This document shows positions 1-64,000 of a stretch of 64,000 nt of DNA, in pieces. The stretch comes from Candidatus Binatus sp. (GTDB lineage Bacteria > Desulfobacterota > Binatia > Binatales > Binataceae), in the NCBI RefSeq assembly GCF_030646925.1, contig NZ_JAUSKL010000087.1, positions 62,001 through 126,000 of the forward strand, read 5' to 3'. Every line of letters starts with the position of its first letter. The stretch's first letter is position 1. The notes beneath the pieces were generated by a model, which made no database searches, was not told the origin of the DNA, and saw nothing but the letters and a program-made list of their open reading frames with translations. A program made the translations under genes and the position numbers.

Positions 1-252
1 CAACAGAAAGGCGAAGTTGCGAAATTCGCCAGAAAACCTCGCCCCCGCATCGATCACGGCCGCCGGCGGTGCGGAACGTCGCCGGCCGATAATCGTAAAC
101 CAGTTGCTCGCGATAGCAACAATCGCTGCTCCGCACCGGGCCTTTGTACAAGAAACCGACGTGGATTTGAAGGCTCGATTGGCCGCTCGCGACCGCTGGC
201 TGCGGCGAATCGGGGGCCTCGAACCTTGCTGAGAGCGGCAACGGGCGCCGCT
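1..252. other. left-edge segment, no confident gene
   Basis: On the minus strand one frame is open from the glgB stop to the window edge and has GC-rich third positions, but it has no ATG and I do not recognise the peptide. On the plus strand a 71-codon frame starting with TTG at 17 covers the same bases. Either could be a shadow. If the minus frame is real, it would be a gene following glgB on the same strand, cut by the window. Confidence 0.2.
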
Positions 253-2454
253 TCAGGGGGCGGCGAACCAAATCGTGCTGAGCGGCGGCAATTCGATCAT
301 GATCGAGTCGTCGAACTCGTGCCACGGAATCGGCGCCGAATCGACGCCGCCCAGATTGCCAATATTCGAGCCGCCGTACGCGGCCGCGTCGGTGTTGAGT
401 ATCTCGCGATAGCGTCCCGGGCGCGGCACTCCGATCCGCAGATTGCTGCGCATCACGGGCGAGAAATTGCACACGCAGATCACGCGTTCGCCGCGCGCCG
501 GCGCGATCCGCATGAAGGCGATCAGGTTGTCGGCGGCGGCGTCGGCTTCGATCCATCGAAAACCGGACGGCTCGGCATCGGCTTCCCACAGCGCCGGCGT
601 CGCGCGGTACAGGTGATTGAGATCGCGCACCAGCGCCTGCAGCCCGCGATGCTCCGGGTAGTCGAGCAGGTTCCAATCGAGGCTGGCGTCGTGATTCCAT
701 TCGCGCCATTGGCCGAACTCGGCGCCCATGAAGATCAGCTTCTTGCCGCCCCGCGCCCACATGTAGCCGAACAGCGCGCGCTGATTGGCGAGTTGCTGCA
801 CGCGATCGCCCGGCATCTTCGAGAGCAGCGCCCGTTTGCCGTGCACGACTTCGTCATGCGAAATCGGCAGCACGAAATTTTCGCTCCACGCGTACAGCAG
901 GCCGAAGGTGAGATCGCGATGGTGGTATTTGCGGTAGATCGGATCGAGCGCGAAGTACTCGAGCGTATCGTGCATCCAGCCCATGTCCCACTTGAAGCCG
1001 AAGCCGAGGCCGCCTATGAACACCGGACGGCTCACGCCGGTCCACGCCGTCGATTCCTCCGCGATCATCATGATGCCGGGGTTCAGGCGGTACACGTCCT
1101 GGTTGAGTTTCTTGATGAACGACAGCGCGTCGAGATTTTCGCGGCCGCCGTATGCATTGGGAATCCATTCGCCGTCGCGCCGACCGTAGTCGAGATAGAT
1201 CATCGACGCGACCGCATCGACGCGCAATCCGTCAGCGTGAAATTCGCCCAACCAATAGAGCGCGCTGGCGGTAAGAAAACTTCTCACCTCGGCCCGCCCG
1301 TAGTTGAAAATGTAAGTCCCCCAGTCGGGATGATGCCCCTGGCGCGGATCCTGATGCTCGAACAGCGCGGTGCCGTCGAAGCGCCCGAGGCTGAACGCGT
1401 CCTTGGGAAAATGCGCGGGCACCCAATCGAGAATCACGCCGATTCCGCGTTGATGCAGCTCGTCGATCAGATAGCGCAAATCGTCGGGCGTGCCGTAACG
1501 CGCAGTCGGCGCAAAATAGCCGCTGACCTGGTAGCCCCACGAGCCGGTGAACGGATGCTCCATCACGGGCATCAGCTCGACGTGAGTAAATCCCATCTCG
1601 GTCAGATAATCGCCGAGCATCGGCGCTATCTCGCGATACGTGAGCGGACGATCGCCGTCCTCGGGCACGCGCCGCCATGACCCCAGGTGCAGCTCGTAGA
1701 TCGACATCGGACTCTTGACGGCTTCGCGATTCTCCCGCTCCGCGAGCCATCGATCGTCGCGAAATTCGTAGCTCGATTCATACACTACCGACGCGGTCGC
1801 GGGCGGCGCTTCCATGCTCTGCGCAAACGGATCGCACTTCAGGAGCAGCCCGCCGTCGCGCGTGCGAATTTCATATTTGTAGTTGAAACCCGCGCCGGCG
1901 CCGGGAATGAACAGCTCCCAAACCCCCGAGTTGCCGAGCATCCGCATCATGTGCACGCGGCCGTCCCAGCGATTGAAATCGCCGACCACGCTAACGCCAT
2001 TCGCATTCGGCGCCCACACCGCGAACGACACTCCCTTCACGCCGCCCATTTCGCGAACGTGCGAGCCGAGCCGGTCGTAGGCGCGCTCGTGCTTCTGCTC
2101 GCCCCACAAATAAAGATCGACTTCGCCGAGCGTCGGCAGAAACGAATATGGATCGTGAATCGTGATCGATTCGCCGTCCGAATAATGAATCCTCAGTTGG
2201 TATGGAAAGACTTGGCCGTGACCTTCGACGATCGCCTCGAACAGTCCCGCCGGATCGATCATATGCATCGGGCGCGGCGCCTCGCCCGCGACGAGCAATT
2301 CAACCTCCGACGCCGACGGTCGAAACGCACGCACCACCACGCTTTGTCCGCGCGGATGCGCCCCCAGGATCGAATGCGGGTCGTGATGAATCAGCGTCAG
2401 CAGCCGATCGATCTCGTCGCGCTCTTTATGCAGTTCGCTAAGTGCTCGTGACAT
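253..2454 (-). CDS. glgB: 1,4-alpha-glucan branching enzyme GlgB
   Basis: Introduces alpha-1,6 branches into glycogen in the cytoplasm. The 733 residues match the usual family length. The N-terminal half carries the two CBM48-like beta domains; the GH13 barrel follows. Catalytic residues are visible as D413 (in GLRVDAVAS), E466 (in MIAEEST) and D534 (in ISHDEVVHG), with spacing as in E. coli GlgB. The frame runs 50 codons further upstream, but that extension is low-complexity and lacks family similarity, so I chose the ATG at 2454 that gives the normal N-terminus. It is divergent from the MBL gene at 2603 with about 150 bp between them. No other glycogen gene is visible. Confidence 0.95.
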   Translation of the reverse strand: MSRALSELHKERDEIDRLLTLIHHDPHSILGAHPRGQSVVVRAFRPSASEVELLVAGEAPRPMHMIDPAGLFEAIVEGHGQVFPYQLRIHYSDGESITIHDPYSFLPTLGEVDLYLWGEQKHERAYDRLGSHVREMGGVKGVSFAVWAPNANGVSVVGDFNRWDGRVHMMRMLGNSGVWELFIPGAGAGFNYKYEIRTRDGGLLLKCDPFAQSMEAPPATASVVYESSYEFRDDRWLAERENREAVKSPMSIYELHLGSWRRVPEDGDRPLTYREIAPMLGDYLTEMGFTHVELMPVMEHPFTGSWGYQVSGYFAPTARYGTPDDLRYLIDELHQRGIGVILDWVPAHFPKDAFSLGRFDGTALFEHQDPRQGHHPDWGTYIFNYGRAEVRSFLTASALYWLGEFHADGLRVDAVASMIYLDYGRRDGEWIPNAYGGRENLDALSFIKKLNQDVYRLNPGIMMIAEESTAWTGVSRPVFIGGLGFGFKWDMGWMHDTLEYFALDPIYRKYHHRDLTFGLLYAWSENFVLPISHDEVVHGKRALLSKMPGDRVQQLANQRALFGYMWARGGKKLIFMGAEFGQWREWNHDASLDWNLLDYPEHRGLQALVRDLNHLYRATPALWEADAEPSGFRWIEADAAADNLIAFMRIAPARGERVICVCNFSPVMRSNLRIGVPRPGRYREILNTDAAAYGGSNIGNLGGVDSAPIPWHEFDDSIMIELPPLSTIWFAAP

Positions 2455-2602
2455 TACCAATTGCGAATTCCAACATTCAAGTTTAAACGATAGATTGAGT
2501 CGGCGCGACCCGAGCAAGCGGTCGGCGCGCTGCCCGCTCCCCTGCTGGATTGGGCAGCGCGCATAACGGACGATATGGATGTGAAAGGGGGACCGACTAT
2601 CC

Positions 2603-3841
2603 ATGCCGAACGCATATCAGGGCAACAGTTTGTACAGCTTCGATCCAATGATGGGGCAGCTCGAAGTGATCGAGCCGGGGATCGCGATGTTCCACGGCTA
2701 CGCCAACTCCGCATTCGCATACGGGCGCGGCGAGATGCTCGCGGTCGATACCAGCTCGCGGACGATGGGCGCGATGGCGGTCGCGCGAATCCGCGAGGTC
2801 ACCGCCGAGCCGTTCGCGTTCTTGATCTACAGCCACGGGCTTGGCGATCACGCCTTCGGCACCGAGGCGTTCATCCGGGATGCGATTGCGCGCGGATTTG
2901 CGCGGCCAAAGATCTGGGCGCATGAAGATGTCGCCGGACGCTTCGACCTGTTCCGAATGACCCGCGGATGGCACTCGCACGTCAATCGCATGCAGTTCGG
3001 CAACGCCAGCGCGGCCGACGAAATCTTCGGCGACGATACCTTCAGCTATCCGGATCTGACCTATCGCGGCACTCAATTTCTCGATCTTGCGGGAGAGCCC
3101 GTCGAACTGCATCATGCGATGGCCGAAACCGACGACGCGACCTGGGTCTGGATGCCCGCGCGGCGGCTCGCGATGGTTGGCGATCTGATCGTCTCGGCGA
3201 TGCCCAACACCGGCAATCCCAACAAGGCGCAACGCTACACGCTCGAATGGGCGCAGGCGCTCGAACGCATCGCGCACCGAAAACCGCAATACGTGCTGCC
3301 GGGACACGGGCCGGCCTATCAGGGCGAGCAGATGTGCGAGGAGTTGCTCACCGAGACAGCGCGGGCGCTGCGCTACGTGCATGATGAGGTGGTGCAGCGG
3401 CTCAACGCCGGGCAATGGCCGATCGACATCGTCGAGGCGAACATCGCGCTGCCCGACGATCTTGCGGACAAGCCGTTTCTGAAGCCGGTGTATGGCTGCG
3501 TGCCGTTCATCGTGCGCGATGTGATTCGTCGCTACGCCGGATGGTGGAGCGGAGAGCCGTCGCAGATGTTGCCTGCGCCGCGCAGGGAGCATTGCGAGGA
3601 CCTGATCGCGCTATGCGGTCGCGATGCAATCCTCGCGCGGGCGCGATCGCTGATGGAGGCGGGCGAACTCAGGCGGGCGCTGTCGCTGGCGGAGGTCGCG
3701 CTCAATGCCGACAAGGAGGACGCCGAGCCGCGCGCGCTGAATGCGGAAATCCTGGAGGCGATAGTGTCCTCGGAGCGATCGTTTATCGCGCGCAATTTCT
3801 TCGCCGCCGCCGCGAAGCAACTGAGAAATCACGCGATGTGA
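2603..3841 (+). CDS. MBL-fold hydrolase with alkylsulfatase-like C-terminal part
   Basis: 412 residues. The N-terminal ~270 residues look like a metallo-beta-lactamase fold of the alkyl sulfatase type; the rest resembles the helical dimerisation region of that family (about 275-350) plus a TPR-like helical tail. The metal box reads SHGLGDHAFG, so the middle His of HxHxDH is replaced by Leu. Other expected ligand positions are present: HH near 170, the Asp in VGDLIVS, and PGHGPAYQG. Start is the ATG at 2603 with a purine-rich stretch (AAGGGGG) about 12 bases upstream. Substrate unknown; sulfate or carboxylic ester hydrolysis is plausible. Divergent from glgB. Confidence 0.75.
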   Translation: MPNAYQGNSLYSFDPMMGQLEVIEPGIAMFHGYANSAFAYGRGEMLAVDTSSRTMGAMAVARIREVTAEPFAFLIYSHGLGDHAFGTEAFIRDAIARGFARPKIWAHEDVAGRFDLFRMTRGWHSHVNRMQFGNASAADEIFGDDTFSYPDLTYRGTQFLDLAGEPVELHHAMAETDDATWVWMPARRLAMVGDLIVSAMPNTGNPNKAQRYTLEWAQALERIAHRKPQYVLPGHGPAYQGEQMCEELLTETARALRYVHDEVVQRLNAGQWPIDIVEANIALPDDLADKPFLKPVYGCVPFIVRDVIRRYAGWWSGEPSQMLPAPRREHCEDLIALCGRDAILARARSLMEAGELRRALSLAEVALNADKEDAEPRALNAEILEAIVSSERSFIARNFFAAAAKQLRNHAM

Positions 3842-3927
3842 CCGCGCCCGGCGCATACGGTTGCACCGCCGCGCGAAAGCCTTATGCTGATTCCGTCTAA
3901 GTTCAGGAACTAGATGGGACGGTAACC

Positions 3928-4860
3928 ATGAAGGAAAAAGAGATCGAAGGATCTCTCTGGGACGTGTTTATCCACGTGCTAGCGGTGATAGCACTTTATG
4001 TGAGCATCGTGGGCGCGCTCACGGTGCTGTTTCAATACGTGAATCTCTCGTTAACTGACACGGCGGATGTCGAGGTCGACGTTAGGGATCGAATCCGATG
4101 GGGCGTGGCGTCATTGCTGATCTTTTTTCCCGCTTATGTATGGGCGTGGCGCTTGATCGAGATGGACCTGAGCGAGAACCCGGAGAAAAAGAAACTATGG
4201 GTGCGCACTTGTCCCATCTATCTCACCTTGTTTCTCGCAGGGCTGCTCGCGCTATCGGATCTCGCCTGCCTCGTCTACTACTTCATGAGCGGCGACCTGA
4301 CGTCGCGTTTCTTGCTGAAGGTTATCGCAGTTTTGCTGGTCTCGGGTGCGGTTCTGTGGTTCTATCTGAGCGCTCTCCGCCGCGTCCCCGGCCCGCTACC
4401 GAGCGCGACCCGCGCCTTTGCGTACGCTACCTTTTTGCTCGTTGGACTACTCGTGATCGCCGGCTTTGCGACGGCGGGATCTCCGTCGCGCGCGCATCTT
4501 GCTCGCCTGGATGTTACACGGATAGAGAACCTGCAGGATATTCAACGAGAAATCGTTGAATACTGGCAGAATAAGATGGCGCTCCCAACCTCATTGGATC
4601 AGCTCAGCGATTCGATCTCGGGGTTCTCGCCGCCGCGCGACCCGGCTACCAGTGCATCATATGGCTATCATGCGGTCAGCCCTACTTCGTTCGAACTCTG
4701 CGCGGACTTTGCACTGAGAGATTTCGACACTGAGCACACGCTACCTTCCTGGACGCGAATGAGACTTGGTAAAATATACTGGAACCACGAGGCGGGACAT
4801 TTCTGCTTTTCACGAACAATAGATCCCGCTCGTCATCCGCCCCACAAGCCCGAGGCCTAG
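3928..4860 (+). CDS. polytopic membrane protein, DUF5671-like
   Basis: 310 residues. Five hydrophobic segments are visible at about 12-35, 55-75, 90-113, 120-145 and 160-182, followed by a soluble C-terminal part of about 125 residues. The arrangement and the WRLIEMDLSENPEKKKLW linker resemble DUF5671 proteins, but I cannot assign a function. Start is the ATG at 3928; GGGACGG lies upstream. It stands alone between an MBL gene and tRNA-Leu. The 195 bp behind it hold nothing I recognise. Confidence 0.65.
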   Translation: MKEKEIEGSLWDVFIHVLAVIALYVSIVGALTVLFQYVNLSLTDTADVEVDVRDRIRWGVASLLIFFPAYVWAWRLIEMDLSENPEKKKLWVRTCPIYLTLFLAGLLALSDLACLVYYFMSGDLTSRFLLKVIAVLLVSGAVLWFYLSALRRVPGPLPSATRAFAYATFLLVGLLVIAGFATAGSPSRAHLARLDVTRIENLQDIQREIVEYWQNKMALPTSLDQLSDSISGFSPPRDPATSASYGYHAVSPTSFELCADFALRDFDTEHTLPSWTRMRLGKIYWNHEAGHFCFSRTIDPARHPPHKPEA

Positions 4861-5055
4861 GCCGGACCGGCTTGATTAACAGAGACGGCTGCTTACACCC
4901 GGTTGGATTTGGCGCTCTCCCTAGAAGCACCTTAACGCTCATCTTTGTGAATAGGAAGACGACTTAGAGGTCGTTAACGGACTTTCTGCTTCACCGACAT
5001 CGCTGTATCGGTTATTTCTATCCTCTCGGATCTCTCATATGATGATTGCATCTTC

Positions 5056-5136
5056 GCGAGAGTGGCGGAATGGCAGACGCGCTGGACTTAGGATCCAGTG
5101 CCGCAAGGCGTGGGGGTTCAAGTCCCCCCTCTCGCA
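5056..5136 (+). tRNA. tRNA-Leu (anticodon TAG)
   Basis: Acceptor GCGAGAG pairs with CTCTCGC and is followed by discriminator A. The anticodon stem CTGGA/TCCAG encloses loop CTTAGGA, giving anticodon TAG, which reads CTA/CTN Leu codons. A long variable arm (GCC-GCAA-GGC) and T arm GGGGG-TTCAAGT-CCCCC complete a type II tRNA. CCA is not encoded. Confidence 0.97.
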
Positions 5137-5188
5137 TCAGCCAGAGCCGCTGCAAGCGCTCCAGGCATAGTAGTTTTGAAGTTCGGCG

Positions 5189-5446
5189 ATGCGTCTTCAA
5201 TCGAGCAGCCAGGCCAATCGGATCATCACCGCCGTGGTTGGTTCGACGCTCCTGATCGTCGGCGTCGCGATGCTGGCACTACCGGGGCCGGGCTGGATCG
5301 TTATCTTTTTTGGCCTCACGATCCTGAGCGCGGAATTCCTCTGGGCGCGGCTGCTGCTGAGACGTCTCAAGCAAGCCGGTCAAAAAGCCAGCGACATGGT
5401 TTCTCCGTCGCGTGCAGTTAACAGTGAAAGCAGCAAAGTGAGATGA
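5189..5446 (+). CDS. small membrane protein, PGPGW family
   Basis: 85 residues with two hydrophobic segments (about 10-28 and 34-52) joined by [11 protein letters not shown], the signature of the putative transmembrane PGPGW family (function unknown). The C-terminus is short and basic. It starts at an ATG 53 bp behind tRNA-Leu and may share its transcript. Member of an uncharacterised inner-membrane family. Confidence 0.8.
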
Positions 5447-5506
5447 ATCGCGATCGCATCAACCTCGAGTAACAATAGTGATCCGGCGCGACCTTGGTGC
5501 GGTGAG

Positions 5507-6385
5507 TCAGGCGAGACCCGGACGAACTTCGGAATCGAAACGATCGAGGAAGTTGTCGATGGAATCGCCGCCGATCGGAGTCACCAGCAATTCCTGGACG
5601 CCCAGCGCCGCGAAGCGATTCAAGTAGTCGGTCAACTCGGCGGGCGGCGCAAGGATACCTTCGACGTAGCCGCCCGTCTCGGTCCATCGCGGCGCAAATC
5701 CAACATAGACCCGATGACTGATCGCGAAGCCGGCCAGGTCGCGATTTCGGCGCGCCGCGATCTCGCGAATCCAGGTGATCCGGTCGGCGAGCTGTTCGGG
5801 CTTCATCCGCGTGCCATGCCATCCGTCACCCAGTTCGACGGCGCGGCGAATCGCGCGGCGGCTGATCCCGCCGACCCAAATCGGGATGTTGCCCGCCTGT
5901 GGACGGGGACCGAACCGCATTCCGCTCAGATTGAAAAATTCGCCGTGATACTCCGGCACGTCGGCCGACCACATCGCGCGCATCAAGCTGATCGCCTCAT
6001 CGGTATAGGCGCCGCGGCGCTCGAATGACACGCCGAGCGCGCTGAACTCCGCTTCCAGCCATCCGCTTGCAACCCCCGCGATAATCCGCCCCGACGAGAG
6101 GCAGTCCAGCGTCGCGAGCTCTTTGGCCAGATGGATTGCGTTTCGATACGGAACGACGATCACGCTGGTGGCGAGTTTGATTCGGCTCGTCAGCGCGGCA
6201 ACGTAGGCGAGCGTCGCGACCGGCTCCATAATTTCGATCGCGGGCAGGCGGCCGCTGGACGCCGGCACCAGTAGATGATCGCTCACCCAGATCGTTTCGT
6301 AGCCGCTTTGCTCAGCGCGAATCGCGATCCGCGCGATGTCGCTCGCGGAGCCGCCGATTTGCGGCAAATGAATTCCGATCTTCAT
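5507..6385 (-). CDS. LLM class F420/flavin-dependent oxidoreductase
   Basis: 292 residues, normal for the luciferase-like monooxygenase family (TIM barrel using F420 or FMN). Signatures: MKIGIHLPQIGG start strand, ETIWVSDHLL, LDCLSSGRIIAGVASGW and PIWVGGISRRA. The ATG at 6385 is chosen over an upstream one because AGGAGG sits just ahead of it and the protein then begins with the first barrel strand. Substrate cannot be read. It lies 16 bp downstream of the secreted protein gene, so it probably ends the nadE operon. Confidence 0.88.
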   Translation of the reverse strand: MKIGIHLPQIGGSASDIARIAIRAEQSGYETIWVSDHLLVPASSGRLPAIEIMEPVATLAYVAALTSRIKLATSVIVVPYRNAIHLAKELATLDCLSSGRIIAGVASGWLEAEFSALGVSFERRGAYTDEAISLMRAMWSADVPEYHGEFFNLSGMRFGPRPQAGNIPIWVGGISRRAIRRAVELGDGWHGTRMKPEQLADRITWIREIAARRNRDLAGFAISHRVYVGFAPRWTETGGYVEGILAPPAELTDYLNRFAALGVQELLVTPIGGDSIDNFLDRFDSEVRPGLA

Positions 6386-6401
6386 CGCGCCTCCTAAGGA
6401 T

Positions 6402-7178
6402 TCAATGCGGCTTCGCGCTGGCGAGCATCGCAACTACCTGCCGCGCGGTGCCGATATCCACGTTCAGAGACTCCGCCGCTAGCTTCCATGCGTTGGCCTG
6501 ATCGTTTTTCGCGAGGTACGCGCGGATCCGCGCCGCTAGCGACTCGTCAACGCGCGCATAAGCCTCCTTCGCGCGAGCCTCAGTGCTTTGCGAGCTAGCT
6601 GATTTGACTTTGTTGAGGCGATCCATGCCAAGTTGGGTCGGACATGGCGCCGTCTCGTACCACTTGCCGTCCTGCTGACCTATCATCCGGTTCAGCGTGA
6701 TATCGCCGCGCTCCGCATTGTTGAATTGAATCTCAAGAACGTAAGTAGGCGCGACCGGATAGGTGCGGAATTTCGAATCGATAGATGCGTTAAGCGATAG
6801 CTTCGCGACACTTAGCCGATGGCGCTCGGGAATCGAATAGCGAAAGTGCTTCTTGAGCCAGCTATTCAGGTACGCCTGCCTGCTCTGATCGAAGCATGCC
6901 AGCGCCTCAGGTGCGACTAGTTTTTTAAGCTCAACGACGTCCTTCTTTCGGATCGCGGCAACCATCCGCTCGCCGAATTGGTGTTGCTCGGGCGTTATCT
7001 CCGCGGGCGTATCCTCGGTCATCGAGTCCTGTGCGCTACTATCGGCCGCCGACGTTGGCGCTCGATGCACTAGCGCCGGAAGCTGCGGTGGCGACGCCGC
7101 CGAATCGCCCGCCAGCGCGATCCCGCTGAGCGCGGCGAGCGCGATCGCGAGCATCGCAGATGCGCGCCGCACGCTCAC
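6402..7178 (-). CDS. secreted protein of unknown function
   Basis: About 258 residues. The GTG at 7178 overlaps the nadE stop as GTGA, which suggests translational coupling; the frame stays open a little further upstream inside nadE. The N-terminus has an Arg-rich n-region and a hydrophobic core ([15 protein letters not shown]), a signal peptide. The mature part has a Pro/Ser/Ala-rich linker, then a globular region with two Cys (ACFDQS and APCPTQ) that could form a disulfide, and a helical C-terminus. No family recognised. Between nadE and an LLM oxidoreductase. Confidence 0.65.
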
Positions 7179-9235
7179 TCGTGGTCGGGAATCAATTTCA
7201 GTTGTTCGATCCACGCGGTGGCTTCACTGTCCGACGGCGCGCGATAGTCGCCGCGCGGCGACAGCGATCCGCCCGATCCAACTTTGGGCGCGTTCGGGAT
7301 GCAACTGCGCTTGAACTGGCTCAGCCGGAAGAAGCGATAGAGAAAGGTGTGCAGGTGCGCCTTGATCGTCGCGACATCGTACTGATGGCGATTCTCCGGC
7401 GCGATCCCCGGCCATCGCCCGGCTTCCTTGTCGCGCCACGCATGATGCGCCAAATAGGCGACCTTCGGCGGCGGATAGCCAAAGCGCAAAATGTAGTAGA
7501 GAAAAAAATCGTGCAGCTCGTATGGCCCAATCGTCGCCTCCGTGTCATGCGTCGGATGACCGTCGTCGTTAGTGCCGGGAATCAATTCGGGACTGATCGG
7601 CGTGCTCAGGATGTCGAGCAGCGTCTTGCTCGCGTCGCGGCCGAGGCTCTGATTTTCCGCCACCCATCGAATCACGTGCTGGATAAGGGTTTTCGGCACG
7701 CTCGCGTTGACGCTGTAGTGCGACATGTGATCGCCCACGCCGTAGGTGCACCAGCCGAGCGCGAGCTCGCTTAAGTCGCCGGTGCCTACCACCAATCCCG
7801 CATGCAGGTTCGCCAGCCTGAACAGATGACTGGTGCGCTCGCCCGCCTGCACGTTCTCGAAAGTGACGTCGTAAATTTCCTTGCCTTCGGCGAACGGATG
7901 CTCGAGGTCGCGCAGCATCTGCATGCAGCTTTCGCGGATGTCGATCTTCTCGGCCTTGCAGCCGAGCGCCTTCATCAGGCGATTCGCCTGCTCGAGCGTG
8001 CGCTCGCTGGTCGCGAACCCGGGCATCGTGACGGCGTAGATATTTTTCGCTGAATGCCCGAGCCGCTGCATCGCGCGCGCGCATACCAAGAGCGCATGCG
8101 TCGAATCGATTCCGCCGCTGACGCCGATTACGACGCGCTCGAGCCCGGTCGAGCGGAGCCGCGTCGCGAGTCCCTGCACCTGGATTTCGAACACTTCGGA
8201 GCATCGCTCGTCGCGCGTCGCCGGGTCCGACGGCACGTACGGAAAGCGCTCGTAAATGCGCTCCGGAATCATCTTCGCGCGGCGCGGCAATTCAGTCGTG
8301 AACGCGATCCGGCGAAAGCGCCTGAGCTTGTCGAGTTCGCGCTGCGCGTTGAGGCCGAAGGTATTCTGGCGCATCCGCTCCTGCGACAACCGCTCGAGGT
8401 CGATCTCCGAGCAGACCAGTTGCGGCTCATCCTTGAATCGTTCCGTCTCCGCCAGGATATTGCCGTTCTCCGCGATCAGCCCGTGGCCATCCCACGCGAG
8501 ATCGGTGGTCGATTCGCCCGGCCCCGCCGCCGAGTACAGGTACGCCGCGATACATCGCGCCGACTGGCTGCTCACCAGCGTCCGCCGGTAATCCGCCTTG
8601 CCGACGGTGATATTCGAGGCCGACAAATTCAGCAGCATTGTCGCGCCCGCCAACGCCGCATACGACGACGGCGAAATCGGCACCCACAGGTCTTCGCAGA
8701 TTTCCGCATGGATACTCAGCCACGGCTGATCCTCATGCTGGAAAATCAGGTTGTTGCCGAACGGCAGCCCGCGTTGACCCAGCAAATCGATCTCGTCGCG
8801 CGTCGCCGCGTCAGCCGACGTGAACTGGCGCGCCTCGTAGAATTCGCGATAGTTCGGCAGATTGGTCTTCGGCACGACGCCCAGAATCCTGCCGCGGCTG
8901 ATGAAGACCGCGCAGTTGAACAGGTGATGATCGATCGCGAGCGGGGAGCCGACAACGGCCAGGATCGGCAGCTTGGCGCTCGCCTCGACGATCGCGGCGA
9001 TACCGGCGAGGCATCCGTCGAGCAGCGCGCGCTGCTGGAACAAATCGTCGCACGAGTAGGCGCTGATCCCCATTTCCGGAAAAAGCGCGAGCACCGCTTT
9101 GCGCTCAGCCGCCTGCTTGAGCAGCGCGATGGTTTGTTCGCTATTGAAGGCTGGGTCGGCGACGCGGATCGCCGGCACGCCGATCGCGACGCGCACGAAA
9201 TCGTGGCTATAGAAGTTGAAGAAATTTCCCGTCAC
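7175..9235 (-). CDS. nadE: glutamine-dependent NAD+ synthetase
   Basis: Converts deamido-NAD+ to NAD+ using ammonia from glutamine. 686 residues, the length of the fused bacterial type. The N-terminal nitrilase-like glutaminase domain (about 10-290) carries E54 (LFPEMG), K123 (VPKTNL) and C180 (AEICEDL). The ATP-pyrophosphatase domain starts near 350 with the P-loop SGGIDS at 373-378. Start is the ATG at 9235. It is followed by a GTGA-coupled secreted protein gene and an LLM oxidoreductase on the same strand. Confidence 0.95.
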
Positions 9236-9419
9236 TTCGTCTCCGCCGCTGACGAATCGCGCATCATCTTCTGCGCCAAGCGCCGCGGCCGATTTTTATC
9301 CGCTGCATGCCGCGCCGGGCGTTCCACCGGCTCGTTTGCGCGCGTCATTAACGATGACTCTGCCGCTTGTTTCGGGCTGGTACAAGATGGGTCACCTGGC
9401 GCCCGCGCCCGCCGGAGGG

Positions 9420-9517
9420 CGAGTCGCCGCTCTGATACCTCGCCCGTTACTTTACGGGAGAGGGCGCCGAAGTCGCGGAACGCTACGAGGCAGGTGAGGG
9501 TGCCGGATCGCCTGCTA
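9420..9517 (+). repeat. short interspersed repeat, left arm of the DUF559 cassette
   Basis: About 98 bp holding two imperfect hairpins: CCTCGCCCGT...ACGGGAGAGG, and GTCGCG-GAA-CGCTAC. The inner end, GGATCGCCTGCTA, runs into the stop codon of the DUF559 gene. The same sequence is found inverted at 9948-10048, and related gene-less copies are at 26958-27082. Confidence 0.85.
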
Positions 9518-9910
9518 ACGCACTTTCGCTCGATTGCCATCGATCTCAGCAAGCACCCGCGCGATTTCTTCGACTAGAGCATCCACGCCGGTCATCACGT
9601 CGGAGTTCCAGAAACGGAGGACCCTGAATCCCAAGCTCTCGAGGTGCCTGGTTCGGGCGTCGTCGTAGCGCTTGAGCTGATCGAGATGCTGTTCGCCGTC
9701 GAGCTCGACTATCAGCCGCGCTTTGACGCAGCAGAAATCGGCGATGAAATCATCGATCGGAACTTGTCTTCGAAATTTCCAATTCTCGAGAGCTCGATTC
9801 CGCAGGATCGACCAGAGCCGCTTTTCCGCATCGGTGGCTTCGCGACGCATCTTGCGCGCGCGGGCGAGATCTTTGCTCGAGGTCAATCGCGGTGGAACGA
9901 AATCGGGCAT
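9515..9910 (-). CDS. DUF559-type endonuclease-like protein
   Basis: 131 residues, typical for the DUF559 family related to very-short-patch-repair (Vsr)-like PD-(D/E)XK nucleases. Visible: RREATDAEKRLWSILRNR, KFRRQVPIDDFIADFC, the acidic strand LIVELDGEQH and LGFRVLRFWNSDV. The D/E and QH positions match the family's presumed active site. The ATG at 9910 is preferred to the TTG at 9928. The stop codon lies inside an inverted repeat whose other arm starts 38 bp upstream of the ATG, so the gene fills the space between the arms. Possible role: strand nicking linked to repeat movement (inference). Confidence 0.85.
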   Translation of the reverse strand: MPDFVPPRLTSSKDLARARKMRREATDAEKRLWSILRNRALENWKFRRQVPIDDFIADFCCVKARLIVELDGEQHLDQLKRYDDARTRHLESLGFRVLRFWNSDVMTGVDALVEEIARVLAEIDGNRAKVR

Positions 9911-9947
9911 GGATGAAGAATCGCACAATATGCTAGCAGCGGTGAAC

Positions 9948-10048
9948 TAGCAGGCGATCCAGCACCCTCACCTACCTCGTCGCGTTCCGCGACTTCGTCC
10001 TCCTCTCCCCTAAAATAACGGGCGAGGTAAAGAAGAGGCGCCGACTCG
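9948..10048 (-). repeat. short interspersed repeat, right arm of the DUF559 cassette
   Basis: Reverse complement of the 9420-9517 repeat, near-identical over about 80 bp from TAGCAGGCGATCC outward, then weaker to CGACTCG at 10042-10048. Its second hairpin, GTCGCG-GAA-CGCGAC, is perfect. Together with the left arm it brackets the DUF559 gene. Confidence 0.85.
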
Positions 10049-10094
10049 TATTGTCAGCTTGCAAGAGCGGCGAATTGCTGCCCCCCTCTCTTTT

Positions 10095-10230
10095 CTAACA
10101 GCGCGGAGCGCGCATCCCTCTTATTGCGATTCGGCCCTGCGGCCCGAAGTCGGCTTCGCGTCGCCCCAGGAAGCGGCCCCTTCGAAGCTCAGGGTAAACT
10201 CCACCCGTGAGGGGTTTCGGGAATTATTCT
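10095..10230 (+). repeat. interspersed repeat downstream of uvrB, copy 1
   Basis: Starts with CTAACAGCGCGGAGCGCGCAT, includes CGCCCCAGGAAGC and ends with CCCGTGAGGGGTTTCGGGAAT. These blocks recur in the same order at 17796-17884, where the middle is shorter. Both copies sit just behind the 3' end of a minus-strand gene. It occupies most of the 345 bp between the DUF559 gene and uvrB. Confidence 0.7.
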
Positions 10231-10255
10231 TGCCCTCCTGCGCGGCCTACCTGCC

Positions 10256-12523
10256 TCAGTGCGGAGGGCCGGGGATCAGCTTCAGCTTGTTCTGGCGCGG
10301 CGGGCTCTTCGCGCCCGCGGCGCCCGCAGCCGCGCCGGTCGCGGCGCCTGCGCCGCGACGTCCGCGCGTCTTGACCGGGATGATACCCCGTTCCGTGATG
10401 TCCTTGATCTTGTGTTTCTCGCCGCGCCCGCGCGCGGAATCGCTCGCATGATGATGCGCCGAGCCGGGCGGCGCCGACGGCAGTATCGGATGCTTCGGCT
10501 GATCCATCCCGAGCGCGTGACGCTCGAGTTTTTTGATCTTGTCGCGGAGTTCGGCGGCGCCTTCGTAGTCCAGTTTCTCGGCCGCTTCCATCATCTCGCG
10601 CCGAAGCGCCGTGATGCGATCGGAAAGTTCGTGCGGCGGGATAAATTCTTCTTCGGACTTGCCGTCGCCGATCTCCGGCACCACCGCCCATTCCGGCGAA
10701 TACATCTCGACCAGGGACGCGTCGATCGCTTTGACGATCGATTTCGCCGTGATGCCGTGCTCGACGTTGTAGGCGACCTGCTTGACGCGGCGCCGATCGG
10801 TTTCGTCGATCGCCTGGCGCATCGATTTCGTGATCGTATCGGCATACATGATCACGCGGCCGTTTAAGTGACGCGCGGCACGGCCGGTGGTCTGAATCAG
10901 CGAGCGCGCGGCGCGCAGAAATCCTTCCTTGTCGGCGTCGAGAATCGCCACCAGCGACACTTCCGGCAAATCGAGTCCTTCGCGCAGCAGGTTGATTCCG
11001 ACCAGCACGTCGAAATCGCCGCGCCTGAGCCCGCGGATGATTTCGACCCGCTCGATCGTTTCGATATCGGCGTGGAGATAGCGCACGCGGATGCCGAGGT
11101 CGTGGTAGTAGTCGGTCAAATCCTCGGCCATTTTCTTGGTGAGGCAGGTGACCAGCACCCGCTCATTGACGGCCACGCGCAGACGAATTTCTTCGAGCAG
11201 ATCGTCCACCTGCGTGCCGGCTTTGCGCACTTCGATCTGCGGGTCGATAAGTCCGGTCGGCCGAATCAACTGCTCGACGACCAGCCCGCCCGACCTCGCC
11301 AGTTCGTGATCGCCGGGAGTCGCCGACACGTAAACCGCCTGACTGACGTGCGATTCCCATTCCTCGAAGTTGAGCGGGCGATTGTCAAGCGCCGACGGCA
11401 GCCGAAACCCGAAATCGACCAGCACGCTTTTCCGCGAGCGATCGCCGCGATACATCCCGCCGATCTGCGGCACCGTCACGTGGCTTTCGTCGATGAAGTA
11501 GAGCGCATTCTTCGGAAAATAATCGAGTAGCGTCGGCGGCGCCTGTCCCGGCGAACGCCCGGTCAGATGACGCGAGTAGTTCTCGATCCCCGGACAGAAG
11601 CCCATCTCCGCCAGCAACTCCAGGTCGTAGCGGGTGCGCTGTTCGAGGCGCTGCGCTTCGAGCAGGCGATTCTCCTGGCGATAGAACTCGAGCCGCTCTT
11701 TCAATTCGATGCGGATGTTCGTGACCGCGATTTCCATCCGATCGGAGGTCGTCACGTAGTGCGACGCCGGATAGATCGCGACGCTCTGCAGCTTGCGGAT
11801 CACCTTGCCGCGCAGCGCGTCGATTTCGTACATCGCTTCGATCTGGTCGCCGAAAAATTCGATCCTCACCGCGCGCTGCTCCTCGTATGCGGGAAACACC
11901 TCGACCGTGTCGCCGCGCACGCGAAACGTCCCGCGATGAAAATCGTAATCGTTGCGCTGATACTGGATATCGACCAGCTTGCGCAGCACCCGATCGCGCT
12001 CGATCGTTTGCCCCTCCTCCACGAACACCACCGTCTCGAAATAAACTTCCGGCTCGCCGAGGCCGTAGATGCATGACACCGACGCGACGATCAGGACGTC
12101 GTTGCGCTCGAGCAATGCCTTGGTCGCCGAATGCCTGAGCTTGTCGATCTCGTCGTTGATGCTCGCGTCCTTCTCGATAAACGTATCGGTCGAGGGGACG
12201 TAAGCCTCGGGCTGGTAGTAGTCGTAGTACGAGACGAAATAGCGGACCGCGTTGTCCGGAAAGAGGCTCTTGAACTCGTTGTAGAGTTGCGCGGCGAGCG
12301 TCTTGTTCGGCGCCATCACGAGCGTCGGACGATTCACCCGCTCGATCACGTTCGCCATCGTGAACGTCTTGCCCGAGCCGGTTACGCCGAGCAGCACCTG
12401 ATGCGGCACGCCGTCGATTAGATTGCGGGTGATCGCGTCGATCGCGGCGGGCTGGTCGCCCTCGGGCTTGTAGCTCGATACCAGCCTGAAGACACCCTCT
12501 TTGCCGCGCGCCAGTGAAAGCAT
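10256..12523 (-). CDS. uvrB: excinuclease ABC subunit B
   Basis: DNA-damage-binding helicase-like subunit of nucleotide excision repair. 755 residues, longer than the usual ~670 because of an Ala/Gly/Lys-rich tail of about 70 residues. Visible: Walker A GVTGSGKT at 46-53, the beta-hairpin region [35 protein letters not shown], helicase motif VI region ([13 protein letters not shown]) and the C-terminal UVR domain ([20 protein letters not shown]) that contacts UvrC. The frame opens 60 codons earlier; the ATG at 12523 gives the conserved N-terminus. A uvrA-like gene lies 10 kb away on the other strand. Confidence 0.95.
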
Positions 12524-12956
12524 ATCGACCCGTGAGTTTATCAGAGATCGAGGCGATGGACTAAACGAGCCGGCCGAAATGGCGCCTGTATCGCGATCAA
12601 CGCAGCTTGGTAAAGACCTGAAGAAGGCGGCGATGGCGTCAATAGGGCAAAGTGAACGCGCGCTAATCCGGCGCGAGGCACCCCCAAAAGAGGTAACTTT
12701 CATCCTCTTCAGAGTAGATTCCGGCTTTTTGACATTATTCGCCGGGAAAAAGACCCTTGTTTGATCGGCCCTTTCTCAAGTTAAGCGAGCACATCCGGAT
12801 GGCATCAGTGTTGCTGCTAATCAAGGTGGTGAGGTGGGCAGGCTGAAACCGAAACCGATCATCCGTGCGAATCTTTCCCATCAAATCCCAAACCTGACCA
12901 GCAATCGAGCGTCTCACGGAAACTCGGATCACGCTCACTTTTCCAGGAGGGCTAGT
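12524..12956. other. 433 bp divergent intergenic region
   Basis: Holds the upstream regions of uvrB (minus) and the secreted repeat protein (plus). AGGAGG at 12945-12950 is the ribosome binding site of the plus gene. A TTGACA-like hexamer is present near 12728, but no matching -10 box was found, so no promoter is called. I see no SOS box of the CTG-N10-CAG type by eye. Confidence 0.4.
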
Positions 12957-14318
12957 ATGAAGAATCGAAGATTAATTGCTTTCGTCGCGTGCGCGTTACT
13001 CGCGATAGCCGCGCCCGCAATGGCGGATTTGTATTCCGCGGGACCCGCCGGCAAACGATTCGAGCGATGGCTCACCCGCCATCCCAATGTCGCAAGTCAG
13101 CTGTCGGCAAATCCCTATCTGGTTTACAACCCAGGATGGCGTGCGGAACATACGGACGTACAGGAATTTTTCGAGCAGCATCCGGATGTATGGCAAGGGA
13201 TGGCGGCTGAGAGTAGGAAGTATTACAGTGACCGCTTCCGGCAGTTCCTCTCGAATCATCGGGAGATCGCTCGCGACATATCCGAGAATCCGTCCCTTTT
13301 GTACAATCCCGTGTACCTCGACGCGCATCCGAGGCTTCAAGAATTTCTCGCGCAGAATCGGTCTGTCTGGCAGTGGGGTTCCTTGGGCACCGAGTATGCG
13401 CGTGTCCCGGACAACTACGGCGATGCGTGGGGCGACTACGACGAGAACCGCCAGTGGCACGACTACTATTGGTGGCATCAGAATCGTCCCGATTGGTTCT
13501 GGTCTCATCATCCTGAATGGGCCGCGAATGAACCCGCCTGGCGCGACTACGACGGCGACTTCGACGAAACCCGCCAGTGGCACGATCGCAACTGGTGGGC
13601 ACAGAATCGCGCCGATTGGGTAAAGACGCATCATCGCGACTGGGGCGATTGGGACGAAAATCGCCAGTGGCACGATCGCGACTGGTGGGCGCAGAACCGC
13701 GTCGACTGGGTCGCGCGCAATCGCACCAACTGGCTCCAGCAGCGCCAGACCTACGAGCAGGCGCTCAGAAACGCTCAGGCGAAAGCACAGCAGCAGGATC
13801 TGAAGATCAAGCAACTGCGCGATCAGCAGCGTGCATCGCAACTGCAAGAGCAGTCACAGCGGCAGCAGGCTGCCCGACTTGAGCAGCAAAGACAGCAGCA
13901 GCAGGAATCGGCAAGACTCGAGCAGCAGCAGAAAATGCATCGGATGCCGCCGATTGAAGTCGCGCCCCCGATGCACAAGATGCCTCCTGCGGGCGTTGGC
14001 GTGAGCAACGCGCCGCCGATGCACAAGATGCCGCCGATTGCCGTCCAACCGCCGATGCATAAGATGCCTCCTGCGGGCGTTGGCTCGGGCAGCGGCGAGG
14101 AATCCAGGATGCATCGCATGCCGCCAGTCGAGGCCGAACCCAAGATGCATAAGATTCCGCCGATTGCTGCGGAGCCTCGGACGCCGCAGGCTGGCTCAGA
14201 CGTGGCGCAGCAGAACATGAAGAAGATGAACAAACATGGCAAGGCCGAACCGGCTCCGCAGGGCGCCGTCCATGAATCGAAGGAGATCAATGGCGGCGCC
14301 GGCGAAGTGAATCACTAG
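12957..14318 (+). CDS. secreted Trp-rich repeat protein with MH(K/R)(M/I)PP tail
   Basis: 453 residues; no family recognised. Signal peptide at 1-23 (cleavage after AMA). Two repeats of about 90 residues in total carry the motif HP-N-V...NP..VYNP.WR..H...F...HP.VW. Three Trp/His-rich repeats follow, each built as DENRQWHDRDWWAQN plus RVDW. Then comes a Gln/Arg-rich coiled-coil-like stretch (about 265-320) and a tail with six boxes of Met-His-(Lys/Arg)-(Met/Ile)-Pro-Pro. Start fixed by AGGAGG six bases ahead. It is followed by a paralogue sharing the two repeat types but lacking the Met/His tail. The tail could bind metal such as Cu+; this is inference. Confidence 0.8.
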   Translation: MKNRRLIAFVACALLAIAAPAMADLYSAGPAGKRFERWLTRHPNVASQLSANPYLVYNPGWRAEHTDVQEFFEQHPDVWQGMAAESRKYYSDRFRQFLSNHREIARDISENPSLLYNPVYLDAHPRLQEFLAQNRSVWQWGSLGTEYARVPDNYGDAWGDYDENRQWHDYYWWHQNRPDWFWSHHPEWAANEPAWRDYDGDFDETRQWHDRNWWAQNRADWVKTHHRDWGDWDENRQWHDRDWWAQNRVDWVARNRTNWLQQRQTYEQALRNAQAKAQQQDLKIKQLRDQQRASQLQEQSQRQQAARLEQQRQQQQESARLEQQQKMHRMPPIEVAPPMHKMPPAGVGVSNAPPMHKMPPIAVQPPMHKMPPAGVGSGSGEESRMHRMPPVEAEPKMHKIPPIAAEPRTPQAGSDVAQQNMKKMNKHGKAEPAPQGAVHESKEINGGAGEVNH

Positions 14319-14357
14319 ACCTTGAGCATTCCAGCTTTGGGTCGTAACGAATGAGAT

Positions 14358-14390
14358 AATCGGGAACCCAAATCAGGATCCCCGATTTTG
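14358..14390 (+). terminator. possible intrinsic terminator
   Basis: AATCGGG and CCCGATT pair across a 16-base loop, followed by TT. It lies 40 bp behind the first secreted repeat protein and ahead of the paralogue. The long loop and short T run make it weak. Confidence 0.45.
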
Positions 14391-14440
14391 ATACGCAAGA
14401 TGAAATTGAATAAGTGAGATTGGTGCAGGGAGGAAGGAAG

Positions 14441-15274
14441 ATGAAGCGACTACGAACCGCAGCCCTGATCGCGAGTGCCGTGCTGACATTCGCGGCTCCA
14501 GCGTTCGCGCAGGGATGGTTCTCTGGCGCCGACGGCCAGACTTTCCAGGAATGGCTCTCGGGTCATCCAAATGTCTCGCGCAGTCTGGGCGCCGATCCCT
14601 ATCGAATCTACGATCCGCAGTGGCGCGCCAATCATCCCGAGCTGCAGGATTACATCCAGAATCATCCGGGCGTATGGAACAACCTGCGCGCGCAAGGATC
14701 GACTTACTACGACCAGCGCTTTAACGAGTTCCTGGCCAATCATCCGCGCTCGGCGCGCGAGCTGCGCGCGAATCCGGAGTTAATCTACGACCCGCGCTTT
14801 CGCGCTCAGCATCCGGAGCTGAACGAATTCTTGGCGACGCATCCAAGCGTCTGGCGCGCCGTCAAAAACGATTATCGGCCTGTTCCGATGCCCAACCGAT
14901 GGGGCGCGTACGACCGTAATCGTCAGTGGCGTGACTACACCTGGTGGCATGAAAACGATCGCGATTGGTTCTGGAAAAATCATCCTGAATGGGCAGCGAA
15001 CCATCCTGATTGGCGCGACAACGACGGCGATTGGGACGAGCACCGCCAGTGGCACAATCGCGATTGGTGGGCGTCGAATCGTCGCGATTGGGTAGAAGCT
15101 CATCATCCGCGCTGGTTCGACAAACACGAAGCCCACGCGGAACGGAAGGCGCAAAAGGACGCCGAGAAAAACGCCCGGCACGCGCAGAAGGATGCGGCCA
15201 AAGAGGCCAAGGCCGAGTCCAAGCACGATCAGGGACATGGCCGCGGGCATGGCAAAGGACACGACAACGACTAA
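14441..15274 (+). CDS. secreted Trp-rich repeat protein, paralogue
   Basis: 277 residues; no family recognised. Signal peptide at 1-23 (ending FAAPAFAQG). Two repeats of the HPNVSRSLGADPYRIYDPQW type span about 30-130. Two Trp-rich repeats (DRNRQWRDYTWWHEN, DEHRQWHNRDWWASN) follow. The C-terminus is a charged Lys/Ala helix ending in a His/Gly-rich stretch (HGRGHGKGHDND). GGAGGAAGG lies just ahead of the ATG. It arose by duplication with its upstream neighbour and has a different tail, so the repeats are the conserved core. Likely periplasmic or surface exposed; role unknown. Confidence 0.8.
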   Translation: MKRLRTAALIASAVLTFAAPAFAQGWFSGADGQTFQEWLSGHPNVSRSLGADPYRIYDPQWRANHPELQDYIQNHPGVWNNLRAQGSTYYDQRFNEFLANHPRSARELRANPELIYDPRFRAQHPELNEFLATHPSVWRAVKNDYRPVPMPNRWGAYDRNRQWRDYTWWHENDRDWFWKNHPEWAANHPDWRDNDGDWDEHRQWHNRDWWASNRRDWVEAHHPRWFDKHEAHAERKAQKDAEKNARHAQKDAAKEAKAESKHDQGHGRGHGKGHDND

Positions 15275-15332
15275 TCGATGCAGAATCAATCGACCGCCCA
15301 TGCCGCAGGCATTGGGGGCGGCTGGTGTGCGA

Positions 15333-15365
15333 AAATCGGGACTTCGAAGGAGGTCCCGATTTTTT
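15333..15365 (+). terminator. intrinsic terminator
   Basis: AAATCGGGAC pairs perfectly with GTCCCGATTT around a 10-base loop and runs into TTTTTT. It closes the secreted repeat-protein transcription unit. The rest of the 308 bp gap to the next gene shows only the ribosome site GAGGAGGA at 15571-15578. Confidence 0.85.
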
Positions 15366-15582
15366 ATCCGTCATGATTTCGTCAAATTGTGGCAACCCGT
15401 TATTCGCGCAATTGTAAAAATCTCAACTGCCCTCGCCGGGACGTATTGCATTTACGCCACGAATATAACTATATTTCCCCGTCAATTGGGCCACGCGTCC
15501 GTTTGTACGTATCGAACGCGCCGGGCCGGGGGCATACGGGGTTCGTTCTGCGCATACCACGCACTCGGGTGAGGAGGAGTTC

Positions 15583-16296
15583 ATGAGATTGAAATCGAGA
15601 CTAGTTAAGTCGGCTGCGACGATTGTAGGCGCCGTCTTTTTGGCGAGCAGCTTAAGCAGTTGCGCGTATCTGCGGCAGCCGCGCTCATGGGGAAACTGCG
15701 CAATCATCGGAGCAGCATTGGGTGCCGGCGCGGGAGCAGCCTCCGGTATCGTCATCGCTGACAACGTCCGCGGCCACGGCGACACCTCGAGCGACGCGAA
15801 GACCTGGGGTGGAATCGGTGGCGCCGCTGCCGGTGCACTGATTGGCGGTCTCGCCGGACATTACATTTGCGATCCAATCATTCCTCCGCCTCCTCCGCCG
15901 CCGGCGCCTCCACCGCCTCCTCCGCCGCCGCCGCCACCGCCGCCGCCTCCTCCTGCCAAGGAGAAGCTGGTTCTACGTGGCGTGCACTTCGACTTCGACA
16001 AGTCGAATATCCGGCCGGGTGATGCGGCAGTTCTGGATGAAGCCGCGGCCACTCTGAAGGCCAGCCCGAACGTCGCGATCAACGTCAACGGATACTGCGA
16101 CGCGATCGGCAGCGTCGAGTACAATCTGAAACTGTCCGACCGCCGTTCGAACTCGGTCGTGGATTACCTGGTGAAGGCCGGTATCCCCGAGAGCCGTTTG
16201 ATTCCGCACGGCTACGGCAAGAGCGATTTCGTCGCGACCAACGACACGGCCGAAGGCCGCGCTCAGAACCGGCGCGTCGAACTGATGCCTCAATAA
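15583..16296 (+). CDS. OmpA-family lipoprotein with polyproline linker
   Basis: 237 residues. Lipoprotein signal with lipobox LSSC, then a glycine-zipper segment (about 42-95, GAALGAGAGAASG and GGAAAGALIGGLAG) likely to enter a membrane, a Pro-rich linker of about 24 residues, and a C-terminal OmpA-like peptidoglycan-binding domain (about 130-237) with VHFDFDKSNI and AEGRAQNRRVEL. In the domain the usual GHTD reads GYCD. Probably tethers the outer membrane to peptidoglycan. GAGGAGGA precedes the ATG, and a strong terminator follows. Confidence 0.9.
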   Translation: MRLKSRLVKSAATIVGAVFLASSLSSCAYLRQPRSWGNCAIIGAALGAGAGAASGIVIADNVRGHGDTSSDAKTWGGIGGAAAGALIGGLAGHYICDPIIPPPPPPPAPPPPPPPPPPPPPPPPAKEKLVLRGVHFDFDKSNIRPGDAAVLDEAAATLKASPNVAINVNGYCDAIGSVEYNLKLSDRRSNSVVDYLVKAGIPESRLIPHGYGKSDFVATNDTAEGRAQNRRVELMPQ

Positions 16297-16325
16297 ACGA
16301 GTTCGGTCAAAACTGAACGTCAGCC

Positions 16326-16361
16326 AACGGCCGCAGTCCCACTCGGGGCTGCGGCCGTTTT
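16326..16361 (+). terminator. intrinsic terminator of the OmpA-type gene
   Basis: AACGGCCGCAG pairs with CTGCGGCCGTT; CCC/GGG extends the stem inside, and the hairpin is followed by TTTTC. It lies 30 bp behind the stop codon. Confidence 0.85.
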
Positions 16362-16421
16362 CATTTCGATCAACTGAACGCGTTGAGGATCCGCGTCCGG
16401 AAGTTTCTTTCCTTCTCCAGA

Positions 16422-16562
16422 CACAGGCTAAAGCCTGTGCCACCTCACCTGTGCCGCTCCTCAGAGATTTACCTGAGCGACCCAGGATTCAGCCAATCTG
16501 AGATTCCTGCGTTAGCCTGTGGAGGTTCTGTCCATGTGAGGGGCTTCAGCCTGTGAAGTTTT
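16422..16562. repeat. palindrome-rich repeat segment
   Basis: CACAGGCT-AA-AGCCTGTG is a perfect palindrome at the left end. Related pieces TTAGCCTGTGGAGG and GGGGCTTCAGCCTGTG follow within 130 bp. This fills most of the gap between the OmpA-type gene and the next secreted protein. It resembles REP-like dispersed elements; no second copy was seen in the window. Confidence 0.5.
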
Positions 16563-16653
16563 CGCGCATTTCACGTATTTTCACTGACCTGCATTTTTGC
16601 TATACACATTCGCGGCGACACTGGGAGGCAACTTGGGAAGGAGGATTAACAAC

Positions 16654-17253
16654 ATGAGAATCCGGGGATTGCTCACCGCGCTCGCGATTGTTGCTTTGAC
16701 TGTTCCGATGCCGCGCCTGAGTTGCGCGCAAGATTCGCCTGACCCATCACCGATTTCGAAGGTCGCGATCACGGTGCCGATTCCCGACGCCGCTTCGCCG
16801 GCGGCGGGGCAAGGTGCCGGGGTGCCGGATTCGGCTGCGCCCGCTCCGAAATCAACGCTCAAGGAAAAGGTGCAGGCATTCGTAAAAAAAATCACGCCTG
16901 ATCGCCTCAAACGAGATATCGAATTCAAAACTGCGGCGGAGACCTTCCCGCAATTCTGTCAGCATTGGGAGCAGAATCTGCGCGAACGCGAAACCAACAA
17001 TCTTCAGAAGCTGATCTATACGCTCAAGCAGGGCTTCGAAACCGCGACCTATACCGGCTATGGAAAGATCGCCGGTTGCGAATGTCATCAGTCGAAGGAC
17101 GGCTACTCAATCGGCAAAATCACCTACGAGGAATTCATTTACTACTTGACGGGGAAGACCAGGGACGAAGCGCGCAAGACTGCTCCGCAAACAGTCAGCG
17201 ATACTCACACGACTGAGATCTTTCGCTTCGAAAAGAATAAGTGGTTCTACTAG
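16654..17253 (+). CDS. secreted protein of unknown function
   Basis: 199 residues. Signal peptide at about 1-25 (MRIRGLLTALAIVALTVPMP), then a Pro/Ala-rich low-complexity stretch to about 70 and a globular C-terminal region. Cys residues occur as FCQHWE and as ECHQ in the sequence GKIAGCECHQSKDGYS, a compact cluster that could hold a metal or disulfide. GGAGGAT lies 9 bases ahead of the ATG. No family recognised. Confidence 0.65.
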   Translation: MRIRGLLTALAIVALTVPMPRLSCAQDSPDPSPISKVAITVPIPDAASPAAGQGAGVPDSAAPAPKSTLKEKVQAFVKKITPDRLKRDIEFKTAAETFPQFCQHWEQNLRERETNNLQKLIYTLKQGFETATYTGYGKIAGCECHQSKDGYSIGKITYEEFIYYLTGKTRDEARKTAPQTVSDTHTTEIFRFEKNKWFY

Positions 17254-17281
17254 CCGATTAGTCAGTGAGTAGGAGTGCTCC

Positions 17282-17569
17282 TTGAACCCTCTATCGGCTA
17301 TCGTAGATAGACTTCATAACCTCTTCGAGGGCGCTAGCGACGGAAGCATAGAACGGCCCGAAACTATTCACTGGGCCGTTCTTCCTTTCACGCTGGGAGC
17401 GATGGCTCTTGCGTGGGATACGATTGTCCTGCCGCTAGCAGCGCCACGTTGGATCCCGCCTCGATACTGGGGGAACATGGCGTCGAATGTAGCCTTGGTT
17501 CTTGTCCCTACGACTCTTTCGTTCACCGCGCGCTCCTGTTCATCAAGCCAACCGGGGCAAATTCAATGA
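17282..17569 (+). CDS. small membrane protein, hypothetical
   Basis: 95 residues from a TTG start preceded by AGGAGTG. One or two hydrophobic segments (about 30-50 and 65-82) are visible. The stop overlaps the next start as ATGA, which supports both frames being translated. No family recognised; codon use is less biased than in neighbours, so this could be spurious. Confidence 0.4.
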   Translation: MNPLSAIVDRLHNLFEGASDGSIERPETIHWAVLPFTLGAMALAWDTIVLPLAAPRWIPPRYWGNMASNVALVLVPTTLSFTARSCSSSQPGQIQ

Positions 17570-17766
17570 GTCCCAAAAGACGATTTGGATTTTTTTTGCG
17601 CACGATGAACGTGTGGTTTCTTGGCGCCTGCACAATAGGAATTGTTTCTTCAACATACGGTCTACTTACCGGTCATTCCTCCCGAGTGCTTTCCGGGATC
17701 CTCGTAGCCGAATACGTCATCACGGGGCTGGCTTCAGTGAGATTTCCGCTAGGCGGCAATCGGTAG
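17566..17766 (+). CDS. small two-helix membrane protein, hypothetical
   Basis: 66 residues from an ATG overlapping the preceding stop (ATGA). Basic N-terminus (MSPKRRFGFFLR), then hydrophobic segments at about 14-32 and 38-56. Probably coupled to the preceding small membrane protein. No family recognised. Confidence 0.4.
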   Translation: MSPKRRFGFFLRTMNVWFLGACTIGIVSSTYGLLTGHSSRVLSGILVAEYVITGLASVRFPLGGNR

Positions 17767-17795
17767 AACGTGGATTCGATTGCCGGAACCGTCCT

Positions 17796-17884
17796 ACTAA
17801 CAGCGCGTAGCGCGCATCTTGTGGCCCCAGGAAGCCCGAAACCCGTGAGGGGTTTCGGAAATTACTCTGCTCTTCCCCGCTCTC
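17796..17884 (+). repeat. interspersed repeat downstream of acyl-CoA dehydrogenase, copy 2
   Basis: CTAACAGCGCGTAGCGCGCAT, GCCCCAGGAAGC and CCCGTGAGGGGTTTCGG recur from 10095-10230. The last block here is a perfect hairpin, CCGAAACCC-GTGA-GGGTTTCGG. It sits 24 bp behind the 3' end of the acyl-CoA dehydrogenase gene and might work in transcript end protection. Confidence 0.7.
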
Positions 17885-17907
17885 ACTTTTGCTTTCCACG
17901 CGCGCGC

Positions 17908-19143
17908 TCAGTTCAGCTCCTTACTGCTGTAGCCGAGGATTCGGCGCGCGATAATGATCATATTGATCTGCTGCGTGCCCTCGAAGATATCGTTGATCTT
18001 CGCGTCGCGCATCCACTTCTCGACCAGATGCTTGCGCGAATAGCCGATCGGCCCCAGCAACTCGACCGCCTTCTGCGTGATCAGCGTGACCGCGAGTCCC
18101 GCCTTGGCCTTCGCCATCGACGCTTCCAGGCTGTTGCGCTTGCCGAGATCGAGCATCCACGCCGCGCGCCACGTGAGCAGCCGCGCCGCCTGCAACTGTA
18201 CTTCCATTTCCATGAAGTCGCGCTCGATCGTGGTCAACCGCCGCGGTGAAATCCCGTAACGGATCGCCACCTTCTGCTCTTTCAGGAAATCGCGCACGAA
18301 ATCGAGCGCCGCGCGCCCTACCCCGATCGCCATCGCCGCAACGATCGGCCGCGTCGCGTCGAAGGTCGCCATCACGTCCTTGAAACCGCCTTCGCGCTTG
18401 ACCTCCGCACTGCCGAGCAGATGATCGAATGGCACGCGGCAATTGTCGAAAACGATCGCCGCGGTATCCGATGCGCGAATTCCGAGTTTGTTCTCGACCC
18501 GCACCACGTCCATCCCGGGCGTGTTGTGCTCGACCACGAACGGCTTGATTCCCGCACGCCCCGCGCTCTTATCCACCGTCGCCCACACCACGACGAAGCC
18601 CTCGGATTTCTCCGCCGCCATCTCGCCCGCGGTGCAAAAAATCTTGGTGCCGTTGATCACCCAGTGATCGCCGTCGCGCGTGGCAGTCGTAGTGACGGCG
18701 GCTGAATCCGAGCCGCATCCCGGCTCAGTGATCGCCATCGCGCCCCACTTGGGCTTGCCTTCGCGAAATCGTTTCAGGAATCGTTCTTTCTGCTCCGCGG
18801 TGCCAGCCGCCATCACTGCCGCGCCGCCAAGGCCTGCGTTTGGCGTCGATAGGAACAGGCCCGCGTCGCCCCAGCATAGTTCTTCGGTGCTCAGCACGGT
18901 GTAGAGATTGCGCAATTTCGGACCCGCGTCGGCTTTCGCGCCGTCGCCGGCTTTGTCCTTATCGTTGCCGACCTGGACTTCGGCCATCGCGGACGCCGAC
19001 CACATCGATTCGTAAAACTGCGTCGGCTTGACGTGCTCGTGCTCGTCGCAGTCGCGCGAAATCGGCCGCATCATTTGCTCCGAAACCATGCGATACATCT
19101 TGAGCCGATTGACTACTTGCGGTTCGAGTTCGAAATCGATCAT
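17908..19143 (-). CDS. acyl-CoA dehydrogenase, catalytic-Glu subunit
   Basis: 411 residues, FAD-dependent alpha,beta-dehydrogenation of acyl-CoA. Visible: FAD/substrate segments ITEPGCGSDSAAVTTTA and WVINGTKIFCT, and the C-terminal RDAKINDIFEGTQQINM with the probable catalytic base E388 in FEGT. The ATG at 19143 has GGAGA ahead. It follows a second acyl-CoA dehydrogenase gene by 21 bp. The two proteins have different lengths and only this one has the EGT motif, so they may form a heteromer (inference from the alpha2beta2 type known in steroid side-chain degradation). Confidence 0.92.
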   Translation of the reverse strand: MIDFELEPQVVNRLKMYRMVSEQMMRPISRDCDEHEHVKPTQFYESMWSASAMAEVQVGNDKDKAGDGAKADAGPKLRNLYTVLSTEELCWGDAGLFLSTPNAGLGGAAVMAAGTAEQKERFLKRFREGKPKWGAMAITEPGCGSDSAAVTTTATRDGDHWVINGTKIFCTAGEMAAEKSEGFVVVWATVDKSAGRAGIKPFVVEHNTPGMDVVRVENKLGIRASDTAAIVFDNCRVPFDHLLGSAEVKREGGFKDVMATFDATRPIVAAMAIGVGRAALDFVRDFLKEQKVAIRYGISPRRLTTIERDFMEMEVQLQAARLLTWRAAWMLDLGKRNSLEASMAKAKAGLAVTLITQKAVELLGPIGYSRKHLVEKWMRDAKINDIFEGTQQINMIIIARRILGYSSKELN

Positions 19144-19164
19144 CGGGTTTTCTCCGCGTGCCAC

Positions 19165-20283
19165 CTAAACAGTTGCGATTCCATCGATCGCGGCGAGACC
19201 GCGCGCATTGCGCAGCCACATCTCCACCGGATGCTCCCGGATGTAGCCGTGGCCGCCGAGCACCTGCACCGCGTTGTCAGTAATTTTGAGCGCGCTCGCC
19301 GCGACGTAATTCTTGGCGAGGTAACTTTCCTTGAGCGCGTCGCCGCCCTTGTCGAGTTTCGCCGCCGCTTCCCAGATCAGCAGCCGCGACGCGTCGATTT
19401 CGATCGCCATGTCCGCGAGGATAAAAGCGATCGCCTGCTTGGTCGCGATCGGCACGCCGAACGCCTTGCGCTCCTTCGCGTAGTCGCGTGCGTATTCGTA
19501 AGCGGCGTTCGCAACGCCCACTCCCATCGCGGCAAACGCGACGCGCGACTCGCTCATCAGGCGCGAAAAATCGATTCCCTTGTCGCCGCCGAGCCGCGCG
19601 TCCGCATCGACGCGGCAATCGTTGAGGGTGAGTTCGTACGTCGCGAGCGCCTTGAGTCCCATGTTTTTCTCGCGCTCTGAAATCGTCACGCCGGGCGCGT
19701 CGCGCGCATTGCGATTAATAATGAACGCATCGACGCCCGCGAATCCCTTGCCTGCATCGGTCGCCGCATACACCAGGATATTGTTCGACTCGCTCGCGAG
19801 CGGCACGTTGCATTTGATGCCATCCAAAATGAATCCAGCGCCGTCGCGCTTCGCGATCGTCTGCATCGCGGTCAAATCAAAGTCGAAGCGCGGCTCCATT
19901 ATCGCGGCAGTCGCCGCGGCGAAATCGGCGCCGCAAAAATGTTTCAAAAATTTTGCGCGTTGCTCGTCGGTGCCCATCTCGAGGATCGGAAATGCGAACA
20001 GGCGCGGCGCCAGCACGTGCAGCGCGATCGCAAAATCGCCGAATGCCAGTTCCTCCGCGACAATCGCGCCGGTCACCGCGGATCGCGCGTCCCCGCCACC
20101 GCCGAACTGCTCCGGGATTGCGCCGCTGACCAGGCCGAACTGCCACGCCTTCGCTACCAGTTCCGGCGGGATGATACCGCTTTCGTCGGCCGGACGCGCC
20201 GCGGCGCGGATTTCCTCGCGCGCGAAACCGCCGACGCTGTCGCGGATCATCTGCTGCTCTTCGCTGAGTTCGAAATCAATCAT
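19165..20283 (-). CDS. acyl-CoA dehydrogenase, subunit lacking the usual Glu
   Basis: 372 residues with a typical N-terminus (FELSEEQQMIRDSVGGFARE), the middle beta domain (FILDGIKCNVPLASESNN) and the helix VLGGHGYIREHPVEMWLRNA. The C-terminus ends NARGLAAIDGIATV: where relatives have the IYEGT catalytic motif this protein has AIDGI and stops. It is the upstream partner of the EGT-containing enzyme, 21 bp apart, and probably cannot act alone. Preceded at 60 bp by the Gfo/Idh gene on the same strand. Confidence 0.9.
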   Translation of the reverse strand: MIDFELSEEQQMIRDSVGGFAREEIRAAARPADESGIIPPELVAKAWQFGLVSGAIPEQFGGGGDARSAVTGAIVAEELAFGDFAIALHVLAPRLFAFPILEMGTDEQRAKFLKHFCGADFAAATAAIMEPRFDFDLTAMQTIAKRDGAGFILDGIKCNVPLASESNNILVYAATDAGKGFAGVDAFIINRNARDAPGVTISEREKNMGLKALATYELTLNDCRVDADARLGGDKGIDFSRLMSESRVAFAAMGVGVANAAYEYARDYAKERKAFGVPIATKQAIAFILADMAIEIDASRLLIWEAAAKLDKGGDALKESYLAKNYVAASALKITDNAVQVLGGHGYIREHPVEMWLRNARGLAAIDGIATV

Positions 20284-20343
20284 TCATCTCTGCGCGCATG
20301 TAATTGTGAGCGCCCTCACGAGCTAAAGTGTTACTTTAATTTC

Positions 20344-21444
20344 TCAGTTTTCGATTTCGACCGTTCGCCGCGTGCGCGCCGACTCGTACGCCGACTCAAC
20401 CATCGCTTGCACCGATACGCCCGCCGCAAACGGCGGATCGGGGATGCACTCCCCTTTCAATGCGGCGACGAAAATCGCGTTTTCGATCGCATACGGAATC
20501 GCGAAGCAGTCCTTCATCGGCGCGAGATACGGCCGTTCATCCAGCAGGATCTCGCTGAAACGGCGCATCACTTCGTCCGGCTCGATCGTCTCCAAATCTG
20601 CGCTCTCGCCGCGCTGAAACACAATCGGCCCGAGCGTGTCGTAGTCCGATGCCACGAATAAATTCTCGGCGAATACTTCAAGCCGCCGATTGCTCGGACG
20701 GCCGAGCATCCGATGCCATACCGAGGTAAGTTGGCCGTGAAACCCGCCCGCAAATTCCATCTCGATCGCACCGGAATCCTCGACGCCGTTCGCGCCGTTC
20801 AGATTTCTGGTGACGCACGAGACGCGCGCAATCGGTCCGAACATCCAACGCAGGATGTCAAAATCGTGCACGCTGTGCTCGATCAGCGTGCCACCCGCCG
20901 TGAGCGACGGATCGTTGCGCCATGCACTCGCATGAACGCCGCGCGTCGGAAAATCCTGGTCGTCGCGCATCATGATCGCGAGCATCCGGCCGACGCACGG
21001 ATCGGCGAACATCGATTTGATCACGGTGTAAGCCGGCGACAGTCGCATCACCAGACCGACTTGCGCGAGCACGCCAGCCGATTCGATCGCGGCGGCCATC
21101 TCGGATGCGTGCGCGGTCGTCATCGCGAGCGGCTTCTCGCAAAAGATGTGCTTGCCGGCGCGAGCGGCGGCGATACACACCTCGCGATGCATCGCGGTCG
21201 GCATGCAAATCCACACCGCGTCGATCGCCGGATCGCCGATGATCTCCTCTGCCAACGCGACCGCGCGCGCATCCTGCCATCGCGACGCCAGCGCCTGCGC
21301 TGCACTCGGCACGACGTCCGCAACCGCGACGACGCGCACGCTTTGCTCGGTGCGATCGGCAATCAGCCGAAGCATCCGCGAATGCACCTGCCCAATCAGT
21401 CCCGCGCCGATGATTCCGACGCGAATCACGCCTTCGACGGACAT
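20344..21444 (-). CDS. Gfo/Idh/MocA-family oxidoreductase
   Basis: 366 residues. N-terminal Rossmann fold with GIIGAGLIGQVH, the EKP signature (GKHIFCEKPLAM) and GGTLIEHSVHDFDILRWM in the C-terminal domain that usually holds catalytic His/Asp. Probably an NAD(P)-dependent sugar or inositol-type dehydrogenase; substrate not readable. Its ATG overlaps the stop of the 53-residue gene upstream (TGATG), so the two are coupled. Confidence 0.9.
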   Translation of the reverse strand: MSVEGVIRVGIIGAGLIGQVHSRMLRLIADRTEQSVRVVAVADVVPSAAQALASRWQDARAVALAEEIIGDPAIDAVWICMPTAMHREVCIAAARAGKHIFCEKPLAMTTAHASEMAAAIESAGVLAQVGLVMRLSPAYTVIKSMFADPCVGRMLAIMMRDDQDFPTRGVHASAWRNDPSLTAGGTLIEHSVHDFDILRWMFGPIARVSCVTRNLNGANGVEDSGAIEMEFAGGFHGQLTSVWHRMLGRPSNRRLEVFAENLFVASDYDTLGPIVFQRGESADLETIEPDEVMRRFSEILLDERPYLAPMKDCFAIPYAIENAIFVAALKGECIPDPPFAAGVSVQAMVESAYESARTRRTVEIEN

Positions 21445-21605
21445 CAGAGGTTCCCCGATTTTTCGTCGCGCCGGATTTTCTCGAGTTCGCGCTCGCGTTT
21501 GTACTTCGTCGGATCCTCGATTGTTTTCGACGGCGGCGCGATCGGCTTGCGTATTTTTTTGATGATCGCGCCGCGCGGAGATTTTTTGGTTTTTCGTTGT
21601 GGCAT
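21444..21605 (-). CDS. small basic protein, hypothetical
   Basis: 53 residues, strongly Lys/Arg-rich (MPQRKTKKSPRGAIIKK at the start, a charged helix KRERELEKIRRDE near the end). The start lies 5 bp behind the pgeF stop and the stop overlaps the next start, which supports a real gene. The frame continues upstream inside pgeF as a shadow. Could bind nucleic acid; no family recognised. Confidence 0.55.
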   Translation of the reverse strand: MPQRKTKKSPRGAIIKKIRKPIAPPSKTIEDPTKYKRERELEKIRRDEKSGNL

Positions 21606-21610
21606 GGCGA

Positions 21611-22408
21611 TTACTCTGCGAAGCCGACGAAGCTCATCTGCAGCCCGGTGGTTTTTCCGCCTGCCGCGCGCCGCGAGAAAAACCGCTCGGAGGCGCATCG
21701 CGTGCACGGCCCGACCGCGCTGATATTCACGTCCGCCAATCTCGCGCCAATCAATCGATCGCGCACGAGGCCGCGCAGATCGAGATACGCCTTGCCCGGA
21801 CGGCCGGCGCGCGCATGACGCTCGCTGCCTTCGATCTCGCGGACAAAGCGCTCGGCCAGCGTCGCATCGACCTCGAAGCAGCACGGCCCGATCGATGGAC
21901 CCAGCACCGCGCGGATATTCTCGATATCGGCACCGAGCGACACCATCGCATCGACGCCGTTCGCCACGATTCCCGCGATCACGCCGCGCCATCCCGCGTG
22001 AATCGCGCCCGCGATTTTCCGCTTCTCATCGATCATCAAAATCGGCACGCAGTCCGCCGTGAAGATCCCGAGCATCACGCCCGGATCGCGCGTGACCATG
22101 CCATCCGCCCGCGCCCGCGACGACGCCGTCGCTCGCGTCACGACCTGCACTATATTTCCGTGCACCTGGTTCACCCGCGCGACCAACTTTAGCTCCGGCA
22201 CTTCGCGGCGCAGGCGCTCCCAATTCTCATCGACGGCCCGCGCGTCATCACCGACGAAGTACGACAGATTCATCGAGGCGAACGCGCCCGCGCTGACCCC
22301 TCCTTGCCGCCCGATGAACCCGTGGATGATTGATGTCTCCACGTCGTTCCACGCGCGCACGATCGGAATACCGCTCGCGCCTGTGGATAATGCTGTCTCG
22401 ATTTCCAC
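21611..22408 (-). CDS. pgeF: PgeF/YfiH-family purine nucleoside phosphorylase / laccase-domain protein
   Basis: About 265 residues from the GTG at 22408, a normal family length. The metal-site residues are H83 (NQVHGN), C120 (FTADCVPIL) and H137 (IHAGWRG), with GPSIGPCCFEV following. Family members act on purine nucleosides and peptidoglycan-edited muropeptides; older annotations say polyphenol oxidase. The open frame runs on far upstream under the uvrA-like gene, but that part is antisense shadow. The exact start is uncertain. Leads a minus-strand set with the small basic protein and Gfo/Idh genes. Confidence 0.88.
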   Translation of the reverse strand: MEIETALSTGASGIPIVRAWNDVETSIIHGFIGRQGGVSAGAFASMNLSYFVGDDARAVDENWERLRREVPELKLVARVNQVHGNIVQVVTRATASSRARADGMVTRDPGVMLGIFTADCVPILMIDEKRKIAGAIHAGWRGVIAGIVANGVDAMVSLGADIENIRAVLGPSIGPCCFEVDATLAERFVREIEGSERHARAGRPGKAYLDLRGLVRDRLIGARLADVNISAVGPCTRCASERFFSRRAAGGKTTGLQMSFVGFAE

Positions 22409-22495
22409 GTCCGGTTGTTCGCTCGCGGCAGGATAACCTATAATTGGAGTCTTTGGAATTTGAGGTTTCGAGCGCCCATATAAGGCTATGAAATC

Positions 22496-22717
22496 ATGAA
22501 TGGCTACGAATATTTGATCGAGCGCAACCGCCTGATGTTTCAGCTCGAGGACGCGCTCCGCAAGCTGGTCGCGATGCCGCCCGCGGAACGCGAGGCCGAA
22601 ACTCATCGCCTGCAGGCGCAATTCGACATCCGCCTCACCCAACTTTACTCGAAGGTTGCCGACGAATATCCGGGCGAGCGCAAGAAAAAGGCGCGACCGA
22701 TCGCCGATCCGCGGTAA
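22496..22717 (+). CDS. small helical protein, hypothetical
   Basis: 73 residues, predicted all-helical (EYLIERNRLMFQLEDALRKL, then a second amphipathic helix) with a basic end (ERKKKARP). ATG at 22496. It ends 12 bp ahead of the uvrA-like gene and is divergent from pgeF, so it probably starts the uvrA transcript. No family recognised. Confidence 0.5.
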   Translation: MNGYEYLIERNRLMFQLEDALRKLVAMPPAEREAETHRLQAQFDIRLTQLYSKVADEYPGERKKKARPIADPR

Positions 22718-22729
22718 CACGGGAATACG

Positions 22730-25627
22730 TTGGACCGCACGATCAGTATTCGCGGCGCGCGGACTCACAACCTCGCAAACATCTCGCTCGAAATCCCGCG
22801 CGGGATGCTCACCGTCGTCACCGGCGTTTCCGGCTCCGGCAAATCGAGCCTCGTGTTCGACACGCTCTACGCCGAGGGCCAGCGGCGCTTCGTGCAGAGC
22901 ATGTCCACCTACGCGCGGATGTTCCTCGAACGGATGGAGCGTCCCGACGTCGATTCGATCTCGCAAATTCCGCCCGCACTCGCACTCCGACAAAAAAACA
23001 CCATCAAGAATGCCCGCTCGACTGTCGGCACCGTGACCGAGATTAGCGACTACTTGCGCCTGCTGTTCGCGACCGTCGGCATCACCACCTGCCCGCAATG
23101 CGGCGGCGCCGTTCGCCGTGACACCGTCGAAAGTGCTGGCGCGCAGATCCTCGCGACACCCGGGATGTACCTCGTGCTCGCGCCGTTCGAGGCGGGCTCG
23201 CGCTCGATGCTCGACGCCGCGAATTACCTGATCCAGAACGGCTACCATCGCCTGTTCATCGGCGGCGCGATCACCGAGACAGTTGAATTCGCGTCACGCG
23301 CTGATGCCGCCGATGCACGTCCTGACAGCGCGATGCTGGTGATTGTCGATCGAATTTCTGTGAACAGCCCATCCGATCACGAGCGCGTGCGAGAAGCGCT
23401 CGAGAAGGCATTCTACCTGGGCGGTTCGCGCGCACGCGCGGTTCGCGTCGAGCGCAGCAATGGCAATGGCAACACGCACACCGTCGCGACGCTCGATTTC
23501 GATCGCAGGTTCAATTGTTCGAATTGCGCGACGCCGTTTGCCGAGCCAACCTCCGCGCTGTTTTCGTCGAACAGTCCGATTGGCGCGTGCGCTGAATGCG
23601 AGGGCTTCGGCCGCACCGTCGAACTCGATCTCGAAAAAGTAATTCCGAATCCGAACCTGTCGCTGCGGCAGGGGTTGATCGCGCCGTGGCGTACGCCCGC
23701 TTATCACGAGATGAACGCGTGGATGCTCAAGCTCGCGCGGCGCAGAAAAATCCGCACCACCGCGCCCTTTCGCGAAATGACCGACGAGGAACGCGGCTGG
23801 CTGCTCGACGGCGACGAAGGCCCGCGCACGAAATGGGATCCCGACAAGTGGCCCGGCGTGCACGGATTCTTCAAATGGCTCGAAGGACGCCGCTACAAAA
23901 CGCACGTGCGAATCCTGCTCGCGAAGTATCGCCGCTTCGTGACGTGCCCGAGTTGCGCCGGCTCGAAGTTGAAACGCGATGCGCTCAACGTTCGCGTTGA
24001 CGGCGCCTCGATCGCCGACGTCGGCCGTCTCTCCGTGCGCGATTTGATCGGATGGCTCGATCAAATTGCGCGACGTCCCGAGGTCTCCACTCGCGCCGGC
24101 GTTGTAATGCGAGAGTTGCGCAATCGCGTCAGCTACCTGCTCGAAGTCGGCCTCGGCTATCTCACGATCGAGCGGCAAGCGCGCACTCTCTCCGGTGGCG
24201 AGGCGCAGCGGATTCATCTCGCGACTGCGCTCGGCAGCGTGCTGGTCGGCACTCTCTACGCGCTCGACGAACCGACGGTGGGTCTTCATGCCGCCGACGC
24301 GCGCCGCTTGCTCGGTGTGCTGCATCACCTGCGCGATTTCGGCAACACCGTCGTCGTCGTCGAGCACGATCCCGGCATAATCGCGGGCGCAGATAACGTT
24401 GTCGAGCTTGGCCCTGGCGGCGGCACCGAAGGCGGACGCCTGATCTATTCCGGTGATCCCGCCTTGACCGCGCTCGACAGTATGGCGTCGTCGCCCGGAC
24501 GCGTGCTGCTGATGCGGGCGCTATCGAAGCAGCGAAAATTCGCCAAGCACGATCCCTCGATTCGAATCACCGGCGCGCGCGAGCACAACCTCGCCGGCAT
24601 CGACGTCGCGCTTCCGCTCGGCCGCATGATTTGCATCACTGGAGTTTCAGGCTCGGGCAAATCGTCGCTGGTCGAGGACGTGCTCTACAACAACTATCTG
24701 CGAAGCAAGGGGATTTCCGCCGAAGTTGGCGAATGCGATCGAATCGACGGCCTCGATCAGATCGGCGCCATCGTGCACATGGGCCAGGAATTGCCGACGC
24801 GCTCGATGCGTTCGAATCCCGCGACCTATCTCAAAATCTACGACGAGATTCGAAAGTTGTTCGCGTCGAGCCCCGAAGCCAAACGCCTCAAAGTGCAGCC
24901 GCGGCATTTTTCCTTCAATGTCACCGGCGGGCGATGCGAAAAATGCCGCGGCACCGGCACCGTCACGATCGAGATGCACTTCATGGCCGACCTCGAAGTG
25001 AAATGCGACTCGTGCGACGGCCGCCGCTTCCAGAGCCACATCCTCGCGATCCGCTATCGCAAGCTCAACATCAATCAGGTGCTCGATCTCACCGTCGAGG
25101 ATGCGCGCCGCTTCTTCGCGCACTCGCGCGCGATCGTCGAACGGCTCGACGCCCTCAATGCGGTCGGCCTCGGCTATCTGCGCCTCGGTCAGACCACTTC
25201 GACCTTGTCCGGCGGCGAGGCCCAGCGTCTCAAGCTCGCGCGATTTCTGCTGGTCGATCTCGAACCGACGCCGGTCAATGACGCGGGCAAAAGCCTGCCG
25301 CGGATGTTCCTGCTCGACGAACCGACCACCGGCCTCAGTTCCACCGACATCCGGCGCCTCACGCGGGTGCTCTCGCGATTGGTCGCCGAAGGCAATACGC
25401 TGGTGGTGATCGAGCACAACCTGGAATTTATCGCGCACGCTGACTATGTCATTGATCTCGGGCCCGGCGGCGGTGACGAGGGAGGCCGAATCGTGGCGTG
25501 CGGCTCGCCGGTCGATATCGCGGCGTCGGAAAAATCGGAAACCGGACGCGAACTGCGCCGCCTGTTTGGACTTCCCGAGCGCGGACGCCAGGTCCGCTCG
25601 GCGATCAGAACGGCGGCCGGTGCATAG
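22730..25627 (+). CDS. uvrA: UvrA-type excinuclease ATPase
   Basis: 965 residues. Two ABC ATPase halves: Walker [10 protein letters not shown] twice (about 34 and 640), signatures [13 protein letters not shown] and [13 protein letters not shown], and Walker [11 protein letters not shown] and [10 protein letters not shown]. Cys pairs of the zinc modules are present (CSNC...CAEC near 265-290, [12 protein letters not shown]...CDSC near 740-765). The segment [19 protein letters not shown] differs from the canonical AISIDQKTTS...NPRSTVGT, so it may be a diverged UvrA or UvrA paralogue. TTG start at 22730. uvrB is 10 kb away. Confidence 0.88.
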
Positions 25628-25656
25628 ATGGTGAAACCGTGAAAAGCGGAGACTCG

Positions 25657-25839
25657 ATGCGAGCAAAAGACCTGATTGCTGGATTTCGGCGCGGCGCAAT
25701 TCAACTGCGCTTCCTCGACGTGCTGACCGCGGTGATTCTGACTGGAATCCTGCTCTACGTCGCCTCGCTCCAGTTCGCGACCTATAACCGCGCGCCCCAA
25801 CCAGTCGGCTCTTCAGCCGCCCCGGCCAAATCACCGTAA
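25657..25839 (+). CDS. small single-pass membrane protein, hypothetical
   Basis: 60 residues from the ATG at 25657, with an alternative GTG at 25639. One membrane segment (FLDVLTAVILTGILLYVASL) and a Pro/Ser/Ala tail. It sits between the uvrA-like gene and the pseudouridine synthase, 11 bp before the latter. No family recognised. Confidence 0.5.
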   Translation: MRAKDLIAGFRRGAIQLRFLDVLTAVILTGILLYVASLQFATYNRAPQPVGSSAAPAKSP

Positions 25840-25850
25840 CCATCGATATC

Positions 25851-26756
25851 GTGGATGACGTCAGTCGCGAACGCCTCGACCATTACCTGGTGAGGACCGG
25901 CCTCGCCTCGTCGCGGCGAATCGCGCAGGAACTCGTCGAGCGCGGGATGGTCCGCATCAACGGACGCTATCCGCGCAAAAGCGAAATCGTCGGCGCCGAC
26001 GATCAAGTCGAAGTGCGCGGCGCAAACATCGCGCGCATCGCGACGCCGCTGCAGCCCGATTCGAGCATCGCGATCGATATCGTCCATCAGGACGCGGCCG
26101 TCATCGTCGTGAACAAGCCCGGCGGCATCCCGTGTCATCCGCTGCGACCGGACGAACGCGGCACCGTGATGAATGCGATCGTCGCGCGATTTCCCGACAC
26201 GGCCAGCGCCGGCGAAAAGCCACTCGAAGGCGGACTGGTCCATCGCCTCGACAACGGCACCTCGGGCGCGATGCTCATCGCGCGCAATCGCGCCGCATTC
26301 ATCAAGCTTCGCGAGGCAATTCGATCGTCGAAAATTGCGCGCCGTTATGAAGCGTTGGTCTTGGGCGATCTCGATCGCAAGCTCACAATCGATACGCCGA
26401 TCGCGCATCATCCGAAAAATCCGCGCAAGATGATCGGCGGCGATCCCGCGAGCGCCAATCCCAAGCGCGCTGGCCGTCCCGCGCTCACGACCGTCGAGCC
26501 TCTGCGACGTATCGGCGACTTCACGCTCGTCTCGATCGTGCCGAAGACCGGCTGCCGTCATCAGATTCGAGTGCATCTCGCGAGCGCCGGTCTACCGATC
26601 GTTGGTGATACGCTGTACGGCGGCCCTGAAAGCGCGCAACTCGCGCACGGCCGTTTCTGGCTTCATCTATGCGATATCGCGTTCGACTCGCCGGCAGTCG
26701 GACACGTCAAAGCGACCGCGCCGCTCCCGCAAGATCTTAAAGCATTGCTCGCCTAG
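25851..26756 (+). CDS. RluA/RluD-family pseudouridine synthase
   Basis: 301 residues from a GTG start. The N-terminal S4 RNA-binding domain (about 8-55, LDHYLVRTGLASSRRIAQEL) precedes the catalytic domain, with HRLDNGTSG giving catalytic D134 and GCRHQIRVHLASAGLPIVGD as motif III. Modifies uridines in rRNA or tRNA; the target cannot be told from the sequence. Last gene of the plus-strand uvrA group. Confidence 0.92.
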   Translation: MDDVSRERLDHYLVRTGLASSRRIAQELVERGMVRINGRYPRKSEIVGADDQVEVRGANIARIATPLQPDSSIAIDIVHQDAAVIVVNKPGGIPCHPLRPDERGTVMNAIVARFPDTASAGEKPLEGGLVHRLDNGTSGAMLIARNRAAFIKLREAIRSSKIARRYEALVLGDLDRKLTIDTPIAHHPKNPRKMIGGDPASANPKRAGRPALTTVEPLRRIGDFTLVSIVPKTGCRHQIRVHLASAGLPIVGDTLYGGPESAQLAHGRFWLHLCDIAFDSPAVGHVKATAPLPQDLKALLA

Positions 26757-26781
26757 CCCACCGACTTCGCCCAGTCCTCCT

Positions 26782-26881
26782 TTTGTCATTCTGAGCGCAG
26801 CGAAGAATCCCGGATGCTTTACTCTGCCCGGCATCGCCCCGGGATTCTTCGGCGTCGCAGCCTTAGCCTCAGAATGACAAA
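26782..26881. repeat. 100 bp inverted-repeat element (CCGGGATTCTTC family)
   Basis: Outer arms TTTGTCATTCTGAG and CTCAGAATGACAAA, inner arms GAAGAATCCCGG and CCGGGATTCTTC, pair across a short loop. The right half plus flank recurs, inverted and identical over about 50 bp, at 53380-53432. With two further elements it fills the 519 bp gap between the pseudouridine synthase and the next gene. Confidence 0.85.
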
Positions 26882-26957
26882 GTTGGTCAAGTTCGCTTAG
26901 TAGTAAAAGGCATAAGCTCTGAGCGAAGCCTGCTGCCTTCGGTCATCTCCTATGCGG

Positions 26958-27082
26958 ACGCCGCTCTCCTAATACCTCGCCCGCTTGGTTGCGGGAGAGG
27001 TCGCCCGCCGCCTTCTTTGCCTCGCCCGCTTTGTTGCGGGAGAGGTCGCCGAAGCGCGCCAGCGATGAGGCGGGTGAGGGTG
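26958..27082 (+). repeat. two gene-less copies of the DUF559-cassette repeat
   Basis: A shortened copy (GCCGCTCTCCTAATACCTCGCCCG to GGGAGAGGTCGCC) is followed directly by a longer copy (CCGCCTTCTTTGCCTCGCCCG to GAGGCGGGTGAGGG). Their outer ends match those of the repeats around the DUF559 gene, and the CCTCGCCCG...CGGGAGAGG hairpin is kept. Confidence 0.8.
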
Positions 27083-27097
27083 CAGACGGCGCGAGCT

Positions 27098-27245
27098 AAA
27101 AATCCGGGATTCTTCGCTCCGGCAGCCTCCGCTCTGAATGACAACGTTGGTGAGGTTCACCCGGTACTAAAAATTCGATGCCGTTCGGCATTCTGTCATT
27201 CCCGCGCGTGGCTGCCGCGCGAGGAATCCCGGATCTCTTCCCGGA
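27098..27245. repeat. two half elements of the CCGGGATTCTTC family
   Basis: Half 1 (to about 27142) reads ATCCGGGATTCTTC...TGAATGACA. Half 2 (from 27194) reads CTGTCATTCCCGCGCGTGGC...GAGGAATCCCGG, matching the reverse complement of the right arm of the element at 53383-53497. The arrangement looks like rearranged pieces of full elements. Confidence 0.7.
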
Positions 27246-27275
27246 TCTTTTTGCAGCGCCGGATTTCCGCGCGTA

Positions 27276-27833
27276 TCAGTTGCACGCGCATTGCGTGCAT
27301 TCGCCCGCGACGGTTCCCTTGAACACATTCACCGCCTGATTGCTCGCGACGTTGCTGTTGATGAGCGCGTGCGAGTTGTTGAACGCCGTGCCGTTCTGAA
27401 ACCCCGGCCGCGCGAACTGCGTCGGCGGCGGAATGTATGGCGACGGCGCGCCGGAGTTCACATTGAAGCTGATGCACTGACCTGACGCCGCCTGCTTCGC
27501 CAATATGTAGCTCGGCGCAACCACTTGTCCGGCCCACTGCGTCCAGTATCCGGGCGCCGCGCAGGTGCATCGAAATGCCCGCGGCGTCGGCTGAACTGCG
27601 GCACGCGCGGCCGCCGCGCTGAAAGTCCCGGGCGCAGGCGCGAGCCGCGGCAACGCTCCGATCGTCGCAAATGAATTGGGCTGACCCGGAGCACCAGGTG
27701 GAGTCAGTGGCGCGGGACCCGGCTGTCCCGTTACTTGTGCCAGCACGCGAACGCCGAGACTTGACTCGCTGATCGCAAGCAGAAATATCGGTGACAGTAT
27801 CAATAGTGCGATTGCCTTTCTGATTGCGCGCAT
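27276..27833 (-). CDS. secreted Cys-containing protein, unknown function
   Basis: 185 residues. Signal peptide (MRAIRKAIALLILSPIFLLA), a Pro/Gly-rich linker, then a region with RCTCAAPGYWTQW and the C-terminal CTQCACN. The closely spaced Cys residues could bind a metal or form disulfides. The ATG at 27833 has GGAG ahead. Divergent from the TolC-family gene, 234 bp apart. No family recognised. Confidence 0.6.
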   Translation of the reverse strand: MRAIRKAIALLILSPIFLLAISESSLGVRVLAQVTGQPGPAPLTPPGAPGQPNSFATIGALPRLAPAPGTFSAAAARAAVQPTPRAFRCTCAAPGYWTQWAGQVVAPSYILAKQAASGQCISFNVNSGAPSPYIPPPTQFARPGFQNGTAFNNSHALINSNVASNQAVNVFKGTVAGECTQCACN

Positions 27834-28067
27834 GCGAACTCCGTCCATTCGAACCGAAACATCCGTCGTTCGCGCGGGCAAACGGCAGACATCGCTCTCG
27901 GCCTTGGATATAATCGCGACCCGACTGATGCCGCGCAAGCACTCCGCCGAAGATGCCGAGTCCACGCGCGGCGCTTCCCTGCAAATGCCGATGCGTTTTG
28001 CAGTTCCTGCGCAGACAGCGCCTCACCCTGGTTTCCGCGGTGAGAGGGACGAGGAGGTCCCCCCGAG

Positions 28068-29993
28068 ATGTTGAGGAAGAAATCCTTTTTTCTGGCGCTC
28101 CTGATTTTACCCCTCCAGATTCTACCACTGTTGCTGATCGGAACGCGGTCCGGCATCGCGCAGGATTCGTCGCTCAAGGTGACCGGCGAGTTGCCCAAGA
28201 CTCCGCTCCCGCCGCCGAATGTGACCGGCCCGATTCGCCGGCAGGCGATGCCCGTCGGTCCGCAGGAGCCGCCGCGCGTCAGCATTCCGCCCAGCGCCGC
28301 CAATGAGTTCGAGCATCATGATTCGTTCGTCAGCCTGCCGTCGATCTTCGCGAATCAATGGTCGCTGTCGAAGCAGGTCCCGCCGGAAACGCTGATCAGC
28401 GAGCGATACATGCGCTCGAGCGATCCAAATGTGCGCGGGCTCACGCTGAAGGAAGCGATCTATATCGCGCTCAAGAACAATCCCGGGCTTGCCGCGTCGG
28501 CCATGGATCCGGTCGCCTCCACCGAAACGATTCGCCAGGCCAACGGCACCTTCGATCCGAATCTCACCGCGCTCGGCGACATCACCAAGACCGTCGTGCC
28601 GGTAACTTCGGCCCTGCAGGCGGGCGGCGGGACGCATTTTGTACAGAAGTACTACGACTGGAATTTCGGCATCAACAAGGTCTCATCGCTGACCAACGGC
28701 ACTTGGGGCGTCACCTTCAACAACACGCGCGCGCTCAACAATTCGATATTCGCAGGCGTCAATCCAGCCTACAACCCGAGCCTCACGCTGTCGCTGTCGC
28801 AGCCGCTCTTGCAAAACTTCGGCTGGAAGTTCGCGACCATCAATGTGCAGATCGCCGAATCGGGACAGAAGCAGGCGCAATGGAACTACGGACAGAACCT
28901 GCAGGACTTCGTCCAGAAGATTGGCGGTGAGTATTGGAACGTCGTGCTCGCCGAGGAAAATCTGCATGTCGCGCGCGCCGCGTTGCGCTTCAACCTCGAC
29001 CTCGTGAAGAACAATTCCATCAGCGTGAAAGTCGGGACGCTGGCGCCGATCGATTTGCAGGAAGCGCAATCCGCGTCCGCCACCGCCGAAGCCAACGTCT
29101 ATACCGCCGAGGCGAATCTCAAAAACGCGCGCACCCAGCTTCGCCAGGACGTGATGCTCAATCCATACGCCACCTTCCTGCCCGCCGAGATCGAGCCGAT
29201 CACGCGGCCCAATCCGACTGAGAAAATCACCGTTGACGAGGAACGCGCGCTCGAACTCGCCGTGCAGTATCGTCCCTCGCTCGGCGCGATGCGCGAGGCG
29301 ATCCGCAACGCACTGCTGCAGGTCAAGTATTCTGAAAATCAGGTGCTGCCGCAGTTGAATCTCGGCACCCAGTTCGGCTTGAACTCGTCCGCCGGCACCG
29401 CGCCCTGCCTGAAGCCCTTCGGGACCCCAACCGCCGGCGCCGGAAACTGCACTCCGACCGGTTTCCCGGCCGATTCGGGCGCCCGGCTACCCTTCGGCGG
29501 AATCTATGGCGATGCGCTCAATCGCCTGTGGGGATTCAGTTTCTACAGCTACGCGGCGGTGCTGACCTTCCAGATGCCGCTCGACAACGCAGTGCCGCGC
29601 GCAGCCCTGGCTCAGGCCCGCGTCCAGTACGAACAACAGCGCCTGCTCTATCGCAATGCGTTGTCGCAGGCGGTTGTCGATGTGCAAAGTTCGCTGGCGA
29701 ATCTATACGCCGATCAGAAGCGCGCCTCCGCGACTGCGCAAGCGACTTACTATGCGCGCGAATCGCTGCATGACGAGGAAATCAGGTTCAAAGTTGGGAT
29801 GGCGACGACGCACGACCTCCTGCAATTCCAGGAAGAGGAAGTCAGCGCGCAGGGCAATCAGGTGCAGGCCGAAGTCGATCTCGAGAACGCCAAGCTGGCG
29901 CTTCGTCACGCCAACGGCACGCTGCTGCAGGCATTTCAGGTCAACTGGGAAGTCCAGAATCCGCACGAAGTCCCATGGTACGCGGCGTTCTAG
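28068..29993 (+). CDS. TolC-family outer membrane efflux protein
   Basis: 641 residues. Signal peptide at 1-31, a Pro-rich leader to about 125, then two outer-membrane-factor repeats starting GLTLKEAIYIALKNNPGLA and VDEERALELAVQYRPSL. The long coiled-coil segments and LSLSQPLLQNFGW strand are typical. Forms a trimeric outer-membrane channel for export or efflux. No inner-membrane pump or adaptor is adjacent. GAGGAGGT precedes the ATG and a strong terminator follows. Confidence 0.9.
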   Translation: MLRKKSFFLALLILPLQILPLLLIGTRSGIAQDSSLKVTGELPKTPLPPPNVTGPIRRQAMPVGPQEPPRVSIPPSAANEFEHHDSFVSLPSIFANQWSLSKQVPPETLISERYMRSSDPNVRGLTLKEAIYIALKNNPGLAASAMDPVASTETIRQANGTFDPNLTALGDITKTVVPVTSALQAGGGTHFVQKYYDWNFGINKVSSLTNGTWGVTFNNTRALNNSIFAGVNPAYNPSLTLSLSQPLLQNFGWKFATINVQIAESGQKQAQWNYGQNLQDFVQKIGGEYWNVVLAEENLHVARAALRFNLDLVKNNSISVKVGTLAPIDLQEAQSASATAEANVYTAEANLKNARTQLRQDVMLNPYATFLPAEIEPITRPNPTEKITVDEERALELAVQYRPSLGAMREAIRNALLQVKYSENQVLPQLNLGTQFGLNSSAGTAPCLKPFGTPTAGAGNCTPTGFPADSGARLPFGGIYGDALNRLWGFSFYSYAAVLTFQMPLDNAVPRAALAQARVQYEQQRLLYRNALSQAVVDVQSSLANLYADQKRASATAQATYYARESLHDEEIRFKVGMATTHDLLQFQEEEVSAQGNQVQAEVDLENAKLALRHANGTLLQAFQVNWEVQNPHEVPWYAAF

Positions 29994-30017
29994 CAGCGGC
30001 GATCATCCAAAAAATAC

Positions 30018-30055
30018 GGGGCGGAATCGCGATGCGATCCCGCCCCACTTTTTTC
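30018..30055 (+). terminator. intrinsic terminator of the TolC-family gene
   Basis: GGGGCGGAATCGC and GCGATCCCGCCCC pair with one mismatch around a GAT loop, followed by ACTTTTTTCTT. It lies 25 bp behind the stop codon. Confidence 0.9.
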
Positions 30056-30205
30056 TTCGCGTTTCGTTCCCCTGAACTCTCCTGAACTTTCAGACGTTTC
30101 ACGTGAAACGTCGTGAATGCGGAAGAGCGCCCATCGGATACTCCACCTCGGCGCGATTCCTCGCGAAGCCAGGTGCGCACCCCGCCGACGAGACGGCTGA
30201 AAAAA

Positions 30206-30616
30206 TCAGCTATGCCCGAGAATCGTCACTTGCCGGCTCTCGAATCGCCATCCCGCGTCGATCTTGCGCAGCTTGTCAGTGTAGTAGCCGAGCGTACTCT
30301 GCTGCACCCGGCCATCCTTGCAATGGTAATACAGCAGATAGCAGCTTCCGGTTCCGCTCGCGCCGCTTAGCTCGAAGGTGTGATTCGTCACGACGTGCAG
30401 CACGCGCGCGCCGCCGAGCGATTCCTTGTACATCGCGGCGAACTTCCTGAGGCCATCGGTCCCAGCGTGACGCCCGAAACGCGGGCTCTCAAATGCTCCG
30501 TCCGCGGTAAAGCAATCGATCCATTCGTCGTAGCGGCCATTGTCGATCGTGAGGCAGTAGCGCGCGTGCAGCTCGCGGATTTCCTCGCGATCTTCCAAAC
30601 TCCCGGAGATTCCCAT
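30206..30616 (-). CDS. SnoaL-like (NTF2-fold) protein
   Basis: 136 residues from the ATG at 30616 with GGAGTC ahead. EDREEIRELHARYCLTIDNG, EWIDCFTADGAFESPRFGR and HVVTNHTFEL match the SnoaL-4/polyketide-cyclase-like fold, whose members are isomerases, dehydratases or cyclases. Located 42 bp behind the CaiB-type gene on the same strand, suggesting action on the same CoA-linked pathway. Substrate unknown. Confidence 0.8.
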   Translation of the reverse strand: MGISGSLEDREEIRELHARYCLTIDNGRYDEWIDCFTADGAFESPRFGRHAGTDGLRKFAAMYKESLGGARVLHVVTNHTFELSGASGTGSCYLLYYHCKDGRVQQSTLGYYTDKLRKIDAGWRFESRQVTILGHS

Positions 30617-30657
30617 CGCATTGACTCCTTGAATCCAGGCCTTCGAGCGGGTGGCCT

Positions 30658-31875
30658 TCAGATCACGTTCGCCTCTCGCAACCGCGCGACGTCGTCCCAC
30701 GTGTAGCCGAGCATCTCGGTCAGCAGCAGTTCCGTATGCTCGCCGAGTTCCGGCGCATGTCCGCGCGGCTCGCCCGGCGTCACGCTTAGCTTCACCGGCA
30801 TCCCGAGCAGCGTCATCTTGCCCGCCTGCGGATGCTCATAATCGACGACGTAGTTGTTCGCCCGCACTTGCGGATCGTCGGGCAGGTCCGAAACCGAATT
30901 GACAATGGTGTAAATGAAATCGCCGCCGCCCGCCTTCAGGACCTTCATCCATTCGTCGCGCGGCCGCGCCTTGAAAACTTCATCGAGGATCGCGATCAGC
31001 GCCGCCGAATTCTTGCCGCGAGTTTTGGTTTCGGCGAAGCGCGGGTCGATTTCAAGGTCCGGCCTGCCGATCGCCGCGCAGAAATCCTTCCAGTAGCGAT
31101 CCGGCTGGAGCATCGCGAGCGAGAACCATTTTCCGTCGGCGCACTGATAATGGTTCCACAGCGGATTGTAAGCTTTCTCGCGCGTGCTGCGTGGAAATTC
31201 CTTGCCCATGATCGTGCGCGACACGACGTTCAGCCCCTGCAGCGCCATCATCGATCCCAGATGCGACGCATCGACTTCCTGGCCCACGCCGGTGCGCTCG
31301 CGCGCGAACAGCGCCGCGAGGATTCCGTATGCCAGCATCGTGGCGCCCATCTGGTCCGCAATTCCGCCCATTATGTAAAGCGGCGTCGTGCTGTCGATTC
31401 CGATCGTGTTCATGATTCCGGAGCGCGCCTGCCCGAGATAATCGAACGAAGGCTCGGCGCTGTCAGGACCTTCGGGCCCGTAACCCGACGCGCTCGCATA
31501 AATGATTCGCGGATTGTGCTTGCAGAGCTCCGCGTAGCCGAAGCCGAGCCGCTTCGCGACGCCCTTGCGAAAGTTCTGCACGAAGACGTCGCTCTTCGCG
31601 GCGAGCCGATAGACGATTTCGCACGCCTCGGGCTTCTTCAAATCGAGCGCGATACTTTGCTTGTGCTTGTTGTTCGCCTCGAAATAGTAATTGAGCCCGC
31701 TCCGGCCGGTGCCACTGCCTGAGATCGCGACGATACCGCGGCCCGGGTCGCCGCGTTCCCGCTCTTCGATCTTGATCACCTCGGCGCCAAGATCGGCGAG
31801 CATCTGCGTCGCCACGGGGCCCTGCTGCCAGATCGTCCAATCGATGATTCGAATGCCGTCAAGAGGTCCGCTCAT
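30658..31875 (-). CDS. CaiB/BaiF family CoA-transferase
   Basis: 405 residues. N-terminal MSGPLDGIRIIDWTIWQQGP, LADLGAEVIKIEERERGDPG and AKSDVFVQNFRKGVAKRLGF are class III CoA-transferase signatures; FDYLGQARSG lies near the expected catalytic Asp. Moves CoA between carboxylic acids, using a mixed-anhydride mechanism. The ATG at 31875 starts at the family's normal N-terminus; the frame extends 30 codons more. Likely in an operon with the SnoaL-like gene. Confidence 0.92.
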   Translation of the reverse strand: MSGPLDGIRIIDWTIWQQGPVATQMLADLGAEVIKIEERERGDPGRGIVAISGSGTGRSGLNYYFEANNKHKQSIALDLKKPEACEIVYRLAAKSDVFVQNFRKGVAKRLGFGYAELCKHNPRIIYASASGYGPEGPDSAEPSFDYLGQARSGIMNTIGIDSTTPLYIMGGIADQMGATMLAYGILAALFARERTGVGQEVDASHLGSMMALQGLNVVSRTIMGKEFPRSTREKAYNPLWNHYQCADGKWFSLAMLQPDRYWKDFCAAIGRPDLEIDPRFAETKTRGKNSAALIAILDEVFKARPRDEWMKVLKAGGGDFIYTIVNSVSDLPDDPQVRANNYVVDYEHPQAGKMTLLGMPVKLSVTPGEPRGHAPELGEHTELLLTEMLGYTWDDVARLREANVI

Positions 31876-31974
31876 GGCGTGTCTATACCACATCCGGCGT
31901 GAATCCGTCGCGCCCGCGACAATGGCGATTTGGCGCCCCTTGAGTTTGAGCGCACCACGACGCATCTATCTTGA

Positions 31975-32709
31975 GTGGCCGCGTTTTCGCTGTTCCTGAA
32001 TTTTCTGTATCCGCCGCGATGCTTTGCGTGCGGGATGCGTTTCGGCGCGGCGGAAGAACGGCGTGTGTGCGACGCCTGCATCGCGCGCGTCGAGCGGATG
32101 CCGGAACCGCAATGCAACATATGCAGCGGGCCGCTCGAGTCCGTCGTCAGCGGTGAATCGCGATGCGCGCGATGCGCCGCGGTTCGTCCGCATTATCGCA
32201 AGGCTCGCACGATTGCGCGCTATCGCACCAGCGCCGAGGATCAGCCCGGCACTTTGCCTGCGCTGATTCGCCGCCACAAATACGGCCTCGACCAATCCGC
32301 CGGCCGCGCAATCGCGGAATATCTCGGCGATCGATTGCCCGTGTCATCGGCTGATTACGATCTGATCGTTTCAGTGCCGTTGCACTGGCGGCGTCTTTGG
32401 TGGCGCGGATTCAACCAGGCGACGCTGCTGGCCGAGGAAGTCGCACGGCGCTTGCAACTTCCACTCGACGCGGTTTCGTTTGCGCGCCGACGCTCTACCA
32501 CGTCGCAGACCGCGCGCGACCACGACGAGCGCATCAGAAATGTCCGCCGCGCGTTTGTCGTGCTTTATCCCGAGCGCATCCGCGGACACCGCATCCTTCT
32601 GATCGACGACGTGATGACGACCGGCGCCACGGTGAACGAATGCGCGCGCACGCTCATCGCCGGAGGCGCTGTCAGCGTGGACGTGTTCACGCTCGCGCGC
32701 GTGCTATGA
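31975..32709 (+). CDS. comF: ComF-family phosphoribosyltransferase-like protein
   Basis: 244 residues from GTG. The N-terminal zinc module shows CFACGMRFG, CDACIARVE, CNICSGPLE and CARC, four Cys pairs. The C-terminal PRTase domain has VPLHWRRLWWRGFNQA and the PRPP loop LLIDDVMTTGATVNEC. Family members aid DNA uptake or are uncharacterised. Its stop overlaps the methyltransferase start as ATGA. First gene of a tightly packed operon leading to purM and purN. Confidence 0.92.
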   Translation: MAAFSLFLNFLYPPRCFACGMRFGAAEERRVCDACIARVERMPEPQCNICSGPLESVVSGESRCARCAAVRPHYRKARTIARYRTSAEDQPGTLPALIRRHKYGLDQSAGRAIAEYLGDRLPVSSADYDLIVSVPLHWRRLWWRGFNQATLLAEEVARRLQLPLDAVSFARRRSTTSQTARDHDERIRNVRRAFVVLYPERIRGHRILLIDDVMTTGATVNECARTLIAGGAVSVDVFTLARVL

Positions 32710-33275
32710 GCGAGCGGGAAAAATGGAATCAGCGCCATCGCGAACAGCCGATCGGGGCAGTCGAGCCGTTTCTGGTCGAGATGATTGCGCGGATTCCGCG
32801 CGGCGTCGCGCTCGACGTCGCCGCGGGCCGCGGCCGCAATTCACTTGCGATGGCGCGCGCCGGCATCCGCGTGATCGCAGTCGATTTTTCGGTCGAGGCG
32901 ATGCGCACACTCGCCGCCGCGGCGCGCGCCGAGCATCTTGCAGTATGGCCGGTGGTTGCGAACTTGGATAACTTCTATATTCGCGCAGGATCGCTCGACG
33001 CGATCGTCAACGTGAACTTTCTCGAACGCAGACTGTTTCCGAATTTCGTTCGCGCACTTCGCCCCGGAGGTATTTTGATCGCCGACACTTTTCTCATCGA
33101 TCAGGCGGAGATTGGGCATCCGCGAAATCCCGACTTTCTGCTGAATCACGGCGAATTGCCGGCACTCGTCGCGGGCCTTCAAGTCGAGGATTATCGCGAA
33201 GGACTGGTGACCTGTCCCGACGGAACGAAGGCGTATCGCGCATCGATCGTGGCGCGGCGGACGGAGCGAAGCTGA
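32706..33275 (+). CDS. class I SAM-dependent methyltransferase
   Basis: 189 residues, ATG overlapping the comF stop. Motif I is VALDVAAGRGRNSLAMARAG, followed by VIAVDFSVEAM (acidic loop binding the ribose); LRPGGILIADTF is the post-motif III strand. Resembles small TehB/UbiE-like methyltransferases; the acceptor is unknown. The stop overlaps the purM start as TGATG. Confidence 0.88.
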   Translation: MSEREKWNQRHREQPIGAVEPFLVEMIARIPRGVALDVAAGRGRNSLAMARAGIRVIAVDFSVEAMRTLAAAARAEHLAVWPVVANLDNFYIRAGSLDAIVNVNFLERRLFPNFVRALRPGGILIADTFLIDQAEIGHPRNPDFLLNHGELPALVAGLQVEDYREGLVTCPDGTKAYRASIVARRTERS

Positions 33276-34312
33276 TGCCGGCGCCGATGACGTACAAGGC
33301 AGCCGGCGTGGATATCGCGCTGAAGCAGAGCCTGATTCCGCTGTTCGGCTCGATCGCGAAGTCCACCGCCGGCGCGCACGTGCTCGGCGGGATCGGCGGA
33401 TTCGGCGCGCTGGTTTCGCTCAATGGCGCGCGCAGGATGCGCTCGCCGGTGCTGGTCGCGGGCACCGACAGCGTCGGCACCAAGCTGCTGATCGCGTTCA
33501 AAGCGGGCCGTCACGACACCGTCGGGATCGATTGCGTCGCGATGTGCGTGAACGACATCGTCTGCCACGCCGCGCGCCCGATGTTTTTTCTCGACTACAT
33601 CGGCGCGGGCAAGCTCGATAAAAAGATCGCGCTCGACATAGTTCGCGGGGTCGCGCGTGGATGCAACGAAGCCGGCATGAGCCTGGTCGGCGGCGAGACC
33701 GCGCAACTCAGTGGACTATACAAACCGGGCGAATACGATCTGGCGGGCTTCGCCGTCGGCATCGTCGATCGCGCGCGGATACCGCAGCCGGCGAAGGTGC
33801 GGGCGGGCGACGTGCTGATCGGGCTTGCGTCGAGCGGGCTTCATTCCAACGGCTTTTCGCTCGTGCGCCGCGTAATTTTCGATCGCGCCAAACTCAAGCT
33901 GAGCGCCAACGTTCCCGAACTCGGATGCACGCTCGGCGAGGAGTTGCTGCGCCCGACGTTGATCTATGCGCGCGTCGTGGTGGAATTGTTCGATCGATTC
34001 AAGATCAACGGCCTCGCCAACATCACCGGCGGCGGCGTGATCGAAAACGTGCCGCGCGTGATGCCATCAAACGCGCATGCGGTATTCCGCCGCGGCAGTT
34101 GGCCAACGCCGCCGATCTTCGAGCTGATCCAGCGGCTCGGCAAAATCAGCCGCGATGAAATGGATCGGACGTTCAACAACGGCCTCGGCATGGTTGCGAT
34201 CGCGCCGCCGCGCGAGGCCGATCGCGTGCTCGCACATTTGAAGCGGCGGGGTTTCGCGGGCTTCGTGGTCGGCGAAGTGCGCACCGGCAAGCGCGGAGTT
34301 TCGATTATTTGA
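33275..34312 (+). CDS. purM: phosphoribosylformylglycinamidine cyclo-ligase
   Basis: Makes aminoimidazole ribotide from FGAM with ATP in purine synthesis. 345 residues, normal. Signatures: YKAAGVDIALKQ, VAGTDSVGTKLLIAF, MCVNDIVCHAARPMFFLDYI, GGETAQLSGLYKPGEYDLAG and HSNGFSLVRRV. Coupled to the methyltransferase upstream; purN follows after 10 bp. Confidence 0.96.
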   Translation: MPAPMTYKAAGVDIALKQSLIPLFGSIAKSTAGAHVLGGIGGFGALVSLNGARRMRSPVLVAGTDSVGTKLLIAFKAGRHDTVGIDCVAMCVNDIVCHAARPMFFLDYIGAGKLDKKIALDIVRGVARGCNEAGMSLVGGETAQLSGLYKPGEYDLAGFAVGIVDRARIPQPAKVRAGDVLIGLASSGLHSNGFSLVRRVIFDRAKLKLSANVPELGCTLGEELLRPTLIYARVVVELFDRFKINGLANITGGGVIENVPRVMPSNAHAVFRRGSWPTPPIFELIQRLGKISRDEMDRTFNNGLGMVAIAPPREADRVLAHLKRRGFAGFVVGEVRTGKRGVSII

Positions 34313-34322
34313 ACGCGGAGCA

Positions 34323-35006
34323 ATGACCGCGAGCGGCAAAATGGATCGTCCACCCGTCAAACTCGGCGTAATGATTTCCGGCTCCGGCACCAACCTGCAA
34401 GCGATCATCGATGCGATCCTGCGCGGCGATCTCAAAGCCGAAATCAGGCTCGTGATTTCGAATCGCGCCGACGCGCAAGGCCTCGAACGCGCGCGCCGCC
34501 ACGGAATCCAGACGCAAGTGATCGAACATCGCAAATTCCCCACGCGCGAGGATTTTGACCGCGCAGTGCTCGCGACGCTGAACCAGCGCTCGGTCGAACT
34601 CGTCATCTGCGCCGGCTTCATGCGACTCTTTTCGGCGGTGATGCTGGACGCGTTCCCGGGCCGCATCATGAATATCCACCCCGGCTTGTCGCCCGCATTT
34701 CCCGGTATCCACGCGCAGCGCGACGCGCTCGAGCTCGGGGTGAAGATCGCGGGATGCACCGTGTTCTTCGTCACCGCCGGCGTCGACGTGGGTCCGATAA
34801 TTCTGCAAGCCGCGGTGCCGGTGCTGCCGGGCGACGACGAAAGCCGGCTGGCCGCGCGCATCCTGCAGCAGGAGCATCGGATTTTACCGCACGCGATTCG
34901 CCTGTTCCAGCAAGGCCGGCTCGAGATCGAGGGCCGGCGCGTGATCGTGAAAGGCGAGCCGGGCGGCACTCACCCGCCGCCGCTGATCAATCCGCCGATC
35001 GATTGA
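34323..35006 (+). CDS. purN: phosphoribosylglycinamide formyltransferase
   Basis: Formylates GAR with 10-formyl-THF. 227 residues. Visible: LGVMISGSGTNLQAI (P-loop-like), catalytic N117 and H119 in NIHPGLSPAFPG, and D155 in GVDVGPII; these match N106, H108 and D144 of E. coli with a constant offset of 11. At the E. coli H137 position (GCTVHFV in relatives) this protein has F148 (GCTVFFV). The pattern otherwise suggests an active enzyme. A 20-residue C-terminal tail is Pro-rich. Confidence 0.94.
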   Translation: MTASGKMDRPPVKLGVMISGSGTNLQAIIDAILRGDLKAEIRLVISNRADAQGLERARRHGIQTQVIEHRKFPTREDFDRAVLATLNQRSVELVICAGFMRLFSAVMLDAFPGRIMNIHPGLSPAFPGIHAQRDALELGVKIAGCTVFFVTAGVDVGPIILQAAVPVLPGDDESRLAARILQQEHRILPHAIRLFQQGRLEIEGRRVIVKGEPGGTHPPPLINPPID

Positions 35007-35007
35007 A

Positions 35008-35706
35008 GTGCTTCGATCGCAGGTGGCAAAACTTTCGGTCATCGTGCCGATGCTCAACGAGGCGAGCACGATTGCGCGCGCACTTGCCGCACTTCGGCGC
35101 GGCGCTGCGAATGCGGAAATCATCGTTGTCGATGGAGGCAGCGGCGACGCGAGCGTCGCCGCGGCGCGGGCTATCGCCGACACGGTGATCGCGAGTCCGC
35201 GCGGGCGTGCTCGCCAGATGAATGCCGGCGCGCGCGTATCAACCGGCGCCGCGCTGACATTCGTGCACGCCGATACGATCGTGCCGACGACCTTCGCCGC
35301 GGATATCGATGAGGCCCTGTCGAATCCCGCGATCGTCGGCGGCCGCTTCGACGTTCAACTCGACTCCAACGCCCTCGCGCTGCGCTTAATCGGCGCGATG
35401 ATCAGCATCCGCTCGCGAATCAGCCGCACCGGCACCGGCGATCAAGCGATCTTCGTGCGGCGCGAGGTCTTCGATCGTATCGGCGGATTCCCCGATCTCG
35501 AACTGTGCGAGGATTTGGATTTCACGCGGCGCATGAAACGCGCGGGCGGCGTCGCCTGCCTGCGCTCGCGCGTGATCACGTCGTCGCGGCGATGGACCCA
35601 CGACGGAATTGCGCGGACCGTGCTCCGGATGTGGTCGATACGCGCGCTCTACCTGCTCGGCGTTTCACCGGCGCGCCTCAGCCGGCACTATGTCGACGTC
35701 CGCTGA
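35008..35706 (+). CDS. TIGR04283-type family 2 glycosyltransferase
   Basis: 232 residues from GTG. LSVIVPMLNEASTIARALAA, EIIVVDGGSGDAS and TFVHADTIVP match family 2; the ending SIRALYLLGVSPARLSRHY fits TIGR04283 glycosyltransferases, often linked to arsenosugar or radical-SAM gene sets. It follows purN by one base, and a glutaredoxin follows. Donor and acceptor unknown. Confidence 0.88.
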   Translation: MLRSQVAKLSVIVPMLNEASTIARALAALRRGAANAEIIVVDGGSGDASVAAARAIADTVIASPRGRARQMNAGARVSTGAALTFVHADTIVPTTFAADIDEALSNPAIVGGRFDVQLDSNALALRLIGAMISIRSRISRTGTGDQAIFVRREVFDRIGGFPDLELCEDLDFTRRMKRAGGVACLRSRVITSSRRWTHDGIARTVLRMWSIRALYLLGVSPARLSRHYVDVR

Positions 35707-35748
35707 ATCGGCGAGCGCTTCTGGACACGTTCGCCGCGTGATAGAAGA

Positions 35749-36036
35749 ATGCAAACTGGGAGTGCTAACAGCGTGGCCAAAGTCGAAGTCTATACAACCA
35801 GCTATTGTCCGTTCTGCACGCGCGCCAAGAGCCTGCTCACCCGCAAAGGCGTGGCGTTCGATGAAATCGACGTGAGCAATGATGATGCGCTGCGCGCGAG
35901 GATGATCGAGATGGCGGGCGGACGGCGCACCGTGCCAGAGATTTTTATCAACGGCAAGATTATCGGCGGCTTCGACGAGCTGAAGGCGCTCGACCTCGAG
36001 GGCAAGCTCGACGAATTACTGGCCGCTCCGGCGTAG
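35749..36036 (+). CDS. grxC: glutaredoxin
   Basis: 95 residues. Active site C20-P-F-C23, cis-Pro region RTVPEIFING and GGFDELKAL binding glutathione, as in GrxC-type proteins. A GTG at 35773 is an alternative start giving the shorter usual N-terminus. Last gene of the comF-purMN operon; a bidirectional terminator follows. Confidence 0.92.
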   Translation: MQTGSANSVAKVEVYTTSYCPFCTRAKSLLTRKGVAFDEIDVSNDDALRARMIEMAGGRRTVPEIFINGKIIGGFDELKALDLEGKLDELLAAPA

Positions 36037-36086
36037 AGGATCCCGGCGCTCAGGATTTCGGCCAGCATCGGCAATCGAAAATAGAA

Positions 36087-36118
36087 ACGGGCAGTCCCGC
36101 CGATGCGGGATTGCCCGT
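36087..36118. terminator. bidirectional terminator hairpin
   Basis: ACGGGCAGTCCCGC and GCGGGATTGCCCGT pair with one mismatch around CGAT. On the minus strand it is followed by TTTCTATTTTC, so it best serves the lipoprotein gene; it also lies 50 bp behind the glutaredoxin. Confidence 0.75.
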
Positions 36119-36144
36119 ACCATCTCGTGCCTAAACTCGTCGAA

Positions 36145-36591
36145 TCAGTTGCCGCTTGGCGATGCGACCATGCCGTCGTTCATCTTGTGCAGCGCGGCGC
36201 GATCGACCGACGACTCGTACTGAATCGCCTCGCCGGTGACCTTGACCTGCGCGCCGTCGGCGGAAATCTCCTGGTTCTCCTTCACGACCGCATCGACCGT
36301 GTCGGGCCATTTCTCGAAGGCCGCCTTCTTCAGACGTTCCTTGATTTTCGCCCCATCGATCGCGTCGGGCGAGAACGGCTCGGTATAATCCACATTGCCG
36401 AGAACCGTGTACGGCTTGCCCGGCGCGGGCGTTTCCGTCGTCACCCAGATGTGCGCGAAATCGACGCGATGAGTGAATTCCTGCTTCTTCTGTTCGCGCT
36501 CGGCCTGCTGCTGCTGAATCGCGCCGCATGCGGACAGCGCCAGCGTCATTGAAACCGCGATCGATGCCGTAAATAACTTCGATGCTCGCAT
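36145..36591 (-). CDS. lipoprotein of unknown function
   Basis: 148 residues. Lipoprotein signal with lipobox LSAC, a Gln-rich helix (IQQQQAEREQKKQEF), then a mixed region with VTTETPAPGKPYTVLGNV, an acidic middle and a C-terminal VKVTGEAIQYESS strand. The ATG at 36591 has GGGGA ahead. Convergent with the glutaredoxin across a shared hairpin. No family recognised. Confidence 0.7.
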   Translation of the reverse strand: MRASKLFTASIAVSMTLALSACGAIQQQQAEREQKKQEFTHRVDFAHIWVTTETPAPGKPYTVLGNVDYTEPFSPDAIDGAKIKERLKKAAFEKWPDTVDAVVKENQEISADGAQVKVTGEAIQYESSVDRAALHKMNDGMVASPSGN

Positions 36592-36779
36592 TTTGTTCCC
36601 CGTCGTTTTTCCCCAGTCTCTATTGTTCATTATAGCCCCACCACATCGAATGTCTAATAGTCCGGGCGAGGGTTCAACATACCCTTATTTCATCGAATGG
36701 CCTTGTTCGGCAAGCCAGAGCGACGGCCCGCGGCGGCCCGCATCTGTCCGATCGGCGCGGTGACCGGTAGTATTCCGGC

Positions 36780-37616
36780 GTGACCAGATTTGCGACCTGC
36801 TTCATCCTGATATTCGGCGAACTCGCGTGGGGCGGAATGTTCGCGCTCGCGATTCCGCCTTTTTCCAAGGTCGAGCGGGGATTCTACAAATCGAGCGCCT
36901 CGGTTTTTCTTTCCTCGGGACTGATCGCGGCAATCGGGCTCGCGTGGCTCGCGATCCGCGGCGGCGCAGCCGACGGTCCCGGCGCGACTGCGCTCTGGAT
37001 CGCCGCCGCACTGTGGACGTTATGGATCGTCGTTACCTCAGTCTATCTGTACACGCTGTGGAGCGACGATGGCGCGCTGCGTGCGCGCGCCTACACGCTC
37101 GCGCTCGCGACCGGGATGCTCGCGGTCGTCGCCAACATCCTGCTGCTGAAACCGCGCGGCTTCGGCATCGTCGCGGACGTCGCCTACGGGCTCACCGCGA
37201 TCACCTCGTCGCTCGCGCTCGGCCTGGTGAGCGGCGCGATGCTCTTCGGCCACTGGTACCTCATCGATCTGGAGATGCCGGTGGACTATCTGCGCAGTTT
37301 CGTCCGGGTGCTCGGCGTGGTGCTGATTGCCGACGTAATCGCGCTGGGACTCGCAATCGCGCTGATGGCGATACCCGGAATCGCGGGCAGTGGCGCGCCG
37401 GTCGCGGCGCTGTGGGAATCGCACGCGGGGCTGCTCGCGACGCGGATGATCCTCGGACCAATCACGACGATCGTGCTGATTCTGATGTGCTGGCAGACGC
37501 TGAAAATCCCGCAGACGATGGCGGCGACGGGGCTGCTTTACATCGCACTGATGTCGGTGATCGTCGGCGAGATGCTCGGCCGCTTCATCCTGTTCCGCAC
37601 CGCGATCCCGCTCTGA
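36780..37616 (+). CDS. polytopic membrane protein, possibly quinol/haem-anchor-like
   Basis: 278 residues from GTG with about eight hydrophobic segments. LFGHWYLIDLEMP and the C-terminal GEMLGRFILFR recall DmsC-like membrane anchors; His and Glu/Arg inside the membrane would suit haem or quinol contact. This is inference. No redox partner is adjacent. It is convergent with the epoxide hydrolase gene. Confidence 0.6.
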   Translation: MTRFATCFILIFGELAWGGMFALAIPPFSKVERGFYKSSASVFLSSGLIAAIGLAWLAIRGGAADGPGATALWIAAALWTLWIVVTSVYLYTLWSDDGALRARAYTLALATGMLAVVANILLLKPRGFGIVADVAYGLTAITSSLALGLVSGAMLFGHWYLIDLEMPVDYLRSFVRVLGVVLIADVIALGLAIALMAIPGIAGSGAPVAALWESHAGLLATRMILGPITTIVLILMCWQTLKIPQTMAATGLLYIALMSVIVGEMLGRFILFRTAIPL

Positions 37617-37633
37617 TCGCCTCCCCTTCGGCC

Positions 37634-38797
37634 TTAACGCAAGGTCCTGAAGAAAGCGCGGATGTCATCGACCAGTGCTTGCGGTTCCTCCATGTGAGCG
37701 AAATGGCCGCCGCTTTTGAATCGGGTCCAGCGCTTGAGGTTGTAGTAACCTTCGGCCCACTTATGCGGCATCAGGACAACCTCCTTCGGCAGAACAGCTA
37801 TCGCGGTTGGGGCTTCGATAACCGGTTTGCGATCGTGTGACGGATGCCATTGCTGGTGAACCGCCTCATAATAGAAGCGCGCGGAGGTCCCGTAGCTTTC
37901 AGTAACCCAGTAAAGGGTCATCGCGGTAAGTAGCTCGTCCTTGGTGAAGCGCTTCTCGACGTCGCCGCCGCAGTCACTCCATGAGCGGCGTTTCTCCAGA
38001 ATCCAGGCGCAAAGACCCGCTGGAGAGTCATTTAAGCCGTAAGCAAGAGTTTGTGGCCGGGTAGTTTGAATCGCCGAGTATCCGCTACCGTCCACCAAAA
38101 AGCGCGTCGACTGCTCGTACCAGCCTTGCTCATCGGGACCGTAGTCGGCAGCCGCCGGGAACTTGGCGCCCCACAAATTCAAATCGATCGCCATGTTCAT
38201 GTGCACGCCGATCAGCTTGTCCGCATGCTTGTGTCCTAGCTGATGAGTAATGATCGATCCCCAGTCGCCGCCTTGCGCAGCAAACTTGCCATAGCCAAGC
38301 ACGTCCTGCATCAAGGTGACCCAAAGGTCAGCGGTGCGCCAGTAGTTGATTCCCGGCTTGGTCAAAGGCGTCGAAAAGCCGTAGCCAGGCAACGATGGCA
38401 CGACCACATCGAAAGCGTCGCGCGGGTCGCCGCCATAGGAGCCCGGATCGGCGAGCGGCCGAATCACCTTGTTGATGTCCCAGAACGTCCATGGCCATCC
38501 ATGCGTAACTATTAGCGGTATCGGCTTGGGGCCTTTGCCGCGCTCATGGATGAAATGAATCGGAACGCCTTCGATTTCGGTCTTGTAGTGACTAAAGGAG
38601 TTGATTTGCTTTTCGATTTTTCGCCAGTCGAAGTCCTTGATCCAGTAATTGACCAACTCGCGGAGATACTCGAGGTTGGTGCCGTAGCGCCAATCGTCGT
38701 TGGCGAAGTCGCGCGGCCATCGCGTGCGTTTCAGCCGTTCGCGGAGATCGTCCAGAACTTCATCGGGGACGTGGATGCGGAATTCTTCCTTGGCCAT
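37634..38797 (-). CDS. epoxide hydrolase, EHN-type
   Basis: 387 residues. The N-terminal EHN domain (about 5-110, FRIHVPDEVLDDLRERLKRT) precedes an alpha/beta-hydrolase core with oxyanion motif HGWPWTFW and nucleophile D178 in GGDWGS. A YSAIQTTRPQTLAYGL segment supplies Tyr in the lid, and GGHFAHMEEPQ holds the C-terminal His. Converts epoxides to diols. AGGAG precedes the ATG. Last gene of the minus side of the TetR divergon, 120 bp behind the hydrolase gene. Confidence 0.92.
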   Translation of the reverse strand: MAKEEFRIHVPDEVLDDLRERLKRTRWPRDFANDDWRYGTNLEYLRELVNYWIKDFDWRKIEKQINSFSHYKTEIEGVPIHFIHERGKGPKPIPLIVTHGWPWTFWDINKVIRPLADPGSYGGDPRDAFDVVVPSLPGYGFSTPLTKPGINYWRTADLWVTLMQDVLGYGKFAAQGGDWGSIITHQLGHKHADKLIGVHMNMAIDLNLWGAKFPAAADYGPDEQGWYEQSTRFLVDGSGYSAIQTTRPQTLAYGLNDSPAGLCAWILEKRRSWSDCGGDVEKRFTKDELLTAMTLYWVTESYGTSARFYYEAVHQQWHPSHDRKPVIEAPTAIAVLPKEVVLMPHKWAEGYYNLKRWTRFKSGGHFAHMEEPQALVDDIRAFFRTLR

Positions 38798-38917
38798 GGT
38801 TGATCGCTCCTGGTCAGATGCGTCGCGGGCGAGCCTCTACCTAGCACGGCGGCGCTGAAAGGTCGAAGGCCGCGCCAGGCGTGAAGCGGGAGAGCTGTTG
38901 CAACCGCGAATCGGCGC

Positions 38918-39706
38918 CTATTTCAAGAAATCGATCACGTGGCGCGTAACCATTTCGCGCTGCTCGACTTGAGGCATGTGGCCGGCGTTCTCGATCAACT
39001 GCACTCGCGAGTTACCGATCCGCGAGGCAAATTCTTCCGCATAGACTGGAGGCGTGAGCTTGTCCTGCGCGCCCCAGATGATCAGAGTCGGCGCCTTGAT
39101 GCGGCGCAGCCTCCGCGCAAGGCCCCTTTCAGGAATCGGATGAATGAAGTGCGACGTGCTCGCCAGCGCGCCGAAGCGACGCAGGATAGCTTCACGAAGC
39201 TCGTCCGAATTCTCGGGCATCGCAAGCTTGGCCTTCACCTCAGGCTTGGCCGGATCATTGAACAACAGCGCCACCTGCTTTTCAGGCGAAGCGAGCAGGT
39301 GGTCTTCCACCGGTATGTCGTCGCGCCATAGGCCTAGCGCGTCGATAAGAACCAGCTTGCCAACTCGATGCGGAAAAGTCGCCGCATACTCGGCTGCCAC
39401 CATCCCGCCGAATGAATGCCCTACCAGGTCCACCCGCTCGAGACCTAGCTGGTCGAACAGGTCATCGTAGTAGAGCACCAGGTCCGAGAAGTTATCCATG
39501 TACTGCAGGTCGTCGATGTCTTCGGCGCCGGCGTGGGCGGGCGCGTAAACCCGTCGCCGAGTCGCGAGATCGTCGAGGAAGCCGTCCCACTCCTGGCCGA
39601 AGGGTCCATGAAGATAGACGACCGGCGACCCCTTGCCATCGATCAGAACGGGATTCGGCACGAAGCCGCCGGGAAGATTGATGCTTTGTGAAATTGCCGC
39701 GCTCAT
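38918..39706 (-). CDS. alpha/beta hydrolase
   Basis: 262 residues. HGPFGQEWDG oxyanion region, nucleophile S98 in GHSFGG, Asp in WGAQDKLTP and His in NAGHMPQVEQ complete the triad. Probably a C-C or ester hydrolase in a degradation pathway. Its ATG overlaps the LLM oxidoreductase stop as ATGA, so the two are translationally coupled and probably act in sequence. Confidence 0.9.
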   Translation of the reverse strand: MSAAISQSINLPGGFVPNPVLIDGKGSPVVYLHGPFGQEWDGFLDDLATRRRVYAPAHAGAEDIDDLQYMDNFSDLVLYYDDLFDQLGLERVDLVGHSFGGMVAAEYAATFPHRVGKLVLIDALGLWRDDIPVEDHLLASPEKQVALLFNDPAKPEVKAKLAMPENSDELREAILRRFGALASTSHFIHPIPERGLARRLRRIKAPTLIIWGAQDKLTPPVYAEEFASRIGNSRVQLIENAGHMPQVEQREMVTRHVIDFLK

Positions 39707-40962
39707 GCCATCACCTTTTCCCGCGCTGGTTTGCGAATCTGGTTGCGCGTCGCACCTTGAGGCCACCATCGATCGGCATAGCCTTCCTTGTCCCAGATGC
39801 CCTGAATCTTCGGCAGCACCTTTTCCGCAAACAGGCGGGTGCTGTATTCGGTGAGTTCCTTGTCCATCGACTGAATCTGCAGGATGACCATCAGGTGACC
39901 GACCCGGATGTTTCGCACAGCCTCTTCCAGTTGATGCGCCACCGTCGCTGGGCTTCCTCCAATCACCATCTTGGAGTCATCGACCAGTTCCTTCCAGGTA
40001 GCTTCATGCGGCTTGAAGTTGATCTGGAAAGGCCCTATTCCCTTGTTGTTCTTCAACTGGATGGACAGGCTCTTCCTGCTCATGTAGCCCGGCACTGCGG
40101 CAAGGTGGGGTGGAATGTAGAGCGACTTGGAGTAGAAGTTGCGCAGATGCTTCAAATAGATGCGCTCGGCTTGCGCGTCGGTATCGGCAACTACTACCAA
40201 CTGCGCGAAACCCGCCCGATAGGGATTGTCATCCAAACCGGCTTGCTCGACCGTGCTCCAGTAGCCATCCATCAATGCCTTAGCCGCCTTGTGGCCCATG
40301 AAGCTCAGGTAGCTATAGGTGTAGTCGTTGTCGGCGGCGAATTTCCAGGTTTCGACCGAGCCACCGCCCGCCAGCCAGATCGGCGGATGCGGCTTCTGGA
40401 GCGGCTTGGGCCACGGATTGACGTAGCGCAGCTTGGTAAATCGGCCGTTGAAAGGAAAAGGTCCCGGACGCGTCCATGCCTGCTTGATCAGGTCGTGAGC
40501 TTCATAGTAGCGCGCTCGGACCTGGGTAGGGGGCAAGCCATAGCATCCCACGGTATCCATCGCGGAGCCGACAGGAAGTCCTGCCACGAGTCGTCCGCCG
40601 CTCAGGCAATCGATTAGCGCGAACTCCTCAGCGACGCGGATCGGCGGATTGTAGAGCGGAATAGTATTGCCCAGCACGACCAGCGCCGCGTCCGACTTTC
40701 GTCGCGCGAGAATCGACGCAATCAGATTCGGCGCGAGCGGAAAGCCGTAGCCATTCTGATGATGCTCATTGAGACCGAGGCCATCGAAGCCCAGGTCGTC
40801 CGCCATCTCGAGCTCGTCGAGATTCCAGTTAAGGTACTTCTGCACCATCTCTGAGTTGCATAGCTCGTCGTTGGGCGGAGTCACCCAGATGCTTTCGTAG
40901 CGATCGCGAAAGTCGTCGGGCAGGTCGCGATATCCCTGCATATGAAACCAGATCGTCTTCAT
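39703..40962 (-). CDS. LLM class flavin-dependent monooxygenase
   Basis: 419 residues. LGFDGLGLNEHHQNGYG, LIDCLSGGRLVAGLPVGSAM and IWLAGGGSVETW are luciferase-like signatures. It is closely related to the protein at 53631-54929. The start overlaps the TetR stop (ATGA) and its stop overlaps the hydrolase start, so regulator, monooxygenase and hydrolase form one coupled unit. A likely role is oxygenation of a hydrophobic substrate with FMNH2; substrate unknown. Confidence 0.9.
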   Translation of the reverse strand: MKTIWFHMQGYRDLPDDFRDRYESIWVTPPNDELCNSEMVQKYLNWNLDELEMADDLGFDGLGLNEHHQNGYGFPLAPNLIASILARRKSDAALVVLGNTIPLYNPPIRVAEEFALIDCLSGGRLVAGLPVGSAMDTVGCYGLPPTQVRARYYEAHDLIKQAWTRPGPFPFNGRFTKLRYVNPWPKPLQKPHPPIWLAGGGSVETWKFAADNDYTYSYLSFMGHKAAKALMDGYWSTVEQAGLDDNPYRAGFAQLVVVADTDAQAERIYLKHLRNFYSKSLYIPPHLAAVPGYMSRKSLSIQLKNNKGIGPFQINFKPHEATWKELVDDSKMVIGGSPATVAHQLEEAVRNIRVGHLMVILQIQSMDKELTEYSTRLFAEKVLPKIQGIWDKEGYADRWWPQGATRNQIRKPAREKVMA

Positions 40963-41705
40963 CTTGTTGCGCGCCTCTTCTTTACCGGCAGTTTGATAAC
41001 GTGGCTTTTACTGTTTGAAGCGATCGATCGGTTTGACACACGTTTCGGCATCGAGGTGATTGCTGACAGATACGATTCCAGCGCTTTGGCGGTGAAACCT
41101 TCGGGCTCGAGGCCAGTCAGATCGCGAAAGAGATCCTTGTCGCGCGTCACCATGTAGGAGCCGTTCAGGATGGCCCAGATTCCTACCGTCACACCGGTCG
41201 GGCCGAGCGCATCGGCGATCAGGTTCGCGTCGAAAGCGCGGCGCACGGTGCTCTCGAACAGGTGGAAGACCTCGCGGCTGAGGGCAAGTCCGCGATCGAA
41301 TTCCCGGATCTCCGAGGCGCGGCGCAGCCGGCGGCGAATCTGCGAATAGGGCGTCGGCTCGCTGGTCAGCACCGGTTCGGCGGATTCGCGCAGGTGCTCG
41401 ATATAGACCTGCGCCAGCGTGCGCATCTCGTCGAGCGGCGCCAATCCGCGCGCTTTCACTTCGCGGTACCGGACGCCAAGTTGTTCGGCGAATTGGGCGC
41501 GCAGGCTCAGATAGACCTCGTCGCGCGAGGGGAAATGGAGATAGATAGTCCCGACGGCGACCTTCGCCTCGCGCGCGATCATCTCCATGGTGGCGTTGTC
41601 GACGCCGTGGCGCGCGAACACGCGCGCAGCCGCGGCCAGGATCCGCGCGGCGCGCGCCTGATTTTCGTGCCGTCGCCGGGCTTTGACTTTTACCGAGATC
41701 GCCAC
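40959..41705 (-). CDS. TetR-family transcriptional regulator
   Basis: 248 residues from GTG. Helix-turn-helix at about 18-65: ARILAAAARVFARHGVDNAT, MIAREAKVAVGTIYLHFPSR. The C-terminal ligand domain is helical. A 30 bp near-palindrome begins 11 bp upstream of the start, between this gene and the divergent amidohydrolase, so it probably represses both directions and itself until a pathway compound binds. Confidence 0.93.
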   Translation of the reverse strand: MAISVKVKARRRHENQARAARILAAAARVFARHGVDNATMEMIAREAKVAVGTIYLHFPSRDEVYLSLRAQFAEQLGVRYREVKARGLAPLDEMRTLAQVYIEHLRESAEPVLTSEPTPYSQIRRRLRRASEIREFDRGLALSREVFHLFESTVRRAFDANLIADALGPTGVTVGIWAILNGSYMVTRDKDLFRDLTGLEPEGFTAKALESYLSAITSMPKRVSNRSIASNSKSHVIKLPVKKRRATR

Positions 41706-41715
41706 GATACTATCG

Positions 41716-41745
41716 ATGAATCATAATTCATGAATTGAGATTCAT
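41716..41745. promoter_or_regulatory. palindromic operator of the TetR divergon
   Basis: ATGAATC at 41716-41722 is mirrored by GATTCAT at 41739-41745, and the centre AATTCATGAATT (41725-41736) is a perfect palindrome with the same axis. 26 of 30 positions are symmetric. It lies between the divergent TetR and amidohydrolase genes, 100 bp ahead of the latter, in an AT-rich island. Confidence 0.8.
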
Positions 41746-41845
41746 AAGTAGCCGTCTGCCGCGGAACTGTCAAACGCGCCGCTGGCTGATTCTATAGAAG
41801 CGCGCGAAGGCGGTACCGGAACGGTCCGAAAAAAGGAGAATCGCA

Positions 41846-43048
41846 ATGGCATCGAAAGAATTAATAATCGACGCGGACGGACACATCCTCGAACCACCCG
41901 ACCTGTGGGACAAATACCTGGAGCCAAAGTATCGCGACCGCGGCATCCACATCCGCGTCGGTGACGATGGTTTCGAGTACCTCGAAATCGATCGCAAGCG
42001 CGCCGTCCTGACCCAGCGCGGAGCGCTTGGAGCGCTAGGCGGGATGGGCCGCAAGGTCGAGGAATCGCGCAAGCTGCGCGAAGCAATCGCACGCGGCGAG
42101 AAGCTGCCCGAGGGCGGATTTGCGTTTCAGCCCAAGCCCGAAGACACCTACATGAAAGGCGCCGCGTACGGTTCGATGAACATGAAGGAGCGCCTCGAAC
42201 TGATCGACAAGGAAGGGATGCAGAAGGCGCTGCTCTATCCTACGATCGGGTTGCTGTGGGAAGCCGAGTTGTTCGACGCCGAACTGACGAGCGCTTACTG
42301 CCGCGCGTACAACCGGTGGATCGCGGACTTTTGCCGCGACTCCGGCGGACGGCTGATTCCGATTGCACATCTGTCGCTCGGCGATCCGGCGGAAGCGGCG
42401 CGCGAACTGCGGCGCGCGGTCGAGGATGGATGCAAAGGCGCTTTCGTTTGCCCCTTCACGATCACAAGAATAGCTCACGGCGATCCGCGCCACGACGTGC
42501 TCTTCGCCGCCGCGCAGGATCTCGACGTACCGCTCGCGATTCATCCTACCTTCGAGCCGCTTAGCTGGGGCGTTCATCATCGCTTCGACGGGATGGAGTG
42601 GGCGTCATGGTATGCGGATCTCTTTGCGGCGCAAGGAGTTCAGCACGCGTTCGCGACCCTATTCCAGTATGGCGTGTTCGATCGATTTCCGAAGCTGCGG
42701 GTAGTCGTGCTCGAGGCGCAGGCGGGCTGGATCGGCTACCTGCTGGATCGCGCCGACGCGATCTACAGCGGAACCGTGCTAGGCAGCAGCGTCAAGCTCA
42801 AGGAGAAGCCCTCTTACTACTTCAAGCGCCAGTGCTATATCTCGGCGGATCCCGACGAACGCACGATCTGGGCGATGGCTCAAATCGTCGGCGAAGACAA
42901 ATTCTTCTGGGCGACGGACTATCCTCATCCAGATCATCCCGGCAACTACTTGGAGGAATTGCAAGGAATGATCAAGGGGATGACACCGAGCGCGCGGCGT
43001 GGCGTGCTCGGCGAGAACGTAGCCAAGGCCTACAAGCTCGGCGAGTAG
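41846..43048 (+). CDS. amidohydrolase-2 family metal-dependent hydrolase
   Basis: 400 residues. IIDADGHILEPPDLW supplies the N-terminal D-x-H metal motif; VPLAIHPTFEPL, VVLEAQAGWIGYLLDRADA and FWATDYPHPD give the later His and Asp ligands. Members decarboxylate or hydrolyse ring-derived acids. AAGGAGA precedes the ATG. Divergently transcribed from the TetR unit and likely co-regulated with the LLM monooxygenase. Confidence 0.92.
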   Translation: MASKELIIDADGHILEPPDLWDKYLEPKYRDRGIHIRVGDDGFEYLEIDRKRAVLTQRGALGALGGMGRKVEESRKLREAIARGEKLPEGGFAFQPKPEDTYMKGAAYGSMNMKERLELIDKEGMQKALLYPTIGLLWEAELFDAELTSAYCRAYNRWIADFCRDSGGRLIPIAHLSLGDPAEAARELRRAVEDGCKGAFVCPFTITRIAHGDPRHDVLFAAAQDLDVPLAIHPTFEPLSWGVHHRFDGMEWASWYADLFAAQGVQHAFATLFQYGVFDRFPKLRVVVLEAQAGWIGYLLDRADAIYSGTVLGSSVKLKEKPSYYFKRQCYISADPDERTIWAMAQIVGEDKFFWATDYPHPDHPGNYLEELQGMIKGMTPSARRGVLGENVAKAYKLGE

Positions 43049-43393
43049 CTGCCATCGGAAGCGGTCAAATCGAAACCTGGAAGAGAGCGACTGGCATCTC
43101 GCTCGGGTGATCGCCATTTTGCGATTCCGCTGCTATGCGGCACGCTTGCCTCTCTAAGAACCGGCGAACCTGGCTTATCAGTTTGTAGATGGCCGGTTGA
43201 TCTCGGCATCGCGATCCGATGCGACGCTTGGCGCGCGGCTTTTGCCTTGACCGGAAATCTACGCGACGCAGCTTCCCGCCAAGGGCGCGCCGATAGCTAG
43301 GTTGCCGAGTACGCCGCCGCCGTTACCCGGAAAACCTGGATCGCGTGCAACACGATGTCCGCGGGGTGCGGAAAGTGAAGCGGGGAATTTTAA
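43049..43393. other. 345 bp gap between amidohydrolase and tRNA-Lys
   Basis: No gene, terminator with a T run, or repeat was recognised. Plus-strand open frames here are short tails of shadows. Confidence 0.3.
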
Positions 43394-43467
43394 TGAGCCG
43401 TCCGGGACTCGAACCCGGGACCCTGTGATTAAAAGTCACATGCTCTACCAGCCTGAGCTAACGGCTC
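43394..43467 (-). tRNA. tRNA-Lys (anticodon TTT)
   Basis: On the minus strand, acceptor GAGCCGT pairs with ACGGCTC plus discriminator A. D arm GCTC...GAGC; anticodon stem TGTGA/TCACA with loop CTTTTAA gives anticodon TTT. T arm CCGGG-TTCGAGT-CCCGG. CCA is not encoded. Confidence 0.97.
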
Positions 43468-43553
43468 ATCGTCGAAACTTTGAATCGCCGATCCTTGCAG
43501 GGATTCCGCCGCTTTGGAAGTGCCCCGCGATCGGCGATTCGGCTGCCGGAACG

Positions 43554-43940
43554 TCAGGAGGCCGTCTGCGATCCGAACAGCGGCGCGAATGCGGCTCGAT
43601 TTGCCCACGCGAGAATCACTTCGAGCAGCGCCACGGCGATCGCCATCCCCATCCCGCTCGGTGCGAGAAACAGGTGGAACAACACAATGTTGACGATCAC
43701 CGGCGCGAGGATGATCAACGCCAGTGGCGCCGCGACGCCGATCAACAGCAGCGCCCCGCCGACGACCTGGCAAGTAAAGATCAGCGGTATCATGTAGCCG
43801 GTGGCGAACAATGCACCGAAGAATTGTCCGGCCGCCGGCGGCGGTGGCGGCGTCGGGATGAAATGGAAAAACCCGTTCAGCCCGAACACGAAGAAAATCA
43901 AGCCAAGCAGCGTGCGCACGATCATCATTGCGATTCTCAT
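43554..43940 (-). CDS. DoxX-like small membrane protein
   Basis: 128 residues with four hydrophobic segments. RTLLGLIFFVFGLNGFFHFIP, MIPLIFTCQVVGGALLLIGV and PVIVNIVLFHLFLAP match the DoxX/DoxD-like fold. Role unknown. Lies 55 bp behind the YnbE-YdbL-type gene on the same strand. Confidence 0.82.
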   Translation of the reverse strand: MRIAMMIVRTLLGLIFFVFGLNGFFHFIPTPPPPPAAGQFFGALFATGYMIPLIFTCQVVGGALLLIGVAAPLALIILAPVIVNIVLFHLFLAPSGMGMAIAVALLEVILAWANRAAFAPLFGSQTAS

Positions 43941-43995
43941 CCCCGGTCCCTCCCTCCGATGCGATGCGCCGAGCGTGACGCGCCCGGCTGGTTCG

Positions 43996-44637
43996 TTACC
44001 GATTCCACTGAAACCATTCCCAACTGCCGGTCGATTTATTGAACTGGTCCACCCACGTCCCTTTATTCACGTGCTCGAGGCGCGCGAGATAATAGCCGAG
44101 CGCGACCTGGTCGAGGCTGGTGCCCTTCTTCGCCGCTTCGAGGTTGTACATCTGGGTGCGATCGGAATTATCCGCATCGACGAGCGCCTGCTGGCTCGCC
44201 GTGATCGACGCCCGCGGGACCAGGTAGCCGGTGTGACTTTCTCCTAGCGCCTGGCTATCGAGCAGCGCCTGAATCTGCGGATGGCGCGCCGCCATCTTCT
44301 GGATCAATTGCGCCTGCGTGTCGTCCGCCACCAGGATGAGTCGGCCCGCGCCGATCTCGCGATCCGCGAGCGGATCGATAATTTCGTCAGCCCTGGAACT
44401 CGCCGCCGGCGCCGCTGGCAGACCGATATCCTGCGGAGTCACCGTGCGCTTCGGCTTGGAGCCGGTGATCTCTTCTTCGGCGCGGCGCGCGTCGGTGATC
44501 ACCACTTCGAGACGGCCCGTGATGTTGAGATTGATATCGACGGGCTTCACATCGACTTCGCTTTTGGTCTGGACGCATCCGGCGAAGGCCGTCGCGGCAA
44601 TCAGCGCAAACAAGAAAGTGAGATCGAATCGTTTCAT
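43996..44637 (-). CDS. lipoprotein fusing YnbE-like and YdbL-like (DUF1318) parts
   Basis: 213 residues. The signal peptide ends in lipobox FAGC. The following 35 residues (VDVKPVDINLNITGRLEVVI) match the YnbE lipoprotein pattern. After a linker with a Pro/Ala stretch, about 115-213 match YdbL/DUF1318 (LGESHTGYLVPR, SDRTQMYNLEAAKKGTSLD, NKGTWVDQFN). In E. coli these are two separate proteins encoded behind ydbH. Here they form one chain, and the start overlaps the YdbH-like stop (ATGA). Known for E. coli: YnbE partners YdbH at the outer membrane, and YdbL modulates this. Confidence 0.82.
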   Translation of the reverse strand: MKRFDLTFLFALIAATAFAGCVQTKSEVDVKPVDINLNITGRLEVVITDARRAEEEITGSKPKRTVTPQDIGLPAAPAASSRADEIIDPLADREIGAGRLILVADDTQAQLIQKMAARHPQIQALLDSQALGESHTGYLVPRASITASQQALVDADNSDRTQMYNLEAAKKGTSLDQVALGYYLARLEHVNKGTWVDQFNKSTGSWEWFQWNR

Positions 44638-46985
44638 CGGACGGCTCCTGTTTCGGACGGTCGCGGTTCGCTGCTCGGCTCGTTCACGGTCTGAATCAGC
44701 GGATGAACTCCGCTGACCAGCGCCAGAATCTCCGCGAGCGACCGGCCGGTCATCGGAATAGTCATATCAATCACGGGCACTACCAGCGACCCGACCATCA
44801 CGGCCTGGCCGTTGATAATTTCCTTGTGCGGCGTAGTCGCGTCGGCGGCGGTTTTCGGTTGCCTGACAAATTTGATCTTCAACAGCGTGTTGCGGCCGGC
44901 GCTTTCCAGATGCAGCCTACCCTCCCTGAACGGATAATGCCGAAGATCGCGCATCGCGAGATTCGCGAGATCCATCCCGACGTTGCCGACCAGCATCTCC
45001 TTCACTTCCTGGATCTCGCCAATCTTGAGCAGGCCGGGACCGTCGAATGCGAGGTCTACGTCGCCGGATAGCTGTGCTTCCCTGCTGAGCGCGAGATGCA
45101 AGCTGCCGCTGGCCCTGCCGTCCGCGTCGATATGATCGGGCGACAGATTGGCGAGCGCCTGGTGAACGTCGATACCGTGAATCTCGATCGCGCGGCTCGG
45201 CATCTCGTGCGTCATCAGATTGTACGCGGGCGCACCGGCAATACGTCCGTCGAAGATTTCGAAAGCGCATCGATCGCACGCGAGCATCGCGCCGTCGTCG
45301 TGCCAGAGCGCGTCCACGTTGCCGATGGAGTTGCTGCCGTAGGACAACGCTGCGATCTTGGTAGTCCCGTCGCGAATCTTCGTCGATGCGGGAACCCATT
45401 GATCGATTCGCGAATCGATCGCTGCCGCGATCGTCATTCGATCGAGCTTGAACGAATTGCCGCCCACCGCCGGAGCCGTCGCGCTGAAGTTCTGCAACTT
45501 GAGATTGCCGTTGAAGCCGATCCCGCCGGCCGGCGCCGCCGTGATGCTTCCGCCAAGGTCGAACTGCTCGAAAGCCGCGTCGATTACGCCGTGCAAATCG
45601 GGCGGAATGCTCGCGGCGTAGCGGCGGATCGCATCCAGATCGACGGATGAACTGGCGTTCTTGATTTGCAGGCGATCGATCGTAACTGCGCCTCGAAGCG
45701 ACGAGTCGAGGTCTGCCACTACTTTGGTCGCGCCCGAAAGATCTTCGATATTGAGCATCGCCTGCGATTTGCCGGGCACGCGGAGGCGCACGCTGGCGAA
45801 GCCGAGAATCGCGTCGAGATGTTGAGGAGCACGCGGACCGCGCGGCGCCAGACTGCCCGCGATGGAGAGATTTTTGAAACCCCCTTCGAGCCGGCCGGAA
45901 ATCTCGGGCGGCAGGCCGGGGAAGTAGCGGCGGAGCGTCGCCGCGGCGATCGTCGCGCTCGAATTGTGCACCTCGAGGCGACTGAGCGTGAGCGCAGTCG
46001 TCTCGCCGAATTTCAGCGACGAGCTGATTTTCGCGGCGCCTGACGCGTCATCGACATTCAGCGACAATTGCGGTCCGCCGGGCGCGCGCAGATGAATCTT
46101 CGAAAACGCAAGCTCGCCGCTGAGCTGGCCGCCGCCCTCGCCTCCAAGATCGATCTCTCCGGAGCCGGAAATCGATGCGAGGCCGGCCTCGATACGACCG
46201 CTGAGTTCGCGCGGAATCGTGGCGATCGATTCTCGCAACACGGTCGCATCGACGGCCAGCACAGCGTTGGCAGCCGCCACCTGCTGCACGATCAATCGCG
46301 AGCCATTCGCGGCCGGCTCGAGCGACGCTTCCAAGGTCATTCCGAAATTTTTGCCAAAATTCTTGCCAAAGTTTTTGCCGGAGCGCGCGCGCAACTGATC
46401 GACCTCGCCAAGTTCGAGATGAATCTGGCGCGACGGATTTTTGCGATCGCCGGACATCGTGGTTTTCAGTTTCAGCCGGCCGTCCGCATCCGCAGTCGAT
46501 GAAATCGCGGTAAGCGCCTCACGATGAATGCGTCCATTCAGGTCGATCGAATCGATCCAGAATGGCGCGGCTGCGCCGGCCTGCGCCGCCGGAATGTGCG
46601 CGAGCACAAAATCCAGCAGCGTTAGCTGAGAAACCGGATTCGAGCGCGCATAGAGAGTGACGTCGTTGAGCGCGAGACTCCGCAGCCGGCGCGAAATCAG
46701 CTCTCGCCAGCCAAACTCGGCGCGCAGTTCTCGAATCGTGACCAAGGGCCGCGCCGCGGACGGGCCGGTATCGTGCAGAAACAGATCATGCGCGACCAGG
46801 ATGCCCACAGGAGAGAGCGTGACCCGGCCGACCGCAGGATCGCTCTGCGGGAACAGTCTCGCCAGCACAACTCGCGCGAGCTGCGATGCGAAAATAAACG
46901 GGGCCGCAGCGATCAGAAGGAGCATCGCCACGGTGGCGATTCCGATTAGCGCGCGCGATCTGTGCGGCCGGGGCCAGCGGGACAT
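44634..46985 (-). CDS. YdbH-like AsmA-type intermembrane lipid-transport protein
   Basis: 783 residues. N-terminal membrane anchor (about 12-35), then a long beta-rich periplasmic region with repeating segments (SGRLEGGFKNLSIAG, GVIDAAFEQFDLGG) as in the AsmA-like proteins TamB, YhdP and YdbH. The C-terminal part (FDGPGLLKIGEIQEVKEML, FREGRLHLESAG) fits YdbH. An in-frame GKNFGKNFGKNFG micro-repeat occurs near 205-217. The stop overlaps the YnbE-YdbL-type start, so the pair probably forms the bridge carrying phospholipid between the membranes. Confidence 0.82.
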   Translation of the reverse strand: MSRWPRPHRSRALIGIATVAMLLLIAAAPFIFASQLARVVLARLFPQSDPAVGRVTLSPVGILVAHDLFLHDTGPSAARPLVTIRELRAEFGWRELISRRLRSLALNDVTLYARSNPVSQLTLLDFVLAHIPAAQAGAAAPFWIDSIDLNGRIHREALTAISSTADADGRLKLKTTMSGDRKNPSRQIHLELGEVDQLRARSGKNFGKNFGKNFGMTLEASLEPAANGSRLIVQQVAAANAVLAVDATVLRESIATIPRELSGRIEAGLASISGSGEIDLGGEGGGQLSGELAFSKIHLRAPGGPQLSLNVDDASGAAKISSSLKFGETTALTLSRLEVHNSSATIAAATLRRYFPGLPPEISGRLEGGFKNLSIAGSLAPRGPRAPQHLDAILGFASVRLRVPGKSQAMLNIEDLSGATKVVADLDSSLRGAVTIDRLQIKNASSSVDLDAIRRYAASIPPDLHGVIDAAFEQFDLGGSITAAPAGGIGFNGNLKLQNFSATAPAVGGNSFKLDRMTIAAAIDSRIDQWVPASTKIRDGTTKIAALSYGSNSIGNVDALWHDDGAMLACDRCAFEIFDGRIAGAPAYNLMTHEMPSRAIEIHGIDVHQALANLSPDHIDADGRASGSLHLALSREAQLSGDVDLAFDGPGLLKIGEIQEVKEMLVGNVGMDLANLAMRDLRHYPFREGRLHLESAGRNTLLKIKFVRQPKTAADATTPHKEIINGQAVMVGSLVVPVIDMTIPMTGRSLAEILALVSGVHPLIQTVNEPSSEPRPSETGAVR

Positions 46986-47248
46986 GCGACATTATGATAC
47001 AGGCAGATCGCTGCCGCATCGGGGCGGAGAGGAGTGCTTACGAGAGAATTGCAACCCGTATCGTGCACGAAAGAAACGCGGGAGAGCATCGCAGGCCACG
47101 TCAAAGCGCAATAAAAGTCAAAATTGTGGAGGGATGCGCACGGCTGTAATTCGTGTCGAGAGGCATCGTCTCAACACCTTATGAACATTTCATAACGTGA
47201 GGATGCTCACAGTTGCTTGACACGACCAAAAATAGCTTTTGAATGCAC

Positions 47249-47278
47249 TTGACATATGACGTGCTACTCACATATATG
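47249..47278 (+). promoter_or_regulatory. candidate sigma-70-type promoter of the activator gene
   Basis: TTGACA at 47249 is followed after 18 bp by TATATG at 47273, in an AT-rich part of the 366 bp gap ahead of the sigma-54-type activator gene. I see no GG-N10-GC sigma-54 element. The rest of the gap shows no gene. Confidence 0.5.
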
Positions 47279-47351
47279 GTCACCCTACAAATAGTAGGGA
47301 TATTTCCAAAACGGTCTTAACAGGGACTAAAAGCTCGGGAAGGAACACAAG

Positions 47352-48535
<1,184 letters not shown>

Positions 48536-48539
<4 letters not shown>

Positions 48540-49399
48540 CGAGCAGTCTTCCAGGCAGAAAAATCGCGGCCGGTCAATTGCTCGAGCCGATCGATTTCGG
48601 GACGAAAATAATCGCGGAGCCGCGCGTCCGTCTCGCGATCGACCGGCTTGAAGGGCTCGCCCCGCTCGGCGCAGAAGTGCCAGAGCGCGCTCTGCCTGAA
48701 TGAATTGGCCAGTCCGTGATAGCGATGGTCGTTCAGCCAGGCCATCAGATTGCGCGCGTTGCGGGCCAATCGGAGGTTGCGGGGCGCGACCGGCACCACG
48801 TGCACCCGCCGTCCTGCGACCGGCGAATTGGCGACCACAAACCTTTCGATCCCGATAAGATCCGCGACCCGATCGACGAAGGCCTGCGAATCGGCCTCGA
48901 GATCCTCATACACGATGACGAAAACGTTTTCGGCGCCCAGCGTATTCCGCCACGCGGCGAGGTAATGGCCGTAACGGCACGATTCGCGAAGATCCCTGTG
49001 CGACATCACCGCGTCGGCGAACTCAAGCCGCGTCCACACGTTGCGGACCATCAGGCGCCAGTGTGAATAGGCGCGATCGACGGGATCGCGAAACGAACAG
49101 ATGATGCGGCATCCGGGGATGTCGCGCGCGATGCGCGTTCGCGCGTCATCCGAAATGAAGTACGTTGGCGAAAATTCTCCGAGCGGCAAGCGCGGGTCGG
49201 CGTCGCGAAAAAACGATCGGTACCAGTCGAAGCCCTTGTCGTAATTCTTCGAGAAAAAATCGGTCTCCTTCTTTTCCTGCGGAAGAGCGACGCGGCCCTT
49301 CAGCACTTCATGCAGCCACGTCGTCGCGGTGCGCGGCGGTCCGACGCCGATGAAGCGTGGCAAGCGCGTGGGCGACGATTGAAGGATCGCGGCGGGCAT
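48536..49399 (-). CDS. sulfotransferase 1
   Basis: 287 residues. The 5'-phosphosulfate loop GPPRTATTWLH and 3'-phosphate motif SFRDPVDRAYSHW bind PAPS; the C-terminal RPEIDRLEQLTGRDFSAWK is shared with the three paralogues. Transfers sulfate to an unknown carbohydrate or lipid. Last gene of the minus-strand cluster; its stop overlaps that of the convergent activator. Confidence 0.92.
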
Positions 49400-49407
49400 C
49401 TCGTGAA

Positions 49408-50352
49408 TTACTCCACGTGCTTCGACGCGCGGCTGGTGCGACCGCCTAACGCCCGCGCCACGCTGAGCGGCAGATAAGTCCGGGCGTAGCGGAGATAGTT
49501 GCGCGCGCGCAGCGGATCGAATCGCAAGGCGCGACCGAACGCCTCGCGCGCAGTGGCTCGATCGCCCTCGTCGAGCGCCTTCAGCCCGATGTAGCCGAGG
49601 ATCGTACGCGGGGCGCGTTCGCGCGCGCGGATCAATCCCATCACATCGACGTTCCAGCGTTCGCGCGCGAGCCGTTCGAACAACCGCGCCGCCTCGCGTT
49701 CCTTACGTCCTCGCTTGAGCGGCTTGGGGAAGAGCGAAAAGCGCCACACCACCAGCCGCTCCGCGACGTAGGCGAACGTGCCGAGTTCGCGCGCGCGCAT
49801 CCACATGTACACGTCCTCGTAGCCGTAGGAGCGGAACTCTTCCGAGAATCCGCCGCACTGATCGAAGGCCGAACGGCGCATCAAAACCGCGCTCGGCATG
49901 ATCGGCCACAGCCGCGCGAAGAGATCTTCGAGCGTCGGCGCGCGTTCGACGCGATCGCCCACCAACGACGTCTTCAGTTCGCGGCCCTCGCTATCGACGA
50001 TCACCAAATCAGTGAACGCCATCACGCAGTTCGGGTCGGCCTCGAGGGCCGCCACCGTGCGCGCCAGGAAATCGGGCACCCACAGATCGTCGCCGTCGAG
50101 GAAGGCGAGATATTCGCCGCGCGATACCGCGACGCCCGAATTGCGCGCCGCCGAGATTCCGCCGTTGGGCCGGCGGATCATCTGGATGCGATCCTGGTAG
50201 CGGCCCAGCACCTGCGACGTGCGATCGGTCGAGCCGTCATCGACGACGATGATTTCGTAGTCCTCGAAGGTCTGCCGCAGTACGCTCTCGATCGTTTCGG
50301 CGACGGTGGCGGCGGCATTGAAGACCGGAATGATAACGCTGACTTGGGGCAT
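49408..50352 (-). CDS. family 2 glycosyltransferase
   Basis: 314 residues. VSVIIPVFNAAATVAETIES, IIVVDDGSTDRTSQVLG and AFLDGDDLW are the GT-A fold signatures; GGFSEEFRSYGYEDVYMWMR is the later acidic motif. Start is the ATG at 50352. It lies between sulfotransferase genes with 8-11 bp spacing and probably builds the sugar that they sulfate. TPR-like helices end the chain. Confidence 0.9.
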   Translation of the reverse strand: MPQVSVIIPVFNAAATVAETIESVLRQTFEDYEIIVVDDGSTDRTSQVLGRYQDRIQMIRRPNGGISAARNSGVAVSRGEYLAFLDGDDLWVPDFLARTVAALEADPNCVMAFTDLVIVDSEGRELKTSLVGDRVERAPTLEDLFARLWPIMPSAVLMRRSAFDQCGGFSEEFRSYGYEDVYMWMRARELGTFAYVAERLVVWRFSLFPKPLKRGRKEREAARLFERLARERWNVDVMGLIRARERAPRTILGYIGLKALDEGDRATAREAFGRALRFDPLRARNYLRYARTYLPLSVARALGGRTSRASKHVE

Positions 50353-50363
50353 CGCAAATGCGA

Positions 50364-51254
50364 TCAAACCGCGGCAAGCGGCTCGGTCGAAAGAGAGCGA
50401 TCGCGGCTTTCCTCAGAGTGCTTCCACAGAGACAGGTCGAGCTTCAACAAATCTTCGAGCGCTTCGACGTCGGGCCGGAAACGCTCGCGCACGCGCGTAT
50501 CCTGTTCGGGCGTAAGCCGCGGATACAAGGGACCGCCGCCGAAGCAAAATTCCCATGCGCCGGCGTGGGCCAGCAGATTGATCGTGCGATAGGCGCGATT
50601 GCGTTTCAGATAGACGCGCAGATGGCGCGCGTTCTGCGCAAGCTTGTGACTCCGCGGCAGGCTTGAAAATGAATTGACCGAGTCGTGGAGGCCTTCCGCG
50701 TCGTCGAGCGACGCGCGCGCGATACCGATAAAATCGCAGATCCGATCGAAGTACGCCTGCTGATCTTTTTTCAGGTCGTCATAGAAGCAGACCAGCACGC
50801 GCTGACGCCCGAAGCGCGCGAACCAATCCGCGAGATGAAACGCGTAGCGATTTGCGCCAGTGACCTGCGGGCGCGTCGCGAGGAACTCCTCGAAGCCGGC
50901 CTTGGTGTACGCGCGGCATCGCATCAGCTTGTAATGCGAATAGGCGCGCTCGACCGGATCGCGCAGCGTCACGATAATCCGGCATCCGGGCATGTGCTTC
51001 TGGATTCGTTCGCGCGCTTTGGGAAACGCAAAATAGTTGCACACCTCGCCCATTGGCAGGTTCGGCTCGGCGCGGCGAAAATGGCTCAAGTACCAGTCGG
51101 TACCCTTGTCGTAATAGACGTCGAAAAAATTGATTTCCTTCACGTTGAGCGGCAGTCCGACCCGGCCGATCAGCGCGCGATGCAGCCACGTGGTGCCGGT
51201 GCGCGGCGGTCCGACGCCGAGAAAATCAGGCCATCGCAGTTGGTCGCGGCTCAT
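50364..51254 (-). CDS. sulfotransferase 2
   Basis: 296 residues. GPPRTGTTWLH and TLRDPVERAYSHYK are the PAPS motifs; ends RPDVEALEDLLKLDLSLWK. The ATG at 51254 overlaps the stop of sulfotransferase 3 as ATGA; the frame continues upstream as a shadow of that gene. Paralogue of the neighbours. Confidence 0.92.
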   Translation of the reverse strand: MSRDQLRWPDFLGVGPPRTGTTWLHRALIGRVGLPLNVKEINFFDVYYDKGTDWYLSHFRRAEPNLPMGEVCNYFAFPKARERIQKHMPGCRIIVTLRDPVERAYSHYKLMRCRAYTKAGFEEFLATRPQVTGANRYAFHLADWFARFGRQRVLVCFYDDLKKDQQAYFDRICDFIGIARASLDDAEGLHDSVNSFSSLPRSHKLAQNARHLRVYLKRNRAYRTINLLAHAGAWEFCFGGGPLYPRLTPEQDTRVRERFRPDVEALEDLLKLDLSLWKHSEESRDRSLSTEPLAAV

Positions 51255-52159
51255 CGGCGGCCGCCGATTGCGCTCGCGCTCGCGTGACCGATCGACTCGT
51301 CGTCGCGTTGCGCTCCCTTCCACGCCGACAAGTCGCAGCCGAGGAGATCCTCGAGCGCCTCGACCTCGCCGCGATAGCGCTCGCGCAGGCGTGCCTCGAT
51401 CGCCGGATCGATCGGCGCGAACTCCTCGCCGCGGCCGAAGCAGTAGCGCCACACGCCGGCCTTGTCGAGCAGATCGATCGCGCGATGCCATCGATGAAGC
51501 CGCATCCAGTCGCGCGCGTTGCGGGCATTCTGCGCGACGCGGCGGCTGCGCGGCGCATGGGTAACGGTATTCACCCGCTCGGTCGCGAGCGACGAGCCCT
51601 GCACGACGACGCGCGGAATCCCGATGAACGTGCAGATGCGATCGAGATACGCCTGCGGGTCGGCCTCGAGTTCTTCGTACATGCAAACCAGCACGCGCTC
51701 GCGGCCGAACCGCTCCCACCAATTTTTCAAATGATATGCGTAACGGCTCGATTCGCGGATCACCGGATTTTTTGCGACGGTTTCCTCGAAGCCGACGCGC
51801 GTCCATGCGTCACGCCGCATGATTCGATACGACGAGTACGCGCGTTCGACCGGATCGCGCAACGAGCAGATTATTTTGCAATCGGGGATGAGCGCGGCGA
51901 TTCGATCGCACGCCTCCGGGATTCCAAAGTAGTTCGGATCGATCTCGCCGAGTGGAAGGTTCGCGGGGCATTGGCGAAAAAATTCGAGGTACCAATCGAG
52001 CCCGCGCTCGTGATGCTTCGAAAAATAATCGGTCTCCTTGATGCTCGGCAGGCCGACGCGCCCCGCGAGCACCCGATGCAGCCAGGTGGTGCCGGTGCGC
52101 TGCGGCCCGACCGCGAAAAATTCCGGCAGGCAACGCTGTTCTCTTCGGAGTTCGCTCAT
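51251..52159 (-). CDS. sulfotransferase 3
   Basis: 302 residues. GPQRTGTTWLH, SLRDPVERAYSSYR and the ending EVEALEDLLGCDLSAWK. Coupled to sulfotransferase 2. Together with 2 and 4 it shares the pattern of about 190 residues around FHLKNWWERFGRERVLVCMY-like strands, so they arose by tandem duplication. Confidence 0.92.
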   Translation of the reverse strand: MSELRREQRCLPEFFAVGPQRTGTTWLHRVLAGRVGLPSIKETDYFSKHHERGLDWYLEFFRQCPANLPLGEIDPNYFGIPEACDRIAALIPDCKIICSLRDPVERAYSSYRIMRRDAWTRVGFEETVAKNPVIRESSRYAYHLKNWWERFGRERVLVCMYEELEADPQAYLDRICTFIGIPRVVVQGSSLATERVNTVTHAPRSRRVAQNARNARDWMRLHRWHRAIDLLDKAGVWRYCFGRGEEFAPIDPAIEARLRERYRGEVEALEDLLGCDLSAWKGAQRDDESIGHASASAIGGRR

Positions 52160-52206
52160 CTATTCATCGATTCGCCGATAACGCTAATCGTATCTGAGCG
52201 CGCGGG

Positions 52207-53097
52207 CTATCGCGCGCTGGCGGCGAGGTCGCTCTTCGATTCGCGCGCGAGCCGCGGTCTTTTCCACGCCGACAAATCGATTTCCAACAACTCTTCGAGC
52301 GCCTCGACTTCCGGCCGGTACCGCTCGCGCAGTTTCGCTTCCTGTTCGGGCGTCAGCGGTGGGAATTTCTCGCCGCGCCCGTAGCAATACTGCCAGACGC
52401 CCGCGCGATCGAGCAGATTGATCGCGCCGTATGCCTGCCGGCTCCTCAGCCAGTACATCACGTGCCGCGCATTTTGCGCGAGCTTGCGATTTTTCGGCGC
52501 GCGCTCGTACGCGTTTACGTCGTCGCCGACCGGGCCACGATCGGCGAGCGAAATTCTGGCGATGCCAACGAAGTCGCACACCCGATCAAGGTAGCGCTGC
52601 GGATCGGCGCGTAGTTCGTCGTACATCGTGATCAGCACGTTCTCGCGGCCGAACTTGTCGAACCATCCTTTGAGATGGAACGCGTAGCGATTGCCGCGAT
52701 CGAGATGCGGCCGCGTGTTGAGCACTTCCTCGAACGAACCGCGCGCCCAAACGTAGTGCCGCAGCAGTTTGTACGCTGAATATGAATGATCGACCGGATT
52801 GCGCAGCGTCGTGATTATTTTGCAGTTCGGGATATGCAGTTTAATCCGATCGCGCGCCTGCGGATCGATGAAGTAAGGGCAGATTTCCGCAATCTTGCGC
52901 GAGCCGTCGGCGTAGCGGAAATGATGCGCATACCAATCGATTCCCTTCGCATAGAAAGTATTGAAGAACTGCGTCTCCTTCACGCCGTACGGCAAATCGA
53001 CGTGCCCTTCCAGCACGCGATGAAGCCACGTCGTGCCGGTGCGGCCGGGACCAACTCCGATAAATTCGGGCAGTCTCAAGGGGCGTGCTGATGCCAT
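52207..53097 (-). CDS. sulfotransferase 4
   Basis: 296 residues. GPGRTGTTWLH is intact; the 3'-phosphate motif reads TLRNPVDHSYSAYK, with Asn where the paralogues have Asp. Ends RPEVEALEELLEIDLSAWK. First gene of the minus-strand cluster; a promoter should lie in the 530 bp upstream gap shared with the LLM gene at 53631. Confidence 0.9.
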   Translation of the reverse strand: MASARPLRLPEFIGVGPGRTGTTWLHRVLEGHVDLPYGVKETQFFNTFYAKGIDWYAHHFRYADGSRKIAEICPYFIDPQARDRIKLHIPNCKIITTLRNPVDHSYSAYKLLRHYVWARGSFEEVLNTRPHLDRGNRYAFHLKGWFDKFGRENVLITMYDELRADPQRYLDRVCDFVGIARISLADRGPVGDDVNAYERAPKNRKLAQNARHVMYWLRSRQAYGAINLLDRAGVWQYCYGRGEKFPPLTPEQEAKLRERYRPEVEALEELLEIDLSAWKRPRLARESKSDLAASAR

Positions 53098-53382
53098 CGG
53101 GTGCGAGCGATTTTTGGTGTCGATTTCGATGCCGAGTACGGTCCGGTCGGGGACTTCATTTCACGGGACCCTGAGCGTTTGCGATCGAGCCGCGCCTTCA
53201 GGTCGCAACATTGCATACCAAGGAGGCGCGGATTTCAAGGCGACGCGGAAGCAATCGAACTGATCGAAGCCTGAGACTATCGGCGCGATCGCGTGCAGGC
53301 TGCTGCCCTTCGGTGATCCCACGCGGTTGCTTACTTCCGCCATCCTGAGAGCTTGTGAATTTTTCTGCACCGAGCGAGCCTG

Positions 53383-53497
53383 ACCAACTTTGTCATTCTG
53401 AGGCTAAGGCTGCGACGCCGAAGAATCCCGGATCTTTTACTTCGCTCAGCATCTTTCCGGGATTCCTCGCGCGGCAGCCACGCGCGGGAATGACAGC
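53383..53497. repeat. inverted-repeat element, mosaic copy
   Basis: Left arm ACCAACTTTGTCATTCTGAG up to GAAGAATCCCGG is identical over about 50 bp to the reverse complement of the element at 26782-26881 plus flank. The right arm CCGGGATTCCTCGCGCGGCA...GGGAATGACAG matches the half element at 27194-27235. Lies in the 533 bp gap 53098-53630, where nothing else was recognised. Confidence 0.8.
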
Positions 53498-53630
53498 AGG
53501 GGAGGGTTCGACTAACTGCGGCAGCTCGGTTACGTCCTGACCGATTGGTATGTTATATCGAATAAGGCCCGATACCGGCTGTTTAATTCGGCATCGTCGC
53601 TCGTTCCCCAATCGGCGGAGGCGTTAAAGC

Positions 53631-54929
53631 ATGAAGTTCCATTGGTTCGCAGAGGTCACCTATCCGCATCTCCCGGCAGATTTTCGCGAGCGATTCCCGT
53701 CTGCGTGGGTGACGCCGCCTGCGCATCTGATCGACCCGCTCAAGGCCGGCGAGATGTACCGGATGTTCATTCGCCTGATGCAACTCGCCGACGAGGTCGG
53801 CTTCGACGGGCTGACCGTGAACGAGCATCATCAGACGCCGCTGGCGGTGACGCCGTCGCCAAATCTGCTCGCCGCGAGTCTCGCCTCGACCACGAAGAAT
53901 GCCGCGATCGTGATCGTCGGCAATTCGCTGGCGCTCTACAATCCGCCGACTCGAGTCGCGGAGGAGTACGCGTATCTTGATTGTCTCTCCGGCGGACGAT
54001 TGACCGCGGGCTTCGTGCTCGGGACGCCGATGGATTCGGTGTTCGCCTACGGGATGGGGCCGGCCGAGGTGCGCGCCCGCTTCGAGGAAGCGCGCCAACT
54101 GATCCTGCGCGCATGGTCGGAGCCGGAACCGTTCGCATTCAACGGCAAGTACAATCAGCTTCGCTATGTGAATGTGTGGCCGCGCCCGGTGCAGAAAAAG
54201 CTTCCGATCTGGGTGCCCGGCGGCGGCGGCAGCGTCGAGACGTGGGACCTCGTGATCGATCACGACTATTGCTACGGGCATCTTTCGTTTTCGGGCTTGT
54301 ACTCGTCGAAGCCGCTGGTCGATGCGTTCTGGGACTACGTCAATCAGCGCGGCGGAACGACCAATCCGCATCGGATGGCGTTCACGCAAATCGTATGCGT
54401 CGCGGATACCGACGCCGAGGCCGAAAAGCAGTACTACGAGGCGGTTCGCTACTTCCATCGCAACGCGACGCCGGCCGCGGGCTTTCTGAATCCGCCGGGA
54501 TATACGACGATCAAATCGACCAAGTTCATGTCGGAGCTGGCGAAGAAAACCCACAGCAAGCTGACGCCCGAGGATCGCATCCGGGCGGCCCGCGGCGAGA
54601 TGAGCTTCTGGGAGTACGACGAGAAGGGCTACATCATCGCGGGCACGCCTGCGCGGGTGCGCCAGCGGTTGCGTGAGCTGATCGTCGATCTCAGGATCGG
54701 GCAGCTCATCGCGACGCCGCATATGGGCAATCTGCCGGAGGAAGTCGGAGCGCAGAACACAACCCTCTTTGGCCGCGAAGTCGCGCCCTATCTGCGCGAT
54801 CTGTGGGCCGATCAGCCCGATCACTGGACGCCCGAAATCAGCCAGAGGTTGGTCGCCGCCAATGCCCCTAAGCCGAGGACTGAGGCCAGGACAATGAGCC
54901 GGGACAAGGAAGCCGCGGCCGCCAAATAA
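53631..54929 (+). CDS. LLM class flavin-dependent oxidoreductase
   Basis: 432 residues, closely related to the protein at 39703-40962 (shared FDGLTVNEHHQ / FDGLGLNEHHQ, YLDCLSGGRLTAGFVLGTPM, IWVPGGGGSVETW). ATG at 53631 with no strong ribosome site. Likely an FMN-dependent monooxygenase of the C-terminally extended type. No regulator is adjacent. Confidence 0.88.
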   Translation: MKFHWFAEVTYPHLPADFRERFPSAWVTPPAHLIDPLKAGEMYRMFIRLMQLADEVGFDGLTVNEHHQTPLAVTPSPNLLAASLASTTKNAAIVIVGNSLALYNPPTRVAEEYAYLDCLSGGRLTAGFVLGTPMDSVFAYGMGPAEVRARFEEARQLILRAWSEPEPFAFNGKYNQLRYVNVWPRPVQKKLPIWVPGGGGSVETWDLVIDHDYCYGHLSFSGLYSSKPLVDAFWDYVNQRGGTTNPHRMAFTQIVCVADTDAEAEKQYYEAVRYFHRNATPAAGFLNPPGYTTIKSTKFMSELAKKTHSKLTPEDRIRAARGEMSFWEYDEKGYIIAGTPARVRQRLRELIVDLRIGQLIATPHMGNLPEEVGAQNTTLFGREVAPYLRDLWADQPDHWTPEISQRLVAANAPKPRTEARTMSRDKEAAAAK

Positions 54930-55077
54930 CACGGGATTACCGCAAATAATTGACCCCGCCAGAGCAGACTAATACTGTGCAGGGAATCAAATGCCGCGGC
55001 ACGCGCGCCGCCGACGACCAGTTGTGTGCGCGCGCTTGCATCGTGTCGAGACCGTTTTTTGGGACGGACGGATATAG

Positions 55078-55959
55078 ATGAGTACCACGAATAGTTCGAA
55101 AGCATTCTATCAGCCGATTCTGCCGTCGGATCAGATTCAATTCCGCGAATACAAGCTGCTGCTGAAGCCGGAATTGTTTCCCGATCAGCACGCATTCCAC
55201 AAATTCTGGAAGCTGGCGCATCACGCGGTCAAGCCGCTCGGCGTCAAGTTGTCCAAGATGGACGCAGACGTGAAGCCGCAACAGCGCGAAGTGGTCTTCT
55301 ACGACACCCCGCATAACAAGCTCTACAACAGCGGCTTCATCCTGCGAAAACGCACCTTCTACCATCACGGTGCGGCCGACCCGCATCACGAACTGGTGCT
55401 GAAGTTCAGGCATCCTGACAAGAATGTCGCGCTCGCCGTCGATCCGCGCCCTCTCCTGCCGTGCAAATACACGATGAAGTTCAAAGAGGAGATTCTGCTG
55501 CCGCGCGACGGCGCACTCGGGATGCGGCTGGTCTATTCGCATAATTGCGAGCTCGACACGCCGAACATCATATTGACGCAGCGGTTCGAAACGACGGCCG
55601 ACGCCTTCCCGGCGCTGAAGAGTATCGGCGCCAACCCGAAGGCGGCACTAGGCGTCGTCAATGGCCTGACGATCCAGGAATACCAGGTCGATATCGGGAT
55701 ACTCGAGTTCGGCAAGCTCGCGGCCAAGGCCACGCTGTCGGTATGGCGCGTACAGGCCACCGACGAGCCGATCGTCGCCGAGTTCGGCTATCAACTGAAA
55801 TTCGACAGTCCCGAGGCGGTGCGCCGCAAGCATCGCGAACTCTCCGAATTTTTCTACACCGGCCTGCAAGCGCGGGCCTCCGACTGGGTGCAGCGTGGAA
55901 CAACTAAAACAGCCCTCGTCTACGGGTTCGGAAACTCCAGCCTCAAGCATCAAGAGTGA
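55078..55959 (+). CDS. CYTH-like (triphosphate tunnel) domain protein
   Basis: 293 residues. FREYKLLLKPELF, VVFYDTPHNKLYNSGFILRKR and ELVLKFRHPD follow the alternating-charge strands of the CYTH/TTM fold; later strands LSVWRVQAT and FGYQLKF complete a tunnel. Members cleave or make polyphosphates or cyclic AMP. The 3' end overlaps the chromate transporter start by 65 bases in another frame. Function is inferred from fold only. Confidence 0.65.
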   Translation: MSTTNSSKAFYQPILPSDQIQFREYKLLLKPELFPDQHAFHKFWKLAHHAVKPLGVKLSKMDADVKPQQREVVFYDTPHNKLYNSGFILRKRTFYHHGAADPHHELVLKFRHPDKNVALAVDPRPLLPCKYTMKFKEEILLPRDGALGMRLVYSHNCELDTPNIILTQRFETTADAFPALKSIGANPKAALGVVNGLTIQEYQVDIGILEFGKLAAKATLSVWRVQATDEPIVAEFGYQLKFDSPEAVRRKHRELSEFFYTGLQARASDWVQRGTTKTALVYGFGNSSLKHQE

Positions 55960-56563
55960 GCCTGAGCGCCCGAGCCTGCTGAAGCTGCTCAAGATTTTTC
56001 TGCTGGCTGGCGGGCTCAGTTTCGGTGGCGGCGCAGTCGCTTATCTCCGCGAATACATCGTGCGCGAAGAGCACTGGCTCGACGATGAGGGCTTCCTCGG
56101 CGCGATGGAGATCAGCGAGACGCTGCCGGGCCTGAACGCGGTCAACATGGCGATCATCGTCGGCGACAATCTGCGCGGCGTCGCAGGTGCGGCGGTGTCG
56201 GTGATCGGGATGCTGCTGCCGGGATCGATCGTCGTGATGGCGCTAGGGATTCTGTGGCAGTCGGCGCATCAGAACGCCAACGTGAAGCAATTTCTGCTGG
56301 GGATCGCAGCCGCGGCGGTCGGATTGCTGTCGTCGGTGACGCTGCAAATCGGACGGCGCCAGTTCCGCCAGCTTCCCGACATCGCGATCGTTATCGCAAC
56401 CTTCGTCGCGGTCAGCTTCTTCAAAATCAGTCTTCCGGTCATCCTGCTCACGCTCGGACCGATCGCCGTATGGTTCTATCGTCCAGCGATCGCCCAAGAG
56501 CGCGCTTCCGATGAACATTTGCCGTTTCATCGCGGCGAGCGCCATCACTGGTTCCGGCATTAG
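55895..56563 (+). CDS. chrA: chromate transporter, first half (CHR-1)
   Basis: 222 residues from GTG. GGLSFGGGAVAYLREYIV, the SETLPGLNAVNMAIIVGDNLRG segment and a run of hydrophobic helices are the CHR domain. Short-chain CHR proteins act as pairs; the second half follows 14 bp downstream. Expels chromate, or may transport another oxyanion. The start lies inside the CYTH gene; no later start codon gives a better N-terminus. Confidence 0.82.
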   Translation: MEQLKQPSSTGSETPASSIKSEPERPSLLKLLKIFLLAGGLSFGGGAVAYLREYIVREEHWLDDEGFLGAMEISETLPGLNAVNMAIIVGDNLRGVAGAAVSVIGMLLPGSIVVMALGILWQSAHQNANVKQFLLGIAAAAVGLLSSVTLQIGRRQFRQLPDIAIVIATFVAVSFFKISLPVILLTLGPIAVWFYRPAIAQERASDEHLPFHRGERHHWFRH

Positions 56564-56577
56564 GCGGACGCTACCAG

Positions 56578-57093
56578 ATGCGACTCGTACACCTGTTCCT
56601 GGTTTTTTCGTTGCTGTCGATCCTCGCGGTCGGCGGCGGCACTGCGGTGCTGCCCGAGATGCAGAAGATGACTGTCCATACTTACGGCTGGCTGACCGAC
56701 GCGCAGTTTCGATCCATCTATAGTATCGGGCAAGTCGCGCCCGGCCCGAACATGCTGATGGTGCTGCTGATCGGATACCATCTGGCCGGATGGGCCGGCA
56801 TGACGGTCGCCGGCATCGGCTTCTTTCTCCCCGACTGCGTGCTGACTTTGTTCGCGAACCGATGGTGGGTACATCTCGGTTCGTGGCCGTGGCGCCTTTC
56901 GATCCAGCGCGGCCTGGCGCCAGTCGCGATCGGCCTGATGGTCTCCGGCACCTACGCAATCGGGAGGCTTTCGATCATCAATCCGCTAACACTGATGATC
57001 GGGTTGGTGGTGTTCGCGGTCCTGCTCTGGCGCCACGTCAATCCCGGCATATTGGTGCTTATCGGTGGCACGGTGTACATGCTGCTGACCTAG
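56578..57093 (+). CDS. chromate transporter, second half (CHR-2)
   Basis: 171 residues. AVGGGTAVLPEMQKMTVH, YSIGQVAPGPNMLMVLLIGY and five hydrophobic segments match the second CHR domain. Partner of the preceding gene; the two proteins would assemble into one antiparallel transporter. Confidence 0.85.
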   Translation: MRLVHLFLVFSLLSILAVGGGTAVLPEMQKMTVHTYGWLTDAQFRSIYSIGQVAPGPNMLMVLLIGYHLAGWAGMTVAGIGFFLPDCVLTLFANRWWVHLGSWPWRLSIQRGLAPVAIGLMVSGTYAIGRLSIINPLTLMIGLVVFAVLLWRHVNPGILVLIGGTVYMLLT

Positions 57094-57180
57094 CCTTTTC
57101 AGCGCCGATCGCAGCGTTTGTAATGACGCTCGCGTTTGTCGCAAAATCGTCGGGTTCCCCCACAGCAAAGGAAGAGTCCA

Positions 57181-58197
57181 ATGACTACAGCGTTCAATCG
57201 CCAGATTACGCTCGCGGCGCGCCCCACCGGCGAGCCGAAATTAACTGATTTCAAGCTGGTCGAGGCGCCAATCCCGGAACCGGGCGAAGATCAGTTCCTG
57301 GTGAAGAATCTGTATCTGTCGGTCGATCCCTACATGCGCGGCCGGATGAACGATCGCAAATCGTACGCCGAACCGGTGCAGATTGGCGAAGTGATGGGCG
57401 GCGGCGCCGTCGGCCGAATCGTCAAATCCAGCAACCCGAAGTACCACGTCGGCCAGATCGTGATGGGCTACTTCGGATGGCAGGAGTATGCGGTCTCGAA
57501 CGGCGTCGGCGTCGAACTGGTGAATCCCGAACTGTCGCCGATCTCGACGTCGCTCGGCGTGCTCGGGATGCCCGGGATGACCGCATACTTTGGCCTGCTC
57601 GAGATTTGCAAGCCGCGGGCTGGCGAAACCGTCGTGGTGTCGGGCGCGAGCGGCGCGGTCGGCGAGCTGGTCGGCCAGATCGCGAAAATCAAGCACTGCC
57701 GCGTGGTCGGGATCGCCGGCTCGGACGACAAGGTCGAGCATGTCGTGAAGGATCTCGGCTTCGATGCGGCCTTCAACTACAAGACCACCACCGACTACGA
57801 AGCCAAGCTGCGCGAGCTATGCCCGCGCGGCATCGACATCTATTTCGACAACGTCGGCGGCACGATCACTGACGCTGTGATGACGCTGATCAATCCGCGC
57901 GCGCGCATCAGCGTGTGCGGGCAGATCTCGCAATACAATGCCGCCGAGCCGGAGATGGGACCGCGGCTACTCGGTTTGCTGATCGAACGACAGGCCAGGA
58001 TGGAAGGTTTTCTCGTCTTTCAGTTCGCCGAGAAAATGCGCGTCGCGCAGAAAAAGATGGCCGACTGGATCAGGACCGGCAAGCTCAAATATCGCGAGAG
58101 CGTCGTGCGCGGAATCGAAAACACCCCGACCGCGTTTATCGGGATGCTCCGTGGCGAGAATATCGGCAAGCAATTGGTGCAGCTTGCGGATGTATGA
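57181..58197 (+). CDS. NADP-dependent zinc-free MDR reductase (CurA/leukotriene reductase-like)
   Basis: 338 residues. LYLSVDPYMRGRMND, GETVVVSGASGAVGELVGQI (nucleotide-binding GxxGxxG) and IDIYFDNVGGTITDAVM are typical for 2-alkenal/prostaglandin reductases that reduce enone double bonds. The ATG at 57181 has GGAAG ahead; the frame extends 15 codons further. Runs the same way as the chromate transporter but 87 bp apart. Confidence 0.92.
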   Translation: MTTAFNRQITLAARPTGEPKLTDFKLVEAPIPEPGEDQFLVKNLYLSVDPYMRGRMNDRKSYAEPVQIGEVMGGGAVGRIVKSSNPKYHVGQIVMGYFGWQEYAVSNGVGVELVNPELSPISTSLGVLGMPGMTAYFGLLEICKPRAGETVVVSGASGAVGELVGQIAKIKHCRVVGIAGSDDKVEHVVKDLGFDAAFNYKTTTDYEAKLRELCPRGIDIYFDNVGGTITDAVMTLINPRARISVCGQISQYNAAEPEMGPRLLGLLIERQARMEGFLVFQFAEKMRVAQKKMADWIRTGKLKYRESVVRGIENTPTAFIGMLRGENIGKQLVQLADV

Positions 58198-58231
58198 TCG
58201 GCTCGAGACCGCTATCGCGAAGATTGCGCGT

Positions 58232-58630
58232 TTAATCGAAATGGACAGCGATACCTTTGCATTCTAAGTGACCTTCGGCGTTGCCGGGGCCCTGCGGCGC
58301 CGACGCCTGATTGCTCAGTACAAACCATGAATTGACGTTGATTATCGCGTCCACCTTGTCGCCATATTTGTTGTAGGCCGCGTGCTTGAATCCTGGCGAG
58401 GCTGAGCTGTTGTCGTCGTCGTAGGCGGGCGCCCGGCCGCAGACTCCCTCGACCGAGCCGAGTTGAGTGTATTTCGGATGTCCGGGGACGTCGGCGGTTT
58501 GCACCACGACAATGCGTTTGACGCTGGCATCCTCGGCGGCATTTTCCTGCTGGATTTTGGCGCCTTCGCTGGCGACCGCGCCGCATCCGGCTATCGCGAC
58601 CGCAAAAATAACTGTAAGCCATGCTTTCAT
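58232..58630 (-). CDS. small lipoprotein, possibly RcsF/DUF4156-like
   Basis: 132 residues. Signal with lipobox IAGC; the mature part has SVEGVCGRAP, KHAAYNKYGDKVDAIINVN and GHLECKGIAVHF. The two Cys (VCG, ECK) and the order of strands recall RcsF and DUF4156 lipoproteins, but similarity is weak. Convergent with the MDR reductase gene. Confidence 0.6.
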   Translation of the reverse strand: MKAWLTVIFAVAIAGCGAVASEGAKIQQENAAEDASVKRIVVVQTADVPGHPKYTQLGSVEGVCGRAPAYDDDNSSASPGFKHAAYNKYGDKVDAIINVNSWFVLSNQASAPQGPGNAEGHLECKGIAVHFD

Positions 58631-58790
58631 GATTTCTTCCCCCCGCGGCCCCAGCTAACGCGATCCGCCACTACGAGGCAAGATCATTCAAACTTTCGCG
58701 CGTAACTCTATCGCGGCAGAATCTCGCTATTGAAGAGCGGAATCGGCAGACTTTAATGGCGGACCGGGTCGGGAGCATGGAGGACACTGA

Positions 58791-59135
58791 ATGAATGTGC
58801 GAATAAGCGCGACTTTAGCGATGATCATCGGACTGGCGGTGCCGATGTTTCAGAGCTCGGCAATTGCGGAACCGACTGCTAGTTCGGCGATGGTAATCGG
58901 CAAAACGACCGGTAGTCTCTCGGCCGTCGCGAAAGCAAACCTGATCTCCAAACTCAAGGCCGCAAAATTACGCGAGAAGCAGGAACGCAAATCGGGCCCG
59001 CAGAACTCAGCCCGCATCGCCGAGTACGACAAGCGGATTTACACCATCAACGTCCTGATCACGAAGATCGGCGATAACGAGGATGTCGCCTTGAGCGAGG
59101 TCGATCAGGCGCTATCCCTAGCGCACACTCCCTGA
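58791..59135 (+). CDS. small secreted helical protein, unknown
   Basis: 114 residues. Signal peptide at 1-27 (ending SSAIAEP), then a helical region rich in Lys/Ala (KANLISKLKAAKLREKQERK) and YDKRIYTINVLITKIG. GGAGGA lies 8 bases ahead of the ATG. No family recognised. The MBL gene follows 9 bp later. Confidence 0.6.
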   Translation: MNVRISATLAMIIGLAVPMFQSSAIAEPTASSAMVIGKTTGSLSAVAKANLISKLKAAKLREKQERKSGPQNSARIAEYDKRIYTINVLITKIGDNEDVALSEVDQALSLAHTP

Positions 59136-59144
59136 CCGCGTCTA

Positions 59145-60134
59145 GTGAAGAAAATCGCCAGCAAATGGGCCTTCACCAAGGGACTCCGCGACATCGGCAA
59201 CGGATGCTACGCGTATCTGCAGCCCGACGGATCGTGGGGATGGAGCAACGCGGGGCTCATCGTCGATAGCGGACAATCGATGCTGGTCGATACGCTGTTC
59301 GACCTGAAACTGACGCGCGAGATGCTCGATTCGATGCGCCGCGCGGAGCCGCAGGCCACCGCCAAAATCGGCACGCTGGTGAACACTCACTCCAACGGCG
59401 ACCACTGCTTCGGCAATGAACTGGTGGCGGGCGCCGAGATTATCGCGTCGAAGGCGTGCGCCGAGGATTTGCAGCATGACGGCGGCGCTGCGCGACTCGC
59501 CGAGATGCAGCGCAACGCATCGCAGATGGGCGAGGTCGGCAAGTTTTTCGCGCGAATTTTCGCGCCGTTCGATTTTCAGGGCATCAACGTCGCAATGCCG
59601 ACGAAGACGTTCCAGGGCGAGCTCGAATGCCGCGTCGGCGATAAGATCGTGCGCCTGATCGAAGTCGGTCCGGCGCACACGCGCGGCGACGTCATCGCAT
59701 ACGTGCCGAAGAATCGCGTCGTCTTCACCGGCGACATCCTGTTTATCAATGGGCATCCGATAATCTGGGCCGGACCGGTGGCGAACTGGATCAACGCGTG
59801 CCAGTTGATGCTCGATCTCGATATCGAGACGGTGGTGCCCGGCCACGGTCCAATCACCGACAAGAAAGGCATCGCCGCAGTCAAGGGCTATCTCGAATAC
59901 ATCGCGGCTGAGGCGCGCAAGCGTTACGACGCCGGGATGACGATCGCGGAAGCTGCGGCGGACATCTCGCTGGACAGCTATTCGTCGTGGAGCGACGCGG
60001 AACGAATCGCGGTGAACGTCGGGAGTCTCTATCGCGAATTTGTGGCGGAGAAAGGAACCGCATCATCGAGAACGGCGGGCGAAGGCGAATTGTTTGCCCT
60101 GATGGCGCAGATGGCGGACCGCCCAAGTCATTGA
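59145..60134 (+). CDS. MBL-fold hydrolase with HxNxDH motif
   Basis: 329 residues from GTG. The metal box is NTHSNGDHCFGN, so Asn replaces the second His of HxHxDH; ligands H in VGPAHTRGDVIAYVP, D in FTGDILFING and H in VVPGHGPI remain. This HxNxDH type is known in a subset of the superfamily. Substrate unknown. The C-terminal helix (about 270-329) is an extension. Confidence 0.82.
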   Translation: MKKIASKWAFTKGLRDIGNGCYAYLQPDGSWGWSNAGLIVDSGQSMLVDTLFDLKLTREMLDSMRRAEPQATAKIGTLVNTHSNGDHCFGNELVAGAEIIASKACAEDLQHDGGAARLAEMQRNASQMGEVGKFFARIFAPFDFQGINVAMPTKTFQGELECRVGDKIVRLIEVGPAHTRGDVIAYVPKNRVVFTGDILFINGHPIIWAGPVANWINACQLMLDLDIETVVPGHGPITDKKGIAAVKGYLEYIAAEARKRYDAGMTIAEAAADISLDSYSSWSDAERIAVNVGSLYREFVAEKGTASSRTAGEGELFALMAQMADRPSH

Positions 60135-60259
60135 GTAACCAGACGTTCAAATGCTCTGGTACTCCCCTTCCGTGTGCGCAGTGGTACCATTGAGCGGTCG
60201 GGGACGCGAGCAGCGCGGTGGCGATTTCGCGGCATTCAAGACGCATCAAAGAGGCACAC

Positions 60260-61345
60260 ATGAAAGCTACTCAAGCATTGCATGAAGCGGGTCAGAGTAT
60301 CTGGCTGGATAACATCACGCGCGCGTTGCTGAACAGTGGCGGCCTGAAACGCTACATCGACGAGCTATCGATCACCGGACTCACCTCGAATCCGACCATT
60401 TTCGATCATGCGATCAAGAACAGCCACGATTACGACGATGCGATTCGCGAGAAATCCGCCGCGAAGAAAGCGGGCGAGGCGTTGTTCTTCGAACTCGCGC
60501 TCGAGGATCTGACCCGCGCAGCCGATCTGTTTCGTCCGACCTACGACAAGACGCACGGCGTCGATGGGTTCGTATCGCTCGAGGTCTCGCCCAAGCTGGC
60601 CTACGACACCGCGAGCACCGTCGCGGCGGCGAAGGGTCTCCACGATCGCGCGAACCGGCCGAACCTGTTCATCAAGATTCCCGGCACGCGCGAAGGCGTC
60701 CCGGCAATCGAGGAATCGATTTTCGCCGGCGTGCCGGTGAACGTCACGTTGCTGTTTTCGCGCGAGCAGCATCTTGCGGCGGCGCAGGCCTATATCCGCG
60801 GTATCGAGCGTCGCGTCGCCGCGAAGCTCGATCCGTACGTGCCGTCGGTGGCGTCGGTGTTCGTCAGCCGCTGGGACGTGGCGGTGACCGGCAAGGCGCC
60901 CGACAATCTGACGGATCGGCTCGGCATCGCGATCGGCAAGCGTATATACAAATCGTATCGCGAGCTGCTGGCGTCGGATAAGTGGCTGCGGCTGCTGAAT
61001 TGCGGCGCGCGCTCGCAGCGCCTGCTATGGGCCAGCACCGGCACCAAGAATCCCAAGGCCTCGGACATATTGTACGTCAAGGCGCTGGCCGCGCCGCATA
61101 CCGTCAACACGATGCCCGAGAATACGCTCAAGGCCTTCGCCGATCACGGCGAGATCGCGAGCATGATGCCGCATAACGGCGGCGATGCGGAAATGGTGCT
61201 CGCCGATTTTGGCAAGGCCAGGATCGACATCGACGAACTCGCGGAAAAGTTGCAGCGCGACGGCGCCGCCGATTTCGTCAAGTCGTGGGACGATCTGATG
61301 ACTTGCATGATCGACAAGGCCGCGACGCTCAAGCAGGCAAGCTGA
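60260..61345 (+). CDS. tal: transaldolase
   Basis: 361 residues, the long (TalA/Tal with ~360 residues) class. SITGLTSNPTIFDHAI holds the first catalytic Asp region (D49); FIKIPGTREGVPAIEE gives Schiff-base K139; NVTLLFSREQHLAAA follows. Moves dihydroxyacetone between sugar phosphates in the pentose phosphate pathway. The ATG at 60260 has AAAGAGG ahead; the frame opens 14 codons earlier. Confidence 0.95.
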   Translation: MKATQALHEAGQSIWLDNITRALLNSGGLKRYIDELSITGLTSNPTIFDHAIKNSHDYDDAIREKSAAKKAGEALFFELALEDLTRAADLFRPTYDKTHGVDGFVSLEVSPKLAYDTASTVAAAKGLHDRANRPNLFIKIPGTREGVPAIEESIFAGVPVNVTLLFSREQHLAAAQAYIRGIERRVAAKLDPYVPSVASVFVSRWDVAVTGKAPDNLTDRLGIAIGKRIYKSYRELLASDKWLRLLNCGARSQRLLWASTGTKNPKASDILYVKALAAPHTVNTMPENTLKAFADHGEIASMMPHNGGDAEMVLADFGKARIDIDELAEKLQRDGAADFVKSWDDLMTCMIDKAATLKQAS

Positions 61346-61399
61346 ATCCTCGTCGGTTAGCTGGCATCACACCCGCGAACCGCGGTGACCGACACTCCT

Positions 61400-62227
61400 C
61401 TAGGTCGCGGCGCCCCACTCGATACCGTTGCGAAGCAATCGCTCGAACTCGGGCGTTTCCCACGCCCCGCGGAACAGCAAAGGAGTCTTTCCCGACGGCT
61501 CTACGCTCGCATCGACAAACGGCTGCACGTTGTTAGCCGGCGAGTGGCAATGGCCTAGCGCATAGTAGGTCACGCCGCCGCGGCCTATCTCGCGCGTATA
61601 GCCGATCGCGCGAGTTTTGCCGTCTGCGAGCAAAGAAGTGTCCTGGTCGTAAACAAAGCCGAAATTTTTCGGCGAAGGATCCTTCTCGAGCTCCGTGGTT
61701 AAGAGCAGCTTGGTGGATTCCGGATGCTGTAGCTCGATGAGATATAGCTCGTCGGTCACTTCAAAGGAAGGCGGCAAGCCCCTGGTAAGTATGTGATCGC
61801 CCTTGGCGACATCGACGCGAAACTTTCTAACCGGCGGATGGTTGAGAAAGAAGCTTCCTAGCGTCGCGTGATAGCTGCCTTTGACCACCTTGCGCACCGC
61901 TCGATTCTCGCCCACCGGCGCCGCGCGCCCGCCGCTGGTACCGTGCAAAGCCAGCCAGCGCCCTCCTTCTTCAAGCCAATGCTGAATAAGCCGATTCTGT
62001 TCGTCGCTTGGGTAAGGTCCCGCGACATAGGTGACCAGTAGCTGGGTTCCGGGCAGCCATCGCTCGATATCAGCGAAATCGTTGCTCGTCGTCGTATAGG
62101 CGCCCGATTTCTCCTGCAACAGGCCAAGTAGCCGCAACCGGGCATAGTCCATGTCATGGCCCGCTGCGGAACCGGGTGGGAATCCGCCAGTGATAAGATG
62201 GACGCGAAGTGACTTCGTTCGGCTCAT
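61400..62227 (-). CDS. ThuA-domain protein
   Basis: 275 residues. VHLITGGFPPGSAAGHDMDY start, EGGRWLALHGTSGGR, GSYHATLGSFFLNHPP and ALGHCHSPAN match the ThuA (trehalose-utilisation-like) glutamine-amidotransferase-like fold. Function of this family is unclear. GGAGG lies 13 bases ahead of the ATG. Followed on the same strand by nothing; the crotonase gene is upstream, 57 bp away. Confidence 0.8.
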   Translation of the reverse strand: MSRTKSLRVHLITGGFPPGSAAGHDMDYARLRLLGLLQEKSGAYTTTSNDFADIERWLPGTQLLVTYVAGPYPSDEQNRLIQHWLEEGGRWLALHGTSGGRAAPVGENRAVRKVVKGSYHATLGSFFLNHPPVRKFRVDVAKGDHILTRGLPPSFEVTDELYLIELQHPESTKLLLTTELEKDPSPKNFGFVYDQDTSLLADGKTRAIGYTREIGRGGVTYYALGHCHSPANNVQPFVDASVEPSGKTPLLFRGAWETPEFERLLRNGIEWGAAT

Positions 62228-62284
62228 GACAGATCGATGCCTCCTTAGCCGTGCTGACGCCCCGATAGTTGCGAGTTAGGCGCA

Positions 62285-63097
62285 TCAGCTCTTCGCGCGC
62301 GCGCCCGGCCATGACTGCCCTGCACCCAAGCCCTCGAGCGCCAGCCCATAGCCAAGGTTGTCGAGCATCAGCTTTTTCAGTTGCTGAGTCAGCGCGACGC
62401 GCGCGTAGCGGACGGCCAGCGTCGGCTTGGTCGTTATCTGATGCGCTAGTTCCCAGGCGCGTGGCAGCAGCCGATCTTGCGGCAGCACCTCGCTTACCAC
62501 ACCTAGGTCGAGCGATTCGCGCGCCGAGAGCTTCTGTCCCGTCAGCAGGAAGTAGCGCCCGCGATTGGGACCGAGCACCAGCGGCCATATGATATGCACG
62601 CCGTCGCCCGGCACGATTCCATTGGGAAAATGCGGCGCATCCTGAAAGGCCGCGGTCTCCGACGCCAGTACGATGTCGCACAGGACGGCCAGTTCCGCGT
62701 GAATCAGCGCCGGACCATTGACGGCCGCGATCATCGGCACTTCGATATTAAGATGGTTCATCAGCAGGTACTTGGCGTCGCTGTAAATATGGTCCCAGGT
62801 GGTGGACCGCACGCCGGCCGGCTGCGGCGAGCCGTCGCCAGTGACAGGCACGCCGCGACCTTTGCCGGCGTCGATCTCGGCGCAGAACGCGTTACCGGTG
62901 CCGGTAATGATCACGCATCGGTTGTCGTGGTCGCGCGCGACGTCGTTGAAGGCATAGGAGAGTTCCTCGTGCGGACCCATCCCCCATTTCAGTTCGGCGC
63001 CCTCGGTATGCAGCGTCATCTGCAGGATGCCGTCGCGCCGTTCCATCCTGATGTGGCGGTATTTGCCCGCGTAATCGTCGAGCGTGATCATTGCCAT
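62285..63097 (-). CDS. enoyl-CoA hydratase/isomerase (crotonase) family protein
   Basis: 270 residues. [20 protein letters not shown] supplies the oxyanion-hole region, [20 protein letters not shown] the second, and the C-terminal helices follow. The Glu positions of classic ECH enzymes are not clearly kept, so hydratase activity is uncertain. GGAGGACAAAGCG precedes the ATG. Probably co-transcribed with the ThuA-domain gene. Confidence 0.85.
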
Positions 63098-63438
63098 CGC
63101 TTTGTCCTCCTGCGACTCGAGACATTCCCGATAGCATGTTCCGCGTCGAAAAATTTCGCAAACCGATGGCGCCTGCCGGAGTAGCGCAAAAGGAACGAAA
63201 GAGAATCCTCGATCGTCGTGACCAGTGACGCCTAATCAAAGCCAGAAGCTTGGCATGATTGCCAGCACACAGATCGAACTGTTCGATCAATCAAGGCGCT
63301 ACAAAATTTCGGCCGCTGTCTCGAACGCCGGCTTCGGTATCCATTCCTGTGTCGGATGTGCTTTGCTGAACCATTCCGCGTTTCAAAATCGGCAAGGTAC
63401 GCAACTGCGGCGTCAGACCATCCTCGGAGAACGTATCG
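63098..63438. other. 341 bp divergent intergenic region
   Basis: Upstream regions of the crotonase (minus) and the right-edge secreted protein (plus). GGAGAA at 63425-63430 is the ribosome site of the plus gene. No other element recognised. Confidence 0.35.
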
Positions 63439-64000
63439 ATGAAACGATCAACGGCAAGCCTTATTTTTTCGATGGTAACTGTCCTGATAATAGCGCTCTC
63501 GGCGCCAGGGAGCGCTTTCGCGCAATTTCACAATACGAAGTTCGGCGATTTCGCACTCGCGAACATCACGACCGGCAGCGACGATACGGCGCTTGGATAC
63601 GCCGCGCTTACCACCAACACATCGGGCGGTCTGAATACCGCGACCGGGGTGGCCGCTCTCTATTTTAACGATACCGGCTCCAGCAACACTGCTGATGGGG
63701 TAGACACTCTCTTCTACAACATCTCGGGTGCGAGCAATACCGCAGCGGGAGCGTATGCTCTCTTCCGCAATACGGGGGGCATGCTGAATACGGCCAGCGG
63801 AGCCCAGGCCCTTTACAGCAACACCACCGGGAACAACAACAGCGCGACCGGTGCGAAGGCTCTCTACAGCAATACGACCGGCGTTCAGAACACCGCCAGC
63901 GGAGCGCAGGCTTTGTACAGCAACAATACCGGCCGCTATAACACGGCGGCTGGATTGCAAGCGATGTACAAGAACACGACTGGTCAATACAACACTGCTG
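63439..64000 (+). CDS. secreted 17-residue-repeat protein, partial (runs off the window)
   Basis: 187 codons visible, no stop before the edge. Signal peptide at 1-28 (MKRSTASLIFSMVTVLIIAL, ending AFA). From residue 50 eight perfect-length repeats of 17 residues begin, of the type TASGAQALYSNTTGxxN. Such repeats form beta-helical stems in surface adhesins, phage-tail-like fibres and proteins with a C-terminal S74 chaperone. The missing C-terminus decides which. GGAGAA lies 8 bases ahead of the ATG. Confidence 0.82.
   Translation, partial: MKRSTASLIFSMVTVLIIALSAPGSAFAQFHNTKFGDFALANITTGSDDTALGYAALTTNTSGGLNTATGVAALYFNDTGSSNTADGVDTLFYNISGASNTAAGAYALFRNTGGMLNTASGAQALYSNTTGNNNSATGAKALYSNTTGVQNTASGAQALYSNNTGRYNTAAGLQAMYKNTTGQYNTA
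63586..63993 (+). repeat. eight 51 bp coding tandem repeats
   Basis: Each unit encodes 17 residues with consensus TAxGxxALYxNTTGxxN. Units 5-7 are closest to each other (GCTCTCTACAGCAATACGAC-type), the first four more diverged. The array continues past the window. Confidence 0.85.

Follow-up and report, generated by a model that had tools for sequence, protein, structure and literature searches.

Triplex-motif repeats framing DUF559 nuclease genes: a candidate class of small mobile element in bacteria

We analysed a 64-kb stretch of DNA from Candidatus Binatus sp. (hereafter the window), in which a gene encoding a DUF559 (PF04480) protein is placed, between nadE and uvrB, within a pair of inverted repeat arms. 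The arm-gene-arm unit is probably a small mobile element composed of a nuclease of the Vsr/EDxHD fold and of ends which follow the rule of intrastrand triplexes, the nuclease being the partner of dispersed gene-less repeats in the same way as RAYT proteins are the partners of REP/REPIN sequences. The arms are BoxC/PIT/triplex repeats, an identity absent from the preliminary description of this DNA (made by a model from the sequence alone).

The coordinates of the unit and of the related features are given in Table 1. In an inverted-repeat search of the whole window, the two arms (93 nt each, 86% complementary, spacing 430 nt) constituted the first of the six inverted pairs of at least 40 nt listed, and the ORF between them matched the Pfam DUF559 model with E=2.3e-40 (137.3 bits; curated cut-off 20.6). 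The near-identical inverted arms bracketing a DUF559-like gene, which had been proposed in the preliminary description, were thereby confirmed, as was the placement of the inner arm ends in the stop codon and upstream of the ATG.

Table 1. Features of the DUF559 unit and related repeats in the window
Feature	Position	Strand	Remarks
DUF559 (PF04480) ORF	9515..9928	-	137 aa from TTG at 9928; first ATG at 9910
Stop codon of the DUF559 ORF	9515-9517	-	overlapped by the left arm, whose end coincides with it
Left arm	9425..9517	+	triplex motif 9438-9500 plus inner extension ending on the stop codon
Right arm	9948..10040	-	same motif, inverted; triplex part 9965-10027; begins 38 bp before the ATG
Unit in common with the second copy (L002)	9424..10042	.	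86% identity over ~620 bp; similarity stops at these positions
Gene-less relative	26958..27083	+	hairpin at ~26973-27000, then full triplex motif 27020-27080; GC-loop subfamily
Interval with synteny breakpoint versus G003	9389..10271	.	nadE-side homology ends at ~9388, uvrB-side homology starts at 10272; unit lies between

In each arm, going from the outside inwards, a pyrimidine stem (CCTCGCCC) is joined through a loop to a purine stem (GGGAGAGG), which is followed by a small second hairpin and then by a tail (GGTGAGGG). This tail mirrors the purine stem, with T permitted opposite A, which is the rule of an intrastrand triplex of the purine motif. Of the two hairpins per arm noticed previously, the small one is indeed present, but the arm is better described as one hairpin with a third-strand tail, the small hairpin being located between them. 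A finder based on these three parts, with blocks of 8 nt and no more than one mismatch in each, returned four matches in the window: both arms (each 7/8 for Watson-Crick pairing and 8/8 for the third strand), the gene-less copy and one unrelated GGC-rich stretch. The finder, the search pattern and the subfamilies described below were all defined after the arms had been seen. The DNA folding energy of the arms was unremarkable (z -0.61 and -1.33), and we rejected their reading as plain hairpins of the REP kind as incomplete, since the hairpin energy is not unusual and the tail fits its own stem better than other stems.

The latter result was obtained with 225 arms, which were picked by their hairpin alone in the vicinity of 132 of 138 DUF559 loci, the following 40 nt being scored as a possible third strand. 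The tails matched the mirror of their own stem with a mean of 8.48 out of 9, compared with 6.81 for the stems of other arms and 6.33 for shuffled tails, and the own mirror was the better one for 28 of 36 distinct stems and not for the remaining 8. This indicates that stem and tail change together, as seen in the paired variants GGGAGAGGG with GGGTGAGGG and GGGGAGAAGG with GGATGAGGGG. The third strand thus co-varies with its own stem, which a plain hairpin would not require.

An AlphaFold2 model of the DUF559 protein (34 sequences, pLDDT 88, pTM 0.79) was most similar to 3hrl, a gonococcal endonuclease-like protein (Z 15.9). The second-best solved match was the catalytic domain of I-Bth0305I (3r3p_A; Z 12.1, rmsd 2.5, 95 aligned), and Vsr was also matched (1cw0; Z 10.4, rmsd 2.2, 99 aligned); fold families absent from this list are not counted as excluded. 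A profile search against the PDB gave E values of 1e-42 for 3hrl, 0.002 for I-Bth0305I and 0.58 for Vsr, the last of these among chance matches. The residues invariant in 36 sequences include D64, E75, D77, H81, D89 and FWN. The protein falls outside the Vsr sequence family (16 bits with NCBIfam vsr, cut-off 97.85), and Pfam at E 0.001 gave only DUF559 and REase_MTES_1575, so that Y1_Tnp, the HUH tyrosine transposase domain, is absent. PADLOC, used to detect anti-phage defence genes, produced only weak matches to parts of large proteins, and neither an intron nor an intein was seen around the gene. Judging from the model, the only protein of the unit is probably a nuclease of the Vsr/EDxHD fold, which agrees with the original suggestion of a Vsr-like nuclease in place of a transposase.

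Parts of this assignment are already in print: YcjD has been placed in the PD-(D/E)XK superfamily (PMC1189080), and one paper classes a DUF559 gene with the EDxHD homing endonucleases (PMC9403480). Moreover, VsrA of Caulobacter, a DUF559 protein, is described as damage-inducible and as triggering a damage response when a methylase is missing (PMC12907096), behaviour that fits an enzyme able to break the chromosome.

Association of the triplex motif with DUF559 genes

Three DUF559 genes were found in the genome from which the window is derived, and inverted arms of the same kind frame all three. The window copy (L001) and the second copy (L002) are alike throughout gene and arms (Table 1) and have no flanking sequence in common. 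The similarity covers both arms up to their outer edges and goes no further, which defines the unit as arm-gene-arm and places it at two sites in the genome.

The repeat is also widely dispersed without the gene. The search pattern had 66 matches in the same genome (none for a backwards control pattern), and among 30 gene-less loci fetched from it, some of them overlapping, 21 contained a single motif, three an inward-facing pair and two other pairs, the finder detecting no motif in four. Most gene-less copies are therefore not MITEs carrying both ends. The preliminary view of an autonomous element accompanied by MITE-like derivatives was thus supported with regard to arm-gene-arm units at different places and to the existence of gene-less copies, but not to the form of the majority of the latter.

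Loop type and inner extension divide the gene-less copies into two subfamilies (counts of 13, 0, 3 and 13; p 1.1e-5), with the provisos that 3 of the 32 copies belonged to no class and were left out, and that the classes were drawn from these same copies. The arms of L001 and L002 belong to one subfamily and those of the third copy (L003) to the other. The gene-less relative in the window, described earlier as sharing the outer ends of the unit, is real, but it comprises one extra hairpin and one full motif and belongs to the subfamily of L003, not to that of the window gene. The two repeat subfamilies of this genome hence appear to be matched to different DUF559 genes. An analogous tendency was observed in genomes with several DUF559 genes, in which the arms of one gene resembled each other (mean 0.75) more than the average pair taken across genes (0.65) in 13 of 15 loci (those, among 20, for which both arms and a comparison were available).

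A motif whose tail points toward the gene (referred to as a facing motif) was present within 300 bp of 25 of the 26 DUF559 loci of this genome and its relatives, of 80 of 80 Rhizobiales loci (on both sides in 53) and of 28 of the 29 best-scoring loci from across the phylum (both sides in 25). The Rhizobiales sample comprised the best 80 of 294 loci found with one rhizobial protein; all the samples consist of best matches to the DUF559 profile or to this protein, and the rates are not valid for DUF559 genes as a whole. From the set of 26 we excluded L048-L051, which are DUF559-like stretches in large or broken frames, and weak matches without a locus were outside the count. The only locus of this set lacking a facing motif (L054) still carries inverted hairpin arms. 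DUF559 genes without the repeats, which the preliminary description had regarded as evidence against its proposal, were accordingly rare in these samples (1/26, 0/80 and 1/29); however, the E. coli homologue ycjD is unframed (see below).

The motif is concentrated at the gene. In the Rhizobiales loci its density was 4.5 per kb at 0-300 bp from the gene, 0.009 at 300-1000 bp and 0.09 beyond 1 kb, compared with 0.015 in Markov-resampled flanks. None of the 158 control ORFs of the same loci (at least 450 nt) was framed on both sides and 9 of the 158 had a facing motif on at least one side, while the six Vsr loci that were scanned contained no triplex motif. An inverted-repeat search performed without the triplex rule recovered arms of at least 30 bits at 56 of the 80 Rhizobiales loci.

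Similar arrangements were found in more distant hosts. Motifs were present near seven of eight loci scanned in Cyanobacteriota (2), Deinococcota (2) and Alphaproteobacteria (4), two of which are also included in the counts above, and near DUF559 genes of Sinorhizobium meliloti Ak57 and Neisseria gonorrhoeae. In several of the eight loci, including both from Deinococcus, the tails point outward. In L249, L251, L252 and L253 the third strand lies wholly or partly on the side away from DUF559, opposite to most loci. Downstream of DUF559 in N. gonorrhoeae, a pair of triplex motifs recurs three times at intervals of ~281 bp (L084, 4528-5223). A single scan of viral contigs with one protein revealed one relative, which is likewise framed, and 44 records of a plasmid collection contained a DUF559 match, of which a selected few were read. 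Together, these sequence comparisons show a linkage of gene and repeat in many lineages.

The association is also visible at the level of whole genomes. Among 198 genomes of the phylum, 74 had DUF559 matches. The commonest form of the motif was present in 44 of the 53 genomes with DUF559 (match at E<=1e-10) and in 28 of the 124 without any match (odds ratio 16.8, p 8.6e-14); the 21 genomes with weak matches only, 10 of which contained the motif, were kept out of this count, and the backwards control pattern was found in just one of the 198 genomes. In 1000 draws of one genome from each of the 77 families, p had a median of 7e-5 and a maximum of 0.028. Where a family had both states, the genomes with DUF559 had the higher motif copy number in 15 cases and the lower in 4. 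The association was weaker for Y1_Tnp (69/141 versus 13/57, p 8e-4) and hardly present for Vsr (18/32 versus 64/166, p 0.08); in Y1-negative genomes DUF559 still separated the two groups (6/8 versus 7/49).

The correspondence is not complete in either direction. No motif of the searched form was detected in 9 of the 53 DUF559 genomes. Repeats unaccompanied by the gene, also named in the preliminary description as a counter-indication, do exist, as the 28 of 124 genomes show, and 12 genomes lacking a DUF559 match contain at least 10 motif matches. The closest relative of the source genome (G003) has no DUF559 gene, yet it contains a few arm matches.

Changed position and empty sites

Pairs of Rhizobiales DUF559 genes with at least 70% gene identity and sufficient flanking sequence fell into two groups: both flanks were common in 304 pairs and neither in 133, with no pair sharing only one flank. 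Just four of the 133 flank-less pairs exceeded 80% identity (76% or less in the remainder), and since all four involve the same locus (L129), they represent one event, in Rhizobium johnstonii 3841.

This strain has a first unit at 585 kb, which occupies the same place in R. ecuadorense, R. sp. CCGE 510, R. aethiopicum and R. sophoriradicis, and a second unit at 622 kb, which is 89% identical to the first over 612 bp of arm-gene-arm. The 622-kb site is empty in two of these relatives, its flanks being 8 bp apart in CCGE 510 and 15 bp apart in R. aethiopicum; the empty site follows an apparent TGA stop codon and precedes a hairpin. No target-site duplication was evident in the comparison of filled and empty sites, in which 8-15 bp at the junctions are unaligned. 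At the same site, unrelated sequence takes up ~390 bp in R. sophoriradicis and ~1.8 kb in R. hainanense and R. tropici, and the flanks fall on two separate contigs in R. ecuadorense. A DUF559 gene is also present there in R. cauense, but because it is just 70% identical to the R. johnstonii copy, the latter is most likely derived from its own 585-kb copy. Loss of the unit elsewhere, or gene conversion, is possible. The arm-gene-arm unit thus appears at different sites and, in this one case, with empty sites in related species.

In these Rhizobium genomes a dispersed gene-less unit, of which two copies were read, is ~143 bp long and is an inverted pair of triplex motifs of two types. The corresponding search, with the gene locus and its flanks counted, gave 63-95 matches per genome in seven of eight genomes; R. 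cauense gave only 7, despite the presence of DUF559. On plasmid pSymB of S. meliloti, no clean empty site was found among the matches listed.

The site in the window could not be used as an empty-site test, because nadE and uvrB are on different contigs in each of the six other genomes of the same genus. In G003, uvrB adjoins a homologue of the window ORF at 3928-4860, whereas in the window these genes are separated by ~5.4 kb (4875-10271) containing a tRNA gene (5056-5136), nadE and the DUF559 unit. Homology with G003 ends on the nadE side of the unit and resumes on its uvrB side (Table 1), so that the unit sits at a synteny breakpoint. This position is compatible with the instability reported for such repeats.

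The DUF559 gene of E. coli, ycjD, is located beside a BoxC repeat. In MG1655 there is one motif, which lies ~170 bp downstream and whose tail points away from ycjD, and in strain KE47 two downstream motifs, one of which faces the gene; neither strain has a motif upstream. We examined three E. coli repeat sites. Two of them, zntA-tusA and tldD-aaeR, were rejected as clean empty sites: at least 80% of the region was covered in 5365 and 5369, respectively, of 5375 matching genomes, most of the rows listed match end to end, and in the genomes read the repeat was intact, mutated or partly deleted. At the third (cpxA-yiiM, L209), at least 80% of the region was covered in just 154 of 5375 matching genomes. 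The source strain carries there a block with two triplex motifs. In three other genomes read the site is filled by a different repeat, which we take to be a BIME, and this points to an exchange, for which reason the site was rejected as a clean insertion.

In 60 spread E. coli records, 8-22 repeat places were counted in the 38 with ycjD and 1-13 in the 22 without it (one of them a small plasmid record). The presence of ycjD therefore tracks a higher number of repeat places, but it follows lineages, which makes this weak evidence. Three ycjD-less strains that were read have efflux-pump genes, the eef operon (PMC12817139), at the place of ycjD. The system gives the impression of being old and largely static or fixed in some hosts, E. 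coli among them.

Relation to known repeats, possible route and alternative explanations

Triplex repeats of the BoxC type have been known from E. coli since the 1990s and were subsequently shown to occur in more than 260 genomes (PMC4666352). They have the same consecutive pyrimidine, purine and mirrored third-strand blocks as the window arms, and the repeat beside ycjD, CCCTCGCCCCTCTGGGGAGAGGGTTAGGGTGAGGGG, is identical to the letter to one of the TMs that Holder et al. 2015 list for MG1655 (PMC4666352). These authors described inverted pairs of two motif types, to which the Rhizobium pairs are comparable, as well as variation and instability at TM sites; the E. coli motif formed a triplex in vitro, and in vivo footprinting did not support a stable triplex (PMC4666352). 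They state that no mobility activities were ever found in the neighbourhood of BoxC/PIT/TM repeats, and their main text mentions neither "ycjD" nor "endonuclease" (PMC4666352). The literature that we searched contained no paper linking these repeats to DUF559 and no report of cleavage, binding or movement; the evidence presented here is entirely comparative. We propose DUF559 as the partner gene that these known repeats have lacked.

The closest parallel is with REPIN-RAYT systems, in which one gene is likewise framed by palindromic repeats and accompanied by many gene-less copies. REP repeats are tagged hairpins, in contrast to the triplex motif found here, and their enzyme is an HUH tyrosine transposase instead of a nuclease of PD-(D/E)XK/Vsr fold. 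An inverted pair as the dispersed unit, typical of REPINs, was seen in 3 of the 30 fetched loci of the source genome and as dimers in the Rhizobium units read. In comparison with MITEs that have an autonomous parent, the gene-less copies are mostly single motifs in the source genome and dimers in Rhizobium. The EDxHD homing endonuclease I-Bth0305I resembles the DUF559 protein in the fold of its catalytic domain and in being encoded by a selfish nuclease gene; E75, D77, H81 and D89 may correspond to the E, D, H and D residues of that family. The unit described here differs from it in having no visible intron or intein and no long DNA-binding region, and in being framed by repeats. Vsr shares the fold, but its sequence family is distant and the six Vsr loci scanned are devoid of the motif.

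A plausible route begins with an arm that becomes single-stranded during replication or repair and may then fold into a hairpin or a triplex. The DUF559 nuclease would recognise the folded arm, most likely in single-stranded DNA, and could cut either the arm itself or a target beside it. Host repair or recombination might subsequently copy the arm, or arm-gene-arm, into another intergenic site. Mobility, in such a scheme, would be driven by the nuclease.

Of the alternatives, the nearest to this scheme, with which it partly overlaps, is a unit resembling homing endonuclease genes, whose nuclease cuts empty intergenic targets, with double-strand-break repair copying the unit and the gene-less repeats being its remnants. 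The rank of the I-Bth0305I catalytic domain as the second-best solved match (profile E 0.002) and the empty sites in two related species are in keeping with this. Homing, however, re-occupies one site, whereas the repeats are found at tens to more than 100 places per genome, and the surroundings of the gene show no sign of an intron or intein; we consider it an unlikely, if serious, competitor. Next in rank is a host function, somewhat less likely again, according to which DUF559 is a structure-specific repair enzyme that removes or resolves triplex or hairpin DNA, while the repeats nearby regulate or mark the gene and spread by ordinary recombination. A repair gene would be expected at a conserved place, and instead we observed flank-less units, a second copy and empty sites, as well as a patchy distribution (19 of 38 genomes, the source genome included); subfamily matching is also unexpected for a general enzyme. 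This has to be set against the presence of Vsr and Holliday-junction resolvases among the fold matches, the fact that two of the three tested E. coli repeat sites are present in nearly all genomes, and the damage-related behaviour of Caulobacter VsrA (PMC12907096).

It is improbable that another enzyme, or recombination, spreads the repeats and that DUF559 genes are simply cargo caught between two of them. Such hitch-hiking should have produced varied cargo, but the same gene family is encountered in Pseudomonadota, Cyanobacteriota and Deinococcota, and framing on both sides was seen in 0 of 158 other ORFs compared with 53 of 80 DUF559 genes. It would account for the repeats that exist without DUF559 and for the E. 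coli site at which a repeat block replaces a different repeat with no clean insertion. A very improbable reading is that the arms serve a small nuclease gene as transcription terminators acting in both directions, or as insulators, and are unrelated to mobility: they do lie just outside the gene ends or overlap them, and they contain hairpins. Nevertheless, Holder et al. cite an earlier study in which these elements showed neither terminator nor promoter activity (PMC4666352), a terminator has no need of third-strand covariation, and gene-less copies are common.

The small mobile element with its own nuclease, which we favour over these readings, might belong to something larger. We see about equal chances for and against the wider proposal that DUF559 nucleases and triplex repeats form an unrecognised and very widespread class of mobile DNA, with matched pairs across several phyla, in which the nuclease would recognise its own repeat when three-stranded or folded into a hairpin, and would spread it with no transposase involved, and which would explain the BoxC/PIT/TM repeats together with their reported instability. 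The pairing of nuclease and repeat in distant bacteria suggests that this enzyme may be the partner so far lacking for a repeat family that has been known for decades. If the link is true, both members gain a testable function, the repeat as substrate and the nuclease as actor. The known routes by which short repeats spread would be extended by a catalytic type (the Vsr/EDxHD-fold nuclease) and a DNA structure (the intrastrand triplex), and this in accessible hosts such as E. coli K-12 and Sinorhizobium. The link would also give an enzyme to the instability reported at the repeats and perhaps provide a reason for the VsrA-linked damage in unmethylated DNA of Caulobacter.

Other repeats in the window

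Several further repeats were observed in the window. A second dispersed family, unrelated to the arms, adjoins the unit at 10091-10221 and has many copies (roughly 80-94% identity over the longer matches) in the same genome and in G003. The gene-less triplex copy (26958-27083) has on both sides members of a family containing CGAAGAATCCCGG and GTCATTCTGAG (26796-27233), which recurs at 53373-53496 (97% over 59 nt, 100% over 41 nt). In addition, the segments 13428-15120 and 49253-53077 contain paralogous repeats of 60-85% identity at regular spacing.
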